Origin: Trichaptum fuscoviolaceum
Taxonomy: Eukaryota > Basidiomycota > Agaricomycetes > Hymenochaetales > Trichaptaceae
Length of the DNA: 64,000 bases
Direction: 5' to 3'
NCBI GenBank assembly: GCA_910574455.1
Contig: CAJSYZ010000004.1
Span: 3,163,528-3,227,527 of the forward strand
In this document: positions 1 to 64,000 of the stretch, piece after piece
Layout: each line of letters begins with the position of its first letter
Numbering within the stretch: position 1 is the stretch's first letter
Program-made: the position numbers and the translations under genes
Notes under the pieces: model-generated
The model's database searches: none
What the model was told of the DNA's origin: nothing
The model's input: the letters and a program-made list of their open reading frames with translations, nothing else

Positions 1-613
1 CTGCTAGTTAAATTAATACAATTCAGTACGTAAGGCATATCGCCTCCGCGCAGGAATACATGTACAAGTTTATGAATCAGTTGCGGGCATTAAAGGGAAC
101 GAAATAGCTCACAGAGCTATGATTAACAAGAGCAAGATAGGGGAGACATGAAAACATTGGATATGCTAGCTGGTGGCATTGTTGAAAAGACATCGACAGA
201 TTGCCCCTAAGATCCTCTTCGGCATGTTAAGTCGGATTGGCTGATCACCAGCTTGTGTCTGAATGGGTTCTTTAGTTTGAAATGACGTCGAAAGCGACAC
301 TGGCTATCACATTAGCTTTGAGTTGAGCGTATCCAAAACAGTCACTGTCTTAATGTGAGCTTACCTCGGGAGGATCATGAGCAGTGTGCCATGATTGAGT
401 AGAATCTTGTGAGGCTTGCATCGAGACTGGAAGGTCCGCAACTGCACGCATTGAAGATCGTGACGGTTGCTGCGTGAGGTTCCTCTTCCCCGGTATGGAT
501 ATATTCGACACCGGTGGAATAGGATGCTGAGGTGTATGAGGTGTACAACTATCCATATGGGAAGAGACTTCACTATCATGGTGACTTTGGCTGACAGCGT
601 GAGATATCACCTG
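1..613 (-). CDS. Partial Ser/Pro/His-rich gene fragment at window edge
   Basis: I do not recognise this. On the minus strand an open stretch (about 350-610) rich in Ser, His, Pro and Gln ends in a good GTAAGC donor near 358. After a short intron, an acceptor near 303 opens a second stretch in matching phase that stays open to about 165. The upstream limit looks like an acceptor (CTCAG) rather than an ATG, so the true start is probably further right and the gene may run off the left end of the window. Composition suggests a disordered protein. Low confidence that it is a real gene; it could be a decayed third member of the A/B family described at 0.9-6.0 kb, but I see no sequence match to them. 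Confidence 0.25.
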
Positions 614-899
614 AGGTCAAATTTCGATCAGTTTTGATTGTTTAGCAAGAGGCATATCCAGCTTACAGGAACCGAGACAGCGTGGCCGTCGTATGGTAGG
701 TTTGTAGCAGGATTCGGAAACCTCTACAAAGCCAAGTGAAGGTCAGGTTCGACGTCGCGTGCATTATGGGGACAGTCTAACCTCCATATTCCGATAGTAT
801 CTATCCGGGTGAACATATACCATTAGAGCATCATAGAGCCTTCTGTACATCTGCCTCGTCTTCTGCAGTTTGATCTCAAAGAGCTGGTACAAGTGGCAT

Positions 900-2614
900 T
901 AGCAACGACACTGACATCAAATAACGATGAGTTTGGCTCACGTGAAAACTTATGTTTTGTCTGACATTGCTGTTGAGCTGGTCTTCCAACATAGAAACAT
1001 CGCTAGAGAGCTGTGCTTTGTAGAGGACAGGTTTTCGGTAGTCAGAGGTCACCGCAAAGCAGCAGATATTATCAAATGGGTCACTCACACCAAGCCAGAT
1101 ATCCGAAATGGCCCCAAGTTGCCCGCTGATTTGCTGAATTTTCTCGGAGCATTTGCAGCTCACAGAGTCATAAGACTTTAAGAACTTATTTTTCTTATCA
1201 AGTGCCTGTTCAAGCTCCTCCCGTTCTGAAAAGCGGCAATGGCATAAGTACTGTGATTTGCTCCAACAGGTAAACCCGGCATACTTCTGTCTAGTTCGAA
1301 ATCCGCTTGACTTTTTATGCCGTCAGTCTGTATCAAAAGATTGACATTAACGATAATCCTTGATAGAATATCGTGTAACACTCACCAGTGGCTCAGCGTC
1401 ATCCGTTGCTGTCTGCAAATCGACTAGGAAAAATGCTCTTAACAAGAACCTGATGCCTCCACCTCTTTTTAATAGACGTCGCTTCATCGATTTGACCTAT
1501 GAATCCGCTTAGTATTCGAATGGCATCTGTTTATGTTACTGCTTAGGTACCTCTTGAAACAGTCTAAGTGACCGGAGAACTTTAGTGTTCGCTTACGAGA
1601 GAAGGTATGTACTTGACACGTACGTGTCAATTCCCGCCTCTAAGGAATTGATTTGGTTTATGAGGTCTTTGTTGATAGGTTGTCGTACGCTTGCCAACTT
1701 GAAGCCGAAGTGTTGCACATTTCTCCGTAGATCATTGATAGCATCATTTATGTCGTACATAGCGTCCCCTCTCGAACCGAGTATATTGCCGTCGCTTTCC
1801 AGTCTCTAGAACGAGATAGACGTGTCAGTAGCAATAAGCGGAGTTGAGGACTTATATTTACCTCCTTGAAAGCTCTCAACTCTTGAATCTTCACCTCCAA
1901 AGGAGAATCAGCACTGGCCACCAAATCGCAGTGCTGAAAGAATTCTAGCGTAGAATAAGAGTGCGATTTACGAAGTGGCCAAGGACAAACACTAACCCTG
2001 AATGGTCTGCGCTCCCCGTGATGCTAATTTATTAGAATCTCGAGTAATTTTCGAAAAAGCCTGGATAGTAATACCAATTAAGATGACTAGCGAAACACAA
2101 ATAAGAATCTCGTACCCGCCGAAGATCGATCCAATTGTCGCAGAGTGGTTGGACTTTCTCCGTATCAGCATTTGGCATCCGGAGTAAACTGTATAGTTTC
2201 TTCAAGACATCCTCGAAATCTGCTTCAACGGCCCTCATTCCTTCCACCATCTTTGCAACTCGTTGTAAGTCCGTAGATGAATCAAAGTCCGAATATGCCG
2301 CTGACTGTTGGGGTGTTCCATAGTGCTGCATGGTTTAGCTACATGACCATGATAATAAAAGGCAATTTCGTACGAACCTGTCGATTTGAATATTCGTCGG
2401 CAATTCCGTTGCTTAGTGGAGAATGAGGCGCATTCCTGTGAGCAATATCGGAATCGGTTTGTTGAAAGCTCCGTCTTCTAACAGGACGAGAATCATTGAT
2501 ACGTTCGGAGAACGACCGTGCAGGGGCTTGAGGTGACAGTGAGGCAGATGCGTTTGAGACTGGGGCCCGAGTGCGTCCAGAAGTCCCAACGTCCTCGTCA
2601 GTGCTGCGCGACAT
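900..2614 (-). CDS. Uncharacterised coiled-coil protein, paralogue A
   Basis: Multi-exon gene of unknown function. I can follow five exons with consistent phase: 2378..2614, 2116..2325, 1997..2060, 1862..1944 and 1624..1805, joined by 50-56 bp GT..AG introns; later exons (about 1450-920) are less certain, as is the stop. The N-terminus (start MSRSTDEDVG) is Ser/Arg-rich and disordered; the rest is helical and charged, with segments such as SKITRDSNKLASRGAQTIQ and ELRAFKE. It is clearly related to the gene at 4.4-6.0 kb: both have a 64-nt exon followed by a phase-1 intron, an exon ending near RAFK, an exon beginning RLE, and C-terminal segments matching IADIW/ISDIW and QLSxDV. No enzymatic motif seen. 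The internal exon around 1390-1490 is moderately hydrophobic. Confidence 0.6.
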
Positions 2615-3214
2615 GGTCTTTCCTCGTAGCTTTGTCACAGTCTTCAGATCCCAGTCTAAGCTTGCGGTCAATGAGAGCTCGGTATATGATGGTATGTACT
2701 TACTTATTAGATTAAGTAATCGTTGTCGAACCGCGCGGCACTTGGTGTTGTACTAACAGGGAAGAGTTACTCTCATACGTTCGCTATTGAGTGAAGGATG
2801 ATATCTTCTACCTGATGAAGCTTAAACCTTGAATTGAGACTCCGTGCCAATGCAGATTCTTGTAGCACAATGACCAGCTTGACGCACCGTCGTCGGCGCG
2901 CGTAGCTTACTCCATGGCCACCGCACAATCGCCTGGCCGTCGACGCATTGAGAACACGTTCTGGTACATAGCAAATGATGATATATCATTCAGGCAACAA
3001 TGAGGGGTCGGGCGCTTGCCAGTAATGTTCACGTATAACATTTTCTGATATAGTAAACCTCGTGTTGAATGGAAACTGTCAAAGCTGGCACTACCCTTCG
3101 AACACGAGGTCAGGCTATGTCCACTGTACTGGAGAAGAAGGTGATTTGCTTCAGTATCTTGTCTTTAAGACAACGAATAGTCCATTTGGCTTGAATCATT
3201 CACCGGAAAACATC
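2615..3214. other. Intergenic, no gene seen
   Basis: Between paralogue A and the racemase I see only short stop-riddled frames. It holds the promoter side of gene A and the 3' flank of the racemase gene. No repeat or RNA gene recognised. Confidence 0.5.
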
Positions 3215-4006
3215 TCACATTTTTACCAGTCCATCCAGCATGATAAATCCTGATTTTACGCCATCGACAATTCGTACTCGATTGCCCTTGTCTTCTCCTA
3301 GCTCTTGTGTGCATGCTTCTCGGACCCATTCATCCATTCCAGTCATACCGGCGCACCCAAGGCAGATCGCGCCAATATCCTTCGCGCGTCTAAGAAGTAG
3401 ACGTGTGGCCTCATTGATACGACGATGAACGAGATCCGTTGGTGCATCGTGTAGTTCCGTAGCGGATAAGCCTGTCGTAGTGACACCTGCAAAGCGCTCC
3501 GACTGTTCCGTTCCGAGTAAATGATGCACAGCCGTTGAAAGCAGTTCTTCCCAGACCTTCCCTGTCGAGACGATACCAAAGCTTTCGCCCGGACCCAATA
3601 GGGAGATGGCTGTCGCAACTGACGCTTCGAGGATACCCATGACAGGTTTGTTCGTATAGCTCTTAAGTTCTTGCACGAGTGGATGCTCGCTGTAACATGC
3701 AATGAGGAAGCCGGAATGCGATGCTAAATAGTCCGCCCTTGTTTCCATTAAGATTGGTAAAAGGATGCGAGCACTCTCGTGACAGTCTTCCTCGTTGTCT
3801 ACCGACGATGGACCCGAGGGAGCTGTCATATAGTTTGGCTCCTGTATTTCGTCCGCACAACATGAGGAAAAGTGAAGAGATCTTCAGAAAACAAGTCAAC
3901 GCACAACACTTGAGACAAGCGGTTCAACCATCTTCTTGAGAATATCTGTCATCGATTTGGTCGTGTTGGGATTCAGTATGAGCAGTGGAAGATGTCGACT
4001 TGACAT
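3215..4006 (-). CDS. Asp/Glu/hydantoin racemase family protein (DCG1-like)
   Basis: Two-exon gene: 3905..4006 and 3215..3841, with a 63-bp intron (GTGCGT..ACAG, phase 0), giving about 242 residues, the normal family length. The start at 4006 gives MSSRHLPLLILNPNTTKS, in which ILNPNT is the characteristic N-terminal substrate-loop motif of hydantoin/aspartate racemases. TAPSGP, then the first catalytic cysteine in FLIACYSEHP and the second in CLGCAGM follow at expected spacing. Family members racemise hydantoins or related substrates by a two-cysteine, cofactor-free proton transfer; in yeast the relative DCG1 is nitrogen-regulated. Both cysteines and all frames are intact, so the enzyme should be functional; its substrate is not determined by sequence. 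It lies between the two coiled-coil paralogues. Confidence 0.93.
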
Positions 4007-4440
4007 TTAATAAACTTTGATAGATCTGAGTAGTAAAAGCGAGGGAAAGCGTACGCCGTAAACATTATAGTTTGAGCGTCAGGGACTGGGGTACTATGAG
4101 AGCTGTATCGAATCGCGCCTTCGTTTCGGAGTTTGAATCGTCGATCTTTCAAAAAGACGTGGAAGTGTGTAACGGCTAGAAATGCGATATTGATTGATTT
4201 CACGCATGATTTAAGTAGCTAGAGGTCATGATAAATAGATCATATGGTTAAGATAAACATCTGAGTGAGCTAGTATACACCGTGTATAGAGTTTCTTCCT
4301 CAACTAGCCTTTACTACCGCCCTTTAGTTACATGATGCACATAAACTATTTGAGTATTTGGAGAAGGCCACAGCAAGTTGGCCGTATAGAGAAGCTGTCA
4401 TCATAACTTTGGATTCGAATGTCTAGATATTTTGGCCACT
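4007..4440. other. Intergenic, no gene seen
   Basis: AT-rich spacer upstream of the racemase and downstream of paralogue B. It should contain the racemase promoter; no clear TATA box or other element could be fixed. Confidence 0.4.
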
Positions 4441-6036
4441 GTTAATGGATATCTACAGGAAGGCTGCACTAGCTCGAAGCTCACCATTAAGACATCTTTC
4501 CCCGAGGACATTCGCAGACCAGATAGAAGTGCATCAACATCGTTGGAAAGCTGGGACTGCTGGTGAGCGTGGTTACGATATATCTGTAGCAGTTAACTAC
4601 TTACCGAAGACCAGATATCGGCTATGGTTCCGACTTTACTACAGAACGAGATGAGGGACGAAGCTTGGCTTGAGGTAGTAGAGTTGTGCGCAGGATTCGC
4701 ACGCATCTTTCTTTTCAACGTAGATTTTACCTCTGAACGAACAAGGAATCAGCATACACTTGCTGCTGTCAAGACCTTACCGCCGAAAAGCATTCACGGA
4801 CCTTTACGCCTTTTCCAGGCCATTCTTGTATCCCGCACGTTCTCTACCCCACCCTTTATCGGCTACGGACGAAATATTAGTGAGCTACGGACTACATAGA
4901 CATAGTACATAGGCTTACCCCAAACAGAGAGATGAAGTTACTTGGATCGCCCGTCAGGACACCAATGGCAATCACAGCACCAACACACGCAGCGTTGAAA
5001 ACAACTTTCGCAAGAAGGAAACAAACCTATAAAAATGTACGCGAAGGTTTGCAACAAGGTTCACTAATTCTGAAGGTATCTCTACAGGGACGGACCTCAT
5101 TCGTGGCCCTACCATCAGTCAGTTTCTCTTTAAGAATATACAATTGGTTCTGTGTTCCTTTTAGACGCACTGTTTTAATTCTTTGCGAAGCTCGTCGATA
5201 TCATTAATCAGGTTAGCCCAATCCCTCCGATCCCGGAGAATATTCGAGGTCTGTTCGAGTAGGTCCAAGTCTTCGCAAACATCCTGTATAGAGCGCTTCA
5301 AAGACTCGGATTTGTAACGAGCGTCGGAGGTTTCGAGTCTCTAACGATATCATCAGCCTTCAAAGAGTGCTTAACGGATTGAATGATACAGATTCACACC
5401 ATCTTAAAAGCACGCATCTCACGTTCTTTCTCCTCCTTAGAAACATGGGGGTGGACGAGGAATGTCGCTAAGTCTCCGCAAAAGTCTAGATCAAAAGCTG
5501 TCATTTATTGTACATTGCAGAATAGAGCAGTAGTCGATACCTCCAAGTGTATGGGCAACGTTGGCTGCGAGTCGTCTAGAGTCACGAACCATATGATCTA
5601 CACTCTGATTTGTTGTGAGGAGCCCAACTCCCTAAGGATACTCAGCGATGTCCGATACCTTTGCAATAGACACCCAACGTTGATGAAACATCATTAACCC
5701 ATCCGAAACGAGGTCTTCCTGTGACGCAAAAGCCTCGAGGCCAGAGCCAATCCTTTCGAGTAGGCCCTCTATCTTGGACACACTATTTTCCATTGAAGGA
5801 ACAATCTTCGCGAAAGTCTCTTCCAATTTTTCACGAGGAAAGGCGCCATGCGGTTCCGCGGGGGTTTCAATCGGATTCAGCGAGGTAGAGGTACCACTGC
5901 TCGATCCGTACGTGGTGTTCAAATCACTCGAAGAGTCCAGAAGAATTTCTGTCGATTCAGAACTGGGTATCTTCTCTTTTCTCTCCAGAGCAAAGCGCCT
6001 GTTCCCGTGTCCTGGGTTTAATCCGGTGGTTCCCAT
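4440..6036 (-). CDS. Uncharacterised coiled-coil protein, paralogue B
   Basis: Unknown function. Start at 6036 (MGTTGLNPGHG). Exons traced: 5659..6036, 5541..5604, 5400..5485, 5171..5340, then a hydrophobic exon near 4930-5035 and 3' exons near 4500-4730. Exon 1 encodes a disordered N-terminus followed by a helix (KLEETFAKIVPSMENSVSKI). The 64-nt exon 2 and its phase-1 junction are identical in size and phase to those of paralogue A, and protein segments align (DSRRLAANVAHTLGDFCGDL with DSNKLASRGAQTIQEFFQHC). One predicted membrane-spanning stretch (VVFNAACVGAVIAIGVL) lies in the later part. The exon between 5171 and the hydrophobic exon could not be resolved. The helix - single hydrophobic segment - helix arrangement suggests a membrane-associated coiled-coil protein; nothing more specific is supported. 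Confidence 0.6.
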
Positions 6037-6503
6037 AGTATGTAGGAGAATGTCAGTCACAGTACTGTTGAAAGTGCGGGGAAGATATCGAACTAGGCAT
6101 GCTTTCCATGACGCAGGCTTTTGGCAGCCAAAAACAAGGGGAGGCCAACTCGTTGTTCGAGCTCGTTGCGAAAGAATAGTATACATGTGTATACCTCGTG
6201 CTGATTTGATGATATAAGCAATCATTCAAGTTTCCAAAATGTCCAGTTTGGGGAGGCCACGGTGCAAGTTGCTCCTTAACCGCCAAAGTGAGACGAAGAA
6301 CACGCATGATACGCATATCTGATCAGCCAAACGACCTTAAATGGTGTATTGAGACTCAGTATACACCAATGACGAGGAATTGAGAAAATCAAATACACTA
6401 AAACCCAGATTGAGCACGGCATGCTTGATAAACTTATAGCATCAGAGAACGTACCTTGCGAGATTAAGATTGACGTAGTAGAACGGAAAGTGTGCAGTAT
6501 CAA

Positions 6504-7487
6504 CTATGGGTTTGAAGTCGCCAGATACACCATAGTCCAAACCGGCACGCCAGTTGCGCTCTCCTTCTGGCTCTTTGCAGGAGGCAGTCCGGTCTCAGTG
6601 ACCTTCTTGACTCCAAATAACGGGGCGTCCGTAATCTTGGTCGAGAGAAGGGGAAAAATGTATTATGAATTAAGATTCGGTCGTGAGGAATGTATTTCCT
6701 ACCTCGAAACCCAGATGCGAGTACAGATTTCTACTCCGAGGAGTTGTTGCCTCAAGATATACTGGTGCATCTTTCACTATTTCTTCAAGACCGTAGCGAA
6801 GGAGTTTCCCACAGTAACCTAAAGGGATATTTAACTGCAAGAGCTTAGAATATGCGACTATAACTCACCTTTGCCTTCTTCCGCAGGGTCGGTTGCGACG
6901 TCCAGTAAGTGCCAAGCACGGGAACGGTCTATGCCTTTCGATTTCAGGAGCCTCTTCTGGAGTTTTTGTATGCGTTTTTCATACGAGATAGCAACTCTCT
7001 ACATTCAGGAGAAAGGAAAGTTAGTTTTGTAGACCAAGGCCTATTCTGCTATACAGACACTCGCCTTTAACCCCACGAGTCCCCAGCCTCCAGGGCTCTG
7101 CATTGTACCGAAGATCGTTCGGTACTGTTTAGCATGTATGACCGTCAAGGGGCCGTCAACCTTCACTAATGGAGGAATCCACAGTGTCACGGAAACTATC
7201 TTCTCCTTGTCGTCCTCTTCCGGTCGAACGGTTACCAGCACTCGGCCTCCTACGTATTGCGTGGAAAGAATCAGCGAATGATGTAGATGAAAGAGCGTTT
7301 TGATATGTTTAGGCAATGTCAAGATCGTTTCTTTGTCAATAGTTGGTCCGGAAGGTACGATAATTTGTTTAGAGACAGAGCCCATCCAGTAGTTTAACGG
7401 ATCGGTGACGAAAGCCCGAGCGTAAACAATAGCCGCATATTCGTACTCGTCGGGCTTAGCATCCCGTACATATGCAGTGTCTGACAT
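6504..7487 (-). CDS. GNAT-family N-acetyltransferase
   Basis: Four exons, all in phase: 7065..7487, 6869..6998, 6703..6818, 6504..6635, giving 266 residues, a usual length for fungal GNAT proteins. The start MSDTAYVRDAKPDEY precedes a typical N-terminal fold with AAIVYARAF. The acetyl-CoA-binding motif A is split by an intron: WHLLDVATDPAEEGKG joins to YCGKLLRYG, the classical beta4-alpha3 (R/Q)xxGxG/A region, followed by VYLEATTPRSRNLYSHLGFE, the beta5/alpha4 segment of motif B. The protein transfers an acetyl group from acetyl-CoA to an amine of unknown identity. The first intron (6999..7064) begins GCGAGT, a rare GC-AG intron. No stops or frame breaks; likely functional. Confidence 0.9.
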
Positions 7488-8478
7488 CTAAGAGTGCGAT
7501 ATTAGGGGCCTAGAGACTGGAACTAGCGGATGAATACCAATAGACGCGGATGGAGGTTTTCAGTAGTTGCTCGGGTTATTTAAGAGTGACTGAAGCCGAT
7601 CAGAATGAAGATGCGCTAAGATTACAAAACTGCGGAACAGTGGCTGAATCCGAAGTGTTGCCAGTGTGTAACCCTATTTGGCGAATAAATTGGCGACGGC
7701 CAACTTCGGAATCCGTAGCGGACAGTATGACGAGATCTCTTCTCATGGCAATCAACTTCATTCTGCGTATTCATTGTTATTCAGTATATTCTGTATTCCC
7801 GAGTAAAGAGAGATAAGGCAACGCAACTGCAGTAAGACCAAGGCCTCAGGGGACGAGAAGCACGAAAGACCTATCGTTTTAACTTGAAGGTTGATGCATT
7901 GTGTAAACAGTGAAGTATGTTCAAGTCGTTGGGTTCTTCTCGTTCTCGGGTGCACCAGTGAGCTAAATACTGGCGCATATTTCGAAAATTGACATGTCCT
8001 TGAAGCCCTGTCACGTCCTACAGGTATCCTGAAGGTTTGTGAACAGAAAACGACTCATCATAATTCACTATTTCCTCTTTAAATCAGCCGCAAAAGCCAT
8101 CAACATACCAAGCACACTTTGTTCCATACATGCAGCTCTCATCTGCAGTTTGTGCATGGCTTTTATGAGGTTTGTACGCCAATGCTAGCCTCTGCAAATC
8201 TTAAGTTTGGCAAGCAAAATGTTATGTTTTAGTGGCTCACCTTTAAAACAGTAAGGCTCCATCCTCCAAGAGGCCACTGAAGTTCTTGGATCGCACTATG
8301 GTCAATGCACCCATCCAATTTCTATCACTGGCATTCAGAGACTCGGAGTACCTCAATACGCTTGACACTTTTCCCGCGAGTCTCCAGCTCGAGCATCAAG
8401 AAGGACAAAGCGATAAGGCGCATAGCACACGGAGTTCATTTGGGAATTGACAAGCTTCGAAATATATGGGAGGCCAAG
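7488..8478. other. Intergenic, no convincing gene
   Basis: Only short overlapping frames on both strands without splice support. The 5' part should carry the GNAT promoter. A short string TGACACTTTTC near 8366 recurs near 8572 and 10123, linking the right part to the dispersed repeat described next. Confidence 0.4.
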
Positions 8479-8588
8479 TTCCCTTACTCCCCTGGGAGTA
8501 TGGGCCCTCCCCGAGCACAATTGCCGTGAGAACACTGAAAAGTTGCATGCATGAAAGAAGCGTGGGAATCTGACACTTTTCGCCGAGG
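8479..8588 (+). repeat. Dispersed ~110-bp repeat, copy 1
   Basis: Nearly identical to 10034..10141: both run from TTCCCTTACTCCCCTGGGAG through CGAGCACAATTGCCGTGAGAA to TGACACTTTTCGCCGAG. The core contains palindromic words (CTCCCCTGGGAG, GGGCCC). Probably part of a short non-autonomous element; class not determined. Confidence 0.7.
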
Positions 8589-9916
8589 TTGTTCCGACAA
8601 CACTGGCACACAGTTCAGTTTTTGCCATAACTTGATCATCTTCGTCTAATGAGTGCCTAATGAACTACTCATTGAGTTACAACAACGACTCCTTGAGGTT
8701 CTGACAGGTATGTAGTTGTCTCTTTGTTTGTTGACTATGTAAAGTACCTTTGCACTCTGTCAGCTGATGTATGGTCAAACTCAGGCTGATGTCACCTTAC
8801 GACTCAGAAGGACTCAAGATGTTGATGTGTGGTTGCTCTCAGATCACAAAGGCACACAAGACAGTTCCGGGTGGGTCTCTCTACCCATCCCGTAAAAAAA
8901 GATCAGGGTGGGTGTTAATACCATCTCCCAACCAAAAAAAGACATCCAAAGAAAATGCACATACAAAAAACACCCAGCCTTGGGGGATAACTGACAACCA
9001 AGTTTTAACAGACTCTGGTCGTGCTGGGTGCGGGCACAAGGATCAGACTCGCCCAACATACCGTCCGGGATATCTGTCTTCCCCTACTTACGCTAATCCC
9101 TTTCCCTCGAGACAATGTTGGAATGGATGCTTCTGTAAAGCCAGAAAGCCAGAAGATGCCATTGCTGGATTCTGTTCTCGGTTACCCCTAGTGAATAGTG
9201 TGTGCTGGGCAACGTGCCAACGTCCGAAGATTGGACAAGGTGGCATGACTACGACACAACGAAGGCCATGCTGGGAAGGCACAATGAGGTGGCGGAGGCC
9301 GGCACAATTCGAGGGTGGTGGAGGTGAAAGGCCAAGATACGATGGCGCTTCGTCGCTCTGCTCTCACCTCTTATATACCCTTGGACTCTGCGTCGAACGA
9401 ACAAACAAACGTGTTCGGGTTCTTGTTTTATTCCGTTTTGGACGGTGTGAGGCTGGATGGCAAGCCAATCACCGGCGTCCAAGGGTGGCCTAAAAGGTGC
9501 TTCTATCCAACCCGGTCGAGGTGCCAGACCAGCCTCGCAAGGCAGACTGGCTGCAGGGGCTCATTATGGTAGTGGCGAGAATTTATGGGCGGCTAGGGGC
9601 AACCGAACCGCCCTCCTGCGAACCAGCAAGATCCTTTTAGGGCATGAGCTCGGAGGTGCTGGTTATCCCCCTCTGCGGCATGTGGTTCAACGGTTGGTCT
9701 CCACATCCTCCCTTTGATGGGCAGGGCTGTAATATAGTTACTCTTTTGCGGGCGGGGCGCGTTGTCGGGGGTGAACGCTCATCGTAGGTAAGGTGGTTGC
9801 TAGTGCGCCAGATACACAAATCACCTTTTCTTCCTCAGTGGGAGTAAGGGATTTGCCGGCGCAGCTCGGCCTGTTTCTAGTGGAAAAGTAGAAGGTCAGA
9901 GACGGAGCCCTCGGAC
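8589..9916. other. Non-coding repeat-like block between two repeat copies
   Basis: Bounded on both sides by copies of the ~110-bp repeat. One strand is open for 240 codons (8771..9493), but composition is biased (Gln/Arg/Trp-rich) and no domain is visible, so I do not call it a gene. The sequence contains short inverted pairs (for example GGTGGGT with ACCCATC near 8870-8890) and a TATATA box-like word near 9373. It may be the interior of a non-autonomous transposon whose ends are the flanking repeats. Confidence 0.35.
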
Positions 9917-10082
9917 AAGTTGATCGCCCTCGTGATTGTACGGGAAATTCCCTTACTCCCCTGGGAGTATGGGCCCTCCCCGAGCACAATTGCCGTGAGA
10001 AGTTGATCGCCCTCGTGATTGTACGGGAAATTCCCTTACTCCCCTGGGAGTATGGGCCCTCCCCGAGCACAATTGCCGTGAG
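9917..10082 (+). repeat. 83-bp tandem duplication
   Basis: Two head-to-tail copies, 9917..9999 and 10000..10082, essentially identical, each starting AAGTTGATCGCCCTCGTGAT and ending TTGCCGTGAG. The right half of each unit equals the left half of the dispersed repeat at 8479, so the dispersed element has been internally duplicated here. Confidence 0.85.
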
Positions 10083-10141
10083 AACGCTGAAAAGTTGCAT
10101 GTATGAAAGTTGCGTGGGAATCTGACACTTTTCGCCGAGCT
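10034..10141 (+). repeat. Dispersed ~110-bp repeat, copy 2
   Basis: Second copy of the 8479..8588 repeat, same orientation, overlapping the second 83-bp tandem unit. Only a few substitutions separate the two copies. Confidence 0.7.
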
Positions 10142-10179
10142 TTCTCTGTGTCTTTATCACTTTGTCAGCACACATAATA

Positions 10180-10863
10180 AACGTGAAAAAATGTTTCTTC
10201 ATTCGTTTAACTTATTTATAAATGACATGACCTCTGTTTCTATCTACATCAGGGAAACTACTTTCTGCTGAAAGTGACTTAAGTGTTACTTAAACGTCCT
10301 GAGAGACTGAAGTCTTAAATAAGGCAAGCTTTACTTATTCATGCATGTCCTCCCATTATTCAGGACAAGTTGGCTGAAATAAGTGTGGGCTGGCTTAAAT
10401 AAGGAAAGATGGCTGAATCAGTGCTCTAAGTGTTTCAGGCATTCAGCACCCCAGTGCTCCAGTGTATCATCCTTTAATTACAGCAGTAGACAAGTGTTGT
10501 AAGACGAATTGCAGTGCTCAAGAGTCTAAGTGCATAAGAACGATCCAAGTATTTCATTGCATCAGAAATATATAAGACAACATTATGTAGCTATCAGTGC
10601 CTCAGCGTTCAAGTACATCAGTCATTTACACAAGACTAAGCATAGCAGTCGCTATCATGGGATCCGCCACGACATTATCCCGAACCTCTGCCGTGACGGG
10701 CAGTGGCAGGCCACATTTCGCTGCCGTGCCTTCAATTCTGCATGTTCTTTGGCGTACCAGTAGAAACGAAGGCTGCTCTGCAAGTCGATGGTAATATAAT
10801 ATTGAGCGCACGGACAGAAACGAAAAGAAGAGGCTCACCAGTGATCGATTTGCCCTTAGAAGT
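10180..10863. other. AT-rich flank with CTTAAATAAG-like words
   Basis: The left part (about 10200-10440) repeats CTTATTTA, CTTAAATAAGG, CTTATTCA and CTGAAATAAGTG within 250 bp, a pattern typical of subterminal transposase-binding regions. It lies just outside the 3' end of the Plavaka companion gene and may mark the left end of that transposon. No matching inverted terminus was found on the right side. Confidence 0.3.
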
Positions 10864-10931
10864 CTACGCAGTCCGTAGCCGAATCCATTTTGAAGCGTCG
10901 TCCTCCTCATGATCACCATCTCCACCTAAAT

Positions 10932-10966
<35 letters not shown>

Positions 10967-11138
10967 CCCTCGCCCTCGCCCTCGCCCTCAATCTTGTCAA
11001 CACCCTCGTCCCCGCTCTCGCTCAGGTTGTCGTCACCCTCAGCATTAGCATGCTCGTCCTCTGCATCACCTTCCACCTCGCCTCTATACTCAGCCCCCTC
11101 ACGCTCTTCGCCCTTATCGTCGGTTCCGTCGGTTCCGT
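10864..11138 (-). pseudogene. 3' exon of Plavaka companion gene (acidic tail), cut off by LTR element
   Basis: Minus-strand frame ending at TAG 10864-10866. It encodes a very acidic, low-complexity tail (GDDNLSESGDEGVDKIEG, then Glu-Gly repeats, then DEDEDLGGDGDHEEDD) and ends KWIRLRTA. Reading from 18993 directly into 11138, after removing the LTR element and one copy of the 4-bp target site, the frame continues without a break (SRTPG joins TDGTDDKGEE). So this is the last exon of the gene at 18993..21700, separated from it by the 7.85 kb insertion. Confidence 0.7.
10931..10989 (-). repeat. Coding hexanucleotide microsatellite
   Basis: Run of TCGTCC/TCGCCC hexamers (plus strand), in frame on the minus strand as alternating Glu-Asp and Glu-Gly codons of the acidic tail. 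Confidence 0.85.
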
Positions 11139-12079
11139 TGAAAATATAATAAATGATAAGGGGGTGGGAGTGTAGGGAACCCGATAAGAAATAAAAGAGT
11201 AGTAAAAGAAGACAGAAAGAAGAAGAGAAACAACGAAGGAAACTAGTGAAATAGCCAAACGGCCCTCAAACGTCCGTAGACAGAGTCTTCGCGCGTCCGC
11301 CCAACGCAACCCTTCGCAAGAAGTCCGAAGACAAGAAACAAATCCCAGTAAGAATGGCTATTGAGCCCCGTCGTCTTCTGTCCACCGCGCCCGTCGAGGG
11401 AACTCCAGAAGATATCCTTCAGGCTGTTGAGCCCGTCCGTCGACACCGTTGCCGCCGTAGAGATTCTCACTCTCGCTCACACGTAGTGGTGGTGGGGAGA
11501 AAGAACATAAATTTTCACACGGTGGTACATGCGGTGACTATCACCGGAGTAAAACGCGTGTGAACCGGCTACTCCGGCCACACCTACTGTCCGAGCCCCG
11601 TTGTCTTTGTTCCCGTCCCTCAACTATCAACATAATTCCCACGCCACTCCCGCGCGCCACCACACTCTAAGTGTCCGGCCGGTCGCATGTCCGTGACCTT
11701 GTCCGCTGGCTCGTTTGCTCGTCCGCCCATTGCATTGTCCGTTGTGTGATCGCCGGTGAGCTCTGTGCATTGGCATGTCTATCACTCGTGCTCAGGTACA
11801 GTTTTCCCTCCGCTATTTGGCTTCGAGTGTCGGCCGGCGGCCTTGCTGCTCGTCCGGTGTCCTTCGGGAGCACTGTCTTGCGGCCGTTGGATGTACTTGA
11901 GCGACTCCGCTTTCCGGCATTGCGTCTTCTGCGATGTACTGATGCCCTAGACTTGCTGGTGTACTGCCGAGTCTTGTACTCGAGTAACTCCGGTTTCCGG
12001 GTGCTTACTTTGTCTTCCGGGTGCCACTGTCGTGTCCGGCGGGCTTCGTACGAACACTGGATGGAATCCAAGTGTTACA
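11139..12079 (-). repeat. LTR 1 of tandem element
   Basis: 941 bp, plus-strand TGAAAATATAAT..AAGTGTTACA. Matches LTR2 throughout; long open frames inside it (134 and 164 codons, opposite strands) are conserved only because the LTRs are copies and are not called as genes. Confidence 0.9.
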
Positions 12080-12117
12080 TCTCCCTCCAACTTTTGAATA
12101 GTGACCTCCTGGTCACT
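12080..12117 (-). promoter_or_regulatory. Polypurine tract and conserved stem-loop, internal copy 1
   Basis: In sense, AAAAGTTGGAGGGAGA directly abuts the LTR start and is the plus-strand primer. Just upstream lies AGTGACC-AGGA-GGTCACT, a 7-bp stem with a 4-nt loop (plus strand 12100..12117). The same pair recurs at 15533..15570 and, with loop GGGA, in the divergent element at 62731..62767. Confidence 0.7.
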
Positions 12118-12614
12118 CTGCCTTGCCTGGCTAGCTCGCTTCGAAGTTGGGTGCTGTGTCCGTAGGGTAGATGCTCTGTTTCACTTGGCCTCGATGTCTT
12201 GCGCGCGTTTGAATCGACTAGCTGTCCGTCGTGCATGCTATGCGTCTTGGTGGCTCTTGACTGCTTGAGAAATCGCGAAAATTTTCGGCACCTGACTGGT
12301 CGGTCTCTCGATGGTCATGCGTGTCCCCCCCTCCACCTTTGTCTCCTAACCCCTCTTCACTCCCATTCTTCCTCTTCCTCCTCTTCTTCTCCCAGATCCT
12401 TCTTCCGTCCCTTTCACCCTCCTTTCCTCCCGTCCTCTCCGACTACGCGTCGCGTCCGTGATCTTCCGTAGTTGCCGTTCGTCCGCGTCTTCGCATGTCC
12501 TCCCCATTGCCTTCCCTCTCGTCTCGTCTTCCTCTTCTTCTCTTCCTCTCCCTTTCGTCCACATTACATGCTACTATCTACTAGTTGGTGTTGTTTGTTG
12601 TCTTTTTGCGATGA

Positions 12615-12634
12615 TTTTTTTTTTTTTTTTTTTT
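12615..12634 (-). repeat. Internal A-tract (poly-T on plus strand)
   Basis: Twenty T on the plus strand (21 in the second copy at 16068..16088), downstream of the gag stop in sense. An A-tract sits at the same relative place, after CAAGTTTCAAGTT, in the element at 62211, so it is ancestral to the family. Confidence 0.8.
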
Positions 12635-12845
12635 GAAATAACTTGAAACTTGTCAATGAACGCGAATATGATACGAATAAAATTATGTGTGCCAGGAGGT
12701 AGAGAAAAAAAATTGAATCCATCCATCCGTCTATCTGTGAATCTATAATGAAAGAAATAAAAATGCTTGCTCTAATTCAATGCTTGTGAAAATAAGAGAG
12801 AAATAAAAAAAATGCAATCAAAACACATTAAAAAGTGGTGGCTGC

Positions 12846-14347
12846 TTAAGTCCCCCGTTGCGTGATCGAAGATAAAGAAAAAATATTCCCCCCCATCCAC
12901 GTCTTCGAACCCCGAGGCCGTTGATCTGTTGCTGCTGGTGAATCTGTTCGCGGCCCTTCCATGCTGATCGAATGCGCGCTTGTGTCTTGAACGCCGCTCG
13001 CGTCAGGCTGCCTTCTCATCTCAGCTTCTCGTCCGACCTCCGTGTCCCTTGCCTCGACGCGCTCGCGCTTGTCGCCTTCAGCGTAAGAAGTCTCGGATGC
13101 CGTGTTGAATGCAGACTCGTCATTGTCCTCTTCCTGATCGAGTATGCTGGCCGCTCTGGTTCCTCGCCGATTCTGCTTTGCTAGCTCTCTACGCAGCTGG
13201 TCGACGATCGCCTCCAGTTTTTGGACACGAAGACGCAGTTCCTGCAGTTCCAGATCTCTCTTGCTTGCAGCTTTGACCGGCGCATCTGTCGGACGCGTCT
13301 CTGCTTCGTCTACATGTCCGTCGGCCCTCAAGACTAGTCCTCGAGGTCGCTCCTTCATTTCCTTCTCGCGTGCCTTCGCCCCTCCTGCTGCCAGTCTATT
13401 CGCGCTGCTCTGGACCGGTGCTCTGCTCGACTTTGCTTCTGATGCGCTCTGTCGGCCTACAGTCGTCCACGCGGATACTATCTGAGCCCTATCCGACTGT
13501 TCAGCTCGATGATGTCTTGGTGTGCTGCCCCAGACGACGCTCCCGGCTCGCGCTCGCTCGCAGAGACTCTTCCCCCACATAAACGGTAGTTCCGAACCGT
13601 CTGGCCTGACCACCCGGAACCCCGCACCCAACCTGCACAACCCGCGCGCGATGTCCGCGCGCAGATCCCAACACTCCCGCTTCCGGTGCCCCGGACGCCA
13701 GCAGTAGTAGCACCCGAGCCCACCGCGGCTCGTGCCTGCTCTACTCCGTGCCATCGCGGCCCCCCCATCGCTTGCTCCCTCGGAGCCCTCTCTTGCGCGC
13801 CCCTTCCCTTCGATTCCTGCACAACCGGCGGCGGCGTTCCCAGCGTTTGCGCTTCTTGAGGAGAGTCTACCGGCTTCTTCATAGTCGTCTCCTGCACTAC
13901 CACTGGTACCGGTGCTTGCGCTTCTTGAGGACGATTCCCCGGTTCCTTCGAACCCATCTCCCGTACGACCAGCGACGACATCCCCAGTGTTTGCGCTTCT
14001 TGAGGAGAGTCTACCGGCTTCTGTTCTTCATGCCCACTCCACCTCTTCGTCCACTCCTGCAGACCCTTGCGCTTTAGCCACGCAAGATATTCTGGATCCC
14101 CCTCTTCCATCTTCTTCACAAAAACCTGAGTCCGTAACACCACCCCCACCATTTCGTCTATCAACTCGTCCCTCAACATGCAGTCCAGGGGCATCCACCC
14201 GTCGGTCCCCTTCAATTCCCCTACAGGTCCGTCGAACCCAAACCTCAGAACCATCAAATCCATCTGATTCCGCTTTTCCGTAACCAACTCTATCAGTTCC
14301 CCTCGAGACTTGCCACTGTAATGCTTTCGAAGCTCTTCCACAGTCAT
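12846..14347 (-). CDS. Gag-like protein of tandem element, copy 1 (two overlapping frames)
   Basis: Two overlapping frames, 13478..14347 and 12846..13754. The first (start MTVEELRKHYSGK, by alignment to the intact homologue at 60075) has a helical N-terminal domain and three copies of a (S/P)PQEAQ repeat. The second carries the zinc knuckle CYYCWRPGHRKREC (C-x2-C-x4-H-x4-C), a conserved segment ELPFMWGKSLCERAR and a coiled coil (LRLRVQKLEAIVDQLRREL). The frames meet at a run of seven G in sense (plus strand 13760..13766). There the in-frame heptamer G-GGG-GGG would allow a -1 shift giving exactly the protein order of the intact homologue; a plain 1-nt deletion is the simpler alternative. Nucleic-acid binding and particle formation are the expected roles. 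Confidence 0.8.
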
Positions 14348-14591
14348 CCCCAACACTCCCCATCAAGCAACTAGTTCATCCATCTTTCAACCAGACCTTG
14401 CTTTGTTCTGCTTGGTCTTCTCCTTCAACACTAATTCGAACCCTTCCCTGCCGGTTCAGTGTCTTGTCACTAGTTCCTTTTCACTATTTCTTTTTCTCAA
14501 TGAAAATCTGTAAACTACTTTGCCCGAAGGGCAACAATAAATCTTTTGGGGTTATACACAAAAGAACCACCCCCTCGCGGTGGGCTCCAGA

Positions 14592-15532
14592 TGAAAATAT
14601 AATAAATGATAAGGGGGTGGGAGTGTAGGGAACCCGATAAGAAATAAAAGAGTAGTAAAAGAAGACAGAAAGAAGAAGAGAAACAACGAAGGAAACTAGT
14701 GAAATAGCCAAACGGCCCTCAAACGTCCGTAGACAGAGTCTTCGCGCGTCCGCCCAACGCAACCCTTCGCAAGAAGTCCGAAGACAAGAAACAAATCCCA
14801 GTAAGAATGGCTATTGAGCCCCGTCGTCTTCTGTCCACCGCGCCCGTCGAGGGAACTCCAGAAGATATCCTTCAGGCTGTTGAGCCCGTCCGTCGACACC
14901 GTTGCCGCCGTAGAGATTCTCACTCTCGCTCACACGTAGTGGTGGTGGGGAGAAAGAACATAAATTTTCACACGGTGGTACATGCGGTGACTATCACCGG
15001 AGTAAAACGCGTGTGAACCGGCTACTCCGGCCACACCTACTGTCCGAGCCCCGTTGTCTTTGTTCCCGTCCCTCAACTATCAACATAATTCCCACGCCAC
15101 TCCCGCGCGCCACCACACTCTAAGTGTCCGGCCGGTCGCATGTCCGTGACCTTGTCCGCTGGCTCGTTTGCTCGTCCGCCCATTGCATTGTCCGTTGTGT
15201 GATCGCCGGTGAGCTCTGTGCATTGGCATGTCTATCACTCGTGCTCAGGTACAGTTTTCCCTCCGCTATTTGGCTTCGAGTGTCGGCCGGCGGCCTTGCT
15301 GCTCGTCCGGTGTCCTTCGGGAGCACTGTCTTGCGGCCGTTGGATGTACTTGAGCGACTCCGCTTTCCGGCATTGCGTCTTCTGCGATGTACTGATGCCC
15401 TAGACTTGCTGGTGTACTGCCGAGTCTTGTACTCGAGTAACTCCGGTTTCCGGGTGCTTACTTTGTCTTCCGGGTGCCACTGTCGTGTCCGGCGGGCTTC
15501 GTACGAACACTGGATGGAATCCAAGTGTTACA
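14592..15532 (-). repeat. LTR 2 (shared middle LTR)
   Basis: 941 bp, same boundaries and sequence as LTR1. It serves both as the 5' LTR of internal copy 1 (primer site adjoining at 14573-14589) and as the 3' LTR of internal copy 2 (polypurine tract at 15533). Confidence 0.9.
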
Positions 15533-16271
15533 TCTCCCTCCAACTTTTGAATAGTGACCTCCTGGTCACTCTGCCTTGCCTGGCTAGCTCGCTTCGAAGT
15601 TGGGTGCTGTGTCCGTAGGGTAGATGCTCTGTTTCACTTGGCCTCGATGTCTTGCGCGCGTTTGAATCGACTAGCTGTCCGTCGTGCATGCTATGCGTCT
15701 TGGTGGCTCTTGACTGCTTGAGAAATCGCGAAAATTTTCGGCACCTGACTGGTCGGTCTCTCGATGGTCATGCGTGTCTCCCCCCTCCACCTTTGTCTCC
15801 TAACCCCTCTTCACTCCCATTCTTCCTCTTCCTCCTCTTCTTCTCCCAGATCCTTCTTCCGTCCCTTTCACCCTCCTTTCCTCCCGTCCTCTCCGACTAC
15901 GCGTCGCGTCCGTGATCTTCCGTAGTTGCCGTTCGTCCGCGTCTTCGCATGTCCTCCCCATTGCCTTCCCTCTCGTCTCGTCTTCCTCTTCTTCTCTTCC
16001 TCTCCCTTTCGTCCACATTACATGCTACTACTACTAGTTGGTGTTGTTTGTTGTCTTTTTGCGATGATTTTTTTTTTTTTTTTTTTTTGAAATAACTTGA
16101 AACTTGTCAATGAACGCGAATATGATACGAATAAAATTATGTGTGCCAGGAGGTAGAGAAAAAAAATTGAATCCATCCATCCGTCTATCTGTGAATCTAT
16201 AATGAAAGAAATAAAAATGCTTGCTCTAATTCAATGCTTGTGAAAATAAGAGAGAAATAAAAAAAATGCAA

Positions 16272-17803
16272 TCAAAACACATTAAAAAGTGGTGGCTGCT
16301 TAAGTCCCCGTTGCGTGATCGAAGATAAAGAAAAAATATTCCCCCCCATCCACGTCTTCGAACCCCGAGGCCGTTGATCTGTTGCTGCTGGTGAATCTGT
16401 TCGCGGCCCTTCCATGCTGATCGAATGCGCGCTTGTGTCTTGAACGCCGCTCGCGTCAGGCTGCCTTCTCATCTCAGCTTCTCGTCCGACCTCCGTGTCC
16501 CTTGCCTCGACGCGCTCGCGCTTGTCGCCTTCAGCGTAAGAAGTCTCGGATGCCGTGTTGAATGCAGACTCGTCATTGTCCTCTTCCTGATCGAGTATGC
16601 TGGCCGCTCTGGTTCCTCGCCGATTCTGCTTTGCTAGCTCTCTACGCAGCTGGTCGACGATCGCCTCCAGTTTTTGGACACGAAGACGCAGTTCCTGCAG
16701 TTCCAGATCTCTCTTGCTTGCAGCTTTGACCGGCGCATCTGTCGGACGCGTCTCTGCTTCGTCTACATGTCCGTCGGCCCTCAAGACTAGTCCTCGAGGT
16801 CGCTCCTTCATTTCCTTCTCGCGTGCCTTCGCCCCTCCTGCTGCCAGTCTATTCGCGCTGCTCTGGACCGGTGCTCTGCTCGACTTTGCTTCTGATGCGC
16901 TCTGTCGGCCTACAGTCGTCCACGCGGATACTATCTGAGCCCTATCCGACTGTTCAGCTCGATGATGTCTTGGTGTGCTGCCCCAGACGACGCTCCCGGC
17001 TCGCGCTCGCTCGCAGAGACTCTTCCCCCACATAAACGGTAGTTCCGAACCGTCTGGCCTGACCACCCGGAACCCCGCACCCAACCTGCACAACCCGCGC
17101 GCGATGTCCGCGCGCAGATCCCAACACTCCCGCTTCCGGTGCCCCGGACGCCAGCAGTAGTAGCACCCGAGCCCACCGCGGCTCGTGCCTGCTCTACTCC
17201 GTGCCATCGCGGCCCCCCCATATCGCTTTGCTCCCTCGGAGCCCTCTCTTGCGCGCCCCTTCCCTTCGATTCCTGCACAACCGGCGGCGGCGTTCCCAGC
17301 GTTTGCGCTTCTTGAGGAGAGTCTACCGGCTTCTTCATAGTCGTCTCCTGCACTACCACTGGTACCGGTGCTTGCGCTTCTTGAGGACGATTCCCCGGTT
17401 CCTTCGAACCCATCTCCCGTACGACCAGCGACGACATCCCCAGTGTTTGCGCTTCTTGAGGAGAGTCTACCGGCTTCTGTTCTTCATGCCCACTCCACCT
17501 CTTCGTCCACTCCTGCAGACCCTTGCGCTTTAGCCACGCAAGATATTCTGGATCCCCCTCTTCCATCTTCTTCACAAAAACCTGAGTCCGTAACACCACC
17601 CCCACCATTTCGTCTATCAACTCGTCCCTCAACATGCAGTCCAGGGGCATCCACCCGTCGGTCCCCTTCAATTCCCCTACAGGTCCGTCGAACCCAAACC
17701 TCAGAACCATCAAATCCATCTGATTCCGCTTTTCCGTAACCAACTCTATCAGTTCCCCTCGAGACTTGCCACTGTAATGCTTTCGAAGCTCTTCCACAGT
17801 CAT
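16272..17803 (-). CDS. Gag-like protein of tandem element, copy 2
   Basis: Same two-frame organisation as copy 1 (frames 16931..17803 and 16272..17207), again joined at a seven-G run (17213..17219). Next to the run this copy has three extra bases compared with copy 1, in two separate insertions that together keep both frames. A one-base difference in a C-run near the 3' end changes the last residues (ending RGLKQPPLFNVF instead of RGT). Domains: helical N-terminus, three PQEAQ repeats, CCHC knuckle, coiled coil. Confidence 0.8.
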
Positions 17804-18047
17804 CCCCAACACTCCCCATCAAGCAACTAGTTCATCCATCTTTCAACCAGACCTTGCTTTGTTCTGCTTGGTCTTCTCCTTCAACACTAATTCGAACCCT
17901 TCCCTGCCGGTTCAGTGTCTTGTCACTAGTTCCTTTTCACTATTTCTTTTTCTCAATGAAAATCTGTAAACTACTTTGCCCGAAGGGCAACAATAAATCT
18001 TTTGGGGTTATACACAAAAGAACCACCCCCTCGCGGTGGGCTCCAGA

Positions 18048-18992
18048 TGAAAATATAATAAATGATAAGGGGGTGGGAGTGTAGGGAACCCGATAAGAAA
18101 TAAAAGAGTAGTAAAAGAAGACAGAAAGAAGAAGAGAGAGAAACAACGAAGGAAACTAGTGAAATAGCCAAACGGCCCTCAAACGTCCGTAGACAGAGTC
18201 TTCGCGCGTCCGCCCAACGCAACCCTTCGCAAGAAGTCCGAAGACAAGAAACAAATCCCAGTAAGAATGGCTATTGAGCCCCGTCGTCTTCTGTCCACCG
18301 CGCCCGTCGAGGGAACTCCAGAAGATATCCTTCAGGCTGTTGAGCCCGTCCGTCGACACCGTTGCCGCCGTAGAGATTCTCACTCTCGCTCACACGTAGT
18401 GGTGGTGGGGAGAAAGAACATAAATTTTCACACGGTGGTACATGCGGTGACTATCACCGGAGTAAAACGCGTGTGAACCGGCTACTCCGGCCACACCTAC
18501 TGTCCGAGCCCCGTTGTCTTTGTTCCCGTCCCTCAACTATCAACATAATTCCCACGCCACTCCCGCGCGCCACCACACTCTAAGTGTCCGGCCGGTCGCA
18601 TGTCCGTGACCTTGTCCGCTGGCTCGTTTGCTCGTCCGCCCATTGCATTGTCCGTTGTGTGATCGCCGGTGAGCTCTGTGCATTGGCATGTCTATCACTC
18701 GTGCTCAGGTACAGTTTTCCCTCCGCTATTTGGCTTCGAGTGTCGGCCGGCGGCCTTGCTGCTCGTCCGGTGTCCTTCGGGAGCACTGTCTTGCGGCCGT
18801 TGGATGTACTTGAGCGACTCCGCTTTCCGGCATTGCGTCTTCTGCGATGTACTGATGCCCTAGACTTGCTGGTGTACTGCCGAGTCTTGTACTCGAGTAA
18901 CTCCGGTTTCCGGGTGCTTACTTTGTCTTCCGGGTGCCACTGTCGTGTCCGGCGGGCTTCGTACGAACACTGGATGGAATCCAAGTGTTACA
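18048..18992 (-). repeat. LTR 3 (5' LTR in sense orientation)
   Basis: 945 bp, identical in layout to LTR1/2 with a 4-bp GAGA insertion near 18135. Ends at TGTTACA on the plus strand; flanking host sequence CCGGGGGTGCGG follows. Confidence 0.9.
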
Positions 18993-21700
18993 CCGGGGGT
19001 GCGGGACGCTCTCGTCATTGCAAGCGACGGTGCTCGAGGTGCTAACGACATCTTTCGACCACCAGACTATTAAGAAAAGAAGGTGAATGCTCACGTTTAG
19101 AGTGTATCAATCGACTCTCACTTACTTCATTATCAGCCACCAGCAACTGCCTCTTGCGATTAAAGGTAGCGGATCCAATCTCCGGCTGCAACACGTCAGA
19201 AAGCTGTTATCCATGGCAAGTGAGCAGATCGAAAAGAAGCACTTACCGTCGTGTCGGCCTCAGGCCGATAAGGAATATCAGAGGGGTTCCTCTTCTTACT
19301 CAAGTCCTTTCCGCCTGATCAGATACGAACTTGAAATGCCAATTACCATAGAATTGACACTTACTGTGGCACCGGCCTGTGTGTCCATGTCAATCAACAA
19401 TGACTTATTGATCTTGACAGTCTTATTAGCCTATTGAGATGGTTCAAATTAAGTAAACATGAAATGAAGGAATTCATTGCACGTGAAGGTAGAAGAATTA
19501 CCACATTAACCTGAGAGTCGGTGTCTGGTGGCGACTTCCTCTTTCCGTTCTTTGTGACTGTGATGTCCTATTCATATGCACACATTAGCGATCAACTCGA
19601 AGTGAAGAAGGAAACGAATAGTTGCTACAGGAGAGCACCGGAAGTGAGCCTACGGTGCATCGACGCTCACACATACCTGTACACGGGGTTCCAAAGCTAG
19701 TGATCGCACCTTACAACCATAAATAAAGGGGGGAACGAGAGAAGTTGAAATAAGATAGACTTACCGGTGCGCTAAGCTGCGAGTTAGCAGTCCTCTTGTT
19801 TGCATCCTATGCAAATACCAATTCAGCAATGAAGGATATAGAATGAAGATCACTGTGCTTCGCTGTCTGGCACTCACCTGTCCACCTGGTTTTATCTCGT
19901 TGTTCTTATCCTCGAGTACGGGAAGGGATTGCTTAGTAGAATGAAAAATGAAAAATGATATGACATCGCTTACCGTTGAAACCTGCGACCCGGAAAGAGT
20001 GTCATGCAATAACTTCCTTTTCTTCGAGTTGAGGTTGCTGCTACCTCCATCCTGTTCATGACACGGCAGTTGGCAGATAAATAATAACGAAGGGATATGA
20101 ACAAACGGTCATGGAGTAACTGACGTGAATCGAACAGAAATAAGTCGTACTCACACAAGCTTGAGCCGGCCTTGTTAGCCTCTTCGGATTGCTTCCGCCC
20201 TATAAACAAGTTATTCAGACTGCATTTGCCATTCTAATGCTCCGTCAACTCACAACATTTGATTCCGAATCGACAAGATGTGCCTTCTGTTGCACACTGA
20301 TTGTGCTATTTTTTACACCATGATAGCTTGTAAGGGTGATTGTTTCTCCTTCATCCTCCCAGGGACTTAAGTTTTCATCATCTGGCAATGAGATGGTGTG
20401 TCTGGTGTAGCTTTGCGTCAGCAAGGCTCATAATACAGTGGTAACAAGGACAAGAGCGTCAATATTGCAGGTGAAGGACTTCCAAGTCGGGTCTTGGCCC
20501 GGGAGCGTCACGGTCAACTTGAACCGCTGGCACCGTGACCGCAGTGACACTGGCAGCCTGAGTGGCAGGCTCATTAGTAATCTAGTACTACTACTAGTAG
20601 TAGTCGGGATGATGTTTAATCGCACTCACCATTACATTGACTTGACAGTACAAGATACTGATTCAGACGCAATGCAAGATTCAAACTTCAAACTCACAAA
20701 TTGATCCTTTCTGAGTCTATCCCTGCCACTGGCACCTCAAGACCTCCACCCTCTTCACCGATGAAAGTGGAATCATCTGTGTTGCGAAGCGCCCTGACAG
20801 GGCGTTTTGTCTTGTCGTTCCGCCTTGACGTAGCGGGCGAGTCTATTATGTCCGTTTCTTCACCAGAAAGACTCTCGTTCGGTCCTGCAGGAGCGTGAAA
20901 GAATGCGTCGCTGGGAGTGGCGGCAGACCTGGACATCTTTGCGGTCTGCACACGTGTGCAAAATGGAAGTTCACCTTTGGAGTCTTCTTTCCTAGCTTTT
21001 TTTGCAGGCTTCCTGTTTGGCTCATCCATACTCGCTGCTTCGCATTAACGTGAGTCACAGGGTTCAACCTCCAAGCTTTGAGATCGTCTGAAAATGTATA
21101 GGTAATGTTACTCACGAATATCCAAGTCTTCGTTGTGTCCATCTTCACAATCCGATATGTCTTTAACATCGTTCTTCGAGTCTGTTTATGCCAGTTCAAA
21201 TCTGTGTCATCACTGATCTAAAGTTGAAGACTTACAACTAGATTCGCCTTTTGGCTTTCTACGTCCACGTTTGCCAGTGAGTTTGGGCACTGTTGAGCCC
21301 ATCTGGGTGCGTGTCTCAAGAGCCTTCGACAAGTTGTTTTCAAGCTCTACGGTCTCTAGCATCGCTGCTTCTTGGTTCTCTGCTGCAGTCACCTTCTTGC
21401 GAACCTTGTCAGCTGCCTCTTGTTCTTTTGCTGCCCGTTTTTGCTCCGCAGCGAGTTTTTTCCTCTCTTTCGCAACCGCGACTTGCTGGGCCGCAGCTCT
21501 GCGGAAAGCTGTCCGCTCTTCCTTCTGCTTTTCCTTCTCTTCCTTCTCCTTCAATGCCTCATCCCGCCTTTCTGCCTGCCGTACTTTCCTTTTCTCTTTT
21601 TCTTCCTTCTCCCGCAATATCTCCTCCTGTGTTCGTCTTGTTCTGAGTTGGTCAACAACTGCTCCGGGGTGCTTTTCCCTGTTCTTAGCCCTTGTCTGTC
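18993..21700 (-). pseudogene. Plavaka companion gene, 5' part: Lys/Arg- and Glu-rich, many tiny exons
   Basis: Unknown function; divergent from the transposase. The first long exon (21210..about 21700) encodes a highly charged coiled coil (from AKNREKHPGAVVDQLRTRR through EKEEKEKQKEERTAF to GKRGRRKPKGESS); no ATG in frame was found upstream, so a leader exon is likely. It is followed by roughly a dozen very short exons, each ending at a GTAAGT/GTGAGT-type donor; examples are KPAKKARKEDSKG (about 21000), DGGSSNLNSKKRKLLHD (about 20010), DITVTKNGKRKSPPD (about 19530), GGKDLSKKRNPSD (about 19290) and SLAPRAPSLAMTRASRTPG (about 19000). The basic patches resemble nuclear localisation signals. The gene is cut by the LTR element at 18992 and its acidic tail lies at 10864..11138. 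It is inferred to be a nuclear partner of the transposase; the insertion makes it a likely pseudogene. Confidence 0.55.
20440..20700. repeat. Short-word patch A
   Basis: Dense in the recurring words CAACTTGAA, CACTGGCAGCCTGAGTGGCA, CTAGTACTACTACTAGTAG and TTCAAACTTCAAACTC. The same vocabulary recurs at 21835, 28373, 29440 and 63960 in other orders and orientations. Non-coding as far as I can tell. Confidence 0.55.
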
Positions 21701-21834
21701 ATTGAGTTGACATTTTGTGCAGTGTTTTGAGACTTGTATGATGATAAGATGTGTCGAAGGTGCAAGTTCAAGATCAGGGAGGCGGGGGCGTCTATCTTAG
21801 ACAAGTTGAAAATTTACGCCCACTACTACCGTGA

Positions 21835-21985
21835 CTACTCTATGACTAATTTTAACTCAGGTTCAAGTTCACTGGCACTCCGAGTCCGAGTCACTGCCAG
21901 TGCTAGCAGCCTGCCAGTGCCAGTGAGGCTCAGCTGTGAGTCCCAATTGTCGACGTGTACTACTACTGAGGTTACATTCAAGTTG
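21835..21985. repeat. Short-word patch B in the divergent promoter
   Basis: Lies just upstream of the transposase ATG and between two divergently transcribed genes. Contains AGGTTCAAGTTC, CACTGGCA, CCGAGTCCGAGTC, GCCAGTGCCAGTGAG, TACTACTACTGAGG and TTCAAGTTG, the same words as the other patches. Confidence 0.6.
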
Positions 21986-24900
21986 ATGCCAGCGACACGG
22001 AAAAAGCACGATCCCTTTCATTTTCCACCAACTATTCGATGCACCTTGCCCGGCTGTAGTAGGATGTTCAAGAGTCAATCTGGAAGAGCAAGACATGAAT
22101 ATTCAGCTCATCCGACGTCATTCTTGGCAAATTCTTCTGCCTGTGGTCATGAATATGAATCGTCACCTATTCGACCCATACGAGCTCCAAGTCCTCAACT
22201 TGAAGCTCTCCTGAGGTCGTCCGAACTTCCATCAGAGGGTCATCTTGAGAGCGGCTCTGACTCCTACGATTACGATATTTCCATGCTTACACAGGATATC
22301 TCGATGCTCAGTATAGGCCGAGACGAGCTGCTTCAAGATTTGGACAGACCTGATTCTCTGTCCCATTCTGTCACCGGAAGTGACAGTGGCCGTTCTGAAG
22401 ACTTGGATTCCGACATTGGAGATTATAAGGAGAGCGAGGATAACTTGAAGGTGTATCACAGATACTTGAATGGTGCGCGCCAAATCAATTGTTCCCGGTT
22501 TACTGTAGCATTTTGACACCAAACATTGTGCAGCCACTCCATGTGATGCAGAAGGGAACTTCTTAGAATACGAAGACTCACCCGCTCCGCGAAACGAATC
22601 TGCGTCAAATGACTGGTTTCCATATTCGTGCCGAGCAGATTTTGAGCTCGCAGATTTTCTCTATCGGGAAGAGCAAATGTCTGCTGGGAACATAACAAAG
22701 CTTCTGGGAATCATGAAGGCTTATCAGCTGATTCAGGAGGCGGAGAATGTAAAATCTTGCGGATGTTCCGAATTGGATGCGACATTGCCTGACGATGACT
22801 TGGATCTGGGTTCAACTAGTACGCTACTCGATGGAGATGCGCAAAAAATGTATAACGCCATTGATGCTACGAAAGTCGGTGATGTGTCTTGGAAATCCTT
22901 TAGTAACTTCTACACGGACGATCATAGCCAAAAGGCAACAAACGAGAACACCGAGTCATGGAAGAGGAAAGAATATGATGTATGGTATCGGGATCCTTTG
23001 GAAGTGATCCGGAATTTGGTGGACAATCCGGCGTTGGAAGGCGAATTCGACTATGTCCCGTTTCGTGAGTATCAGCCGAAAGAGGACTCTGATGACAACA
23101 AAGAATGAGTCTTCAGAAACTACATGTCCGGAAATTTTGCTTGGGAACAGGCTGTAAGTCATGAATCATGCAGCATTCGAAGTTGGAGGAAGTGTACTGA
23201 TTATCCTTGACTTAGAACAAAATCTACGCCGAAGATAAAGCAGTTCATGGGTCCATGTTCGTTCCGGTAATTTTAGGGAGTGACAAGACAACAGTTTCCG
23301 TTGGAACTGGCAACAACGAATATTATCCGTTATATCTCTCAATAGGAAATGTATCTAACAAGGCCCGGCGGTCCCAAAAGTTGAATACAGTCCAGCTCGT
23401 AGCATTTCTAGCAATACCAAAGAGTGTGTGTCAAAAACTGAGCTATCCATTTGTGTTCTGATGCTTTGCAGCTGAACGGCAGTACGAAAAGTCGGATGAA
23501 TTCCGCCGCTTTCGACATCAAGTCTTTCATTCATCTATATTGAGAATCTTGAGACCACTGAAGAGCGCAATGTCCATAAACAACGAACAAACCATTTTCC
23601 GGTGCCCTGATGGTCACTTGCGTAGGTCGGTTCTCGGACTCGGCTCGTATATAGCCGATTCCGGAACAGGTGAGTCTATGCGCAATATGCACTGGATGGT
23701 GCTGCAAGTAAGTATTGTCCTTTCCAAAAATCACATCCGACTTGAGTTCGAGGAAATGGCTTAATGCGGCTACTATATAGATGTACAGCACCTCACAAGA
23801 ACCTAGATAATCCGGAATTTGTTACAAATCCTCGAACAAAAGAGCTGCACGAACGATTGATAGAACAGGTGGATGACAATAGCATAAGTAGAGCCACAAT
23901 TCGTAAGGAGTATGGGTTCCACCAAGATATCGTCGTATGTGTTCCAACTTCAAGTTGTCCATTAGATGCACTTACCGCAACTTGAACTATGTCCCGTAGC
24001 CCTTCACCAATGATTTTCCGCGTGCAGATATATGCGATCTCATTTCTCCAGACTTACTGCACCAAATCATCAAAGGCGTGTTCAAGGATCATCTTGTCGA
24101 GTGGATTTGCCAGAGCATGACCACAACAGAGCTGGATATTGTGGATAAAAGGTACTATTCCCTTACAAGTCGTGTGAATACCATTGCTAACTTTCACGTA
24201 GAATCAGAGTTGCTGCTCCTTTTCCCGGACTTCGCAGATTTCCCGAAGGTTGAGGCTTCAAGCAATGGACAGGTAATGATTCAAAGGCACTTATGAAAGT
24301 ATGTGGTATTTTCATCATGATCTTGTTTGAGGTGGTGGTTTGCTGATATCTGATGCAATCCGCTTACTAGGTGTATCTTCTGGCTATTGTGGGCATTGTA
24401 CATGATGATATAGTTCACGCATTGAGTGCATTTCTGGACTTCTGTTACCTTGTGCGTCGGTACACGATTACAGCCTCAACTCTTGATCAGATTAAAGCCT
24501 CTCTGGATCACTATCATCAATATCGCAAAATATTCATAGCTAAGGGCATCCGGGATAACTTCTCACTTCCACGACAGCATGCCATGATTCACTATCCTAC
24601 AATGATCCCTCTCTTCGCTGCACCAAGCGGGCTGTGCTCATCAATCACAGAGAATAAACACATTTACGCGGTCAAGGAAACGTGGCGACGCTCAAACAGA
24701 AATGATCCTTTGGGTCAGATGATCACAGCAAACCAACGTCTCAGTAAACTTATTGCATCGAGGGCAGACTTCAAGAGGCGTGGAATGCTGGAAAGTCCTC
24801 TGGCTGAGGCTTCATGGAGAGCTTTGCAAGATGTTCTGCGCAGGAATATGTCAGAGTCGGAGACAGATGACGCTGAGAGGACCCGAATTCGGAAGGAGCA

Positions 24901-25970
24901 GATGCACCATCATGATACACCCGTAGCTGGCGCAGCTGATGATACAGAGGACTTCTTCGATGACATTGTGGGCAATAATGAACTCCACGAAATTGCAGAC
25001 CTGGAAGATCCCGAAAACGTAGTGTACGGGCCACATCATCTTGCGGTTCATGGCATACTACATGCTGAACGCCAGATCCGCTTGGGTGGCAGAAATGACC
25101 CTTTGAGCTTGATCTTAATGGCTTCCAAGCAACGTGGGTATTACTTGGTAACCCATGCTTTGGTGTTGCACATCTGACTTCTTTGTTGTCATCCTTGCAG
25201 AGTCCAGTAAGGTGTATCCTAAACAGCTCAACACGCTTGCGGCGATAAAAGGTCATCCAGAGCTCCGACAGCTCCGACAGCTCATAAAAAAATACTTATT
25301 CAACAAGTACGAGAATCACATCTCCAACTCAAGGGGCTCCTCTGGCAGAGCCCAACCAGCAGTTGAATTGGACACAAGCAATGACTTTTCAATATTCCAT
25401 TCAGCCACTGCTTTCTTTGCCTACCATGTCGAATCGATCCCTATAGAACAAGCAATGAGGGAGGCGATCAGGTCCAATCCCTCTTGGCGCGGAAAAGCAA
25501 GACGTGATGCAGTCCTTGTTCGAGTTAGCTCCTGCATAAAGGGGTTTGCAGGAATGAGAGTTGCCCGGGTTATGCTTCTTTTTTCCTTCACCACTAAAGG
25601 GGAACGTCAGGACTGCGCTCTCGTCCAATTTTTCAAGCGTGTTGGAGATTCACCCGACCTGAAAACAAGAATGTGGATAGTCGAACCGGAGTATGAGTTA
25701 GAGAGCTCTACCACCTGTGTCGGATGCTGTACTGGAGTGAATGCCAGTGGCAGATGTCGCTATCACCGCGACTGCAAGGCTCCGAAGCAATCTGTGATAG
25801 ATGTAGGGGACATCCTCTGTTTGGCCCACCTCCTGGGGGTTCCGAAGGGTGATGAATGTCCTCCAAAGTCATTGACACCTGAGGAGACCCTGGATTTTTA
25901 TGATAGATTCTATGTTAACCGATTTGCTGACATGCACATGCACCAAACACTGTACGAAGCTAGACAATAA
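21986..25970 (+). pseudogene. Plavaka-type (KDZ-related) transposase, degenerate
   Basis: Probable start 21986. A C2H2 finger (RCTLPGCSRMFKSQSGRARH) opens the protein, followed by the hallmark YHRYLNG..TPCDAEGNFL across an intron, FELADFLYREEQMSAGNI, PDGHLRRSVLGLGSYIAD, GWCCKCTAPHKNLD and the C-terminal SLPRQHAMIHY, GLCSSITENKHI, VKETWRRS and NQRLSKLIASR. These identify the Plavaka transposase family, an RNase H-fold enzyme expected to cut and paste the element. Lesions: TGA at 23106-23108 where the reading frame otherwise continues; loss of two bases near 23658 (frameshift between YIAD and PEQV); TGA near 24256 inside RRFPEG..GFKQW. At least six short introns otherwise keep phase. The last exon ends at 25970. 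The copy cannot make a full transposase. Confidence 0.85.
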
Positions 25971-26203
25971 TTACTAAGTTAAACTCTTCCGTTAGCACAT
26001 TCAAGTTGCCACATAGTACTACAAAGTGTATTGAGACTTGTTGTACAGTTTACATTGCCAGAGCCAGCGGCGACGACATCATGGTATTCATTGTTCGAGG
26101 TAATATAATTATCAACAAATCTCAAAGCAACAAAAGGAGAAACTGGAGATGCAAGCATACTGTGTCCATTGTCAACCCACCACCTACGAGAGGGCTAATT
26201 CGG

Positions 26204-28370
26204 CTAGTAGTTGAGGCGACCTTGAGGACTTGAAGGCTTGGAGTCATCCTTTGACTTTATCGCCAATTCTAAATAATTGCAATACCCTAGAACTTCTTTA
26301 ATATCAATTTTCATCGCGATGCCCTTCGGGGTTTGTCTATCGAATGACGAGCACACCGCCTCCATCAGATACATTTGGTATCTGTGCATGTCCGCCTCCT
26401 GCAAGAAAGTTGTTCGAGTCGTCTGGCTATCTAAGGACCCTGCTGACGTCGATGCTGCCGTGTCCTGTCTTTCCTTCCCCTTGACCTTCAAGTTCGTATG
26501 ATAGGCCTCCAATTCGTCCTTGTTATAGGCTGCTAACATATCAATAGAATCAAGGACAGCATCAGTCGACTCCTGCCCTTGATGTATGATCTTGTTTAAG
26601 AGCCCTTTTATGACCACGCCTTTCCCATTCTGCATGACGACATCGAAAAGACCCTTTGTGGAGGCAATTTGCAACCATCTCTTGACAATCCTAAGCGCTC
26701 CTATCAATCTCCTCTGAAGATAATCCAATTCCTGGAAGCAATATTGAATCTTGTCAGCAGAATTATCTGCCAAAATTGCTGCTTCGGCGTTTTCCAAAAG
26801 CTCCAGAATATCTCTTGCCTCGAAAATAATTGCATAGTCGTTGGAGGTAACAGCAAATGCATCCCTCCTCTGGAAGAATGCGTCGTGAATATTGCACAGA
26901 TTAATCGCCATTTCCCAAGATTTCTGCGTGTTGTCAAACTGTAGTAGCGTTTGATTGACCTCAGTTTGCTGGGGCTGAAAATGAAGCTGTCTAACCGCAG
27001 GCGTATTGTATTTCAATTGCAAACTCCCTGCTTCCGATATCGGTTGATAGAATGGCCTCAATGTCAGGGGCCGAAGATCGGGACGACGACGATTGGAAGG
27101 CTGAGATTGAGCCACGAAAATCTTAGAGATGTCGACTGACATTCTTTGGAGATCGGCGTCAATGATTGCGATGAGTTCGTAGATTACGTCGTAGTAGGCC
27201 TGGAAGAGCGGTATGAAGAATTGGAAAGCCTTAAGATTTTCGGCATCCCTATTGTATGAGTTCAATACTGCGAAAAACTCTTCTGCCTTCTCTTCTCTAT
27301 AATGTCCATATTGAGATAGCAGTTCTCTAAGACCTTCCGAGCCGTTGCGAGAATGAAGTCGGTAGTATCTATTCATGATATTCTGAAACGCGCCATCGTT
27401 CACCTCGAAGTAGTAGGAACCGAAGGGATCTTCAGTGCTCCGTCTGTCAAGGCATTCCTGTATGTCCGGATCTTTGAACCCAAGGACAATTGCGGAGGAT
27501 TCCATGAAGAAGAACCTTAGACTATCCAAGGTCTTCCTTACTCTAACAGCGTCGCCTGCTGCCCGTGACTAACAAGCGTAGGTTATTAGACGTTCTTTTT
27601 CGAAACATGATCCTATTACTTACCCCAGCAACATTACTAGTCAAGAGATCGACATAAGAAGATATCTTGCGAAGAGTTTTGTTCATCGTAACAACCTGAC
27701 CCTCCAAACTCGCAATCCTATCATCCGATGAAAGGCCTGGATGGCCTGAAGTCGAGCGAACCGACTCGTTGCCTTCTATGCCAGTGTGCGAAGCACTTTG
27801 TGCCATATTTTTAAGCAGTTCACCTATAGTATCTCCGCGATCTCCGCCAGTGACAGGTGTTTGGACAAAACTGCCAGGTCCCGTGACGCCACTCACATTA
27901 GCGGGCAGTGATGATGGTGGCCTTGATGGTGGTGGAACAGATACCGGGAACGGTGCCCGATGACTCGGCGTTTCGTCCTCCTTCTCAACTTTACGCCTTT
28001 TGCTGTCACTGGCAGGAGTACCTTCAGGTTCATTGTGATGGTGGCTACTAGGACTCCGAGTTGAAATGCGATCTTGAAGACGTTGGCTACCACGACTCCG
28101 TTTTGGAGGGCCGGCAGAAATGCGATCTTCAAGAGGTCGGCTATTAGGACTCGGACTTGCAGGGCTGGAGAAAATGCGTTCTTGAAGAGAGCCATGACTC
28201 CCAGCTGAAGGGTTGTTCGAAGATGTATGTGCGTACGCTGTACTCCAGTCTGGAATTTGCGACCGGTCGCGCGATTGGTACCACCCGTTGCCTCGACCTC
28301 CATGATTTGATATCACCCGCGGGGCAGATGTGTGTTCCTCAACTGTCTCATGTTTCCTTTTATCTACAAT
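26204..28370 (-). CDS. Uncharacterised two-exon protein with LxxRI repeats
   Basis: I do not recognise a named family. Main exons are about 27650..28370 and 26204..27594, joined by a roughly 55-bp intron (GTAAGTAATAGG..TTGTTAG). The N-terminal ~250 residues are Ser/Pro-rich with three degenerate copies of a SLQERI/PLEDRI/RLQDRI motif and a basic SKRRKVEKED stretch, suggesting a nuclear protein, then a helix (RIASLEGQVVTMNKTLRKI). The ~440-residue second exon is a globular, largely helical domain with no membrane segment (for example LRELLSQYGHYREEKAEEFF, FFIPLFQAYYDVIYELI, INLCNIHDAFFQRRDAFAV). No ATG is in frame at the 5' end, so an upstream leader exon is likely. Convergent with the Plavaka transposase 230 bp away; whether it is cargo or host is unclear. 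No stops or frameshifts within the main exons. Confidence 0.65.
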
Positions 28371-28372
28371 TT

Positions 28373-29000
28373 AGCTATTGTCAGAACCAACAAGGGGGTT
28401 CGACTCAAACTCAGGCTCACTGGACATTTTGGACATTTTGAACAAAACTGTGACTTGAAGCCTGATAGGAGGTTGTTTCGCTTTCTCCAACAGCTTCAAA
28501 ATGGAGTTAAAACTGGTGCAATAGTATAGTAGCTGTGAGCCTACCAACTCCGAGTCCGACTCCGAGTCGTCGGAACCGAATAGTAGTATCTTGAACTTCG
28601 GTTCAAATTTAGAGATCAAGTTGCCAGTATACTAGTAGTAGTAGATAGTACTACTCAGGCTACAACTTGAAGTTTGAAGATCTCAGTCAGCGGATGAAGT
28701 TGAACTAGGAGACTGGTTGACTCACCGCCAGCCTGAGTACCGCCAGTGGCAGCCTCTGAACTAAAATTTAGGTGGCAGGGACTTTGACTTTAAGGTGAGA
28801 GGGCTTCAAGCTGTTGAAAAGAACAACCTTGAGTACTACTAGAGTACAGTACTACAGAGTATAGTAGACAAAGACACGATACGTCGATGCCACTGGCAGG
28901 GCATGGGGTAGTCAGGCTACTAAATGCGGAACTTGAATCTGAACTTGAAGCCAGACTTCTCAGGCTCACGCCACTCAGCCACTGTATTTGGCAACAATTG
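28373..29000. repeat. Short-word patch C
   Basis: About 600 bp dominated by a few words: CTCCGAGTCCGACTCCGAGTCG (28551 on), CTTGAACTTCGGTTCAA, ACTAGTAGTAGTAGATAGTACTAC, CAACTTGAAGTTTGAAG, CACCGCCAGCCTGAGTACCGCCAGTGGCAG and GCCACTGGCAGGGC. It is not a tandem array: words are shuffled and occur on both strands. Frames through it (for example 28371..28619 minus) are not supported as genes. Confidence 0.65.
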
Positions 29001-29439
29001 TCGGAGATGCGCACCTCCGGTTACGGTGATATTCATTTCGGATTCGAATCACAAAAGGATGATGGAACTTGCGGAATATCATCCACAGATTAAGGTAACT
29101 AGGGCTAACAAGGGCTCGAGTACATGGAAAGCGTGGTTTAATGAGGAGCACCACAAGGTTGAGTGGGAACGAGCAGCATTGGAACCTTTTAATTCACTTA
29201 AACCGCAGACTCGGAGTCAGACGAAGTAGCCTGCCAGTGAGGACTCAGGCTTGTACTCATACTATTTCTAACTGTTTTCTTTTCGTAGTATTACCTCATA
29301 CCAGTGCATACCACTAGTATTCAAGTTGTGTCTTTGTATGTTTGTCTCCTGTTCTGTGTTCGTCGACCTTATACTTGTGTTTTCTGTGCATCGGTATTCA
29401 AGTTGTTGTATGACTGTATGTAAATAAAAAACGATATGA
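29001..29439. other. Unassigned spacer
   Basis: An open stretch on the plus strand to 29229 (ending SLKPQTRSQTK) has no recognisable domain or clear splice context. A further short-word run (GACTCGGAGTCAGACGAAG, CCTGCCAGTGAGGACTCAGGC) lies at 29209-29260. Confidence 0.3.
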
Positions 29440-29760
29440 ATTGTTTACTAACTATTCCGAGTCGGACTTGGACTCACTGGCACCAGTGATGCTCTAATTA
29501 CTGCTTGATAAATTCACGACTGGCTCGAATCCGGGTCTACCAACCTGAAGACCGAACATCGTTACGGGTCACTGTTCGGCAACTTGAACTTTTGAGCTGA
29601 ACTTGAAGTCCCACGACTCGGTCTCAGGCTCAGACTCGGAAGTTCTTCCGACTCGGAGGTCAGCTTGAAGTCGGAAACTACTAGTACTAGTAAACTAAGC
29701 CTGAGGGGCGAAGGTCGGTCCGGCTACTACTACAACTGCTCTGCTCGACAACTATTAGGT
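29440..29760. repeat. Short-word patch E
   Basis: Contains CCGAGTCGGACTTGGACTCACTGGCACCAGTG, AACTTGAACTTTTGAGCTGAACTTGAAG, GACTCGGTCTCAGGCTCAGACTCGG, ACTACTAGTACTAGTAAAC and CTACTACTAC, the same vocabulary as patches A-C. Confidence 0.6.
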
Positions 29761-30599
29761 ATAATAATTTTAATGGAATGACCGGTTGTTATTCTCGGGA
29801 CGTTCTAGGTCAGAGGGAACTGGACGGCTTGACTTATGCTATTGCCTTCTGGCAGATGACAGAGGAGCTGGATCAAATGGGCTTTGCGACCAACCTTGAT
29901 TCAAAGACAGACACGCAACTTGGTAGTATTGTTTTCCCGACTCCGAGTCAGCAAGAGCCCGACGTGGACATCGCCGCTCGCCTTTTCCCAGACTGAGCCC
30001 CTTCCTCAACTCCCCCACCATGCGCACAAACTCTCTCATCTCATCCTCTTGCACTACCTTGAGGCTTGTCATTTTCTTCAACCTTGGCGCTGTCTCCTTC
30101 ACATATGACATCTTCCATGCGCTGCTCTCCTGCACTTTGTACTAAATTATGTCGTAACAGATCTGGGCGGAATGGGAGACAGAGGTCTGCACGAGCATGG
30201 CACAGGAGTTCAAGGCTGGTGAGTTTATTCTCCTTCTCAATCCTTTTACTTCACGTTATTTACATACCATTTGATACAGAATCCTAGCTCACACCGTTTA
30301 CAGCGCACGCAAGATGGTGCAATTCTGGAACACCGCCAGACAGCACCACCACCATTGCCATCGCACTCCTGCTACTAGTAGTACCCAGCATCGACATGAT
30401 GACTTCCCACGTGGGGTCTGACACTGGCATCACAGGCCCTCCGTCGTCCGCTACCACCACTGACAGCCATGGTCAGGTTGGAAACCAGAGACTTCCGGAG
30501 ACACTTTCATTGTTGTGGGGACTGGTAAGTAGCCCTAGTAGTTATCCGCTATTGCAACAATAGCTCATGACCCGATGAACACAACTACATGACTGGCTG
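29761..30599. other. Unassigned, possible 5' exons of the BCS1-like gene
   Basis: Several short open stretches with plausible donors (for example GGTGAGTTT near 30219 and GGTAAGTAG near 30525) on the plus strand. The last, MMTSHVGSDTGITGPPSS at about 30391, could be an N-terminus. None carries a recognisable domain. Confidence 0.25.
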
Positions 30600-30841
30600 A
30601 TGCTATGGTTGTTGAAGCGCTTAGAATGCCAGCACGCTTACGAGTTCGAGACGACAGCGCGCACCATCTTGCCGGGCAAGTCTTCTTTTAGAGACAAGTC
30701 ATTCGGAGATGAGGAGCTCAAAGGCTTCCAGTTTGCCTCACCAGACGACCATCAAATTCATATCTATTTCGCTGATTCCATGGCTCATGGCGGGGATTTA
30801 AGAGATGCTCCTTGCCGACACAAGGGACTTCTTGCAATCAG
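30600..30841 (+). pseudogene. BCS1-like AAA ATPase, 5' remnant, split by retrotransposon
   Basis: YEFETTARTI is typical of the BCS1-like N-terminal region, and in another frame EMLLADTRDFLQS, the segment before the AAA core, runs exactly up to the insertion point at 30841. A TAA precedes EMLL and the frame differs from the upstream part, so the gene was already broken or is now decaying. The AGAAG that completes FLQSEK is found right after the element at 40547. Confidence 0.75.
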
Positions 30842-31308
30842 TGTTACGTCTCAACTTACGGTCTCGTATAGTTGGGGAACGCAACGTTAAGTTGCTCAGT
30901 GATAGCGGAGCTAGGGCTCGACACTAAGTGTTGTATGGACAAAGGCCTACGATGTAGAGTAGAGAGAAACAGATGTATAGCAGAGACTAGAGACGGGGGG
31001 TTTGACAAAGGAGATCGAACTTAGAGTTCGATCATGCTAAGTACAGGGGTTTATATACTGTAGCTGCGGAGCAAGGGTACATCGGAAGATGAGTAAGAAG
31101 AGAACAATAAGAAAGTAGACGATAGGCTACTAATAATAGTGTGAGAGCGGTGGGCAGAGGGTTAGGGCAAAGGGTACATGTGTAACATCGGGATTGGCTG
31201 AGGGTTGAGGGTTACATCGGAGGATGACTGAGCAAGACAAGAATAGAAACAAATAGGGCAAAGGGTTCGGAGTAATGGGGGCCGCTGACATAGTAAGAAA
31301 ACGTAACA
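30842..31308 (-). repeat. 3' LTR of chromovirus (left copy)
   Basis: 467 bp, begins TGTTACGTCTC and ends AACGTAACA, so the termini are inverted 7-mers. In sense it is preceded by a purine-rich AAGAACGGGGTAA (31309..31321), the polypurine tract. Confidence 0.93.
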
Positions 31309-31456
31309 TTACCCCGTTCTTAAATTGAAACGTAGTGGAAATCAGTAAAGAAAATGGCCGTTATAGGGACAAATTAAGTCCAATAGACAATAAGGAAAAA
31401 CATGCCATATAAGCGAAGTTAACGCCAATAGGGTATCCGGGTTAGCAACAAGTACT

Positions 31457-32335
31457 TTAGCTGCTTGCAGGTGGGTTTCTCTTCGTTACGCGTTGTTGAG
31501 CAATCCGGTTGGAAGTGCATTCATCGTTATGACCATCGTGTTGTCCACATGAGGGGCACATATACTTGGGGCAGCCAATGATGGTGTGTCCAGGTGCACG
31601 TATGTCGCAGTATGAACATGTATAAAATTCGCAGGTGGACGCGGCCAAGTTGTAGTGGTGGTCGACAGCAGAGTGTTGTGTGCATTCCTTGGGGTCCAAG
31701 GACATAGACGTAAAAGGATTGTTGTCGACTTTCGGGCTGTATGTGGGTGAGGGTGGGGCTGTGTTGACACGATACTCTTGGTTTTCTTGTAGCTGTATTG
31801 GCGATTGCAGACGAATGGGTTCGGATAGACGATTGATGAGTTCTTTGCGTTCTGGGACTTGAGTGCCGACGGAGTGAAGGGGTGGGTGAGGTACTTGGTC
31901 AGCAAGGTCTTTAGTGAGGTCGATGATGTCGTCATCAGTGGTGAGGTCGATGACCAATGGGGCAAATAACTCTTGAGGCGCTGTTTCAAGGAGTTCCGTG
32001 AGGGCAAATCGTCGCATGTCTTGGAATGACTCTTGAGTCCGTCGCAGGAGATGGAGAGCTCCTTCGATAATGGCAATGGAGGGGTCGAGAATCTCCTGGT
32101 TTCGGGTAACAACATCATAACATTGGGTCCAGGTGGCAAGAAGAGGAGTGTCATCATACGTTGATTGACTTAGACGTTGGTGGAAGGTGCGAGTTGAGAA
32201 TAATTCGAGGATTTGGCGAGATTGCAAGGGGTTGTGGGTGTCGAGGCGTAAGGCTGGTGGTTGGAGGGATGATGTGTATGAACGAAGAAAGGGGTTGTGA
32301 CGGGATGGGTTGCGTTGGGAACGGGCAGGTGGCAT
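31457..32335 (-). CDS. Chromovirus accessory ORF downstream of integrase, zinc-binding C-terminus
   Basis: 292 codons, last gene before the 3' LTR in sense. The N-terminal two thirds are helical and polar; LVIDLTTDDDIIDLTKDL in the middle contains two SUMO-interacting-motif-like IDLT strings. The C-terminus has two cysteine clusters, CSYCDIRAPGHTIIGC (C-x2-C-x6-H-x4-C) and CPSCGQHDGHNDEC, probably zinc-binding. Its ATG follows the preceding ORF by TAA-GTC-ATG and is in the same reading frame as both the 162-codon ORF and integrase. Function unknown; position recalls env or accessory genes but I see no signal peptide or membrane segment. Confidence 0.7.
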   Translation of the reverse strand: MPPARSQRNPSRHNPFLRSYTSSLQPPALRLDTHNPLQSRQILELFSTRTFHQRLSQSTYDDTPLLATWTQCYDVVTRNQEILDPSIAIIEGALHLLRRTQESFQDMRRFALTELLETAPQELFAPLVIDLTTDDDIIDLTKDLADQVPHPPLHSVGTQVPERKELINRLSEPIRLQSPIQLQENQEYRVNTAPPSPTYSPKVDNNPFTSMSLDPKECTQHSAVDHHYNLAASTCEFYTCSYCDIRAPGHTIIGCPKYMCPSCGQHDGHNDECTSNRIAQQRVTKRNPPASS

Positions 32336-32338
32336 GAC

Positions 32339-32827
32339 TTAGAGGGAATGAGTTGGACAGTCGTAGTGACAACAACTGCAGGTGCAATAAGGGTCAGAGC
32401 GGCGAGGTTCAAAGTGGCTGAGGTGATGACGATGTCGGACAATAGGTCGAGTGATTGTGAGTGGGGGTTGAACACAAGCAGATTTGTTAAAATAGTCAAT
32501 GAGTCGGTGGGCGTAATCAGGGTTGTTAAAGAAGGTGTGGATGAGAAATACCGAGATTGTTGGGATGTGGAGTCCAAGTCCAGTGGGGGGTTTGAAGTAC
32601 TTGTACTCCCAGTCTGGGTCGTAGTGGTCTTTGGACCAAGCTCCGGAATATACAGGTCGGACAGCGTCCAGGTAATGGGGGCGAGTTGGAATCGAGGTAG
32701 TCGGTAATGTGACAGTATGGGGTTCAGGTGTGGGTGGCTGTTTGTTCGATGGGGAGAGCGTATAGTCGTTTATGATGTTAGATGAGTGGGGATATGAGAA
32801 GTGAACGAGTTTTTTGGATGGGGACAT
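32339..32827 (-). CDS. Chromovirus accessory ORF directly after integrase stop
   Basis: 162 codons. Its ATG follows the integrase TGA with no intervening base (ACT-TGA-ATG) and is in the same frame, so it could be reached by stop-codon readthrough or by reinitiation. The protein is aromatic-rich (HYDPDWEYKYFKPPTGLGLH) with a short Cys cluster near the end (YCTCSCCHYDC). No family recognised. Confidence 0.6.
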   Translation of the reverse strand: MSPSKKLVHFSYPHSSNIINDYTLSPSNKQPPTPEPHTVTLPTTSIPTRPHYLDAVRPVYSGAWSKDHYDPDWEYKYFKPPTGLGLHIPTISVFLIHTFFNNPDYAHRLIDYFNKSACVQPPLTITRPIVRHRHHLSHFEPRRSDPYCTCSCCHYDCPTHSL

Positions 32828-34252
32828 TCAAGTGAGATGATGGAGTCTTTTATAGGCTTTGAGGATGGTCTGTGCGTTCCGAAGATGTGACTCGGGTTCC
32901 CATGAGTTTCCAGAAGTGGGGTAACCTTTCCATTTTATAAGATATTGTCGCCTGGTGCCATTCCCATGGTGGGCTCGGATGGCTTCTACTTCGAATTGTT
33001 CTTGTCCTTCGATTAGATCAGGTGGGGGGTTACTGTGGGGTGGTCCATATGCTTCCGTCTCAGTGTATCTCACGAGAAGCGCAGCGTGGAATACTGGGTG
33101 TATCTTCCATTTAGTCCGTGAGAGATCCAATTCATAGACGAGTGGAGATAAGACTTTCTTGATCTTGAAGGGACCATCGCGTTTTTCTTTGAACTTTTGC
33201 GATAAACCGGGAATTCGAAGGTTCTTTGAGTCTAGCCAAACTTTGTCTCCTTTGTTGAATGGTTTGAAGTTTCGGAAAGTGCGTTCTTTCATTACCATAG
33301 CAGCGACTGAATGAGCTGCTAAGGCTTCTGATCGATGTACTGTGAGGTTGGCAAGTCGTTGTGATACGGATGGGACGTTTGATTTCGGATATTTCAGGGG
33401 TAGTGGAATGGGGTCGTATCCCATGAGAAGCGAGAAAGGGGTTCTCTTGGTGACAGCGTGGGCACGGTTATTATGGGCGAATTCAATGTTGGGAATGTGT
33501 CTAGACCAGTTCTCAGGTTCCGCAGTACAATAGATCCGGAGGTATACTTCGATCTCTTGATTGGTCCGTTCGGCTTGTCCATCGGTTTGAGGGTGGTAAG
33601 CGGTGGACATAGACGACTTGATTCCTATGATCTTGCAGAGTTCTTGGAATGCTTTAGAAGCAAATTGGGGTCCTCTGTCGGATATAATGCGTATCGGAAG
33701 TCCAAATCGTCGATATACATTGTCGAAGTATAGTTGTGCCGTTTCGATTGCGTCTACTGTCTTTTCGCATGGAATGAGGACAATGGCTTTGGAGCAATCG
33801 TGATCAATGACTAATAGAAGTGTGTCATAGCCATGTGACATTGGTAAATCGGTGATGAAGTCCATATTGACGTGGGAGAATGGAAACGAGTGTTTGTCGG
33901 CGGCGATAGGCATTAGTGGTGGAGCGGTTGGATGGTGATTGACTTTCATTTGTTGACATAGTGCGCATCCATGGACATAATCGGACACAAACTTCTGCAT
34001 CCTGGGCCAGTAATACGTCCTTCGGACCTGTTCCAGAGTGTTGAATATGCCAGGGTGCGCTCGAACTGGTATATCATGGTGAAGTCGGAGAATAGTGCGC
34101 TTTAATTCGAGGTTGTCCGGAATATAGATGCGATTTTTGAAGTAAAGGATGCCGTCATCATCGAAAAACCAGTCTTTGAGGGCGGTTCGGGCAGGTGGTA
34201 GTTTCTTCTTTAGCTGGGCAATGGTGTTTGTGAGGAATTCATCTTTCTTCAT
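32828..34252 (-). CDS. Chromovirus integrase with chromodomain
   Basis: N-terminal HHCC zinc domain (HHDIPVRAHPGIFNTLEQ to HGCALCQQMK), DDE core with Asp in VNMDFITDLP and LLLVIDHD, ISDRGPQFAS, then YHPQTDGQAERTNQEIE with the catalytic Glu, a C-terminal DNA-binding domain, and at the end a chromodomain (RRQYLIKWKGYPTSGNSWEP). The chromodomain should steer integration by binding modified histones. The apparent ATG at 34252 overlaps the pol stop (ATGA), but the same frame stays open upstream over an acidic linker (SEDEEEEDYESDDDLPD), so this is really the C-terminal half of pol separated by a frameshift near 34416. Confidence 0.93.
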   Translation of the reverse strand: MKKDEFLTNTIAQLKKKLPPARTALKDWFFDDDGILYFKNRIYIPDNLELKRTILRLHHDIPVRAHPGIFNTLEQVRRTYYWPRMQKFVSDYVHGCALCQQMKVNHHPTAPPLMPIAADKHSFPFSHVNMDFITDLPMSHGYDTLLLVIDHDCSKAIVLIPCEKTVDAIETAQLYFDNVYRRFGLPIRIISDRGPQFASKAFQELCKIIGIKSSMSTAYHPQTDGQAERTNQEIEVYLRIYCTAEPENWSRHIPNIEFAHNNRAHAVTKRTPFSLLMGYDPIPLPLKYPKSNVPSVSQRLANLTVHRSEALAAHSVAAMVMKERTFRNFKPFNKGDKVWLDSKNLRIPGLSQKFKEKRDGPFKIKKVLSPLVYELDLSRTKWKIHPVFHAALLVRYTETEAYGPPHSNPPPDLIEGQEQFEVEAIRAHHGNGTRRQYLIKWKGYPTSGNSWEPESHLRNAQTILKAYKRLHHLT

Positions 34253-36312
34253 CGATTCTTTGATGGATTTTGTGAGGCTATCTGTGTCTGGGAGGTCGTC
34301 ATCGGATTCGTAGTCTTCTTCTTCTTCGTCTTCAGAATTTTCTTGATCCTTCTGTTCCTGAAGAGTGAAATGAATAGGTCCTTCGGAAGCATAATCGATG
34401 ATTCGTTGAGATTCTCCCCCTGTTTAACATGGTCCGCCCGGCGGGATAGAAGATCGGATTGAATCATTTGTTTGCCGGGGACATGTGTGATATGAAGGTC
34501 GAATTGTGATAGCAACAGATGCCATCGTGCTTGACGGGGTGAGAGTCGTCGGGCTTCTCGCCAGTAGGTAAGGTTGCGATGATCACACCAAAGTGTAACA
34601 GGGTGTGGGGATCCAAGGAGATAGTGTTTCCAAGTGATGAGGGCACGGATAATTGCCAATAGTTCGCGATCGTAGATCTCGTAGTTCCGTTCAGCAGAGT
34701 TTAGTGATTGCGAAATATAACCGATTGGCTTGAGAACACCGTTGTCATCATGTTGACGAAGGACTGCTCCGGTTGCAACTTTGGAAGCATCAGTTTCAAG
34801 GAAGAAGGGATTGTGCGGGTTGGGCATGAGAAGTAACGGATGTTGAGTGAACGCGGCCTTGAGATCATCGAATGATTTTTGTTCTACTTCAGTCCATTTG
34901 AAAGGTTGATCTTTGCGTTTGAGGTTGTCCAAGGGTTTGGTGATTTCGGCGTAGTGTGGAATGAAACGGCGGTAGAAGTTGGTGAATCCAGTGAATGAAC
35001 GGATATCTTTGACGTTAGTCGGAGTGGGCCATTTAGTGATTCCTTCGATTTTTGTTGGGTCGGTTTGGATGTGATTAGGTGTAATAATGAGTCCAAGATA
35101 GGGTAGTTTCTGCGTATGAAAGAAGCATTTGGTGGGCTTGAAGTAGAGGTCGTTCTTTTCAAGGATAGTGAAGGCACGTCGTGCTCGAGATATGAGTTCC
35201 GGTAAGGTTGGGGCATGTATGAGGATGTCGTCCATGTAAACCAAGAGATGGTTTAGAAGGATTTCTTCGCCAAGAATATCATTCATAAAGTGTTGAAAGG
35301 TAGCAGGTGAGTTGCATAGGCCGAAAAACATAACTGTTGGTTCGAAAAGTCCTCGTTGAGTGGTAAATGCGGCTTTCCATTGATCTCCATCCTTGATGCG
35401 GATGTTGTTGTATCCCCATCGGATGTCTAGGGCGATGAAGTAGTGAGATCCATGTAACTTGTCTAATAGATCCTGGACAAGTGGTAATGGGTACGCATTC
35501 TTGATGGTTCCATTGTTGAGGTAACGGTAATCTTGAACGGGTCGTAAGGTACCGTCTTTCTTGTCAACGAAAAAGAGAGGGGATGCCATAGGTGACTTCG
35601 AAGGTCTGATATATCCATTCTTGAGGTTCTCATCGATGAAGGCATCGAGAGCAGCTTGTTGCGGAAGTGAGAGTGGATAAGGTGAATGTCGTTTAGGAAT
35701 AAAGTCGGGTTTGAGATCAATTGCATGGTCGTATGGGCGACTTGGAGGAAAGCGATGTGCTTTTTCTTCGTCAAAAAGGGATAGGAATTGGTGATATTGA
35801 TGGGGTACCAAGGCAGTAAGTGGTTTAGCGGGTTGGAGTCCTTTTCGAGCTTGTTGCGCAAGTTGTGTTGAGATATTAACGCGATTGAGCTGTATTGATC
35901 CAGTTTCCCAGTCGATTTTGGGTTGGTATTTCTTGAACCATGGTAGTCCGAAAATGAAGTTCTCTTTTCCAAGGGTGGTAACATAGAATCGCATAGCATA
36001 GTGGGCATTTCCGAGTTTGACACGAAGGGGAGCATAAGATGTGATGTGTCCGGCATTGTTGAATGTTCCGTCAACATTGCGTGGTCGAAGTGATTGTCGT
36101 AATTTGATAGTTTTGATCTGGAGATTTTCTACAAGTGTTTTGTCAATGAATAGACCTTCTGCTCCGGTATCGAGTAAGGCAGTGGCTTTGTGGGTTTTCT
36201 GGTTATATAGGAACGTGATTGGGATTCGTAAGGCGTGATTGTCGTTAATTGAATTGATGAGCAGCCTGATGTTCAACGAGAGAGAGGGCTGCGGAAGCTC
36301 TTCGTTGTTCAA
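34249..36312 (-). CDS. Chromovirus Pol: protease, reverse transcriptase, RNase H
   Basis: Protease active site ALLDTGAEGLF, reverse transcriptase with LRPVQDYRYLN, FIALDIRWGYNNI, FFGLCNSPATFQ and YMDDILIH, then RNase H (FFLETDASKVATGAVL, NYEIYDRELLAII). The frame begins at 36312 in the -1 frame relative to gag, with no ATG, matching a gag-pol ribosomal frameshift. About 60 codons before its stop the frame leaves the true one: a C5 run at 34416..34420 (G5 in sense) is one base short of restoring continuity with the acidic linker and integrase. The last residues of this frame (after about HVKQGEN) are therefore out-of-frame. Confidence 0.93.
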   Translation of the reverse strand: MNNEELPQPSLSLNIRLLINSINDNHALRIPITFLYNQKTHKATALLDTGAEGLFIDKTLVENLQIKTIKLRQSLRPRNVDGTFNNAGHITSYAPLRVKLGNAHYAMRFYVTTLGKENFIFGLPWFKKYQPKIDWETGSIQLNRVNISTQLAQQARKGLQPAKPLTALVPHQYHQFLSLFDEEKAHRFPPSRPYDHAIDLKPDFIPKRHSPYPLSLPQQAALDAFIDENLKNGYIRPSKSPMASPLFFVDKKDGTLRPVQDYRYLNNGTIKNAYPLPLVQDLLDKLHGSHYFIALDIRWGYNNIRIKDGDQWKAAFTTQRGLFEPTVMFFGLCNSPATFQHFMNDILGEEILLNHLLVYMDDILIHAPTLPELISRARRAFTILEKNDLYFKPTKCFFHTQKLPYLGLIITPNHIQTDPTKIEGITKWPTPTNVKDIRSFTGFTNFYRRFIPHYAEITKPLDNLKRKDQPFKWTEVEQKSFDDLKAAFTQHPLLLMPNPHNPFFLETDASKVATGAVLRQHDDNGVLKPIGYISQSLNSAERNYEIYDRELLAIIRALITWKHYLLGSPHPVTLWCDHRNLTYWREARRLSPRQARWHLLLSQFDLHITHVPGKQMIQSDLLSRRADHVKQGENLNESSIMLPKDLFISLFRNRRIKKILKTKKKKTTNPMTTSQTQIASQNPSKNR

Positions 36313-36318
36313 AAATTT
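36309..36318 (-). promoter_or_regulatory. Gag-pol -1 frameshift site
   Basis: In sense the last gag codons are GGA AAT TTT TGA. The heptamer A-AAT-TTT (plus strand 36312..36318) is a canonical X-XXY-YYZ slippery site in the correct phase, immediately before the gag stop, and a -1 slip there enters the pol frame directly. Confidence 0.8.
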
Positions 36319-37691
36319 CCTTCTTCAACTCGATCGAAGACCTGGTTGACTGCGTCATCATCAAGGCCAATAAGGAGTTGTTGAATCTGTGCGGCGCGAT
36401 CTTCGGCTGAGAGTTCGCCTTGATCTTGGTCTTCGTTCTCGGGTTCCGAGTATTCGTTTTGATCATCAGCTGAAGTCAATTGGCGCATATTTTTGGACCT
36501 TGGTGTTCGTGAGTTGGGCCATCGAGTCTTTGAGGTACGTTTGGGATGAGGTTTGGGACACTTGGCGGTGCGATGTCCGGGTTGATGACAATTGAAGCAA
36601 AGGTTTTCCTTCATATGACGTTGGAATTCTTCAGTCGAAAGTCGTGATATAAAGAAGCTGTAGATGGCTAGGTCGACCAATTCTTCTATATCATCGTTGT
36701 CATTGGAAGGCAATGTTTCATTTGTGTCATTTGTGTCATTTGAGATGGCTCGAATCTGACGATTGTATTGTCGCATAGGTCGTCGTTTGAAGCGGTTCTC
36801 TCCGGAATAGGATTGATGGGGTTGGGATTCCATTGAACGAGCTATCTTGTAATTGGTGTCCAGTCGAGTGGCAAGCGAAAACCAATCTTCCATGTTGGTA
36901 GGCTGTGGACTACATGCAAGTAGTTTCATTCGAAGGTTGTCATTGAGTCCCATCCAGAATGCATTGCGTTGGGAAAGGTACTCTGTGATACGAGCCTGCA
37001 TGATGAGTGTTTTGAATTTGAGAATGTAGTCTTCAATAGATCCTCGCTGTCTGAGCTTGGCAAGTTCCATGGTAGCCTTGATTGTGAGTTCGGATGTGAT
37101 GAAAGTGCGGTGGAATTCCGCAAGGAATTCTTCAAATGTGTCGGTTTCAAAACGTCCGCTGGCCATGTATTGCATTGCAAAGGGTCGGGATCCGCGAAGA
37201 CTGCAATGGGCAAGCACAAATTCGATGCATAGCTCATCTGTGTCATAGATGTGTCGGTTGGCTCGTAGGTGGATTTGGACTTGGAGTAAAAAGCGATCAG
37301 CATCTTCTTGGGTTCCGTCGAAAGGTTGGATTTTAGCCATGGTTATGGGCCGATCGTGTGCAGGTCCATCTCCTTGATTGTTATTGTCTGCTGCTCCTCC
37401 ACCTCCAGCTCCTCCGCCTCCTCCTCCTCCTTCATCGTCTCCTCCTCCTCCTCCGTTGTCATTCGGGTTTCCTCCGGGTGGTCCTTCTCCTCCTCCTCCA
37501 TCATCTCCTGCGGGTGGTTCACCAAATCCCCATCCTCTCCATGCAGGATTTTGTCGGCCTCCTCTGCCTCCTCTGCCTCCTCTGCCTCGACCTTGGAGAT
37601 GTCTTAAGTGGAAGAAGGTACTGATACTTTCTTCTCCAGGTGGGGGTCGGAACATTGAGCGGGTAGTTTCCGTGACAGTTTGGGTAGCCAT
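36309..37691 (-). CDS. Chromovirus Gag
   Basis: 460 codons from ATG 37691. The N-terminal third is extremely Gly-rich (RGRGGRGGRGGRQ and long Gly/Asp runs), followed by a retrotransposon-gag capsid domain (ITMAKIQPFDGTQEDADRFL to YILKFKTLIMQARI), and a nucleocapsid CCHC knuckle CFNCHQPGHRTAKC near residue 370. It ends in an acidic helix (RAAQIQQLLIGLDDDAVNQV). Structural protein of the cytoplasmic particle; the knuckle packages RNA. Confidence 0.93.
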   Translation of the reverse strand: MATQTVTETTRSMFRPPPGEESISTFFHLRHLQGRGRGGRGGRGGRQNPAWRGWGFGEPPAGDDGGGGEGPPGGNPNDNGGGGGDDEGGGGGGGAGGGGAADNNNQGDGPAHDRPITMAKIQPFDGTQEDADRFLLQVQIHLRANRHIYDTDELCIEFVLAHCSLRGSRPFAMQYMASGRFETDTFEEFLAEFHRTFITSELTIKATMELAKLRQRGSIEDYILKFKTLIMQARITEYLSQRNAFWMGLNDNLRMKLLACSPQPTNMEDWFSLATRLDTNYKIARSMESQPHQSYSGENRFKRRPMRQYNRQIRAISNDTNDTNETLPSNDNDDIEELVDLAIYSFFISRLSTEEFQRHMKENLCFNCHQPGHRTAKCPKPHPKRTSKTRWPNSRTPRSKNMRQLTSADDQNEYSEPENEDQDQGELSAEDRAAQIQQLLIGLDDDAVNQVFDRVEEGNF

Positions 37692-37857
37692 AGTACTAAT
37701 GGATAGAGGTTCGATGTGAGGGCGGGTGTAAGAGAGATATGGTTTTGGTGGGATAGGTGGAAGTATGGATGCTTGACGTGAGGGAGTAGGAGTTTCTGGA
37801 GCAATGGAGCTGCCTGATTGAGAGGATCGTCTGGAGGATCGTCTGAAGAGGGTTTGA

Positions 37858-38590
37858 TCAAGAGATCCGTGAGTGGGTGAGTTTGAAACGAGATCGATGG
37901 GAGTTGCTGGGTTGAGGGTCGGAAGTGGAAGTTGGTTGGGGTTCTTGTGGTGGTTGTGGTAGTAGGTCGGGGTGTCGGCGGTAGTACTCTTCTCTAAGCT
38001 CTTTCCAATTTGGAGTGTGACCTTCGTATATTTCTCGTAGCTCTGGGCCGAGTGTATGAGCTACTACCCAAGAATCAGCAGTTGGGTTGTAGATCCAAGG
38101 GGTTTCGGTAGGTTCTCCGTTGGCGTCGGGAAGATGGAAGTATTGTGTTTCTTCGTTGAAGATAAGAGTGGTTGGGAACGGTGGTAGTGGGGGTTGAATG
38201 TGTTTGAACTCTCCTGCTAGACTTCGACGAGCAAGGTCTTCCCAGTTGGGGGTATGAGTGATGAAGTTTTGTCGAGCTTCTTCAGCAGAGTTGGCTTCGA
38301 TTGGGGTCCACCGTTGTAGTAGTTGATTGTATGACCACGATCGATAAGTTTTGTTACCAATTCTATAGTAGAAGAAGTTCTTTTCGGTGTCAAAGAAGAG
38401 TCGATTGTGTGGTGGTGGAGCGTCTGGATACTGAGGAACGGTAGTCTGTGTAGGTATTGGTTCTTCAGTGGTTTTCGAAGTAGTTTCTTTGTTAGTTTTG
38501 CCTGTTGTAGTAGATGAGGCTGTGTTTCGAGCCGTCTGTTTGCCTTTGTTCGCCGTGGTGATTAATCGGTTCCGGATTGATATCCGTAAC
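37858..38590 (-). CDS. Chromovirus leader ORF C
   Basis: Open in the minus strand from about 38590 to TGA 37858, between the leader ORF B and gag. No ATG at its left limit. Contains two similar units, one with FFDTEKNFFYYRIGNKTY and THTPNWEDLARR, the other with FNEETQYFHLPDA and GHTPNWKELREEYY, so an internal duplication. It overlaps ORF B in a different frame, which suggests one ancestral reading frame broken by small indels, or frameshifting. Function unknown. Confidence 0.5.
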
Positions 38591-39170
38591 TGTCTGAATC
38601 GTAGTTTGTAAGGGTGTAGTCCGTAACACTAGCAATGTGAGGTGAATCTTCCGGGGGGTCAATCGGTGGTGCAAGATAGTTATGAACTATGTTTTGCGGA
38701 GTGGGTTGGTGGTGTTGACAACTACACTGATAGATGTAGTGGTTGACGTCTTCGCTGATACTATTCCAACAGAAGTGTCGGTTTACAAAGCGAGCAGTTT
38801 CAGCTTCAGTGCGATGAAGTTGTTCTCCGTGGTTGTCAAAGTGGACGTAGTTTATAAAGAATCGGCGTAGGTGAGTTTCTCGAGGGATGAATAATCGGGT
38901 ATGGTTCCAGAGGAGTCCGTATTTGAAGATCCAAGGTTGGTGGTTGTCGCGTGAGTACTGCAGGTATCCAACTGTTTGGGTGTAATTGTAATACCGGTCG
39001 TCGAGTATAGTTCGGATTTGGTTTAGGATGTCGTCGAACTCTTCGGCAAAAGCGAGGAATCGGTTTCGGATGAGGTCTCTGGTTGAGTAGATGGGATCGT
39101 CAAGGGCTGGAAGAGATAGGGTGTCCGCCACGATTGTGGTAGTGTGTAGTGTATGCGTAAAAGTCGGCAA
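38562..39170 (-). CDS. Chromovirus leader ORF B with integrase-like zinc domain
   Basis: About 200 codons, no clear ATG at the left limit. The middle reads GLLWNHTRLFIPRETHLRRF, then VHFDNHGEQLH, then FCWNSISEDVNHYIYQCSC, which follows the layout of an integrase H2C2 zinc-binding domain (compare RRTYYWPRMQKFVSDYVHGC in the true integrase of this element). The last cysteines are C-x-C instead of C-x2-C. It sits upstream of gag, far from pol, so it would be a second, separate H2C2-like module. Frame breaks at both ends (ORF A and ORF C overlap it). Confidence 0.5.
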   Translation of the reverse strand: MPTFTHTLHTTTIVADTLSLPALDDPIYSTRDLIRNRFLAFAEEFDDILNQIRTILDDRYYNYTQTVGYLQYSRDNHQPWIFKYGLLWNHTRLFIPRETHLRRFFINYVHFDNHGEQLHRTEAETARFVNRHFCWNSISEDVNHYIYQCSCQHHQPTPQNIVHNYLAPPIDPPEDSPHIASVTDYTLTNYDSDSYGYQSGTD

Positions 39171-39442
39171 TCGTCTCCACAGATATGGACTAGTCGGATT
39201 CGATCAGGGAGAAACTCTTCTAGATAGAAGAATGCGTTGGGGTTGGTGTGGTAGATGAAGAAGATAGAGTCGGGTTGGACGATTAGACTGGCAGTTTTTG
39301 TGATGGACCAAACTGTATCGTCACAATACTTTGTGAAGCTGTATGTGTCGAATTGATAACAGTTGGCTACGGAGTATTGGACTTGGTATATGTGTCTTCC
39401 TGCGTTGTCAAGTTGGTTGGTGTCGGTGTGGGTAAGAAGCAA
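39023..39442 (-). CDS. Chromovirus leader ORF A
   Basis: 140 codons, first ORF after the 5' LTR in sense. Aromatic-rich globular-looking sequence (YQFDTYSFTKYCDDTVW, DSIFFIYHTNPNAFFYLEEF, RLVHICGDDC). Overlaps ORF B by about 150 nt in another frame. No family recognised; probably the N-terminal part of the same leader protein. Confidence 0.45.
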   Translation of the reverse strand: MLLTHTDTNQLDNAGRHIYQVQYSVANCYQFDTYSFTKYCDDTVWSITKTASLIVQPDSIFFIYHTNPNAFFYLEEFLPDRIRLVHICGDDCRLLRIHYTLPQSWRTPYLFQPLTIPSTQPETSSETDSSLLPKSSTTS

Positions 39443-40061
39443 AGCGTTTTGTGGGATAGAGGGTGCCGTGATGGATAGATGTTATGACGTAAAGTGAAGT
39501 GGTTTTCTGTTTGACCTTTGTTTAGCCTTGAGGGTCGTCAAGCGATAACGTTATGAGATGATCGACGGTAGGGCAGTGTTTGTGATGCTTTGTTCGATGT
39601 TAACAGATGAACTGTTCTTCGATTTCTGGATCGGTCTCCCTTCGATTTCTGGATCGGTCTCCCTTCGCTATTTCCAAGCGGCACGTCTGCGAGTTATGCT
39701 CGTTGTCCAATAGGCGTCCCAAAGACTAGGCTAGCAGCTTTATGCCTTCTTTGCAGGTACTGAGTCCTCTTCCTGTGTGCACAGCTACGGTCCCGTTTGG
39801 TATGACAGAAGTTGGTTCCCTTGTAACGCTACTGTCCGGGGTTTAATCAACCAATGAGCTGGAGCGGTTTTCTTAATCTTCGGATCGCGACTCTCGAAGT
39901 TTTCCTTGGCCTCCCTCTTGCAATCGATGAGCACCTTGCTACACTGAAGGGATTACCTCGAGCGGATATTCTTCTGGACTAGATGGGTTTACAACTGGTT
40001 AGTAGTATGTGGAGCGAGGCTCAACACTGAGTCGTAAAGACGGATGTCTTCGACGGTAGAT

Positions 40062-40072
40062 AAGTTCGATCT
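40062..40072 (-). promoter_or_regulatory. Self-complementary primer-binding site of chromovirus
   Basis: Three bases inside the 5' LTR border, sense AGATCGAACTT. It is perfectly complementary to AAGTTCGATCT in the LTR (plus strand 40245..40255), which lies 35 nt downstream of a TATATAAA box (40283..40290), that is, at the expected RNA 5' end. No TGG-starting tRNA site is present. This is the arrangement used by self-priming Tf1/sushi-type elements. Confidence 0.65.
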
Positions 40073-40075
40073 AAT

Positions 40076-40541
40076 TGTTACGTCTCAACTTACGGTCTCG
40101 TATAGTTGGGGAACGCAACGTTAAGTTGCTCAGTGATAGCGGAGCTAGGGCTCGCACTAAGTGTTGTATGGACAAAGGCCTACGATGTAGAGTAGAGAGA
40201 AACAGATGTATAGCAGAGACTAGAGACGGGGGGTTTGACAAAGGAGATCGAACTTAGAGTTCGATCATGCTAAGTACAGGGGTTTATATACTGTAGCTGC
40301 GGAGCAAGGGTACATCGGAAGATGAGTAAGAAGAGAACAATAAGAAAGTAGACGATAGGCTACTAATAATAGTGTGAGAGCGGTGGGCAGAGGGTTAGGG
40401 CAAAGGGTACATGTGTAACATCGGGATTGGCTGAGGGTTGAGGGTTACATCGGAGGATGACTGAGCAAGACAAGAATAGAAACAAATAGGGCAAAGGGTT
40501 CGGAGTAATGGGGGCCGCTGACATAGTAAGAAAACGTAACA
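40076..40541 (-). repeat. 5' LTR of chromovirus (right copy)
   Basis: 466 bp, same as the left LTR except one missing A near 40155. In sense it contains TATATAAA and, 35 nt on, the inferred transcription start inside a 9-bp inverted repeat (GATCGAACT-CTA-AGTTCGATC). Confidence 0.93.
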
Positions 40542-41345
40542 ATCAGAGAAGGTATGTACATGAAGTGCCACACATCGACTGAAAGTTTAACCTCTCTTTC
40601 TGAATCAGTGGTGCGCTGACCGTGGTAACCACTCTCGTCGCGACAATTTCCTCTATTGTGTCCCTGGCTTGGGCAGATCATCGTTGATCCATGCCCTTGC
40701 TGGCGCGCTCATGCTCGACATTCTCGCCATCTCACGTTCCGCTTTTTGGATGAACGATGTGACATTGTCGTCGCTTATGGGCCGTGTGCCTGCCCCGTGT
40801 ATTGTCCTTCTCGAGGACCTTGACGCTGCATTCACTCGCTCAACTTCGCGCGACGGGTCCTCAACCTGTGTTCCTGGTGGTAAGAAGAAGAGCTCTTTGT
40901 TGTCCGACAACAAGGATAAGATGACGATGATGACGACAATGAAGAAATTGGCAAGAAGAAGAAAAGCAAGAAATATGACACTCTATCCGACGTGAACACG
41001 CTCTCTCTTTCTGGCCTTCTTAATGCACTTGATGGTGTCGCCGCTGCTGTTGGCCGCTTCCTCGTCCCGTCGCAGCGACGAACCATCTTGAGCGTTTCGA
41101 CCCCGCGCTCTCGCACCCCGGTGGTATGGATGTTTGGATCGAGTTCAAAAGCGCAAGCCCTAGGCAGGCTCAAGCGCTCTTCTGCGATTCTTCCTGTACG
41201 CGGACGTCAAGAAGCCCGAGATCACCAAACGCGAAGGCGAGCTCGATGGGATCAGCCTCCCCACCCCACCCCATCCTCTGGATCGATTTCGGAAATTCCG
41301 GTGTCGGTATTTGCGTCCGATGCCTCGAGTACCGCAACCTTGAGC
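40542..41345 (+). pseudogene. BCS1-like AAA ATPase, 3' remnant
   Basis: After the target duplication AGAAG, a 57-bp intron (40552..40608) leads to WCADRGNHSRRDNFLY, then the Walker A region CVPGLGRSSLIHALAGAL, MGRVPAPCIVLLEDLDAAF (Walker B intact), and NTLSLSGLLNALDGV. BCS1-type ATPases remodel or translocate proteins at the mitochondrial inner membrane. Here Walker A has Lys replaced by Arg and the usual GTGK spacing altered. At least one frameshift separates LLNALDGVAAA from NHLERFDPALSHPG (between about 41055 and 41085), and another lies around 41200. With the retrotransposon insertion this is a dead gene. Confidence 0.8.
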
Positions 41346-41704
41346 TCGAGCTCATGATGAGAGGTGCGTCAAACAGTCTACCTGACGTTGGCAAAGCAGC
41401 TCACGACGCAAATTGCGAATTCATCAAACGGGAAAAAGTATTACTTCATCTTAGATATCGTTCAAGTAGTCATGTCCTATTCCTCGACAAACACCTCTGT
41501 GCCACCACCATTGCCGCCGAAACGGAGATCGCTCGGTTTCAATATGCAGAATAAGTCGATTATCGGCCGACAGCGCAATCCCCCCAGCTCTAAGGACAAG
41601 AAACGCTCCTTCATTTAAACTACTTCTTCCATAGCGGATTGGGATGCATTGATCCCATTTCCCACATTGGCATGGTTCCGGTTTCGAGTTGTATCCCAGC
41701 AATA
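41346..41704. other. Short open stretch, tail of an unknown gene
   Basis: Plus-strand frame ending at 41618 with VPPPLPPKRRSLGF and KDKKRSFI, compositionally like a real basic C-terminus. It may be the 3' end of the AAA gene or of a different gene interrupted by the adjoining KDZ transposon. No more can be said. Confidence 0.3.
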
Positions 41705-41740
41705 TCAGCTGGAAAAATTAATTTTTTGTGTCTATAGACA
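41705..41740 (+). repeat. Left terminal inverted repeat of KDZ transposon
   Basis: Pairs with 57579..57614 in inverted orientation, 28 of 36 positions identical, including the outer TGGAAAAATT block and the inner TATAGACA. Confidence 0.75.
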
Positions 41741-42278
41741 GAGACAGAATATTCAAAAGAGCTGTTTATAGACAAGGTGATTTAACTGAATTCAAAATAG
41801 ACATGAACTGTGAAGGCTATAAGCAAGGTCAAGAATTTTTTTGTGATTGTCATTATACAAGTATTCATGTGATTCACTTTAAGCATCAGTTGAAAAAGAG
41901 ATTAGAGTGTGATTCAAAATAAGCAACAGAGATGTTGATTGTTCTCAATTTAAGATAAACAGTACAATGATGATTGACTTTGATTTAAATTAAGCAGAGC
42001 AAGCTTGATTATTGTTGATTATCAATAGACAGAAAGACAATTGATATCTGTTGATTCAGAACTAACATGGCTCAATTTCTTGTGACTTGACTTAGACAGA
42101 ATGACACGGAGACGATAGTCTTTAATCACACACAAGCATAGGCTTTGATCACATGATTATTAGTAATGATAGTATGGCCTACGGAGCCTATTACATGAAT
42201 GTCGTAAAAGAAGCTCGAGAGTGTTGTAAACTAGGTGAAAGAGATATTATAGTACATTCTAATATAGAGAAGAAGATA
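41741..42278. promoter_or_regulatory. Left subterminal motif array of KDZ transposon
   Basis: AT-rich, non-coding. Repeats of (T/A)ATAGACA (41767..41774, 41796..41803, near 42030) interspersed with TATAAGCA, AATAAGCA, TTAAGCA and GTTGATT words. The mirror-image region at the right end has the same words, so these are candidate transposase-binding sites. Confidence 0.55.
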
Positions 42279-44133
42279 CTACGTCTTCTTGGCTCTGCGA
42301 GCCCGAGTCTTCACTGGCGACGCATCTTTTTTAGTCTTGTCTGCCACGCGCGTCGACTTCCTCACTTCCTTCGTGATCGTATCACGACCGCGCTTCTTGG
42401 GTGGCCCAGGTTCGACATCAGTTAGAGACTTGCGCTTTCGTCTGAAGAATAGAAGTTAGAATAAGTTAGTCATGGAGAGGAAGTCCGCTTACCCTCGACC
42501 GGAGTTCTTGCCTGCACCCGTAATCTCAGGTGCAGTCGTATCAGTAGTCTGGGCCACCAACGGAGACTCAGCTATGATAGCTTCCTGCGAAGGAGGCACA
42601 TGCGATGTTTCCAACTGCTGGCTAGTAGGCGATACTCGTTTCGAGGGATCAGCGGCCGCTTGTGAATCCTTCTGTGCCCGCTCAACACCAGAGCTTCCTT
42701 GCGCAGGAGGAAGAGGCGATGCCTTTGAATGTCCATGGATAGGAGATGCATTGTCCGACGGATCAGCGATCGGTTGTAAGTCGGAGGGTGGAGGTACTGG
42801 GGCTCTTGTGATTGTGTCCGCAACCTGAGGGTGCGCAACGCTAGAAAGAGGAGCTGGCGTTTGTGTAGGACATTCCTGTTATAGCGAGTATTAGAAAATG
42901 ATAGACACATATAACAAAGAACACTCACCTTTGAACCGTCAATACTTTCATCCACCTTATCAGATGCACGGTCTTCACCAGAGGAAGTCTTTCGACCACC
43001 CTCCACAAGAAGGCCATGAGCATTTGCCGCTGCTACTTCCTCTTCCCAATTAATTAAACAGCTCCCCCCTACATGTCGTTAGATGGTGATAAAAGTATTA
43101 TTGACCACCAACGCACCTTGCAATGTCTCATCAGCATATGAGGCAAAAAACGAACCTGCCAGCATATGCGCACGACCCCCTTTGTATTTGTCGAAAGTGA
43201 TTCCACCATGGTGCTCCGCGCCCGCGGCAACACTATAGGTACATAGTCAGTTTATCACAATAAAAACCTTCAGAAATTACTTACGACGTTGCCCTCAGTA
43301 TCCCATCCGTATTCTTGTAAGCCATATAGACTTGGAAGACACAATCACCGCACTGATGCAGTTCGTGTCCATTCAATTTGTTTAGGGCTTTGCTGATGAC
43401 GGCGGTCATGCTTTCTTGATTCCTAATAAAGCGTCAGAAAAGTCATTGACTTGCAAAGATCGTAACTCACTTGAACGTGCGTTCGAGATCTGTTACGGAC
43501 TTGTTCTTCAACGCCTCTGCTTTCTCCGCCCACGACTCTTGTTCATCCTCGGGAAGGGCGTAGAACATATCCTTCTTAATGGACTGCACTAAGCCGACGT
43601 AGATTTTTGCCGTCTTTTTCTCCTCCTCTGTCTTTGTCGCCAACTGCTCCGCTTCCCTCACTTTCGCAGCCGCTAAGACCTCCTTCTTACCACACGTATT
43701 ATACCATAAGTCAGCAGCATTCGTCGATCGAGCAGAACGGAAGCGGATCGTGGAATCGCGTTTGTTAGAGAAAGTGGAAAGGTAGTTTCTCAACTTGGTA
43801 AGAAAACGCTATAGTGATATATTAGTTAGTTTTTTTGCAATAAATACTATAAGGAAGACTTACCTGCTTCGCCTCCCCTGCATTCTTTAAGTCCGGCCAC
43901 GTCCTGAGTAGCTCATTTGTTTTGCTCTTTCGCCATCCTTCCTTATCCTCATCGTCTACACCGCCGTACTCCACCGCGGCTTTATCGATCCACTCCTGCT
44001 GCTCTATTGTCCAATCCCAATCGAACCCTCTATTCTTCTTCTTCGTCTCCTCACCGACGCCAGGCGCGGAAGCTTGAGGTATCGATTCCGAGTCTGCGCC
44101 GGAAGACGAAGCGTTAGTCGTGTGTTTAGTCAT
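42279..44133 (-). CDS. KDZ cargo gene 1, nuclear-type basic protein
   Basis: Start 44133, stop 42279; exon 1 43864..44133, exon 2 43471..43808, then several small exons (near 43420-43280, 43230-43080, 42990-42480) with 50-60 bp introns in phase. The N-terminus (MTKHTTNASSSGADSES) is Ser-rich. Then FDWDWTIEQQEWIDKAAVEY and SKRDSTIRFRSARS-like segments (as FSNKRDSTIRF), MFYALPEDEQESWAEKAEAL (a helix resembling the HMG-domain W-x2-KA pattern), GHELHQCGDCVFQVYMAYKN, a Ser/Pro/Thr-rich low-complexity part, and a very basic C-terminus (PPKKRGRDTIT, KTRARRAKKT) that should be nuclear and DNA-binding. Not assigned to a named family. It is the terminal gene of the element, transcribed towards the left inverted repeat. 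Confidence 0.75.
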
Positions 44134-44981
44134 AGTAGAGAGATAGGGATGGATACTGACATTCGAGGGGGGGAGGGGGGGGGGGTTATGTACTATACAA
44201 GTAGGCCACGGCCACAGAGTGTCACAAAGCCCTCTAGCGCGACGTCCAAGTCCACAAGAGCATTCGGCCTTCGACAATAAGCAGTAATTCAAATTAAAGT
44301 TATTGTGACTGTACTTACCTTCGTAATATATTATGGACATGGCAACGCCGGCCACAAATAGGAGATGAAGGCGCATATGCGTAGTTGAGCAACCAGCGCA
44401 GGTCCAAGGACTCAAAGAGCTCTGGCCAAAGATGCGTCGAGAGTTTATTGGAAGCGCTGACGTTGGCGCTAATTGCGTGAGAAGACAATGCCGATATGGA
44501 GATTCTGCAGTTTCAATGGCGGTCCGAGAAATGTCAAGCCGAGTTACCGGTCATCGCCCGCTCGAGACCACTAAATTTAGTTGTCTATGGACCCTTATCG
44601 TGTGCTCCTATGACATCATATGAAGATCTTTGGCTTTCGCAAACTGCAAAATTACAACTCACTGCGAAGGAATTTGAATTCCCCCAAAATAGCCAGTCTC
44701 ACGTTTGTGAATGTACTATTATTGACGCATTTACGAGAATTATCTATGACAGGGATTAATGTAAGAAAATAATGTCCCTCAATGGATTGTGCTCAGGATG
44801 TGTCCGAACACGCTGCACATCAGTCTTCTCAATGAACGCGTGAAGAAGAAGTTGATAGCTACCTAGAAGTAGCAATCGTCCATGGCGAAGGCCACCAGCA
44901 CTTCCTCACGTCGCTCACAACGTCGAACACCAGCCATCGGAGCCATCTCACCCCATCGCGTTCCATCGACCCCCTAAAAAA
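44134..44981. other. Intergenic inside KDZ transposon
   Basis: Divergent promoter space between cargo genes 1 and 2. Contains an unusually long G-rich run (about 44165..44186) in the 5' leader of cargo gene 1. No supported gene. Confidence 0.4.
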
Positions 44982-45645
44982 ATGTCAGTAATATCGTCAA
45001 TGTCCATCCTCCGCAGAGCCCGGTCCGAGGACGACGAGGAGTATTTCGGTCTCCCATACGTCCACGAGAGACTAACGGTCGCGCGTCGACAAGCGACTCG
45101 CCTTAAGTTGAACTCTTCGGCTTGGGCTACGACCTTGACGGCGGAGTTTCCTGGCAAGCGATGCCCCAAGGACATTCATGGTTTAATAGTGTGAGTTGAT
45201 TACGTTCCGCGACAAAAAAACGGAGTCGCACATTTCGTGTTGTACTCCAGACACTCGCGCAGAACCACATCCACTTCTTATCTCCATGAATGGCAAGCTC
45301 ACCTATTACTTCCAGTGTCATGTTGCGCGTTAACGCGAAGCTGGAGAGGTTGCTTGATGAACCCGATTCTCGAGCGCGTGGAGACGTTGAAGCGTTTGAA
45401 CGGGTATTGGATCGGTGCCAGGCGGATTACAGATTCGCTGTCGAGACATACAAGGTGAGTAAGCTTCGTACGTGCACATAGTTATTGTACTAACTTGCCT
45501 TTAGTTGATTTCGAATGCACGGAGAACGGCGCATCGTCGTGGAATTCCAGCCCGAGATCGCGTGCGCGACGTTTTACACAAATTGTGTCTTGTGGTAGTC
45601 GCGATCGCGATCGCGATCGTCGTGTATAATGTTCTTGTGTTCTAA
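44982..45645 (+). CDS. KDZ cargo gene 2, small C-terminally anchored membrane protein
   Basis: Three-exon model: 44982..45190, 45298..45454, 45505..45645, in phase, 168 residues. Exon 1 encodes a charged N-terminus (RRARSEDDEEYFGLPYVHER); exon 2 a helix (LERLLDEPDSRARGDVEAFE); exon 3 RRTAHRRGIPARDRVRDVL followed by a C-terminal membrane span (LCLVVVAIAIAIVVYNVLVF) that ends the protein, typical of a tail-anchored protein. The span is encoded partly by GCGATC repeats (45601..45619). The exon 2/3 junction is solid; the exon 1/2 join uses a plain AAG acceptor and is tentative, exon 2 also has its own ATG at 45290. Function unknown. Confidence 0.55.
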
Positions 45646-46244
45646 GATCGCTAGCTAGCCGCAGCAGATGAAATTTCTGTCACGCAATGCTTCATTGTCA
45701 AGTCGGCATTCCTTTAGTATTACAAACAGGGTGTACTATGTTCTTGCGTACTAAGATCGATACGCTATCGTGAAATATTACATTCGTACTGGACGAAGTC
45801 CATGTGCTTTAGGATCTGTGGTCGATGTCACTAAATCATTTGCAATAGTCATGTATCATGTTCTTGCGCTAAGATCGGTCTTAAATGAATCTCACTTCCA
45901 GTCTCTATGTAAATCACGTTTGCCACTAGTGAAGCCTGTCTTACATCTCTCCCATCGTGAAATGTCTGTGTTAGAGTACGTCCTCGATCGTCGAAAACAA
46001 ACGCATCCTTTTTAAACGCAGTGATTAACCTGCATATTCTGTAGTCAGTGCCGTGCTAATGACGTTCACATACTGACGCCAAAGGCTTACCACTGACATA
46101 CAAGCGATCTGATGACATTCTACGACAATTATAGTCACTTTCAAGTCTACGTCTCAATTACGGAATCCACGCATGAATCCACGACACCAAGGCTTTCATT
46201 ACAGCGAACTAACACATATCTAGTTACATTCGTTTATCTCTATA
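45646..46244. other. Intergenic inside KDZ transposon
   Basis: 3' flanks of cargo gene 2 and of the transposase. Contains two similar short stretches, ATGTTCTTG(C/T)G..CTAAGATCG, near 45629, 45738 and 45857, a degenerate local repeat. No supported gene. Confidence 0.4.
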
Positions 46245-49200
46245 TTACTTCTTCTCCTCAGCAGCTTCAGACTCGGAGTCGGTGGCTAATGCACTCCTAA
46301 AGACATTTTCAGCACGATCACGAAAGGATTCGTGCATGGCTGCAGTGCGCAACGCATACGCATTTCGCCCTTTGTCTAGCCTGCTCACTGCATCTTTCAT
46401 TACACGACTGCCCCATAAGACTGCAAACTTCTTATGAGTCCGCATGACTCTCCTTAATTCCTCCTTCAAAATCTCAACCTCTTCGGTGTGACGATCACGA
46501 GACGCTCTTTGTCTATGCCAACGAACGCACTCCACTGTCGAAAGGCTCAGATACACGTGCATCCGTATGAGATATTCGTACTTACTATCAATGCTCCAAT
46601 CTTCTTGACTACAGTTTTCTGGCACTCCCGCGGACCAATACCAAGGCTCTGGACGAGTGTAATTCGTTCTTGATCTATTCGGGTCGTACATCCATTTGTC
46701 GTTCGCCCCTATATGTTGGAAGCGTAATGAGTCGCTTGGTAGCCCAGCCTGGATCATACAATCTCGCACGAAATTATATCGATCTACGGTTAGTTGGAGG
46801 TTGTCGTCGAAGGTTTTCAGCTTCGCGTTTGCTCTAGTGTGAGCCTGAGTCCCACGATTGTGTGTTGCTTTAGCTGCCCTGAACGACATCTTGTATTTGA
46901 TTTGTTCCTTGATTAAAAAGATTGCGTCAGATGCCACGCCCTGCCAGATTTCCAACTCGAGCGCTACAAGCTCCTTTAGTTCGAGCTGATCGTGTAAGGA
47001 ACTGTCGCATTCCGATGGAAGAGCTAATAAAGCTGTCTCAGGGACCAGTCTATCGTCATCCGGACTCGACATGAACGACGCATCGACTAGCGGCATGAAC
47101 TCCGCTTGCTTCTCTCTCCATTCCAAGATATCTGAATACAATCCCGACCTCGCAGCCGTTGCTTTGTCAGATGACAGAATCTCATTGTCCAAAGGTTGAC
47201 CGGCTTCTTTCCCAGCTTCTTTAGCCCATTTTTCGAACTTCTTCGTCAACTCCCATCTACCATAGATTAGCACTCGTTCTCGACATAAATAATGTAACTT
47301 ACTGCTTGAGGCGAACGGAAATACCAGTGTTGACGAAAGCCGCTTTCCCTTTGAAAGATCCCTCGGAGCCCTCCTGAGCATCCCCCGTCTTGATAGAGAG
47401 TGGACTAGGTTGCTGTTCTAATTGAGACAGTCTAAACAGTATATCATCACGAGAAGGAACTTGTCATATATGAGTGACTTTAATAAAGTACAAAGCTCAC
47501 GCGCTCTTACCTTTATCGCCTTTCTGCCTGAAGATACTGTGCCATTCCTCACCAACCTTCCAGGGAGCTTTGCCTATGTCCTTCGACCATTCCGCAATCA
47601 AGTCCGCGTCCGTGGCTTCAGTCTTAGCCTTGAATTCAACATTGAGCTTCTCTGTCTCTTCCAATTCCACTATCAGCCGACGACCCAGGTAATCGGCTAG
47701 TTGGGAAATTAAACATGTACCTAGTAGAGTAAGAAATGTGACGTACGCAAACGTTGAATTTTAGTCCAACACCAAAACGAGTTAAAGTCGTCGAGGGCAT
47801 CGAGACGATGTCCGTGGTTCATTTCCTGAGTACTACTTCCTGTCTGATTACTTTCCGCCCAAAGCTGCTCGACCGTTTCGCCATGTGTGACACCAACGCC
47901 ATCTTCGTAGTCAAGAGCGTAGAAAAACTGGCAATCTAACTTGTGAGCCAGGATATGCATCTTAGGTACCAACTCCTTTATTGAATCCAGGATTTTCTCG
48001 TAATTGGGCAGCCACTTTTGAAACCGATTGCGAACATTTTTGTCATGACGACAGGAGACATCGTACGAGAATATGATTCTCAGTTTCTTGACCGTTTCGC
48101 TTGCTTTAGCAAGAGCATAATCGACGAGATGATATCTATGGCATCGTCAGATACGAAGGAAAATGGTGAGAAATGGTCACGAACCGTTCACCGACGAACA
48201 TATTGACCATTCCTGATGGCCGGAAGATCCCGTGTCGAATACAAATAACTGCAATTACGCCGGTAACTGCCAATCCTTTGTCCTTAATTGCTCGTCGCGC
48301 GTCTCCCGCGCGGAATCCACTGCATGTCGCAGGCTGAGTACTAAGTGAGTCACACTATTGCAGGTTGAGCAGAATATACTCACAGGCTTTTTGTTCTTAT
48401 AAGTAGGGTCAGTTTCGACAGTTCGCACGAATTTGTTATAAGACGAGTCCTCTACGAAGATTCGCCGTCCGTTCGCCAAAGCCACATCATCAGGATCCGT
48501 TTTCTTCTCCTTGTTCTTCCGTCGTGCGTGAAAGTTTCCGTCTGCTCCGAGAAAGAGAGTATCAACGTAGCTGTGAATGGAGACCGTTGAGCTTCAGACA
48601 GCCGTGCCTACTAGATCACTCACTCTGGCACGTCCGGGTCCCGTAGATCCTCTGGTACACCAAAATCATCCTCACAATCGCCACGCATATTGAATCCCTC
48701 CTGTGGACACGCGGGACAAGTCAAAGCGATACTTGATTCCGGTAGATGGGGCAAATCGGCCTGCAAACCATAGGTGTCGCCAGATCTCTTCAGAGATTTC
48801 AAATGACTCCATACTCGTGCTATTCTGTTGTACTCCCGATAACGATCCTAAACCTATCAGTCTCATACTCTTAATGTGATGAAATTCAACTCACTGGGAC
48901 ATCATCAGTGAAGACATTGTTCGTAAGACGCTGGAGTGACCATATGTAATCATACGAGCTCTTCTTCGACTGCAAGATATGCACGTGTGCCTGATTTAGC
49001 ATTTGAAACGTAAACACCGTCTGCGGGTTGGTTAGAGTCGCAGGAAATAGGCGAGCGCGCATGAGCTGATCCACACGATCGCCACAACCAAGACAGTCAC
49101 ACCACGCAACCTTTGATTTGTGGATACCATTATGGTGAACGACTGTAATCGAGGTAGACTGCCGTCCGGAAACCATGTTTTTACAGCGCTCGCCTCCATG

Positions 49201-49857
49201 ACCTAAAAAGATCACGAGTCCTACAGATCCCAGATCTTCCTTGACAAAGAAGCCTTGATGATATTTCTGCACCCAATGGAAAGGTTCGTGTACATGAGCT
49301 TCGCAGATACACAGACGACAACAAGGGGTGAAATTTATGCATTCCTGACAACGCATGTTTGCTGTCGTGCCACGCCCGCAGGAGCAGGGCGAATCGATGT
49401 CATTGTCTGATTCCAGCTCGAACATCAAGTTCAAAAGCCTGGTTTCCTGCTCACGAAACTCTCGCAGCTCCACAGAAGCTCCCTTGGCGGTGATAAGAGT
49501 TCATATGAGTTCACTCTGTCCGAAGAGAGATAGAGACAGAGACAGACAGGGACATACTTGTTTTCTGTACCCCTTCCTTGCCTTTCCTTTTCCTTGCGGC
49601 ACATTCAGCCCCTCATCCTCGTTATCTGCGTCGACATTTGCCAAAGGACCAACGCCTGATGTAGAAGCGAACCCGTCTAGTATGTGCGACGCAGCTGGAC
49701 CACTGGAAGTGTCCCTAGACGGCAGGTTCTTCATTTTCCTCTCTGGTACTAATCGCCCTTTCTTCTTGTTGGCTGTTACGACCTTGACCGTTGTTCTTCG
49801 CTTCATAGACGCATGGGCGGACATATTGGCGGGGGTTTTCGATGCACTGCTGCACAT
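46245..49857 (-). CDS. KDZ-superfamily transposase with CxC2 domain
   Basis: About a dozen exons on the minus strand; exon 1 49558..49857, exon 2 48895..49482. The N-terminus is basic (KVVTANKKKGRLVPERK). A CxC2-type cysteine cluster follows: CSCGRGTTANMRCQEC, CCRLCICEAHVHEPFHWVQ, FLGHGGERC, then QLMRARLFPATLTNPQTVFT. The next exons encode the KDZ core: SHLKSLKRSGDTYGLQ, IALTCPACPQEGFN, TLFLGADGNFHARRKNK, TCSGFRAGDARRAIKDKG, VTGVIAVICIRHGIFRPSGM, IIFSYDVSCRHDKNVRNRF, VPKMHILAHKLDCQF and GVGVTHGETVEQLWAESNQ, ending with a long charged helical tail (to 46245). This matches the KDZ transposases. Every junction I followed kept frame and I found no internal stop, so the enzyme may be active. Confidence 0.88.
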
Positions 49858-50169
49858 GATGAGGGATCGAAGAGACAGAAGGAATGCAGCGTTCCACCAA
49901 AGATACTAGAACAATAACAGGCAACTAACCACAGAAGACCACAAAATCTACAATACTGCCCATTCTGGTAAATATTGCAATGATTAGCAAATCCTGAGAT
50001 CCGATGGCTTATGTAACCACTTACCATCAACGCTTGAGCCACCCAAGTGATATCTCTCGGAAGTCCAAGAGTTGTCGATAGCGTAGACTAAATCAATGCG
50101 TAACTCAGATAATCTTGCATATAAGCGCATCGTCAAGTGCAGCATGTACCTCTCATCACTCCACACAAA

Positions 50170-51421
50170 ATGCCCCCCAAGCAACAACCAAAGCCTACGT
50201 ACACCATCAACCCCGAAACTGGTGAACCGAAACCAACATACGTTCCAGGCGGAAATGCGTTTTTGCTGGCCTTGCGCGAACACGAAGATGGACCAGTCGA
50301 GAGCCGCACGTGTAGCATATGCAAGACAGACCTGGAGCTTCGGGTTTCAATGGGTCGAAAAATCCATGAAAACTACGGACGAAGGGAATTATGGGTCAGT
50401 AATGTCATTGTCTGAATTGCAAGTCATATAGTTGACGAACAGTATAAAGTGTAAAAATTGCAGAATGCGAACATTCTTGGAACCCCCACTGGATAGGGGA
50501 CGACGCGTGAATCTCATGGAGAAAGTTAAAGGGTTCTCGCTTGTGGTGGTTCCCACTCGTCCCGAAGAGCGAACAGAAGGCAATGTCAAACGCTCAGTAT
50601 CACAGCGATTCACCGTAGGCGCACGCATTGCTAACGAAGGAGGATCTGTAGACATGCGAGGTGCTAAGATGAAGAGTCCCAGCCCTTCGTTGTCCTGGCC
50701 GTCATCCTCTCAAACACGCGTCCCTTCATCGGAAGATGGCCTCGAGGTTCGTCAACGTATCCACCCAGAGGACACGTCGGAATTCATTGACCTGACGTTA
50801 TCGAATGACGAGGTGAATGGCAAAAGCGATAGCGAAGCGGAAGACTATGCTAGAGGATTAAGGTCTACGAGTAGGGCTTTCGGAGATGCGATATTCTTTA
50901 AAGAGGTGAGAGTCACAAACAAATATGAAGCAAAAGTCACTCATCTCCGTTATAACAGCCTTTCAAGAAACCATTAAAACACGAGTTGTTCGTCACTAAC
51001 GACAGACTCCTGTTTCAAATCACGGAAGACAAAGTATTTGAGCATATGACTGAAGACATGAAAGTGGAGCTCTACAACCCGATTCACTCCACCTTCGTCA
51101 GGGCGTTTCCGTCAGACCAAGTCTTCGTATCACAAGGGATTCCTTTGATTTATCGCAAGTGCGGGCTGCAAGATTGGGAGTGCTTGGGGCTGGAAGAGCG
51201 ATTGAACGACCTTCATAAACGCATCTACATGAGGTGGCCAGATAGTCAACGTCCTAAAGAAATCGACAACCGTCCGCAGGACGTAAAAGGCAAGAAGCGT
51301 GCATACAATGGTGAGTAATATGAATTAATGATATAAGCTGCGACGCTAACCATCTGCAGAACATAAGGATCATAGCATTCGCAGTCACTATAACGCTAAA
51401 CGCACAAAGAAGGAATTTTAG
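50170..51421 (+). CDS. KDZ cargo gene 3, CxxC zinc protein with SIM-like motif
   Basis: Four exons in perfect phase: 50170..50394, 50432..50905, 50959..51310, 51360..51421, 370 residues. The first intron is very short (37 bp). Two CxxC pairs, CSICKTDL near residue 55 and KCKNCRM near residue 82, form a likely zinc ribbon interrupted by the first intron. The middle is Ser-rich and disordered with EFIDLTLSNDE, a good SUMO-interacting motif; the C-terminal part (KHELFVTNDRLLFQITEDKV to RCGLQDWECLGLEERL-like sequence) looks globular, and the end is basic (KGKKRAYNG, NAKRTKKEF). Expressed away from the transposase, starting about 310 bp from its 5' end, so they share a divergent promoter. Family not recognised. 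Confidence 0.75.
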
Positions 51422-51570
51422 GACGGATACGAGAATGAAGCGCGTACACGTACCTTAGGCCCAAGCGCAGAAACAAGGGACAATTGGTCCTCATTTCATG
51501 CACACAGGACTTTGTAGGACAAGAAATACATTGGTAGCGGTCTATGTTACATACATAACAATAATCTACT

Positions 51571-53907
51571 CTATTCTGCTAAATAACAAGGAATAATGGG
51601 TAGACGATCATGTACATCAATACAAGTCTTAACAAAAAATTCTGCAAGTCGTTCGAATATAAGATCTTTTTTTCGGTCATTACAGTCCAATACGTTTGTT
51701 TCTAAGATAATTTTGGGGCAGTTAGGCCAGTCCCTGACGATGCGAGTGAAGCTATCCAGTGCCTTATCGTCAGGCAAGTCGGACCACATATGCCTCATGC
51801 CGGATGGGGACAACTTATATTGCCCATCTGCAGTGATGCCGTTGTAGACGGACGCAAGCAATAGATGCCGCCTGCCCGCCGCTGTAGGGGACAGGCCGGA
51901 TCGCGGTACGAGTTCGAAATCAATAGTCCATAAATCAAGGATAAATCCAGTCTCAAAAACGTCCCACAGCACTCCCTCTCGAATGCTTCTCGTGGATTTC
52001 ACATTCTGCAAGCTGACATCTTCACCGGTGAGCCACCACTTCACTGTAGACTGTGCATCATAAGGAGGGAAAGCGCCTTGCACCGCCAAAGTGACACGAA
52101 CTTCTGCCCGTTTGCCACGCTTCTTTCTATCATGAAGACGAGAGCTACCTGGTTCGGGTGTCGTGGGATGGCGACGATCGGGCAATGTGGAGTCCAGCCT
52201 TTGAATGACGGAAGCCGCGGTCTGCGGATCGATGTCTTTGCTCTGCGTGTAATCACCGTGTAGAATGTCGCGCCATTGCTTGATAGTGTATGACTGTTCA
52301 CCAAACAAGCTCCCTTCCTTAATTCGGTGACGCAAGAAACGCTCGATGCGAATGTAGTTGTGGTAGTACCGAGCCACTCTATCCGGATTTGGATGAGAGA
52401 ATAAAAACGGCGGGGGATGAAGATACTTCGCGGTAGTCGAGGGCTTGCATTTCGTGATCAAGCCTACGTCCGTGATGGCCTTGAGCCAGTGCCGGGCAAT
52501 GGGCGGACAGTCTCGCTGACCAGGGTACATGCCGCTCGGAATAGAGAACAAAAGAGAGCCGGAAGGTGCATGCGACTGTGATGAGTCAGCACAAGGCCGT
52601 TTGGACGGCCTGGCGTTGAAGCCGCTGTCTGGCCCTGTTCGTTTCACCGACGAAGACTGCATAGGCTCTTCCGGGCTTGGTTGAGTGCGCTGAACGACGT
52701 GTGACGTCATAGTCGAAGATGGGCTTGGACCTGACGGAGGTTCAGCACGTATCGGTTCAGACTCATCTGTACGGGAGTACAGGCGCATAGCACGCAGTAG
52801 GGTCTGTCATTGCGGGATCAGGTACGATTCGACCGCAGGGAGATCGTAAATCGCCCAGATTGACAGGAATTTCGCCTATGTGAACCACTTTCCCTAACAG
52901 GCGTGGGCGATCCGTGACTAGGCACGAGGAAAGGAGGATGGGTTCCACGACGTTGAAAATCTTGGTGGACGGACTCATGGTAGACGCATGCCGAATGTAC
53001 CAGACTGGAATTCCGACGCGAAATAAGTCCTGGTGAATGGTTCCACTGGAGCAGAACACGCCACGATAAGGAAGTACTTCAGTCGCACGATAGGTGGGAT
53101 CGCGAAGACGAGGTCGAACATCGGTGACAAGGTTGATGAACCCTACGAGTTCCAGAATCAAACGCTGCAATTCCCGAAAGGTTGAACGAGTGCCATAAAG
53201 AGGCTCGGATACTGATTGCAATCGTTCGATGACCTTTTCTCCTAAAGTTGTAATGGTCGTCACTACCTTATAATCGGAAGCGTCCTTGAACTCAGTCGTA
53301 GTATAACGCTGAATAGCCCGAAGTTTGAAGAGAAGGAAGTACTTCAGTAGCGTATCACGAGTCGATTGTCGTACTTGGCCAGAAACTAATGTATCACCAT
53401 TTATGAGCCGAAATTGTCCATTCTGCTCCCATGTTGATTCATCTAGGTTATCCCATAGGAGAGAGTCTAATGAAGTTGAATACGGGTCCACCTCTTTGAG
53501 CAGCCTTTGCAGCGCTGGAAGTTTTGGAATGCAGACATGGTGGAGGTTGGCAGACGAATAAGCCTGGGGCCATCGTGTGTAATCGTGTGGTCCCCACGTC
53601 CCGTCACCTCGAATATATATCCCATCGGATTCAATAACAGGGAACTCCGGGACGTATGTCATATTAGGAGAGGTCACCAGCCTGTCGTCGATGCGCGTGT
53701 CCCATAGAGCTAAAGCATCAAAGGATCCGACGTGAACCGATCCATCTAAGATAGATATATGAATACACGTTTGAATAACATGTTGGGAGAGTGTTTACCC
53801 TGCTGATGAGTTGGCCTAAAACGAGGAACACACGCCTGGAGATCCATTAACTCATTGCACGGAAGATGTTCGTTATCTCGCATCTCAGCTACGCTGGCAA
53901 GGTTCAT
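51571..53907 (-). CDS. KDZ cargo gene 4, large uncharacterised protein
   Basis: Exon 1 53799..53907 (MNLASVAEMRDNEHLPCNEL) joins in phase to the long exon from 53745 (DGSVHVGSFDALALWDTR). The first part is a globular domain (SPNMTYVPEFPVIESDGIYI, IYIRGDGTWGPHDYTRWPQ, LLKYFLLFKLRAIQRY, FCSSGTIHQDLFRVGIPVWY). A second frame, 51571..52788, overlaps the first by 26 nt and continues with a Ser/Pro-rich linker, then another domain (HDRKKRGKRAEVRVTLAVQG, GILDLWTIDFEL-like sequence, GMRHMWSDLPDDKALDSF). The two are joined either by a weak 67-bp intron with donor GTCGAA or by a 1-nt frameshift near 52770-52790; I cannot tell which. No known family. Confidence 0.65.
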
Positions 53908-55508
53908 GAGAACGAAAAGTCATAAGACTGCAACAGAAGACAGCTCACATGCTCCTTGTTGGTATAATTAAGCACAGAAGTTGATGAGCGACAGCTATAT
54001 GGGTCTGCGAAGTCGAGCGAGCACGCCTTGCAAGTGCTGGTGAACCAAGTTGAATAGAAGTCTTAAACATAGCACGATAAGCACACCAGACGAGTGTTCA
54101 AACAAGCTGCTCACTGCTGGAAGACTACTGCTTAACGATTCTCCTACAACGGATTGAACTCGAAGGTAACCGAAGGAAGGACGGGCGCACAGCCCAAAAG
54201 CTTGCACGCAACAGTAGGCTTCACCTCGACACAAAATCGACGTGATCGCCTAGCCTAAATCGCCGGCTCAAAACCGACAATATTAGGGCTTATAGAACGT
54301 CCGATAGCAAGTCTTGAAGGAGGGAGTTGAGGGAATCGTTGGTAGAGGGAGGGACAAGGGCGACGTGAGAGATGTTATAGACGAGCCTCCATGAGGCGTA
54401 CTTCTCATCACTGGCATCATGATCATTTAGGAAACTAATTAGCAGAGTTGAACTTGAATATTATCTCAGGCTGGTTTCCTAATCGAGATGCATGACGCAA
54501 AACGCCCGCTGGCATCTTTGCATACGCCAACACCTCTTTCTTCCTCCCACCATCATCTCATTCCTATACCTCAGTATTTTTTCGCTCGATGGTTTTGCAC
54601 CATCTCCTTCCCAGCATCATGTCGGTTTTGAGCCGTCGTGAACTGGATGCTCGTCTTCTACTGTCAGTTGTGCGCTGACAAGTCCGATGGCCATCGATGG
54701 CCCAAGCGTACACTCGTCACCCTGCGTTCGTCACCGATGCTGTTCATGGCCAGCGGTAGCATCTGGATGGAACCGCAGCCACTGCACCCTTATTGTGGAA
54801 ACATCGTTGTGGTCAGACTGTCATGACTACTTAAAGGTGAGCACATTTGTTTGCCTCCTTCGAACGTCTTTAACCTTACAGTTACTGCTCACCAGCCGTA
54901 CGTCAGATACCCACACGTCTTGCTATAATGGATGCAGTCATGTTCTACAAATGTACAATGGGTCTCGGATTCTAGTAAGTCATTGCTGCTTTAAAGTCTT
55001 TCATCTACTAACAGCCAGTCCGGGCATCACATCAGCGTATCCATTTGCTCGTCGCAGATCGTATTCTGGTAGTGATGTACATGGACAGCGAGCCTTGTGG
55101 TGGTCGCATATTGCTTTGGCCGGAAGAGCCAATTCTCAAGCGCGTATGTTTTGGCGGAACAAAGGTGCTTCCGGTGAAGAGGACGGGGTTGTGCATTGAT
55201 TGTGCAGTTATTGCTTTACTGATTTTCTCAATTGAAAACTTATGTGTGGCTATGCAGAGTCAGTCTACGTAAATAATGTACAATATTTTGACAAATAAAT
55301 GTTTATTATCACCAATACTAGTTCGCGACGCTCTTGGGTGCTGTGGTCGTTAAGCACTCTTTGAATTCAGCTTGGGCCGTTCGAGCTAAGCGTTCGAGCA
55401 ATACGGTCTCTTGTTCCCCGTGGCCACCCGTTGACCGTGGCTCTTAGGCTGCTCGGTGCGCCTATAAAGGTTTCGTGTCGACGCTAGTCCTGGCCATCTT
55501 CCCTCATT
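53908..55508. other. Unassigned stretch inside KDZ transposon, possible small gene
   Basis: About 1.6 kb. Plus-strand candidate exons occur between 54590 and 55270 (for example MSVLSRRELDARLLLSVVR at about 54620 and PCGGRILLWPEEPILKRVC near 55090) but I could not join them in phase, and none shows a domain. The left part (53910-54560) is the promoter flank of cargo gene 4; a minor short-word run (GAGTTGAACTTGAATATTATCTCAGGCTGG) is at 54436. Confidence 0.3.
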
Positions 55509-56785
55509 ATGTTCTCTGCAGACTCTTCCGACGAAAGCGAATATAAACCTTCTGATAATGAAGTTGTCAAGACTCGCAAGTCCCGCCATCGCCATCGTAG
55601 CTTTCGTTGGACTAAACTTCATCGGAAAGAATTGAATCTCTTTCGCGAGGAATACAATCATATTCCATTCAAGTATTCCAACTCATGGATAGAGAACTGT
55701 CTCGATTGACTTTACCGGATATCTGAGCCTAGATTCAAATCACGAGTTAAGACCGTGAGTAATAATTGATTCATTGATGTCCTGCATACTCACGAGAACG
55801 CAGAAATTCATGGAATGGCTTAAGAACATGACAAAAGAAACGGAGGTCATTCCAGAGACTTTGAACAAAGATCAATCGACCCGCCTAGATACGTAAGTTT
55901 TTAACTTATCCGTTTTACACTAGACTCCATTGCTAACGTGCTTTCAGTAACCAAGACAAACTTATGCACATATTCAATGCCAACACTTTGGATCATACTG
56001 GTTTTGAGCCGCATCAATCAGGAAATACTATGCTATTTAATGCCTTAATGATGAGGACATCTTCCAATACTTTTCGCACTGTATCGTAAGTTATGGGGAC
56101 TGCCTGCAATTGACAAAAGAACTTACATAGATCTACAGCTACCTTTCTGGGCATGGAGTTCGCCCTGAGATAAACGACGCGATTCAACCGCACGTTCGGA
56201 AGGAATTTTTTAGGCAACTTTATGGGGCCTGCCGACCCTGTCTAATGGGAGGTAAGTAGTTCAATAGACTGTTGAGACTAATGCTAACGTGTTGCGGTGA
56301 TTAGGTCCGCCATATCTCGATTCGGTAAGCACGACAATGTCGCCGGCTTTGTCGCCAGCGCCATCGTCATCACGAAATACGGAGCAAACATGTGTCGATA
56401 CCGCTGCAGAGGTAGCAGACGCGCCTGTACTCGAGAAATTGGGCTCGACGGATGATGATGTTCAGCAGGTGTGCTCGGAGTTGACAGGTGTTCACGGTCG
56501 ATATCGTAGGCTCCATTTATTTTTTGGTAAAGAATGCTAAATTCACATTTCTATTATGAAGACGACGCTCAACCGAGTTTAGACAATATTGTTGGGGACA
56601 GACCTCATGGGCTACCCCGCAGCACAGGTGAAATGAATCATCTTTCGTTGCCAGCGGTTTCCGATGAAGGTGAGCCTGTGGTACGTGCACTACCACAAGG
56701 CTCAGTAGACTCTGGCATTGTCCGTCGAAGTAAAGTTGTCTTTGACCCTTCAAATAGACCACGGAAGAGGAGTCGAAGATCTTGA
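55509..56785 (+). CDS. KDZ cargo gene 5, basic nuclear-type protein
   Basis: Starts MFSADSSDESEYKPSDNEVV, followed by a very basic stretch (KTRKSRHRHRSFRWTKLHRK). A TGA after WIENCLD interrupts the first exon; the frame beyond it stays open (LYRISEPRFKSRVKT) to a GTGAGT donor, so this is either a nonsense mutation or a missed junction. Further exons with good splice sites follow: KFMEWLKNMTKETEVIPETL (about 55805), NQDKLMHIFNANTLDHTGFE (about 55950), YLSGHGVRPEINDAIQ to LYGACRPCLMGG (about 56140), a Ser/Pro-rich exon (about 56306) and a last exon ending NRPRKRSRRS at 56785, a strong nuclear localisation signal. Family not recognised. Last gene before the right end of the transposon. Confidence 0.55.
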
Positions 56786-57578
56786 TTTGAAATAGACAAT
56801 GTACTGTATTTTGGATGATAGCAATTAGACATGCCGGTTATCCATAATTACTGAGCAACTTCCGGCCATAGTGGATGGACACCGAAGAAGTATCGCGACT
56901 CGTGACAAGCGGGAGCACGCGTACGTCACGCGTCAAACTGCGTCGCGTCTCTTCATCATCGATCACAACAACAAGGACAACCCCGAGCCTCAAGACAGCG
57001 GCGACGCACAATGAAGACTGCGATTATTTCGCAACCCACCCACCCTCTCCTCTGTTGGCATTTATAAAGGCCTCAAAGAGGTCTTTTCGTGGCTGACAGT
57101 CCCCTGGAAATGGCGGCCTTCACTCATTGGTCCCCCGGCAACCCAAGTCGCTCCAGAGCAAGGTCCTTTTCAGCGAGCTCCAGGGTCGCTTCTCCCACAA
57201 GAACCTGCCAGCCCAATTTCTCACTATTGCATCCTTCGCGAAAGCCTATATTTTTTTGATTATCGACAGACGGGAGTGTGCAAGAGCGCATGGACGAATC
57301 CTCTGATTCAAGTTTGATTTCAATTAGACACGCTGCTTATTTATAATTACTAGACAACTCCAGTCATGTCTTCTGATTAAAGTTGATTAACGTTAGACAT
57401 CAAGCATTTATTTAATGAGAATTATTCACTCAAATTCCCGGCCTGTCTATATGGAATCATTTTGTCTTACTGTCTAATACTAATCACTTCACCTGCTCAT
57501 CTATGCTACTGACACGGTTGCTTATTTGGAATCATTACTAAATTACGGTGTTGTCTATTTTGAATCAGCATGTCTCCA
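56786..57578. promoter_or_regulatory. Right subterminal region of KDZ transposon
   Basis: The inner part (56790-57270) has no supported gene. From 57270 on, the sequence is AT-rich and repeats TTAGACA (57324, 57393), TGTCTA (57444, 57471, 57552), TGCTTAT (57334, 57529) and GATTAA/GAATCA words, mirroring the left subterminal array. Confidence 0.55.
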
Positions 57579-57614
57579 TGTCTATAAGCAGGCAAATTGA
57601 ATTTTTCCAACTGA
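57579..57614 (-). repeat. Right terminal inverted repeat of KDZ transposon
   Basis: Inverted partner of 41705..41740. Plus strand runs TGTCTATAAGCAGG..AATTTTTCCAACTG A; the outer ten bases of TGGAAAAATT match perfectly. Confidence 0.75.
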
Positions 57615-58183
57615 AAATTCAGTGTATCCAGGGATGACTGATTGTATGACGGCTTACTCGTGGCTTTGCCTTCTAGAGCTGATGGAACAGCTTCTTGTGC
57701 AGTGGGCTATGTCTTCCTGACTTCTTCGGAGTTAACCTGACTCACTTTCTTGTTTGTTTGTGCATAAAATGAAAAGAAGCCTCATAATCGAGTCATCTAG
57801 AAGAAATCCTTCTTATCTCCTGTCAGTTCAGCTTGAGGTTTATCCGAGCCATAGTATAATGCACTGATAGATTCCTCTCTTCTTTTCCCAGAAGAATAAG
57901 GCATCAGAAAAATGCGTGCAAGAGCTTTGTATAAATGTGAACTCGGAGTGGGTGTCGCCCCTCCCCCCACCCCCCCACCCATTCAACCCTTCGCCATGAA
58001 CTTTTATCACATTCTGTTGGGGCTCCACATGCTCCTATTGATTGACCATGCTGTGCTTCGAGTACGCATCGCGCGAAGACTTCCTTGGACACAAAGGAGG
58101 ATATCTAGGATGCAAAAAATCGTGCTTACTTTCCATTTCCTCTCAAAATCACTGCACTGACTTTTTGCCAGCTTCACAAACAG
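57615..58183. other. Host flank between KDZ transposon and exonuclease gene
   Basis: Promoter side of the exonuclease gene. A C-rich run (57961-57978) is present. Short frames occur on both strands without support; a non-coding or additional 5' exon of the exonuclease gene may lie here. Confidence 0.35.
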
Positions 58184-59005
58184 ATGCAACATCTCCTCGA
58201 CTACCTGGGGGTTCCGCCAACGCCTCTTCTTCAACTTCGCAGTTATACACTCGGACCTCTTGTTCCTGAAGTATGTCTGACCACCGCGACGATGGAGAAT
58301 GCCGTAGACGTCATCTATGCTTCCTTGCCGGATGCCCCGGAACGACGCTTCGTTGCCCTCGACATTGAATGGGCGAGTAACTCACCAGAGCTATATCGCG
58401 TGGACCTCATCCAACTCGCGGTTCAGCAACATGTGTTCCTCCTCCGGACTCATCTACTTAATGCTCTTCCCCCAAGATTGGAACAATTATTAGGTGATGA
58501 AACTGTATGGAAAGTGTCAGCAGGAATCGCTGGTACGACAATCCCATTTCTTCTCTCATTATGCGGCATAACTGAACTAATTGGCAGGTGATGCGACTCG
58601 CATCAGGAATAAATTTGACATTCCCGTATCCTCCTGTGTCGATTTGACAGATTGGGCGCGCTTCGTTTACCCCGATTTCTGGCCAAGAACGCCAACTTGG
58701 CTCCAGCTGCTTCTGAACCCCCGTCTCTGGTTCAAGTTTCCGCAACCGTTTATAAAGCTGGAGGAGATGGCGGGCAGGCTCCTGCAGACAAACATCGAAA
58801 AAGATGTCTTGGTCACGATGAGCAATTGGGCCGAAGTTGAGCTGTTGGCTGCTCAAGTCCATTGTAAGTTATCCTTTTCAAGTTGTCACTCAGGCTGACC
58901 ATCTTCTCACTTGCATCTGCTCTATTAGATGCGGCAATCGACGCGCACAGCACGTTTGCTGTTGCTTCCGTCTTGAATCAAGATGCCTTGGCCTTACCGG
59001 TGTAA
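58184..59005 (+). CDS. DEDDy-type 3'-5' exonuclease (RNase D/WRN-like), C-terminus replaced by LTR
   Basis: Exons 58184..58532, 58588..58863 and 58929..59005, phase 1 at both junctions, 233 residues. Exo I FVALDIEWA supplies the D-x-E pair, Exo II VSAGIAGDATRIRNKF (with the Asp across the first intron), and Exo III YAAIDAHSTFAVA gives the DEDDy Tyr and Asp. Such enzymes trim RNA or DNA 3' ends with two metal ions. The third exon reads ..NQDALALP and then GTG-TAA, where TGTAA are the first bases of an LTR retrotransposon. Beyond the element, after the duplicated CCGG, the original frame continues DTIIHHFPMLDIE then TAG. So 13 residues have been swapped for one Val plus a stop, leaving the whole catalytic domain. 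Upstream start could lie in an earlier exon. Confidence 0.88.
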
Positions 59006-59883
59006 CACCTGGACTGCGTCCAGTGTTTGTACGACGCCCGCCGGACACAGCAGAGGCATCCGGACGGAATCCGGGTGCATACACTGGACACCGGACAAGC
59101 AGAAAGGCTCCCGGCAGACACTCGAAGCCAAATAGCGAAGGGAAAACTGTACCTGAGCACGAGTAATAGAGCATACAAGTCACAGAGCTCACCGGCGATC
59201 ACACAACGGGCAATGCGACGGGTGGACGAGCAAACGAGCGTGCGGACATGGTTGCGGACATGCGACCGGCCGGACACTTAGAGTGTGGCGGCGCGCGCGA
59301 GTGGCGTGGGAATTGGGTTGCCAATTGAGGGACGGGCACAAAGACAACGGTTCCGGGGTAGTTTGCGTGGCCGGAGTAGCCGGTTCACACGCGGTATTTA
59401 CCAGGCATAGTCGCCACCTGTAACACCGTGTGAAAATAAACTACATTTTCCCTACCATCACGACGTGTGAGCGAGAGCGAGAATCTTGCGGCGGCGACGG
59501 TGTCGACGGACGGGCTCAACAGCCTCACGGATTTCCTCTGTTTTCTTTCTGTTTCTTGTCTTCGGGCTTCGACTACGGTGGCGCGCGAGACACTTATGGA
59601 CGTGCAAGTGTCCCTTCCTTCTGGACTTCTCGCGAAGGCGTGCGGCGGTTGCGCACTACGAGTTTTACGGACGCGCGAGAGTTAGTCTGTTTCTTGTCTT
59701 CGGTCTTCGAGCGAGCGACGGTTGCGTGGCGCACGCAAAAGACATACTTGCGGACGACGGGGGCCGTTTAGTTATTTCACCAGTTTTCTTCGTTGTTTCT
59801 CCTCTTCTTTCTGTTTCACTACTCTATTCTTCTTCTACGGGTTTTCTACACATCCCACCCCCTTTGTACTTATTATACTTTCA
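59001..59883 (+). repeat. 5' LTR of gag-only element
   Basis: 883 bp, TGTAACACCTGG..ATACTTTCA. Compared with the 3' LTR it lacks and gains whole blocks between about 59578 and 59765, while the rest is nearly identical. Confidence 0.9.
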
Positions 59884-59885
59884 CC

Positions 59886-59903
59886 TGGAGCCCACCGCGA
59901 GGG
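59886..59903 (+). promoter_or_regulatory. tRNA-type primer-binding site
   Basis: TGGAGCCCACCGCGAGGG starts two bases after the LTR. TGG complements the tRNA CCA end; the rest should pair with the acceptor and T arm of a host tRNA whose identity I cannot assign. The same 17 bases are conserved in both copies of the minus-strand element. Confidence 0.8.
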
Positions 59904-60074
59904 GGTGGTTTGTTTTTGTGTAGTACCCAAAAAGGATTATTGTCACCCTTCGGGCAAAGTAGTTACAAATTTTCATTAAGAAAGAGAACATTGAAAAGGA
60001 ACTTGTGACAAGACACTGAACCGGCAGTAAAGGGGTTGAAATAGTGGTCTGAAGGACTGAAAGAAAAAAGAAAA

Positions 60075-62015
60075 ATGGATGGGATGACTGTGCAACAGCT
60101 TCGAGACTACTTTGTCAAGAAGTCTGTTGGGGAGTTGCGAGAGGAAGCACGGAGTACAAGGAATGATGTTGATGGGTTTGTGTTCGAGTTTGGAATGGAT
60201 GCACCTATGGTCTTGGATTTAGGGGGGGAAAGGGAACGGAAAAGAATTGAGGAAATGGGGAAGAGGGAACTGTTGGACGAAGTGGTAGATACTCTGATGC
60301 GTATACGGGTGTGCTTGAAAAAGATAAAAGAGGGGGATCCAGAATATCTGGCGTGGGCTCAGCGCAAGCGGCAGGAAGCCCGGAATTCGAGAGACTCTCC
60401 TCAAGAAGCACAAGTACCGGAGACGGCACCACTGTTCAAGTGCGATCCGACTGCGAAGAAACCGGTAGTCGCTCCTCAAGAAGCGCAAGCACCGCAGGTC
60501 AAGTGCAAAGCAACTGCGAAGAGACCAGTAGACCCTCCTCGAGAAGCGCAAGCACCAGCGACCGCGCAGCCAACCGTACGGGAGACGACTGTAAAGAAAC
60601 CGGCAAACTCTCCTCAAGAAGCGCAAGCACTAGTAATGGCGCTGCTGGTCGTACGGGAGATGACTGCGCGGAAACTGGCAGACTCTCCTCAAGAAGCGCA
60701 AGCACCGGTGATGGCACAGTTAGTCGTACCACCTGCGAAGCAACCGGTAGACTCTCCTCGAGAAGCGCAAGTACCGGGGACGGCGCAGCCAGTTGTACCA
60801 CCTGCGAAGAAACCGGCAGACCCTCCTCGAGAAGCGCAAGCACCAGTGACGGCGCAACCGGTTGCACGCGAGATACCTGTGAAGAAACCCGTATGCCCTT
60901 TTCAAGAAGCGCAAACAACAGTGACGGTGCAGCCGATCTTACGGGAGACATCTACGAAGCATCCAGTAGACCCTCCTCAAGAAGCGCAAGTACTGAGGAT
61001 GGCAGCGGCGCATAGAGCAGGCTCGAGTCGCATTGGACTCGGCTGCTTCTACTGCTGGCGGCAGGGACACCGCAAGCAGGACTGCGAGGACCTGCGAGCG
61101 GACATCGCGCGCGGGTTGTGCAGGCTGGGTGCGGGGTACCGAGTGGTCCGGCTGGACGGTTCGGAACTACCGTTCATGTGGGGCAAGAGTCTGTGCGAGC
61201 GAGCGCGATCGCGATTGCGAGCCGGAAACCTTGGCCTCGGTGGACATCATCGAGCTGAACAGTTGCAAGGGGCTCAGATAGTGTCCGTATGGACTGCAGT
61301 AGGCCGACGGAATGCACCAGAAGCAAAGTCGAGCAGAGCACCGGTCCAGAGCAATACAGATAGGCTGGCAGCGAGAGCGACCAAGGCATGCGAGAAGGAA
61401 ATGGGTGTTCGACTTCGCGCACCAGTCTTGACGACCAACGGACATGTGGACGAAGCAGAGACGCGTTCAACAGACGCACCGGCCATCGTTCAGAGCAGTA
61501 CGGGTGAGAAAGAGGAAGAGAAAGGAGATTCCGAGCTGCAAGCGCTGCGCCTTCGCGTACGGACGCTGGAAGAGACCGTCGACCAGCTGCGAAGAGAGCT
61601 AGCAGAGCAGAATCGACGAGGAGCCGGAGTGGTCAGTGTACCCAAGCAGGAAGAGGACAATGAAGAGTCTGGGTCTGATACGGCGACCGTAACCTCGAGC
61701 AGCGAGGGTAAGGCGCGCATTGATACGGAGGTCGAACGAGAAGCTGAGAAGAGAAGGCAGTCGACGACCAATGTTGACCGAACCGAGAGCGCACAAGCAT
61801 ACGGGCGAGCAGATTCAGCAGCAGCAACAGTCCTGGCAGTCGTGCAAGAAGCTGAGAAGAGAAGGCAGCCGGATACAAAGAGTGTGCGAGACGCGAGCGC
61901 ACAAGCATACGGACGACCAGACTCAGCAACAGCAACAGATAAGGGTCTCGGGGCACAGAAACACGGCTGGCGGTCATCATTTTTCTTTGAGAACAAGAGC
62001 ACGGAGGCGTCGTAA
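60075..62015 (+). CDS. Gag-like protein, intact, with expanded PQEAQ repeats
   Basis: 646 codons in one frame from ATG 60075 (MDGMTVQQLRDYFVKKSVGE). Domains in order: helical N-terminal domain (residues 1-110, ending GDPEYLAWAQRKRQ); residues 110-315, nine degenerate repeats around (S/P)P(Q/R)EAQ(A/V) with KKP(V/A) linkers, against three in the minus-strand relatives; zinc knuckle CFYCWRQGHRKQDC near 325; conserved DIARGLCRLGAG and ELPFMWGKSLCERAR; coiled coil (LRLRVRTLEETVDQLRREL) near 500; then an acidic/Ser-rich tail with two copies of EAEKRRQ and AQAYGR. It should bind RNA and assemble particles. Intactness over 1.9 kb suggests recent selection for Gag function. Confidence 0.9.
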   Translation: MDGMTVQQLRDYFVKKSVGELREEARSTRNDVDGFVFEFGMDAPMVLDLGGERERKRIEEMGKRELLDEVVDTLMRIRVCLKKIKEGDPEYLAWAQRKRQEARNSRDSPQEAQVPETAPLFKCDPTAKKPVVAPQEAQAPQVKCKATAKRPVDPPREAQAPATAQPTVRETTVKKPANSPQEAQALVMALLVVREMTARKLADSPQEAQAPVMAQLVVPPAKQPVDSPREAQVPGTAQPVVPPAKKPADPPREAQAPVTAQPVAREIPVKKPVCPFQEAQTTVTVQPILRETSTKHPVDPPQEAQVLRMAAAHRAGSSRIGLGCFYCWRQGHRKQDCEDLRADIARGLCRLGAGYRVVRLDGSELPFMWGKSLCERARSRLRAGNLGLGGHHRAEQLQGAQIVSVWTAVGRRNAPEAKSSRAPVQSNTDRLAARATKACEKEMGVRLRAPVLTTNGHVDEAETRSTDAPAIVQSSTGEKEEEKGDSELQALRLRVRTLEETVDQLRRELAEQNRRGAGVVSVPKQEEDNEESGSDTATVTSSSEGKARIDTEVEREAEKRRQSTTNVDRTESAQAYGRADSAAATVLAVVQEAEKRRQPDTKSVRDASAQAYGRPDSATATDKGLGAQKHGWRSSFFFENKSTEAS

Positions 62016-62210
62016 GGGGCCGGATTTTTTTTCTATCTTTATTTTTATAATTTTTAATCTCAATCTTTAACTTTCACGGCGTTTCGAGCTAAGTACACGC
62101 GTTTCACTGGAATTACGGACGGAAGCAATTCATTTCATTTCTTCTACTTCTAACTGCATATTATTATTCGTATCATATTCACATTCATCGACAAGTTTCA
62201 AGTTTCTCGG

Positions 62211-62242
<32 letters not shown>
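62211..62242 (+). repeat. Internal A32 tract and adjacent tetranucleotide repeat
   Basis: Thirty-two A residues 195 bp after the gag stop, followed by an (ACAG)n run at about 62250..62272. Same relative position as the A-tracts of the minus-strand element. Confidence 0.9.
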
Positions 62243-62244
<2 letters not shown>

Positions 62245-62730
62245 ATCAGGATAACAGACAGACAGACAGACAGAGCGGAGTACAGTAGACAGTAGACAGT
62301 AGAATGTAATACGGAGAGAAAGAGGAAGAGGAGGAGAAACCGAGCAGGGCAAGGGCGAGACAGCGAGCAAGCGATGGCACGGACGAGCGGCAACTACGGC
62401 GGCAACTGCGCAGGCACGAGAACAAATACGGCGCGCGATCGAAGATGGCACGAAGAAAGGAGGAGGGACACGGGGCTAGAGGGAATGGAAGAGGAGTTAG
62501 GAGACAGAGACGGAAGGGGGAGACTCACAGACGACCATCGAAAAGACCGAAGTCCGGCCCAGAAATTTTCGCGATTTTCAATCAACCCACTAGAGCAAGT
62601 CAAGAACCACCACCACGCATAGCATGCACGACGGGCAGCTAGTCGATTCAAGCACGCGCACGAGAACCAAGCGAAACAGAGCATCTACCTCGCAAACCCA
62701 CCTCGGAAGCAAGCCAGACAGGCAAGGCCG

Positions 62731-62767
62731 AGTGACCGGGAGGTCACTATTCAAAGTGGGGAGGAGG
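62731..62767 (+). promoter_or_regulatory. Stem-loop and polypurine tract before 3' LTR
   Basis: AGTGACC-GGGA-GGTCACT forms a 7-bp stem; AAAGTGGGGAGGAGG then runs to the base before the 3' LTR. Both are conserved in position and sequence in the divergent minus-strand element. Confidence 0.75.
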
Positions 62768-63706
62768 TGTAACACCTGGACTGCGTCCAGTGTTCGTACG
62801 ACGCCCGCCGGACACAGCAGAGGCATCCGGACGGAATCCGGGTGCATACACTGGACACCGGACGAGCAGAAAGGCTCCCGGCCGACACTCGAAGCCAAAT
62901 AGCGAAGGGAAAACTGTACCTGAGCACGAGTAATAGAGCATACAAGTCACAGAGCTCACCGGCGATCACACAACGGGCAATGCGACGGGTGGACGAGCAA
63001 ACGAGCGTGCGGACATGGTTGCGGACATGCGACCGGCCGGACACTTAGAGTGTGGCGGCGCGCGCGAGTGGCGTGGGAATTGGGTTGCCAATTGAGGGAC
63101 GGGCACAAAGACAACGGTTCCGGGGTAGTTTGCGTGGCCGGAGTAGCCGGTTCACACGCGGTATTTACCAGGCATAGTCGCCACCTGTAACACCGTGTGA
63201 AAATAAACTACATTTTCCCTACCATCACGACGTGTGAGCGAGAGCGAGAATCTTGCGGCGGCGACGGTGTCGACGGACGGGCTCAACAGCCTCACGGATT
63301 TCCTCTGTTTTCTTTCTGTTTCTTGTCTTCGGGCTTCGACTACGGCGGCGCACGAGTTTTACGGACGCGCAAGAGTTAGTCTGTTTCTTGTCTTCGGTCT
63401 TCGAGCGAGCGACGGTTGCGTGGCGCACGCAGAAGACATACTACGGACGGTTGACTGGAGTCCGTGCATAGGCGCGTTCTGCTGGTCGACTTAGTTCTTT
63501 CGACGGAACGACGAGTACGGGCCTCGACGGCCATCGATTTCTCTCGAGCGACGCGCGCGAAGACTCCGTCTTACGGACGACGGGGGCCGTTTAGTTATTT
63601 CACTAGTTTCCTTCGTTGTTTCTCCTCTTCTTTCTGTTTCACTACTCTATTCTTCTTCTTCGGGTTTTCTACACATCCCACCCCCTTTGTACTTATTATA
63701 CTTTCA
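62768..63706 (+). repeat. 3' LTR of gag-only element
   Basis: 939 bp, TGTAACACCTGG..ATACTTTCA, followed by the target duplication CCGG. Holds a block (about 63447-63575) absent from the 5' LTR. Confidence 0.9.
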
Positions 63707-64000
63707 CCGGATACAATAATCCATCACTTCCCAATGCTCGATATTGAGTAGGCTGAGGCCCGTTTGAATAGTGCTAACGGTGTTATCTTGTTGAGTAAAT
63801 TGTTGAGTGCATGCTCTTGTCTTCAAAAGTTGCCAGGAGCATCGTGATTGTATCTATTATTGAATTGCTTCTCGTTGAATGATCATTGTAGACTGAGGTT
63901 GTCAATGGTGTTTGCTGTCGCTTTCAAGATGTCATGAAGATGAAGGTAGCTTGAAATCTCAAAACAGAGGTTCAAGTTCACTTGAGTACAGTAGTGGTAG
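63707..64000 (+). other. Displaced 3' end of exonuclease gene and downstream flank
   Basis: 63707..63751 completes the original exonuclease frame (13 codons to TAG). The rest shows no gene; the last 40 bases (AGGTTCAAGTTCACTTGAG, CAGTAGTGGTAG) are another short-word patch that continues past the window. Confidence 0.65.

What the first reader, a model, noticed from the sequence alone, without database searches (positions are those of the whole stretch)
41705..57614. A 15.9 kb KDZ transposon carrying at least five cargo genes and apparently intact
36-bp inverted termini, matching subterminal motif arrays, a CxC2-KDZ transposase without visible lesions, and five or more uncharacterised genes on both strands (a basic nuclear-type protein, a tail-anchored membrane protein, a CxxC/SIM protein, a large two-domain protein, an NLS-tailed protein). 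Large eukaryotic transposons with stable non-transposase gene sets are little described outside TET/JBP-linked KDZ elements. The cargo could be accessory transposition factors or selfish cargo.
Basis: partly seen in the sequence, partly recalled or inferred. Interest (0 to 1): 0.88.

Follow-up and report, generated by a model that had tools for sequence, protein, structure and literature searches.

The report
Gene-carrying KDZ transposon with mosaic copies
This is a real jumping DNA element, found at three places in the genome of what looks like a mushroom-type fungus; it carries its cutting enzyme, a partner protein shared with some relatives of that enzyme, and four unknown genes, and its three copies are patchworks, which suggests that such elements swap parts.

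Summary
The element is real and has moved. The own genome holds two more full-length copies (C11, C7). Five of five held copies of the target repeat are empty at the exact site. The CxC2-KDZ transposase is open in this copy, but gene D carries a 1-nt insertion relative to both sister copies; in the assembly no copy has every gene open, and assembly error is not excluded. D is a family: 12 of 22 D loci lie upstream of a KDZ domain on the same strand, so D is a recurrent partner. Genes A, B, C and F were found only in the three copies; A and B show purifying selection (dN/dS about 0.3). The copies are sharply mosaic: B differs at dS 1.3 where the transposase differs at 0.015, and the C7 copy has ends from two different sites. 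It works like a KDZ cut-and-paste transposon with an accessory gene set that recombines between lineages. What the cargo does is not shown. New variant of a known kind.

The parts
41697..57622 (.). Whole element, 15,926 bp, 5'-CAGCAATATC...AAAATTCAG-3'
   Evidence: Alignment of three full-length copies and their flanks
41690..41696 (.). Left target-site duplication TGTATCC
   Evidence: present once in 5 of 5 empty sites
57623..57629 (.). Right target-site duplication TGTATCC
41697..41740 (+). Left terminal inverted repeat (36-nt core 41705-41740)
   Evidence: pair I1, 78% complementary; outer 8 bases
57579..57622 (-). Right terminal inverted repeat (36-nt core 57579-57614)
   Evidence: pair I1; outer 8 bases
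41788..42169 (+). Left subterminal array of TGATTNNNNATARRCA-like motifs, 10 matches with up to 2 mismatches, 9 on the + strand; eight successive ones spaced 26-40 nt
   Evidence: motif fitted to these ends
56783..57594 (-). Right subterminal array of the same motif, 11 matches: 6 of the 7 from 57334 on are on the - strand, the other four are on +
42279..44133 (-). Gene A, 7 exons, 515 aa, basic C-terminus (23 K/R and 7 D/E in the last 65); open in all three copies
   Evidence: no Pfam match over cut-off; none found in the protein database; matches only the three copies
44982..45645 (+). Gene B, 3 exons, 162 aa, C-terminal hydrophobic tail (tail-anchored type); the C11 form is identical at 82 of 162 aligned positions
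46245..49857 (-). Transposase, 10 exons, 1031 aa, CxC2 + KDZ; putative catalytic D381, D508, E569
50170..51421 (+). Gene C, 4 exons, 370 aa, two CxxC pairs, SUMO-interaction-like IDLT motif and lysine-rich end (motif names recalled)
   Evidence: one homologue, P0009, 61% over 53%
51571..53907 (-). Gene D, recurrent KDZ partner; 1-nt insertion near 52.80 kb relative to the C11 and C7 copies (open 760-aa reading in C7)
55509..56785 (+). Gene F, 7 exons, 316 aa, basic C-terminal end; open in all three copies

Best explanation
It is a recently mobile cut-and-paste transposon of the KDZ class with a CxC2-type transposase, about 15.8-15.9 kb, in three copies. Inferred mechanism: the transposase binds the inverted termini and the regularly spaced subterminal motifs at both ends through its cysteine cluster; its DDE core excises the element and inserts it with a 7-bp stagger. 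D, encoded upstream of a KDZ transposase on the same strand in five groups of elements of this genome, most likely acts as a second transposition or regulatory subunit. A, C and F look like nuclear proteins and B like a tail-anchored membrane protein; together they most likely serve the element (expression, anti-silencing or placement in the nucleus) rather than the host. Copies exchange segments by homologous recombination, so core and cargo have different ages. Shown: ends, TSD, empty sites, three copies, domains, linkage of D, purifying selection on A and B, mosaicism. Inferred: the role of every gene, and present activity; as no assembled copy has all genes open, copies may need to complement each other.
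For: Three full-length copies; 7-bp TSDs in 2 of 3. Empty site: joined window flanks match 5 of 5 held copies of the target repeat at 98.8-99.6% over 1,200 bp with one TGTATCC; joined C11 flanks match across the junction at 24 paralogous places of 77-93% identity. CxC2 and KDZ domains; DDE residues aligned with another KDZ transposase. D: 12 of 22 loci (9 of 19 without the three own copies) have a KDZ domain 1.4-3.4 kb downstream on the same strand; chance per locus about 0.26%. dN/dS: A 0.27-0.30 in three pairs, B 0.28. No stop by substitution in the models of A, transposase, C, D, F in any of three copies, and all introns of A, transposase, C, F keep GT-AG in all copies. A, B, C, F match only the element. 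Mosaic: 803 variable columns, 70 runs against a shuffled mean of 470 and minimum of 432 in 500 shuffles.
Against: No copy has every gene open: D in the window; transposase and D in C11; transposase and C in C7. Only three copies were found, and no shorter derivative at the sensitivity. The C7 copy has no TSD. For C, D, F and the transposase few codon changes exist (6, 8, 11 and 18 in the window-C11 pair), so their ratios are weak; D window-C7 is 0.95 and F window-C7 0.59. Ten of 22 D loci have no KDZ domain near. Function of every cargo gene is inferred: no Pfam match over cut-off and no fold match for D.
Confidence: 0.75

Rival explanations
1. The element is a KDZ transposon that captured host genes by chance; A, B, C and F are passengers, conserved because they serve the host or because they were captured recently.
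For: Ten of 22 D loci stand away from any KDZ domain, and the three looked at lie next to host-like genes, so D at least can live outside a KDZ element.
Against: No A, B, C or F match outside the three elements in the genome. B forms as far apart as dS 1.3 are both found inside the element at the same place, which speaks for long residence in it.
Confidence: 0.15
2. Segmental or assembly duplication of a locus rather than transposition made the three copies.
For: The C7 copy has no TSD and non-matching flanks.
Against: Exact boundaries in three different contexts, 7-bp TSDs in two copies, empty sites for two copies.
Confidence: 0.03
3. The mosaic pattern is not recombination but very different mutation or constraint along the element.
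For: Divergence is highest around B and high in A, genes for which no relatives were found.
Against: Which two copies agree switches in blocks (window=C11, then window=C7, then C11=C7); synonymous divergence differs about 90-fold between B and the transposase; C7 left and right flanks belong to different repeats, with no match crossing the junction.
Confidence: 0.05
4. The small lesions in D, C and the transposase are assembly errors, and one or more copies are fully intact.
For: Five of the six disrupting changes are single-base and each gains or loses a G on the + strand, three of them in runs of 2-3 G; the sixth is two bases; no stop codon arose by substitution in any copy; an open D (P0001, 12 member sequences) differs from the C11 reading at 2 of 696 residues. 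P0001 bears the source label lgn, which I take to mean a read assembly (recalled).
Against: P0001 differs from all three copies, so it may be another strain or copy. No reads are at hand.
Confidence: 0.4

Closest known systems
Kyakuja elements of Agaricomycetes (KDZ; Kojima 2025, PMC12730594: abstract, passages, discussion part 1 of 2 and figure legends seen)
   Same: KDZ transposase, 7-bp TSD, left end beginning CA, extra gene beside the transposase
   Different: Described with 5'-CA..TG-3' termini and no TIRs, and the described ones carry TET/JBP; here the right end is CAG-3', there are imperfect TIRs, no TET/JBP match at the element, and five other genes
KDZ1, KDZ2, KDZ3 of Cryptococcus neoformans (PMC12810828, passages seen)
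   Same: KDZ elements of about 9-11 kb, low copy number, new insertions observed
   Different: CxC1 instead of CxC2, TIRs of 139-241 bp, 4-8 bp TSDs; the passages seen name only a transposase
KDZ transposons with CxC2 in Pleurotus ostreatus (PMC7641404, passages seen)
   Same: Intact KDZ transposases all preceded by a CxC2 region
   Different: No cargo set described in the passages seen
Starship giant transposons of Pezizomycotina (PMC12289983, PMC12134995, search listing only)
   Same: Fungal element with cargo genes
   Different: Tyrosine recombinase there, KDZ transposase here; up to about 700 kb there; here TIRs and TSD of a DDE-type element
IS3EU elements with TET/JBP and alpha-kinase genes (PMC12730594, same parts seen)
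   Same: Eukaryotic DNA transposon with a repeated order of non-transposase genes
   Different: Other superfamily, 6-bp TSD, other genes

Membership tests
KDZ superfamily | KDZ transposase domain (PF18758) | tested here: met
   E 4.7e-30, 105 bits against a cut-off of 26.6, one exon
KDZ superfamily | KDZ-associated cysteine cluster N-terminal to it | tested here: met
   CxC2 PF18803 1.1e-31
KDZ superfamily | Catalytic DDE residues | tested here: met
   D381, D508, E569 aligned with the C2 KDZ transposase; one comparison only
KDZ superfamily | Terminal structure with TSD of about 7-8 bp | tested here: met
   7-bp TSD in 2 of 3 copies; empty site
Kyakuja | 7-bp TSD | tested here: met
   TGTATCC, CCTCCGC
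Kyakuja | 5'-CA..TG-3' termini | tested here: not met
   CAGC...TTCAG in all three copies
Kyakuja | No TIRs | tested here: not met
   36-nt inverted termini, 78%
Kyakuja | Place in the transposase tree | not tested
   No named Kyakuja, Dileera or Zisupton sequences were at hand
Zisupton / Dileera | 8-bp TSD | tested here: not met
   7 bp in both copies that have a TSD
TET+ KDZ elements | Tet_JBP gene in the element | tested here: not met
   3 Tet_JBP matches in the genome, none at the three copies
Starship | Tyrosine-recombinase captain | tested here: inconclusive
   Pfam scans of element proteins gave only CxC and KDZ domains over or near cut-off; no direct search for a captain was made
D partner family | D homologue upstream of and parallel to a KDZ transposase | tested here: met
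   12 of 22 D loci, this one included

The most novel reading that the evidence does not exclude
A lineage of KDZ transposons runs on a two-protein core (transposase + D) and carries an element-owned accessory set (basic nuclear A, tail-anchored B, CxxC/SIM-like C, basic-tailed F) whose lineages persist for long times and are reshuffled by recombination between copies, much as phage modules are. B would be a transposon-encoded membrane anchor, possibly at the nuclear envelope, with old diverged types kept in circulation.
Probability: 0.35. Interest if true: 0.8.

Novelty: new variant of a known kind. Interest (0 to 1): 0.62.

Why it matters
DNA transposons of eukaryotes are usually thought of as a transposase with little else. 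In the titles, abstract starts and passages that I saw the only accessory gene named for fungal KDZ elements is TET/JBP; most subscription papers are not held. A recurrent partner gene and recombining cargo would make KDZ elements a test case for how eukaryotic transposons gain and keep helper functions. Three copies with known empty sites make activity and the need for D directly testable.
Full report
OBSERVATION. The claimed element is there. The 601 bases at its left end match three places in the own genome (59.09 Mb, 12 contigs): the window, C11 (99%) and C7 (85%); the right end matches the same three, C11 at 100% and C7 at 99%. Aligning the copies with their flanks puts the ends at 41697 and 57622 (15,926 bp; C11 15,789; C7 15,862). 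The window copy is flanked by TGTATCC, the C11 copy by CCTCCGC, 7 bp each; the C7 copy has no duplication.

EMPTY SITES. The window copy sits in a high-copy repeat (37 other places listed, 40 of 103 candidates scored). Left and right flanks joined with one TGTATCC match all 5 of 5 copies of that repeat that were held (L007-L011) at 98.8-99.6% over 1,200 bp without a break at the junction. Joined C11 flanks match across the junction at 24 paralogous places of 77-93% identity, for example C7:5777164 (query 1-437, 86%) and C9:1465365 (203-500, 93%). For C7 no listed match crosses the junction: the left flank has one 99% relative on C1, the right flank twelve relatives elsewhere, and each stops at the junction (40 of 238 candidates scored). 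The two ends of the C7 copy therefore come from different sites; exchange between two insertions is the simplest account, a rearrangement beside the element is possible.

TERMINI. The 36-nt inverted termini are 78% complementary and head the list of inverted pairs of the region. A motif TGATTNNNNATARRCA, which I fitted to the ends, has 35 matches in the window with up to 2 mismatches (17 expected, largest of 100 shuffles 29); 21 lie in the two subterminal zones, all 6 exact ones among them. On the left, eight successive matches are spaced 26, 40, 36, 35, 35, 36 and 31 nt. In the last 260 bases of the right zone 6 of 7 point the other way; four further in do not.

GENES. Gene models were made by hand with a simple splice-aware predictor. 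Transposase: 1031 aa, CxC2 and KDZ, D381/D508/E569 aligned with the KDZ transposase of the C2 element. A 515 aa, B 162 aa with a hydrophobic C-terminus (best 19-residue hydropathy 3.0 and 2.75 in the two forms), C 370 aa, D 760 aa as read in C7, F 316 aa. None of A, B, C, D, F reaches a Pfam cut-off: the best for whole proteins is 0.09 for B (where D was represented by four homologues); one exon of A alone gave DUF5098 at 0.004, 16.6 bits against a cut-off of 27.

INTACTNESS. In the window the transposase, A, B, C and F are open, D is not. C11: A, B, C, F open; transposase (2-base deletion) and D (1-base insertion) not. C7: A, B, D, F open; transposase (two 1-base deletions) and C (1-base deletion at an intron border) not. 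Leaving the indels aside, no stop codon arose by substitution in A, transposase, C, D or F in any copy. The lesions are all small indels, so assembly error is not excluded. An open D with 2 differences from the C11 reading is in the protein database (P0001).

WHAT RECURS. A, B, C and F match only the three copies (14, 9, 11 and 18 exon matches, all there). D has 22 loci that I grouped by hand from 49 matches. KDZ domains: 115 matches, 61 loci, grouped by hand. Twelve of 22 D loci have a KDZ domain downstream on the same strand at 1.4-3.4 kb; the other ten have none within 10 kb. The binomial P of about 5e-19 for 9 of 19 treats loci as independent and is too small. By groups: the twelve fall into five (the three copies; three C5 loci, 90-99.7% alike; C1/C2, 98%; C3/C10, alike by eye; C7/C1, by like scores only), the ten into at most eight; 5 of 13 groups compares with about 0.03 expected. 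The C1, C2 and C5 elements have 0.73-0.84 kb between the D and the CxC2 matches, too little for a C gene of 1.25 kb. Whether they carry anything else was seen only on C2, up to 3 kb past the transposase, where no match to A or B lies. So transposase + D is shared, and A, B, C, F look like additions, as far as this genome shows.

OUTSIDE THE GENOME. D: 8 proteins at E below 0.001, identity 100% to 25%, one named (Trametes versicolor). A: none at E 0.01. C: one, P0009, 61% over 53% of the query. The tool needs shared exact words, scored about 8,000 candidates for D and A, and can miss multi-exon genes in unannotated data, so absence is weak evidence.

SELECTION. dN/dS (Nei-Gojobori; order window-C11, window-C7, C11-C7): A 0.29, 0.27, 0.30 with dS 0.14-0.29; B (window-C11) 0.28 with dS 1.31, 82 of 162 aligned positions identical; transposase 0.22, 0.22, 0.09; C 0.28 in all three; F 0.17, 0.59, 0.15; D 0.53, 0.95, 0.32. 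Only A and B have enough changes to lean on. No confidence limits were computed, and the three pairs are not independent.

MOSAIC. Of 803 variable gap-free columns, 802 have a two-against-one pattern, in 70 runs; 500 shuffles gave a mean of 470 and a minimum of 432. From left to right: window = C11 up to about 43.1 kb; window = C7 to about 43.9 kb; C11 = C7 from about 44.2 to 46.3 kb, covering B; near identity of all three over most of the transposase, C and D; window = C7 from about 53.9 to 56.3 kb. Each copy is the odd one somewhere. B at dS 1.3 beside a transposase at 0.015 does not fit one shared history. Switches lie inside gene A, in the 3' end of the transposase gene, just upstream of D and inside F, which fits homologous recombination or gene conversion and not transfer of whole cassettes.

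HOW IT MOST LIKELY WORKS. See best explanation. Shown: ends, TSD, empty site, domains, linkage, selection on A and B, mosaicism. Inferred: DNA binding by CxC2 to the motif arrays, DDE cleavage, D as partner, the nuclear and membrane roles of the cargo. The spacing near 35 nt on the left suggests an ordered assembly of transposase or D on that end.

KNOWN. By TSD length it resembles Kyakuja (7 bp; Kojima 2025, PMC12730594: abstract, passages, part 1 of 2 of the discussion and the legends seen), but CA..TG ends and lack of TIRs are not met and the tree was not tested, so I file it as KDZ with CxC2, not as Kyakuja. Cryptococcus KDZ1-3 have CxC1 and 4-8 bp TSDs (PMC12810828, passages). In Pleurotus intact KDZ transposases are preceded by CxC2 (PMC7641404, passages). 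A search for KDZ with cargo genes found one paper, seen as a listing only. The listings (30 of 68 papers listed) show no title or abstract start on multi-gene KDZ cargo; the papers themselves were mostly not opened.

CHECK. It added the absence of stops by substitution and withdrew the C5 element end; the count of codon changes (6-18), the Pfam wording and the group statistics were mended.

Noticed in passing
window 41097-41696 and 57630-58229: Target of the insertion is a high-copy repeat; at five of its other places a Plavaka transposase match lies 7.92-7.96 kb away on the same strand, at some others about 9-20 kb (by eye, capped list), so the target may be part of a large Plavaka-type element. 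Not seen in the window itself.
   Followed up: partly
L012/L014, C11:213336-213585 and 229375-229631: The C11 copy lies in a repeated sequence that reads like the C-terminal part of an Hsp70 (by eye).
   Followed up: partly
L015-L017, C7 flanks: The C7 copy has no TSD and its two flanks belong to different repeats.
   Followed up: partly
L073, L074, L075: Three D loci without a KDZ domain lie beside genes that read like a bZIP factor, a GMC oxidase and an STE3-type receptor (by eye); possible solo or domesticated D genes.
   Followed up: partly
C3:5436268, C8:4246, C9:1760512: Three Tet_JBP matches with the same score, one 4 kb from a contig end.
   Followed up: no
C2:1775661-1776280 (L030): The D + transposase locus on C2/C1 has a tandem array with a period of 66 nt upstream of D (offsets).
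   Followed up: no
L021 and L026, beyond position 4327 of L021: Two C5 D loci stay alike upstream of D where the third (L020) departs: unclear whether a longer element, a truncation or a shared target.
   Followed up: no
window 32828-38060: Gypsy-type LTR retroelement genes with a chromodomain integrase.
   Followed up: no
window 12846-14362 and 16272-17818: Two pairs of - strand ORFs of like lengths (393/294 and 403/295 aa), 3.4 kb apart, which may be a tandem duplication.
   Followed up: no
window 53947-55500: Spacer between D and F without a gene model; C11 differs there by up to 6% in an otherwise 99% region.
   Followed up: partly
P0009: A 61% identical homologue of C with its IDLT motif kept: diverged relatives of at least this gene exist elsewhere.
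   Followed up: partly
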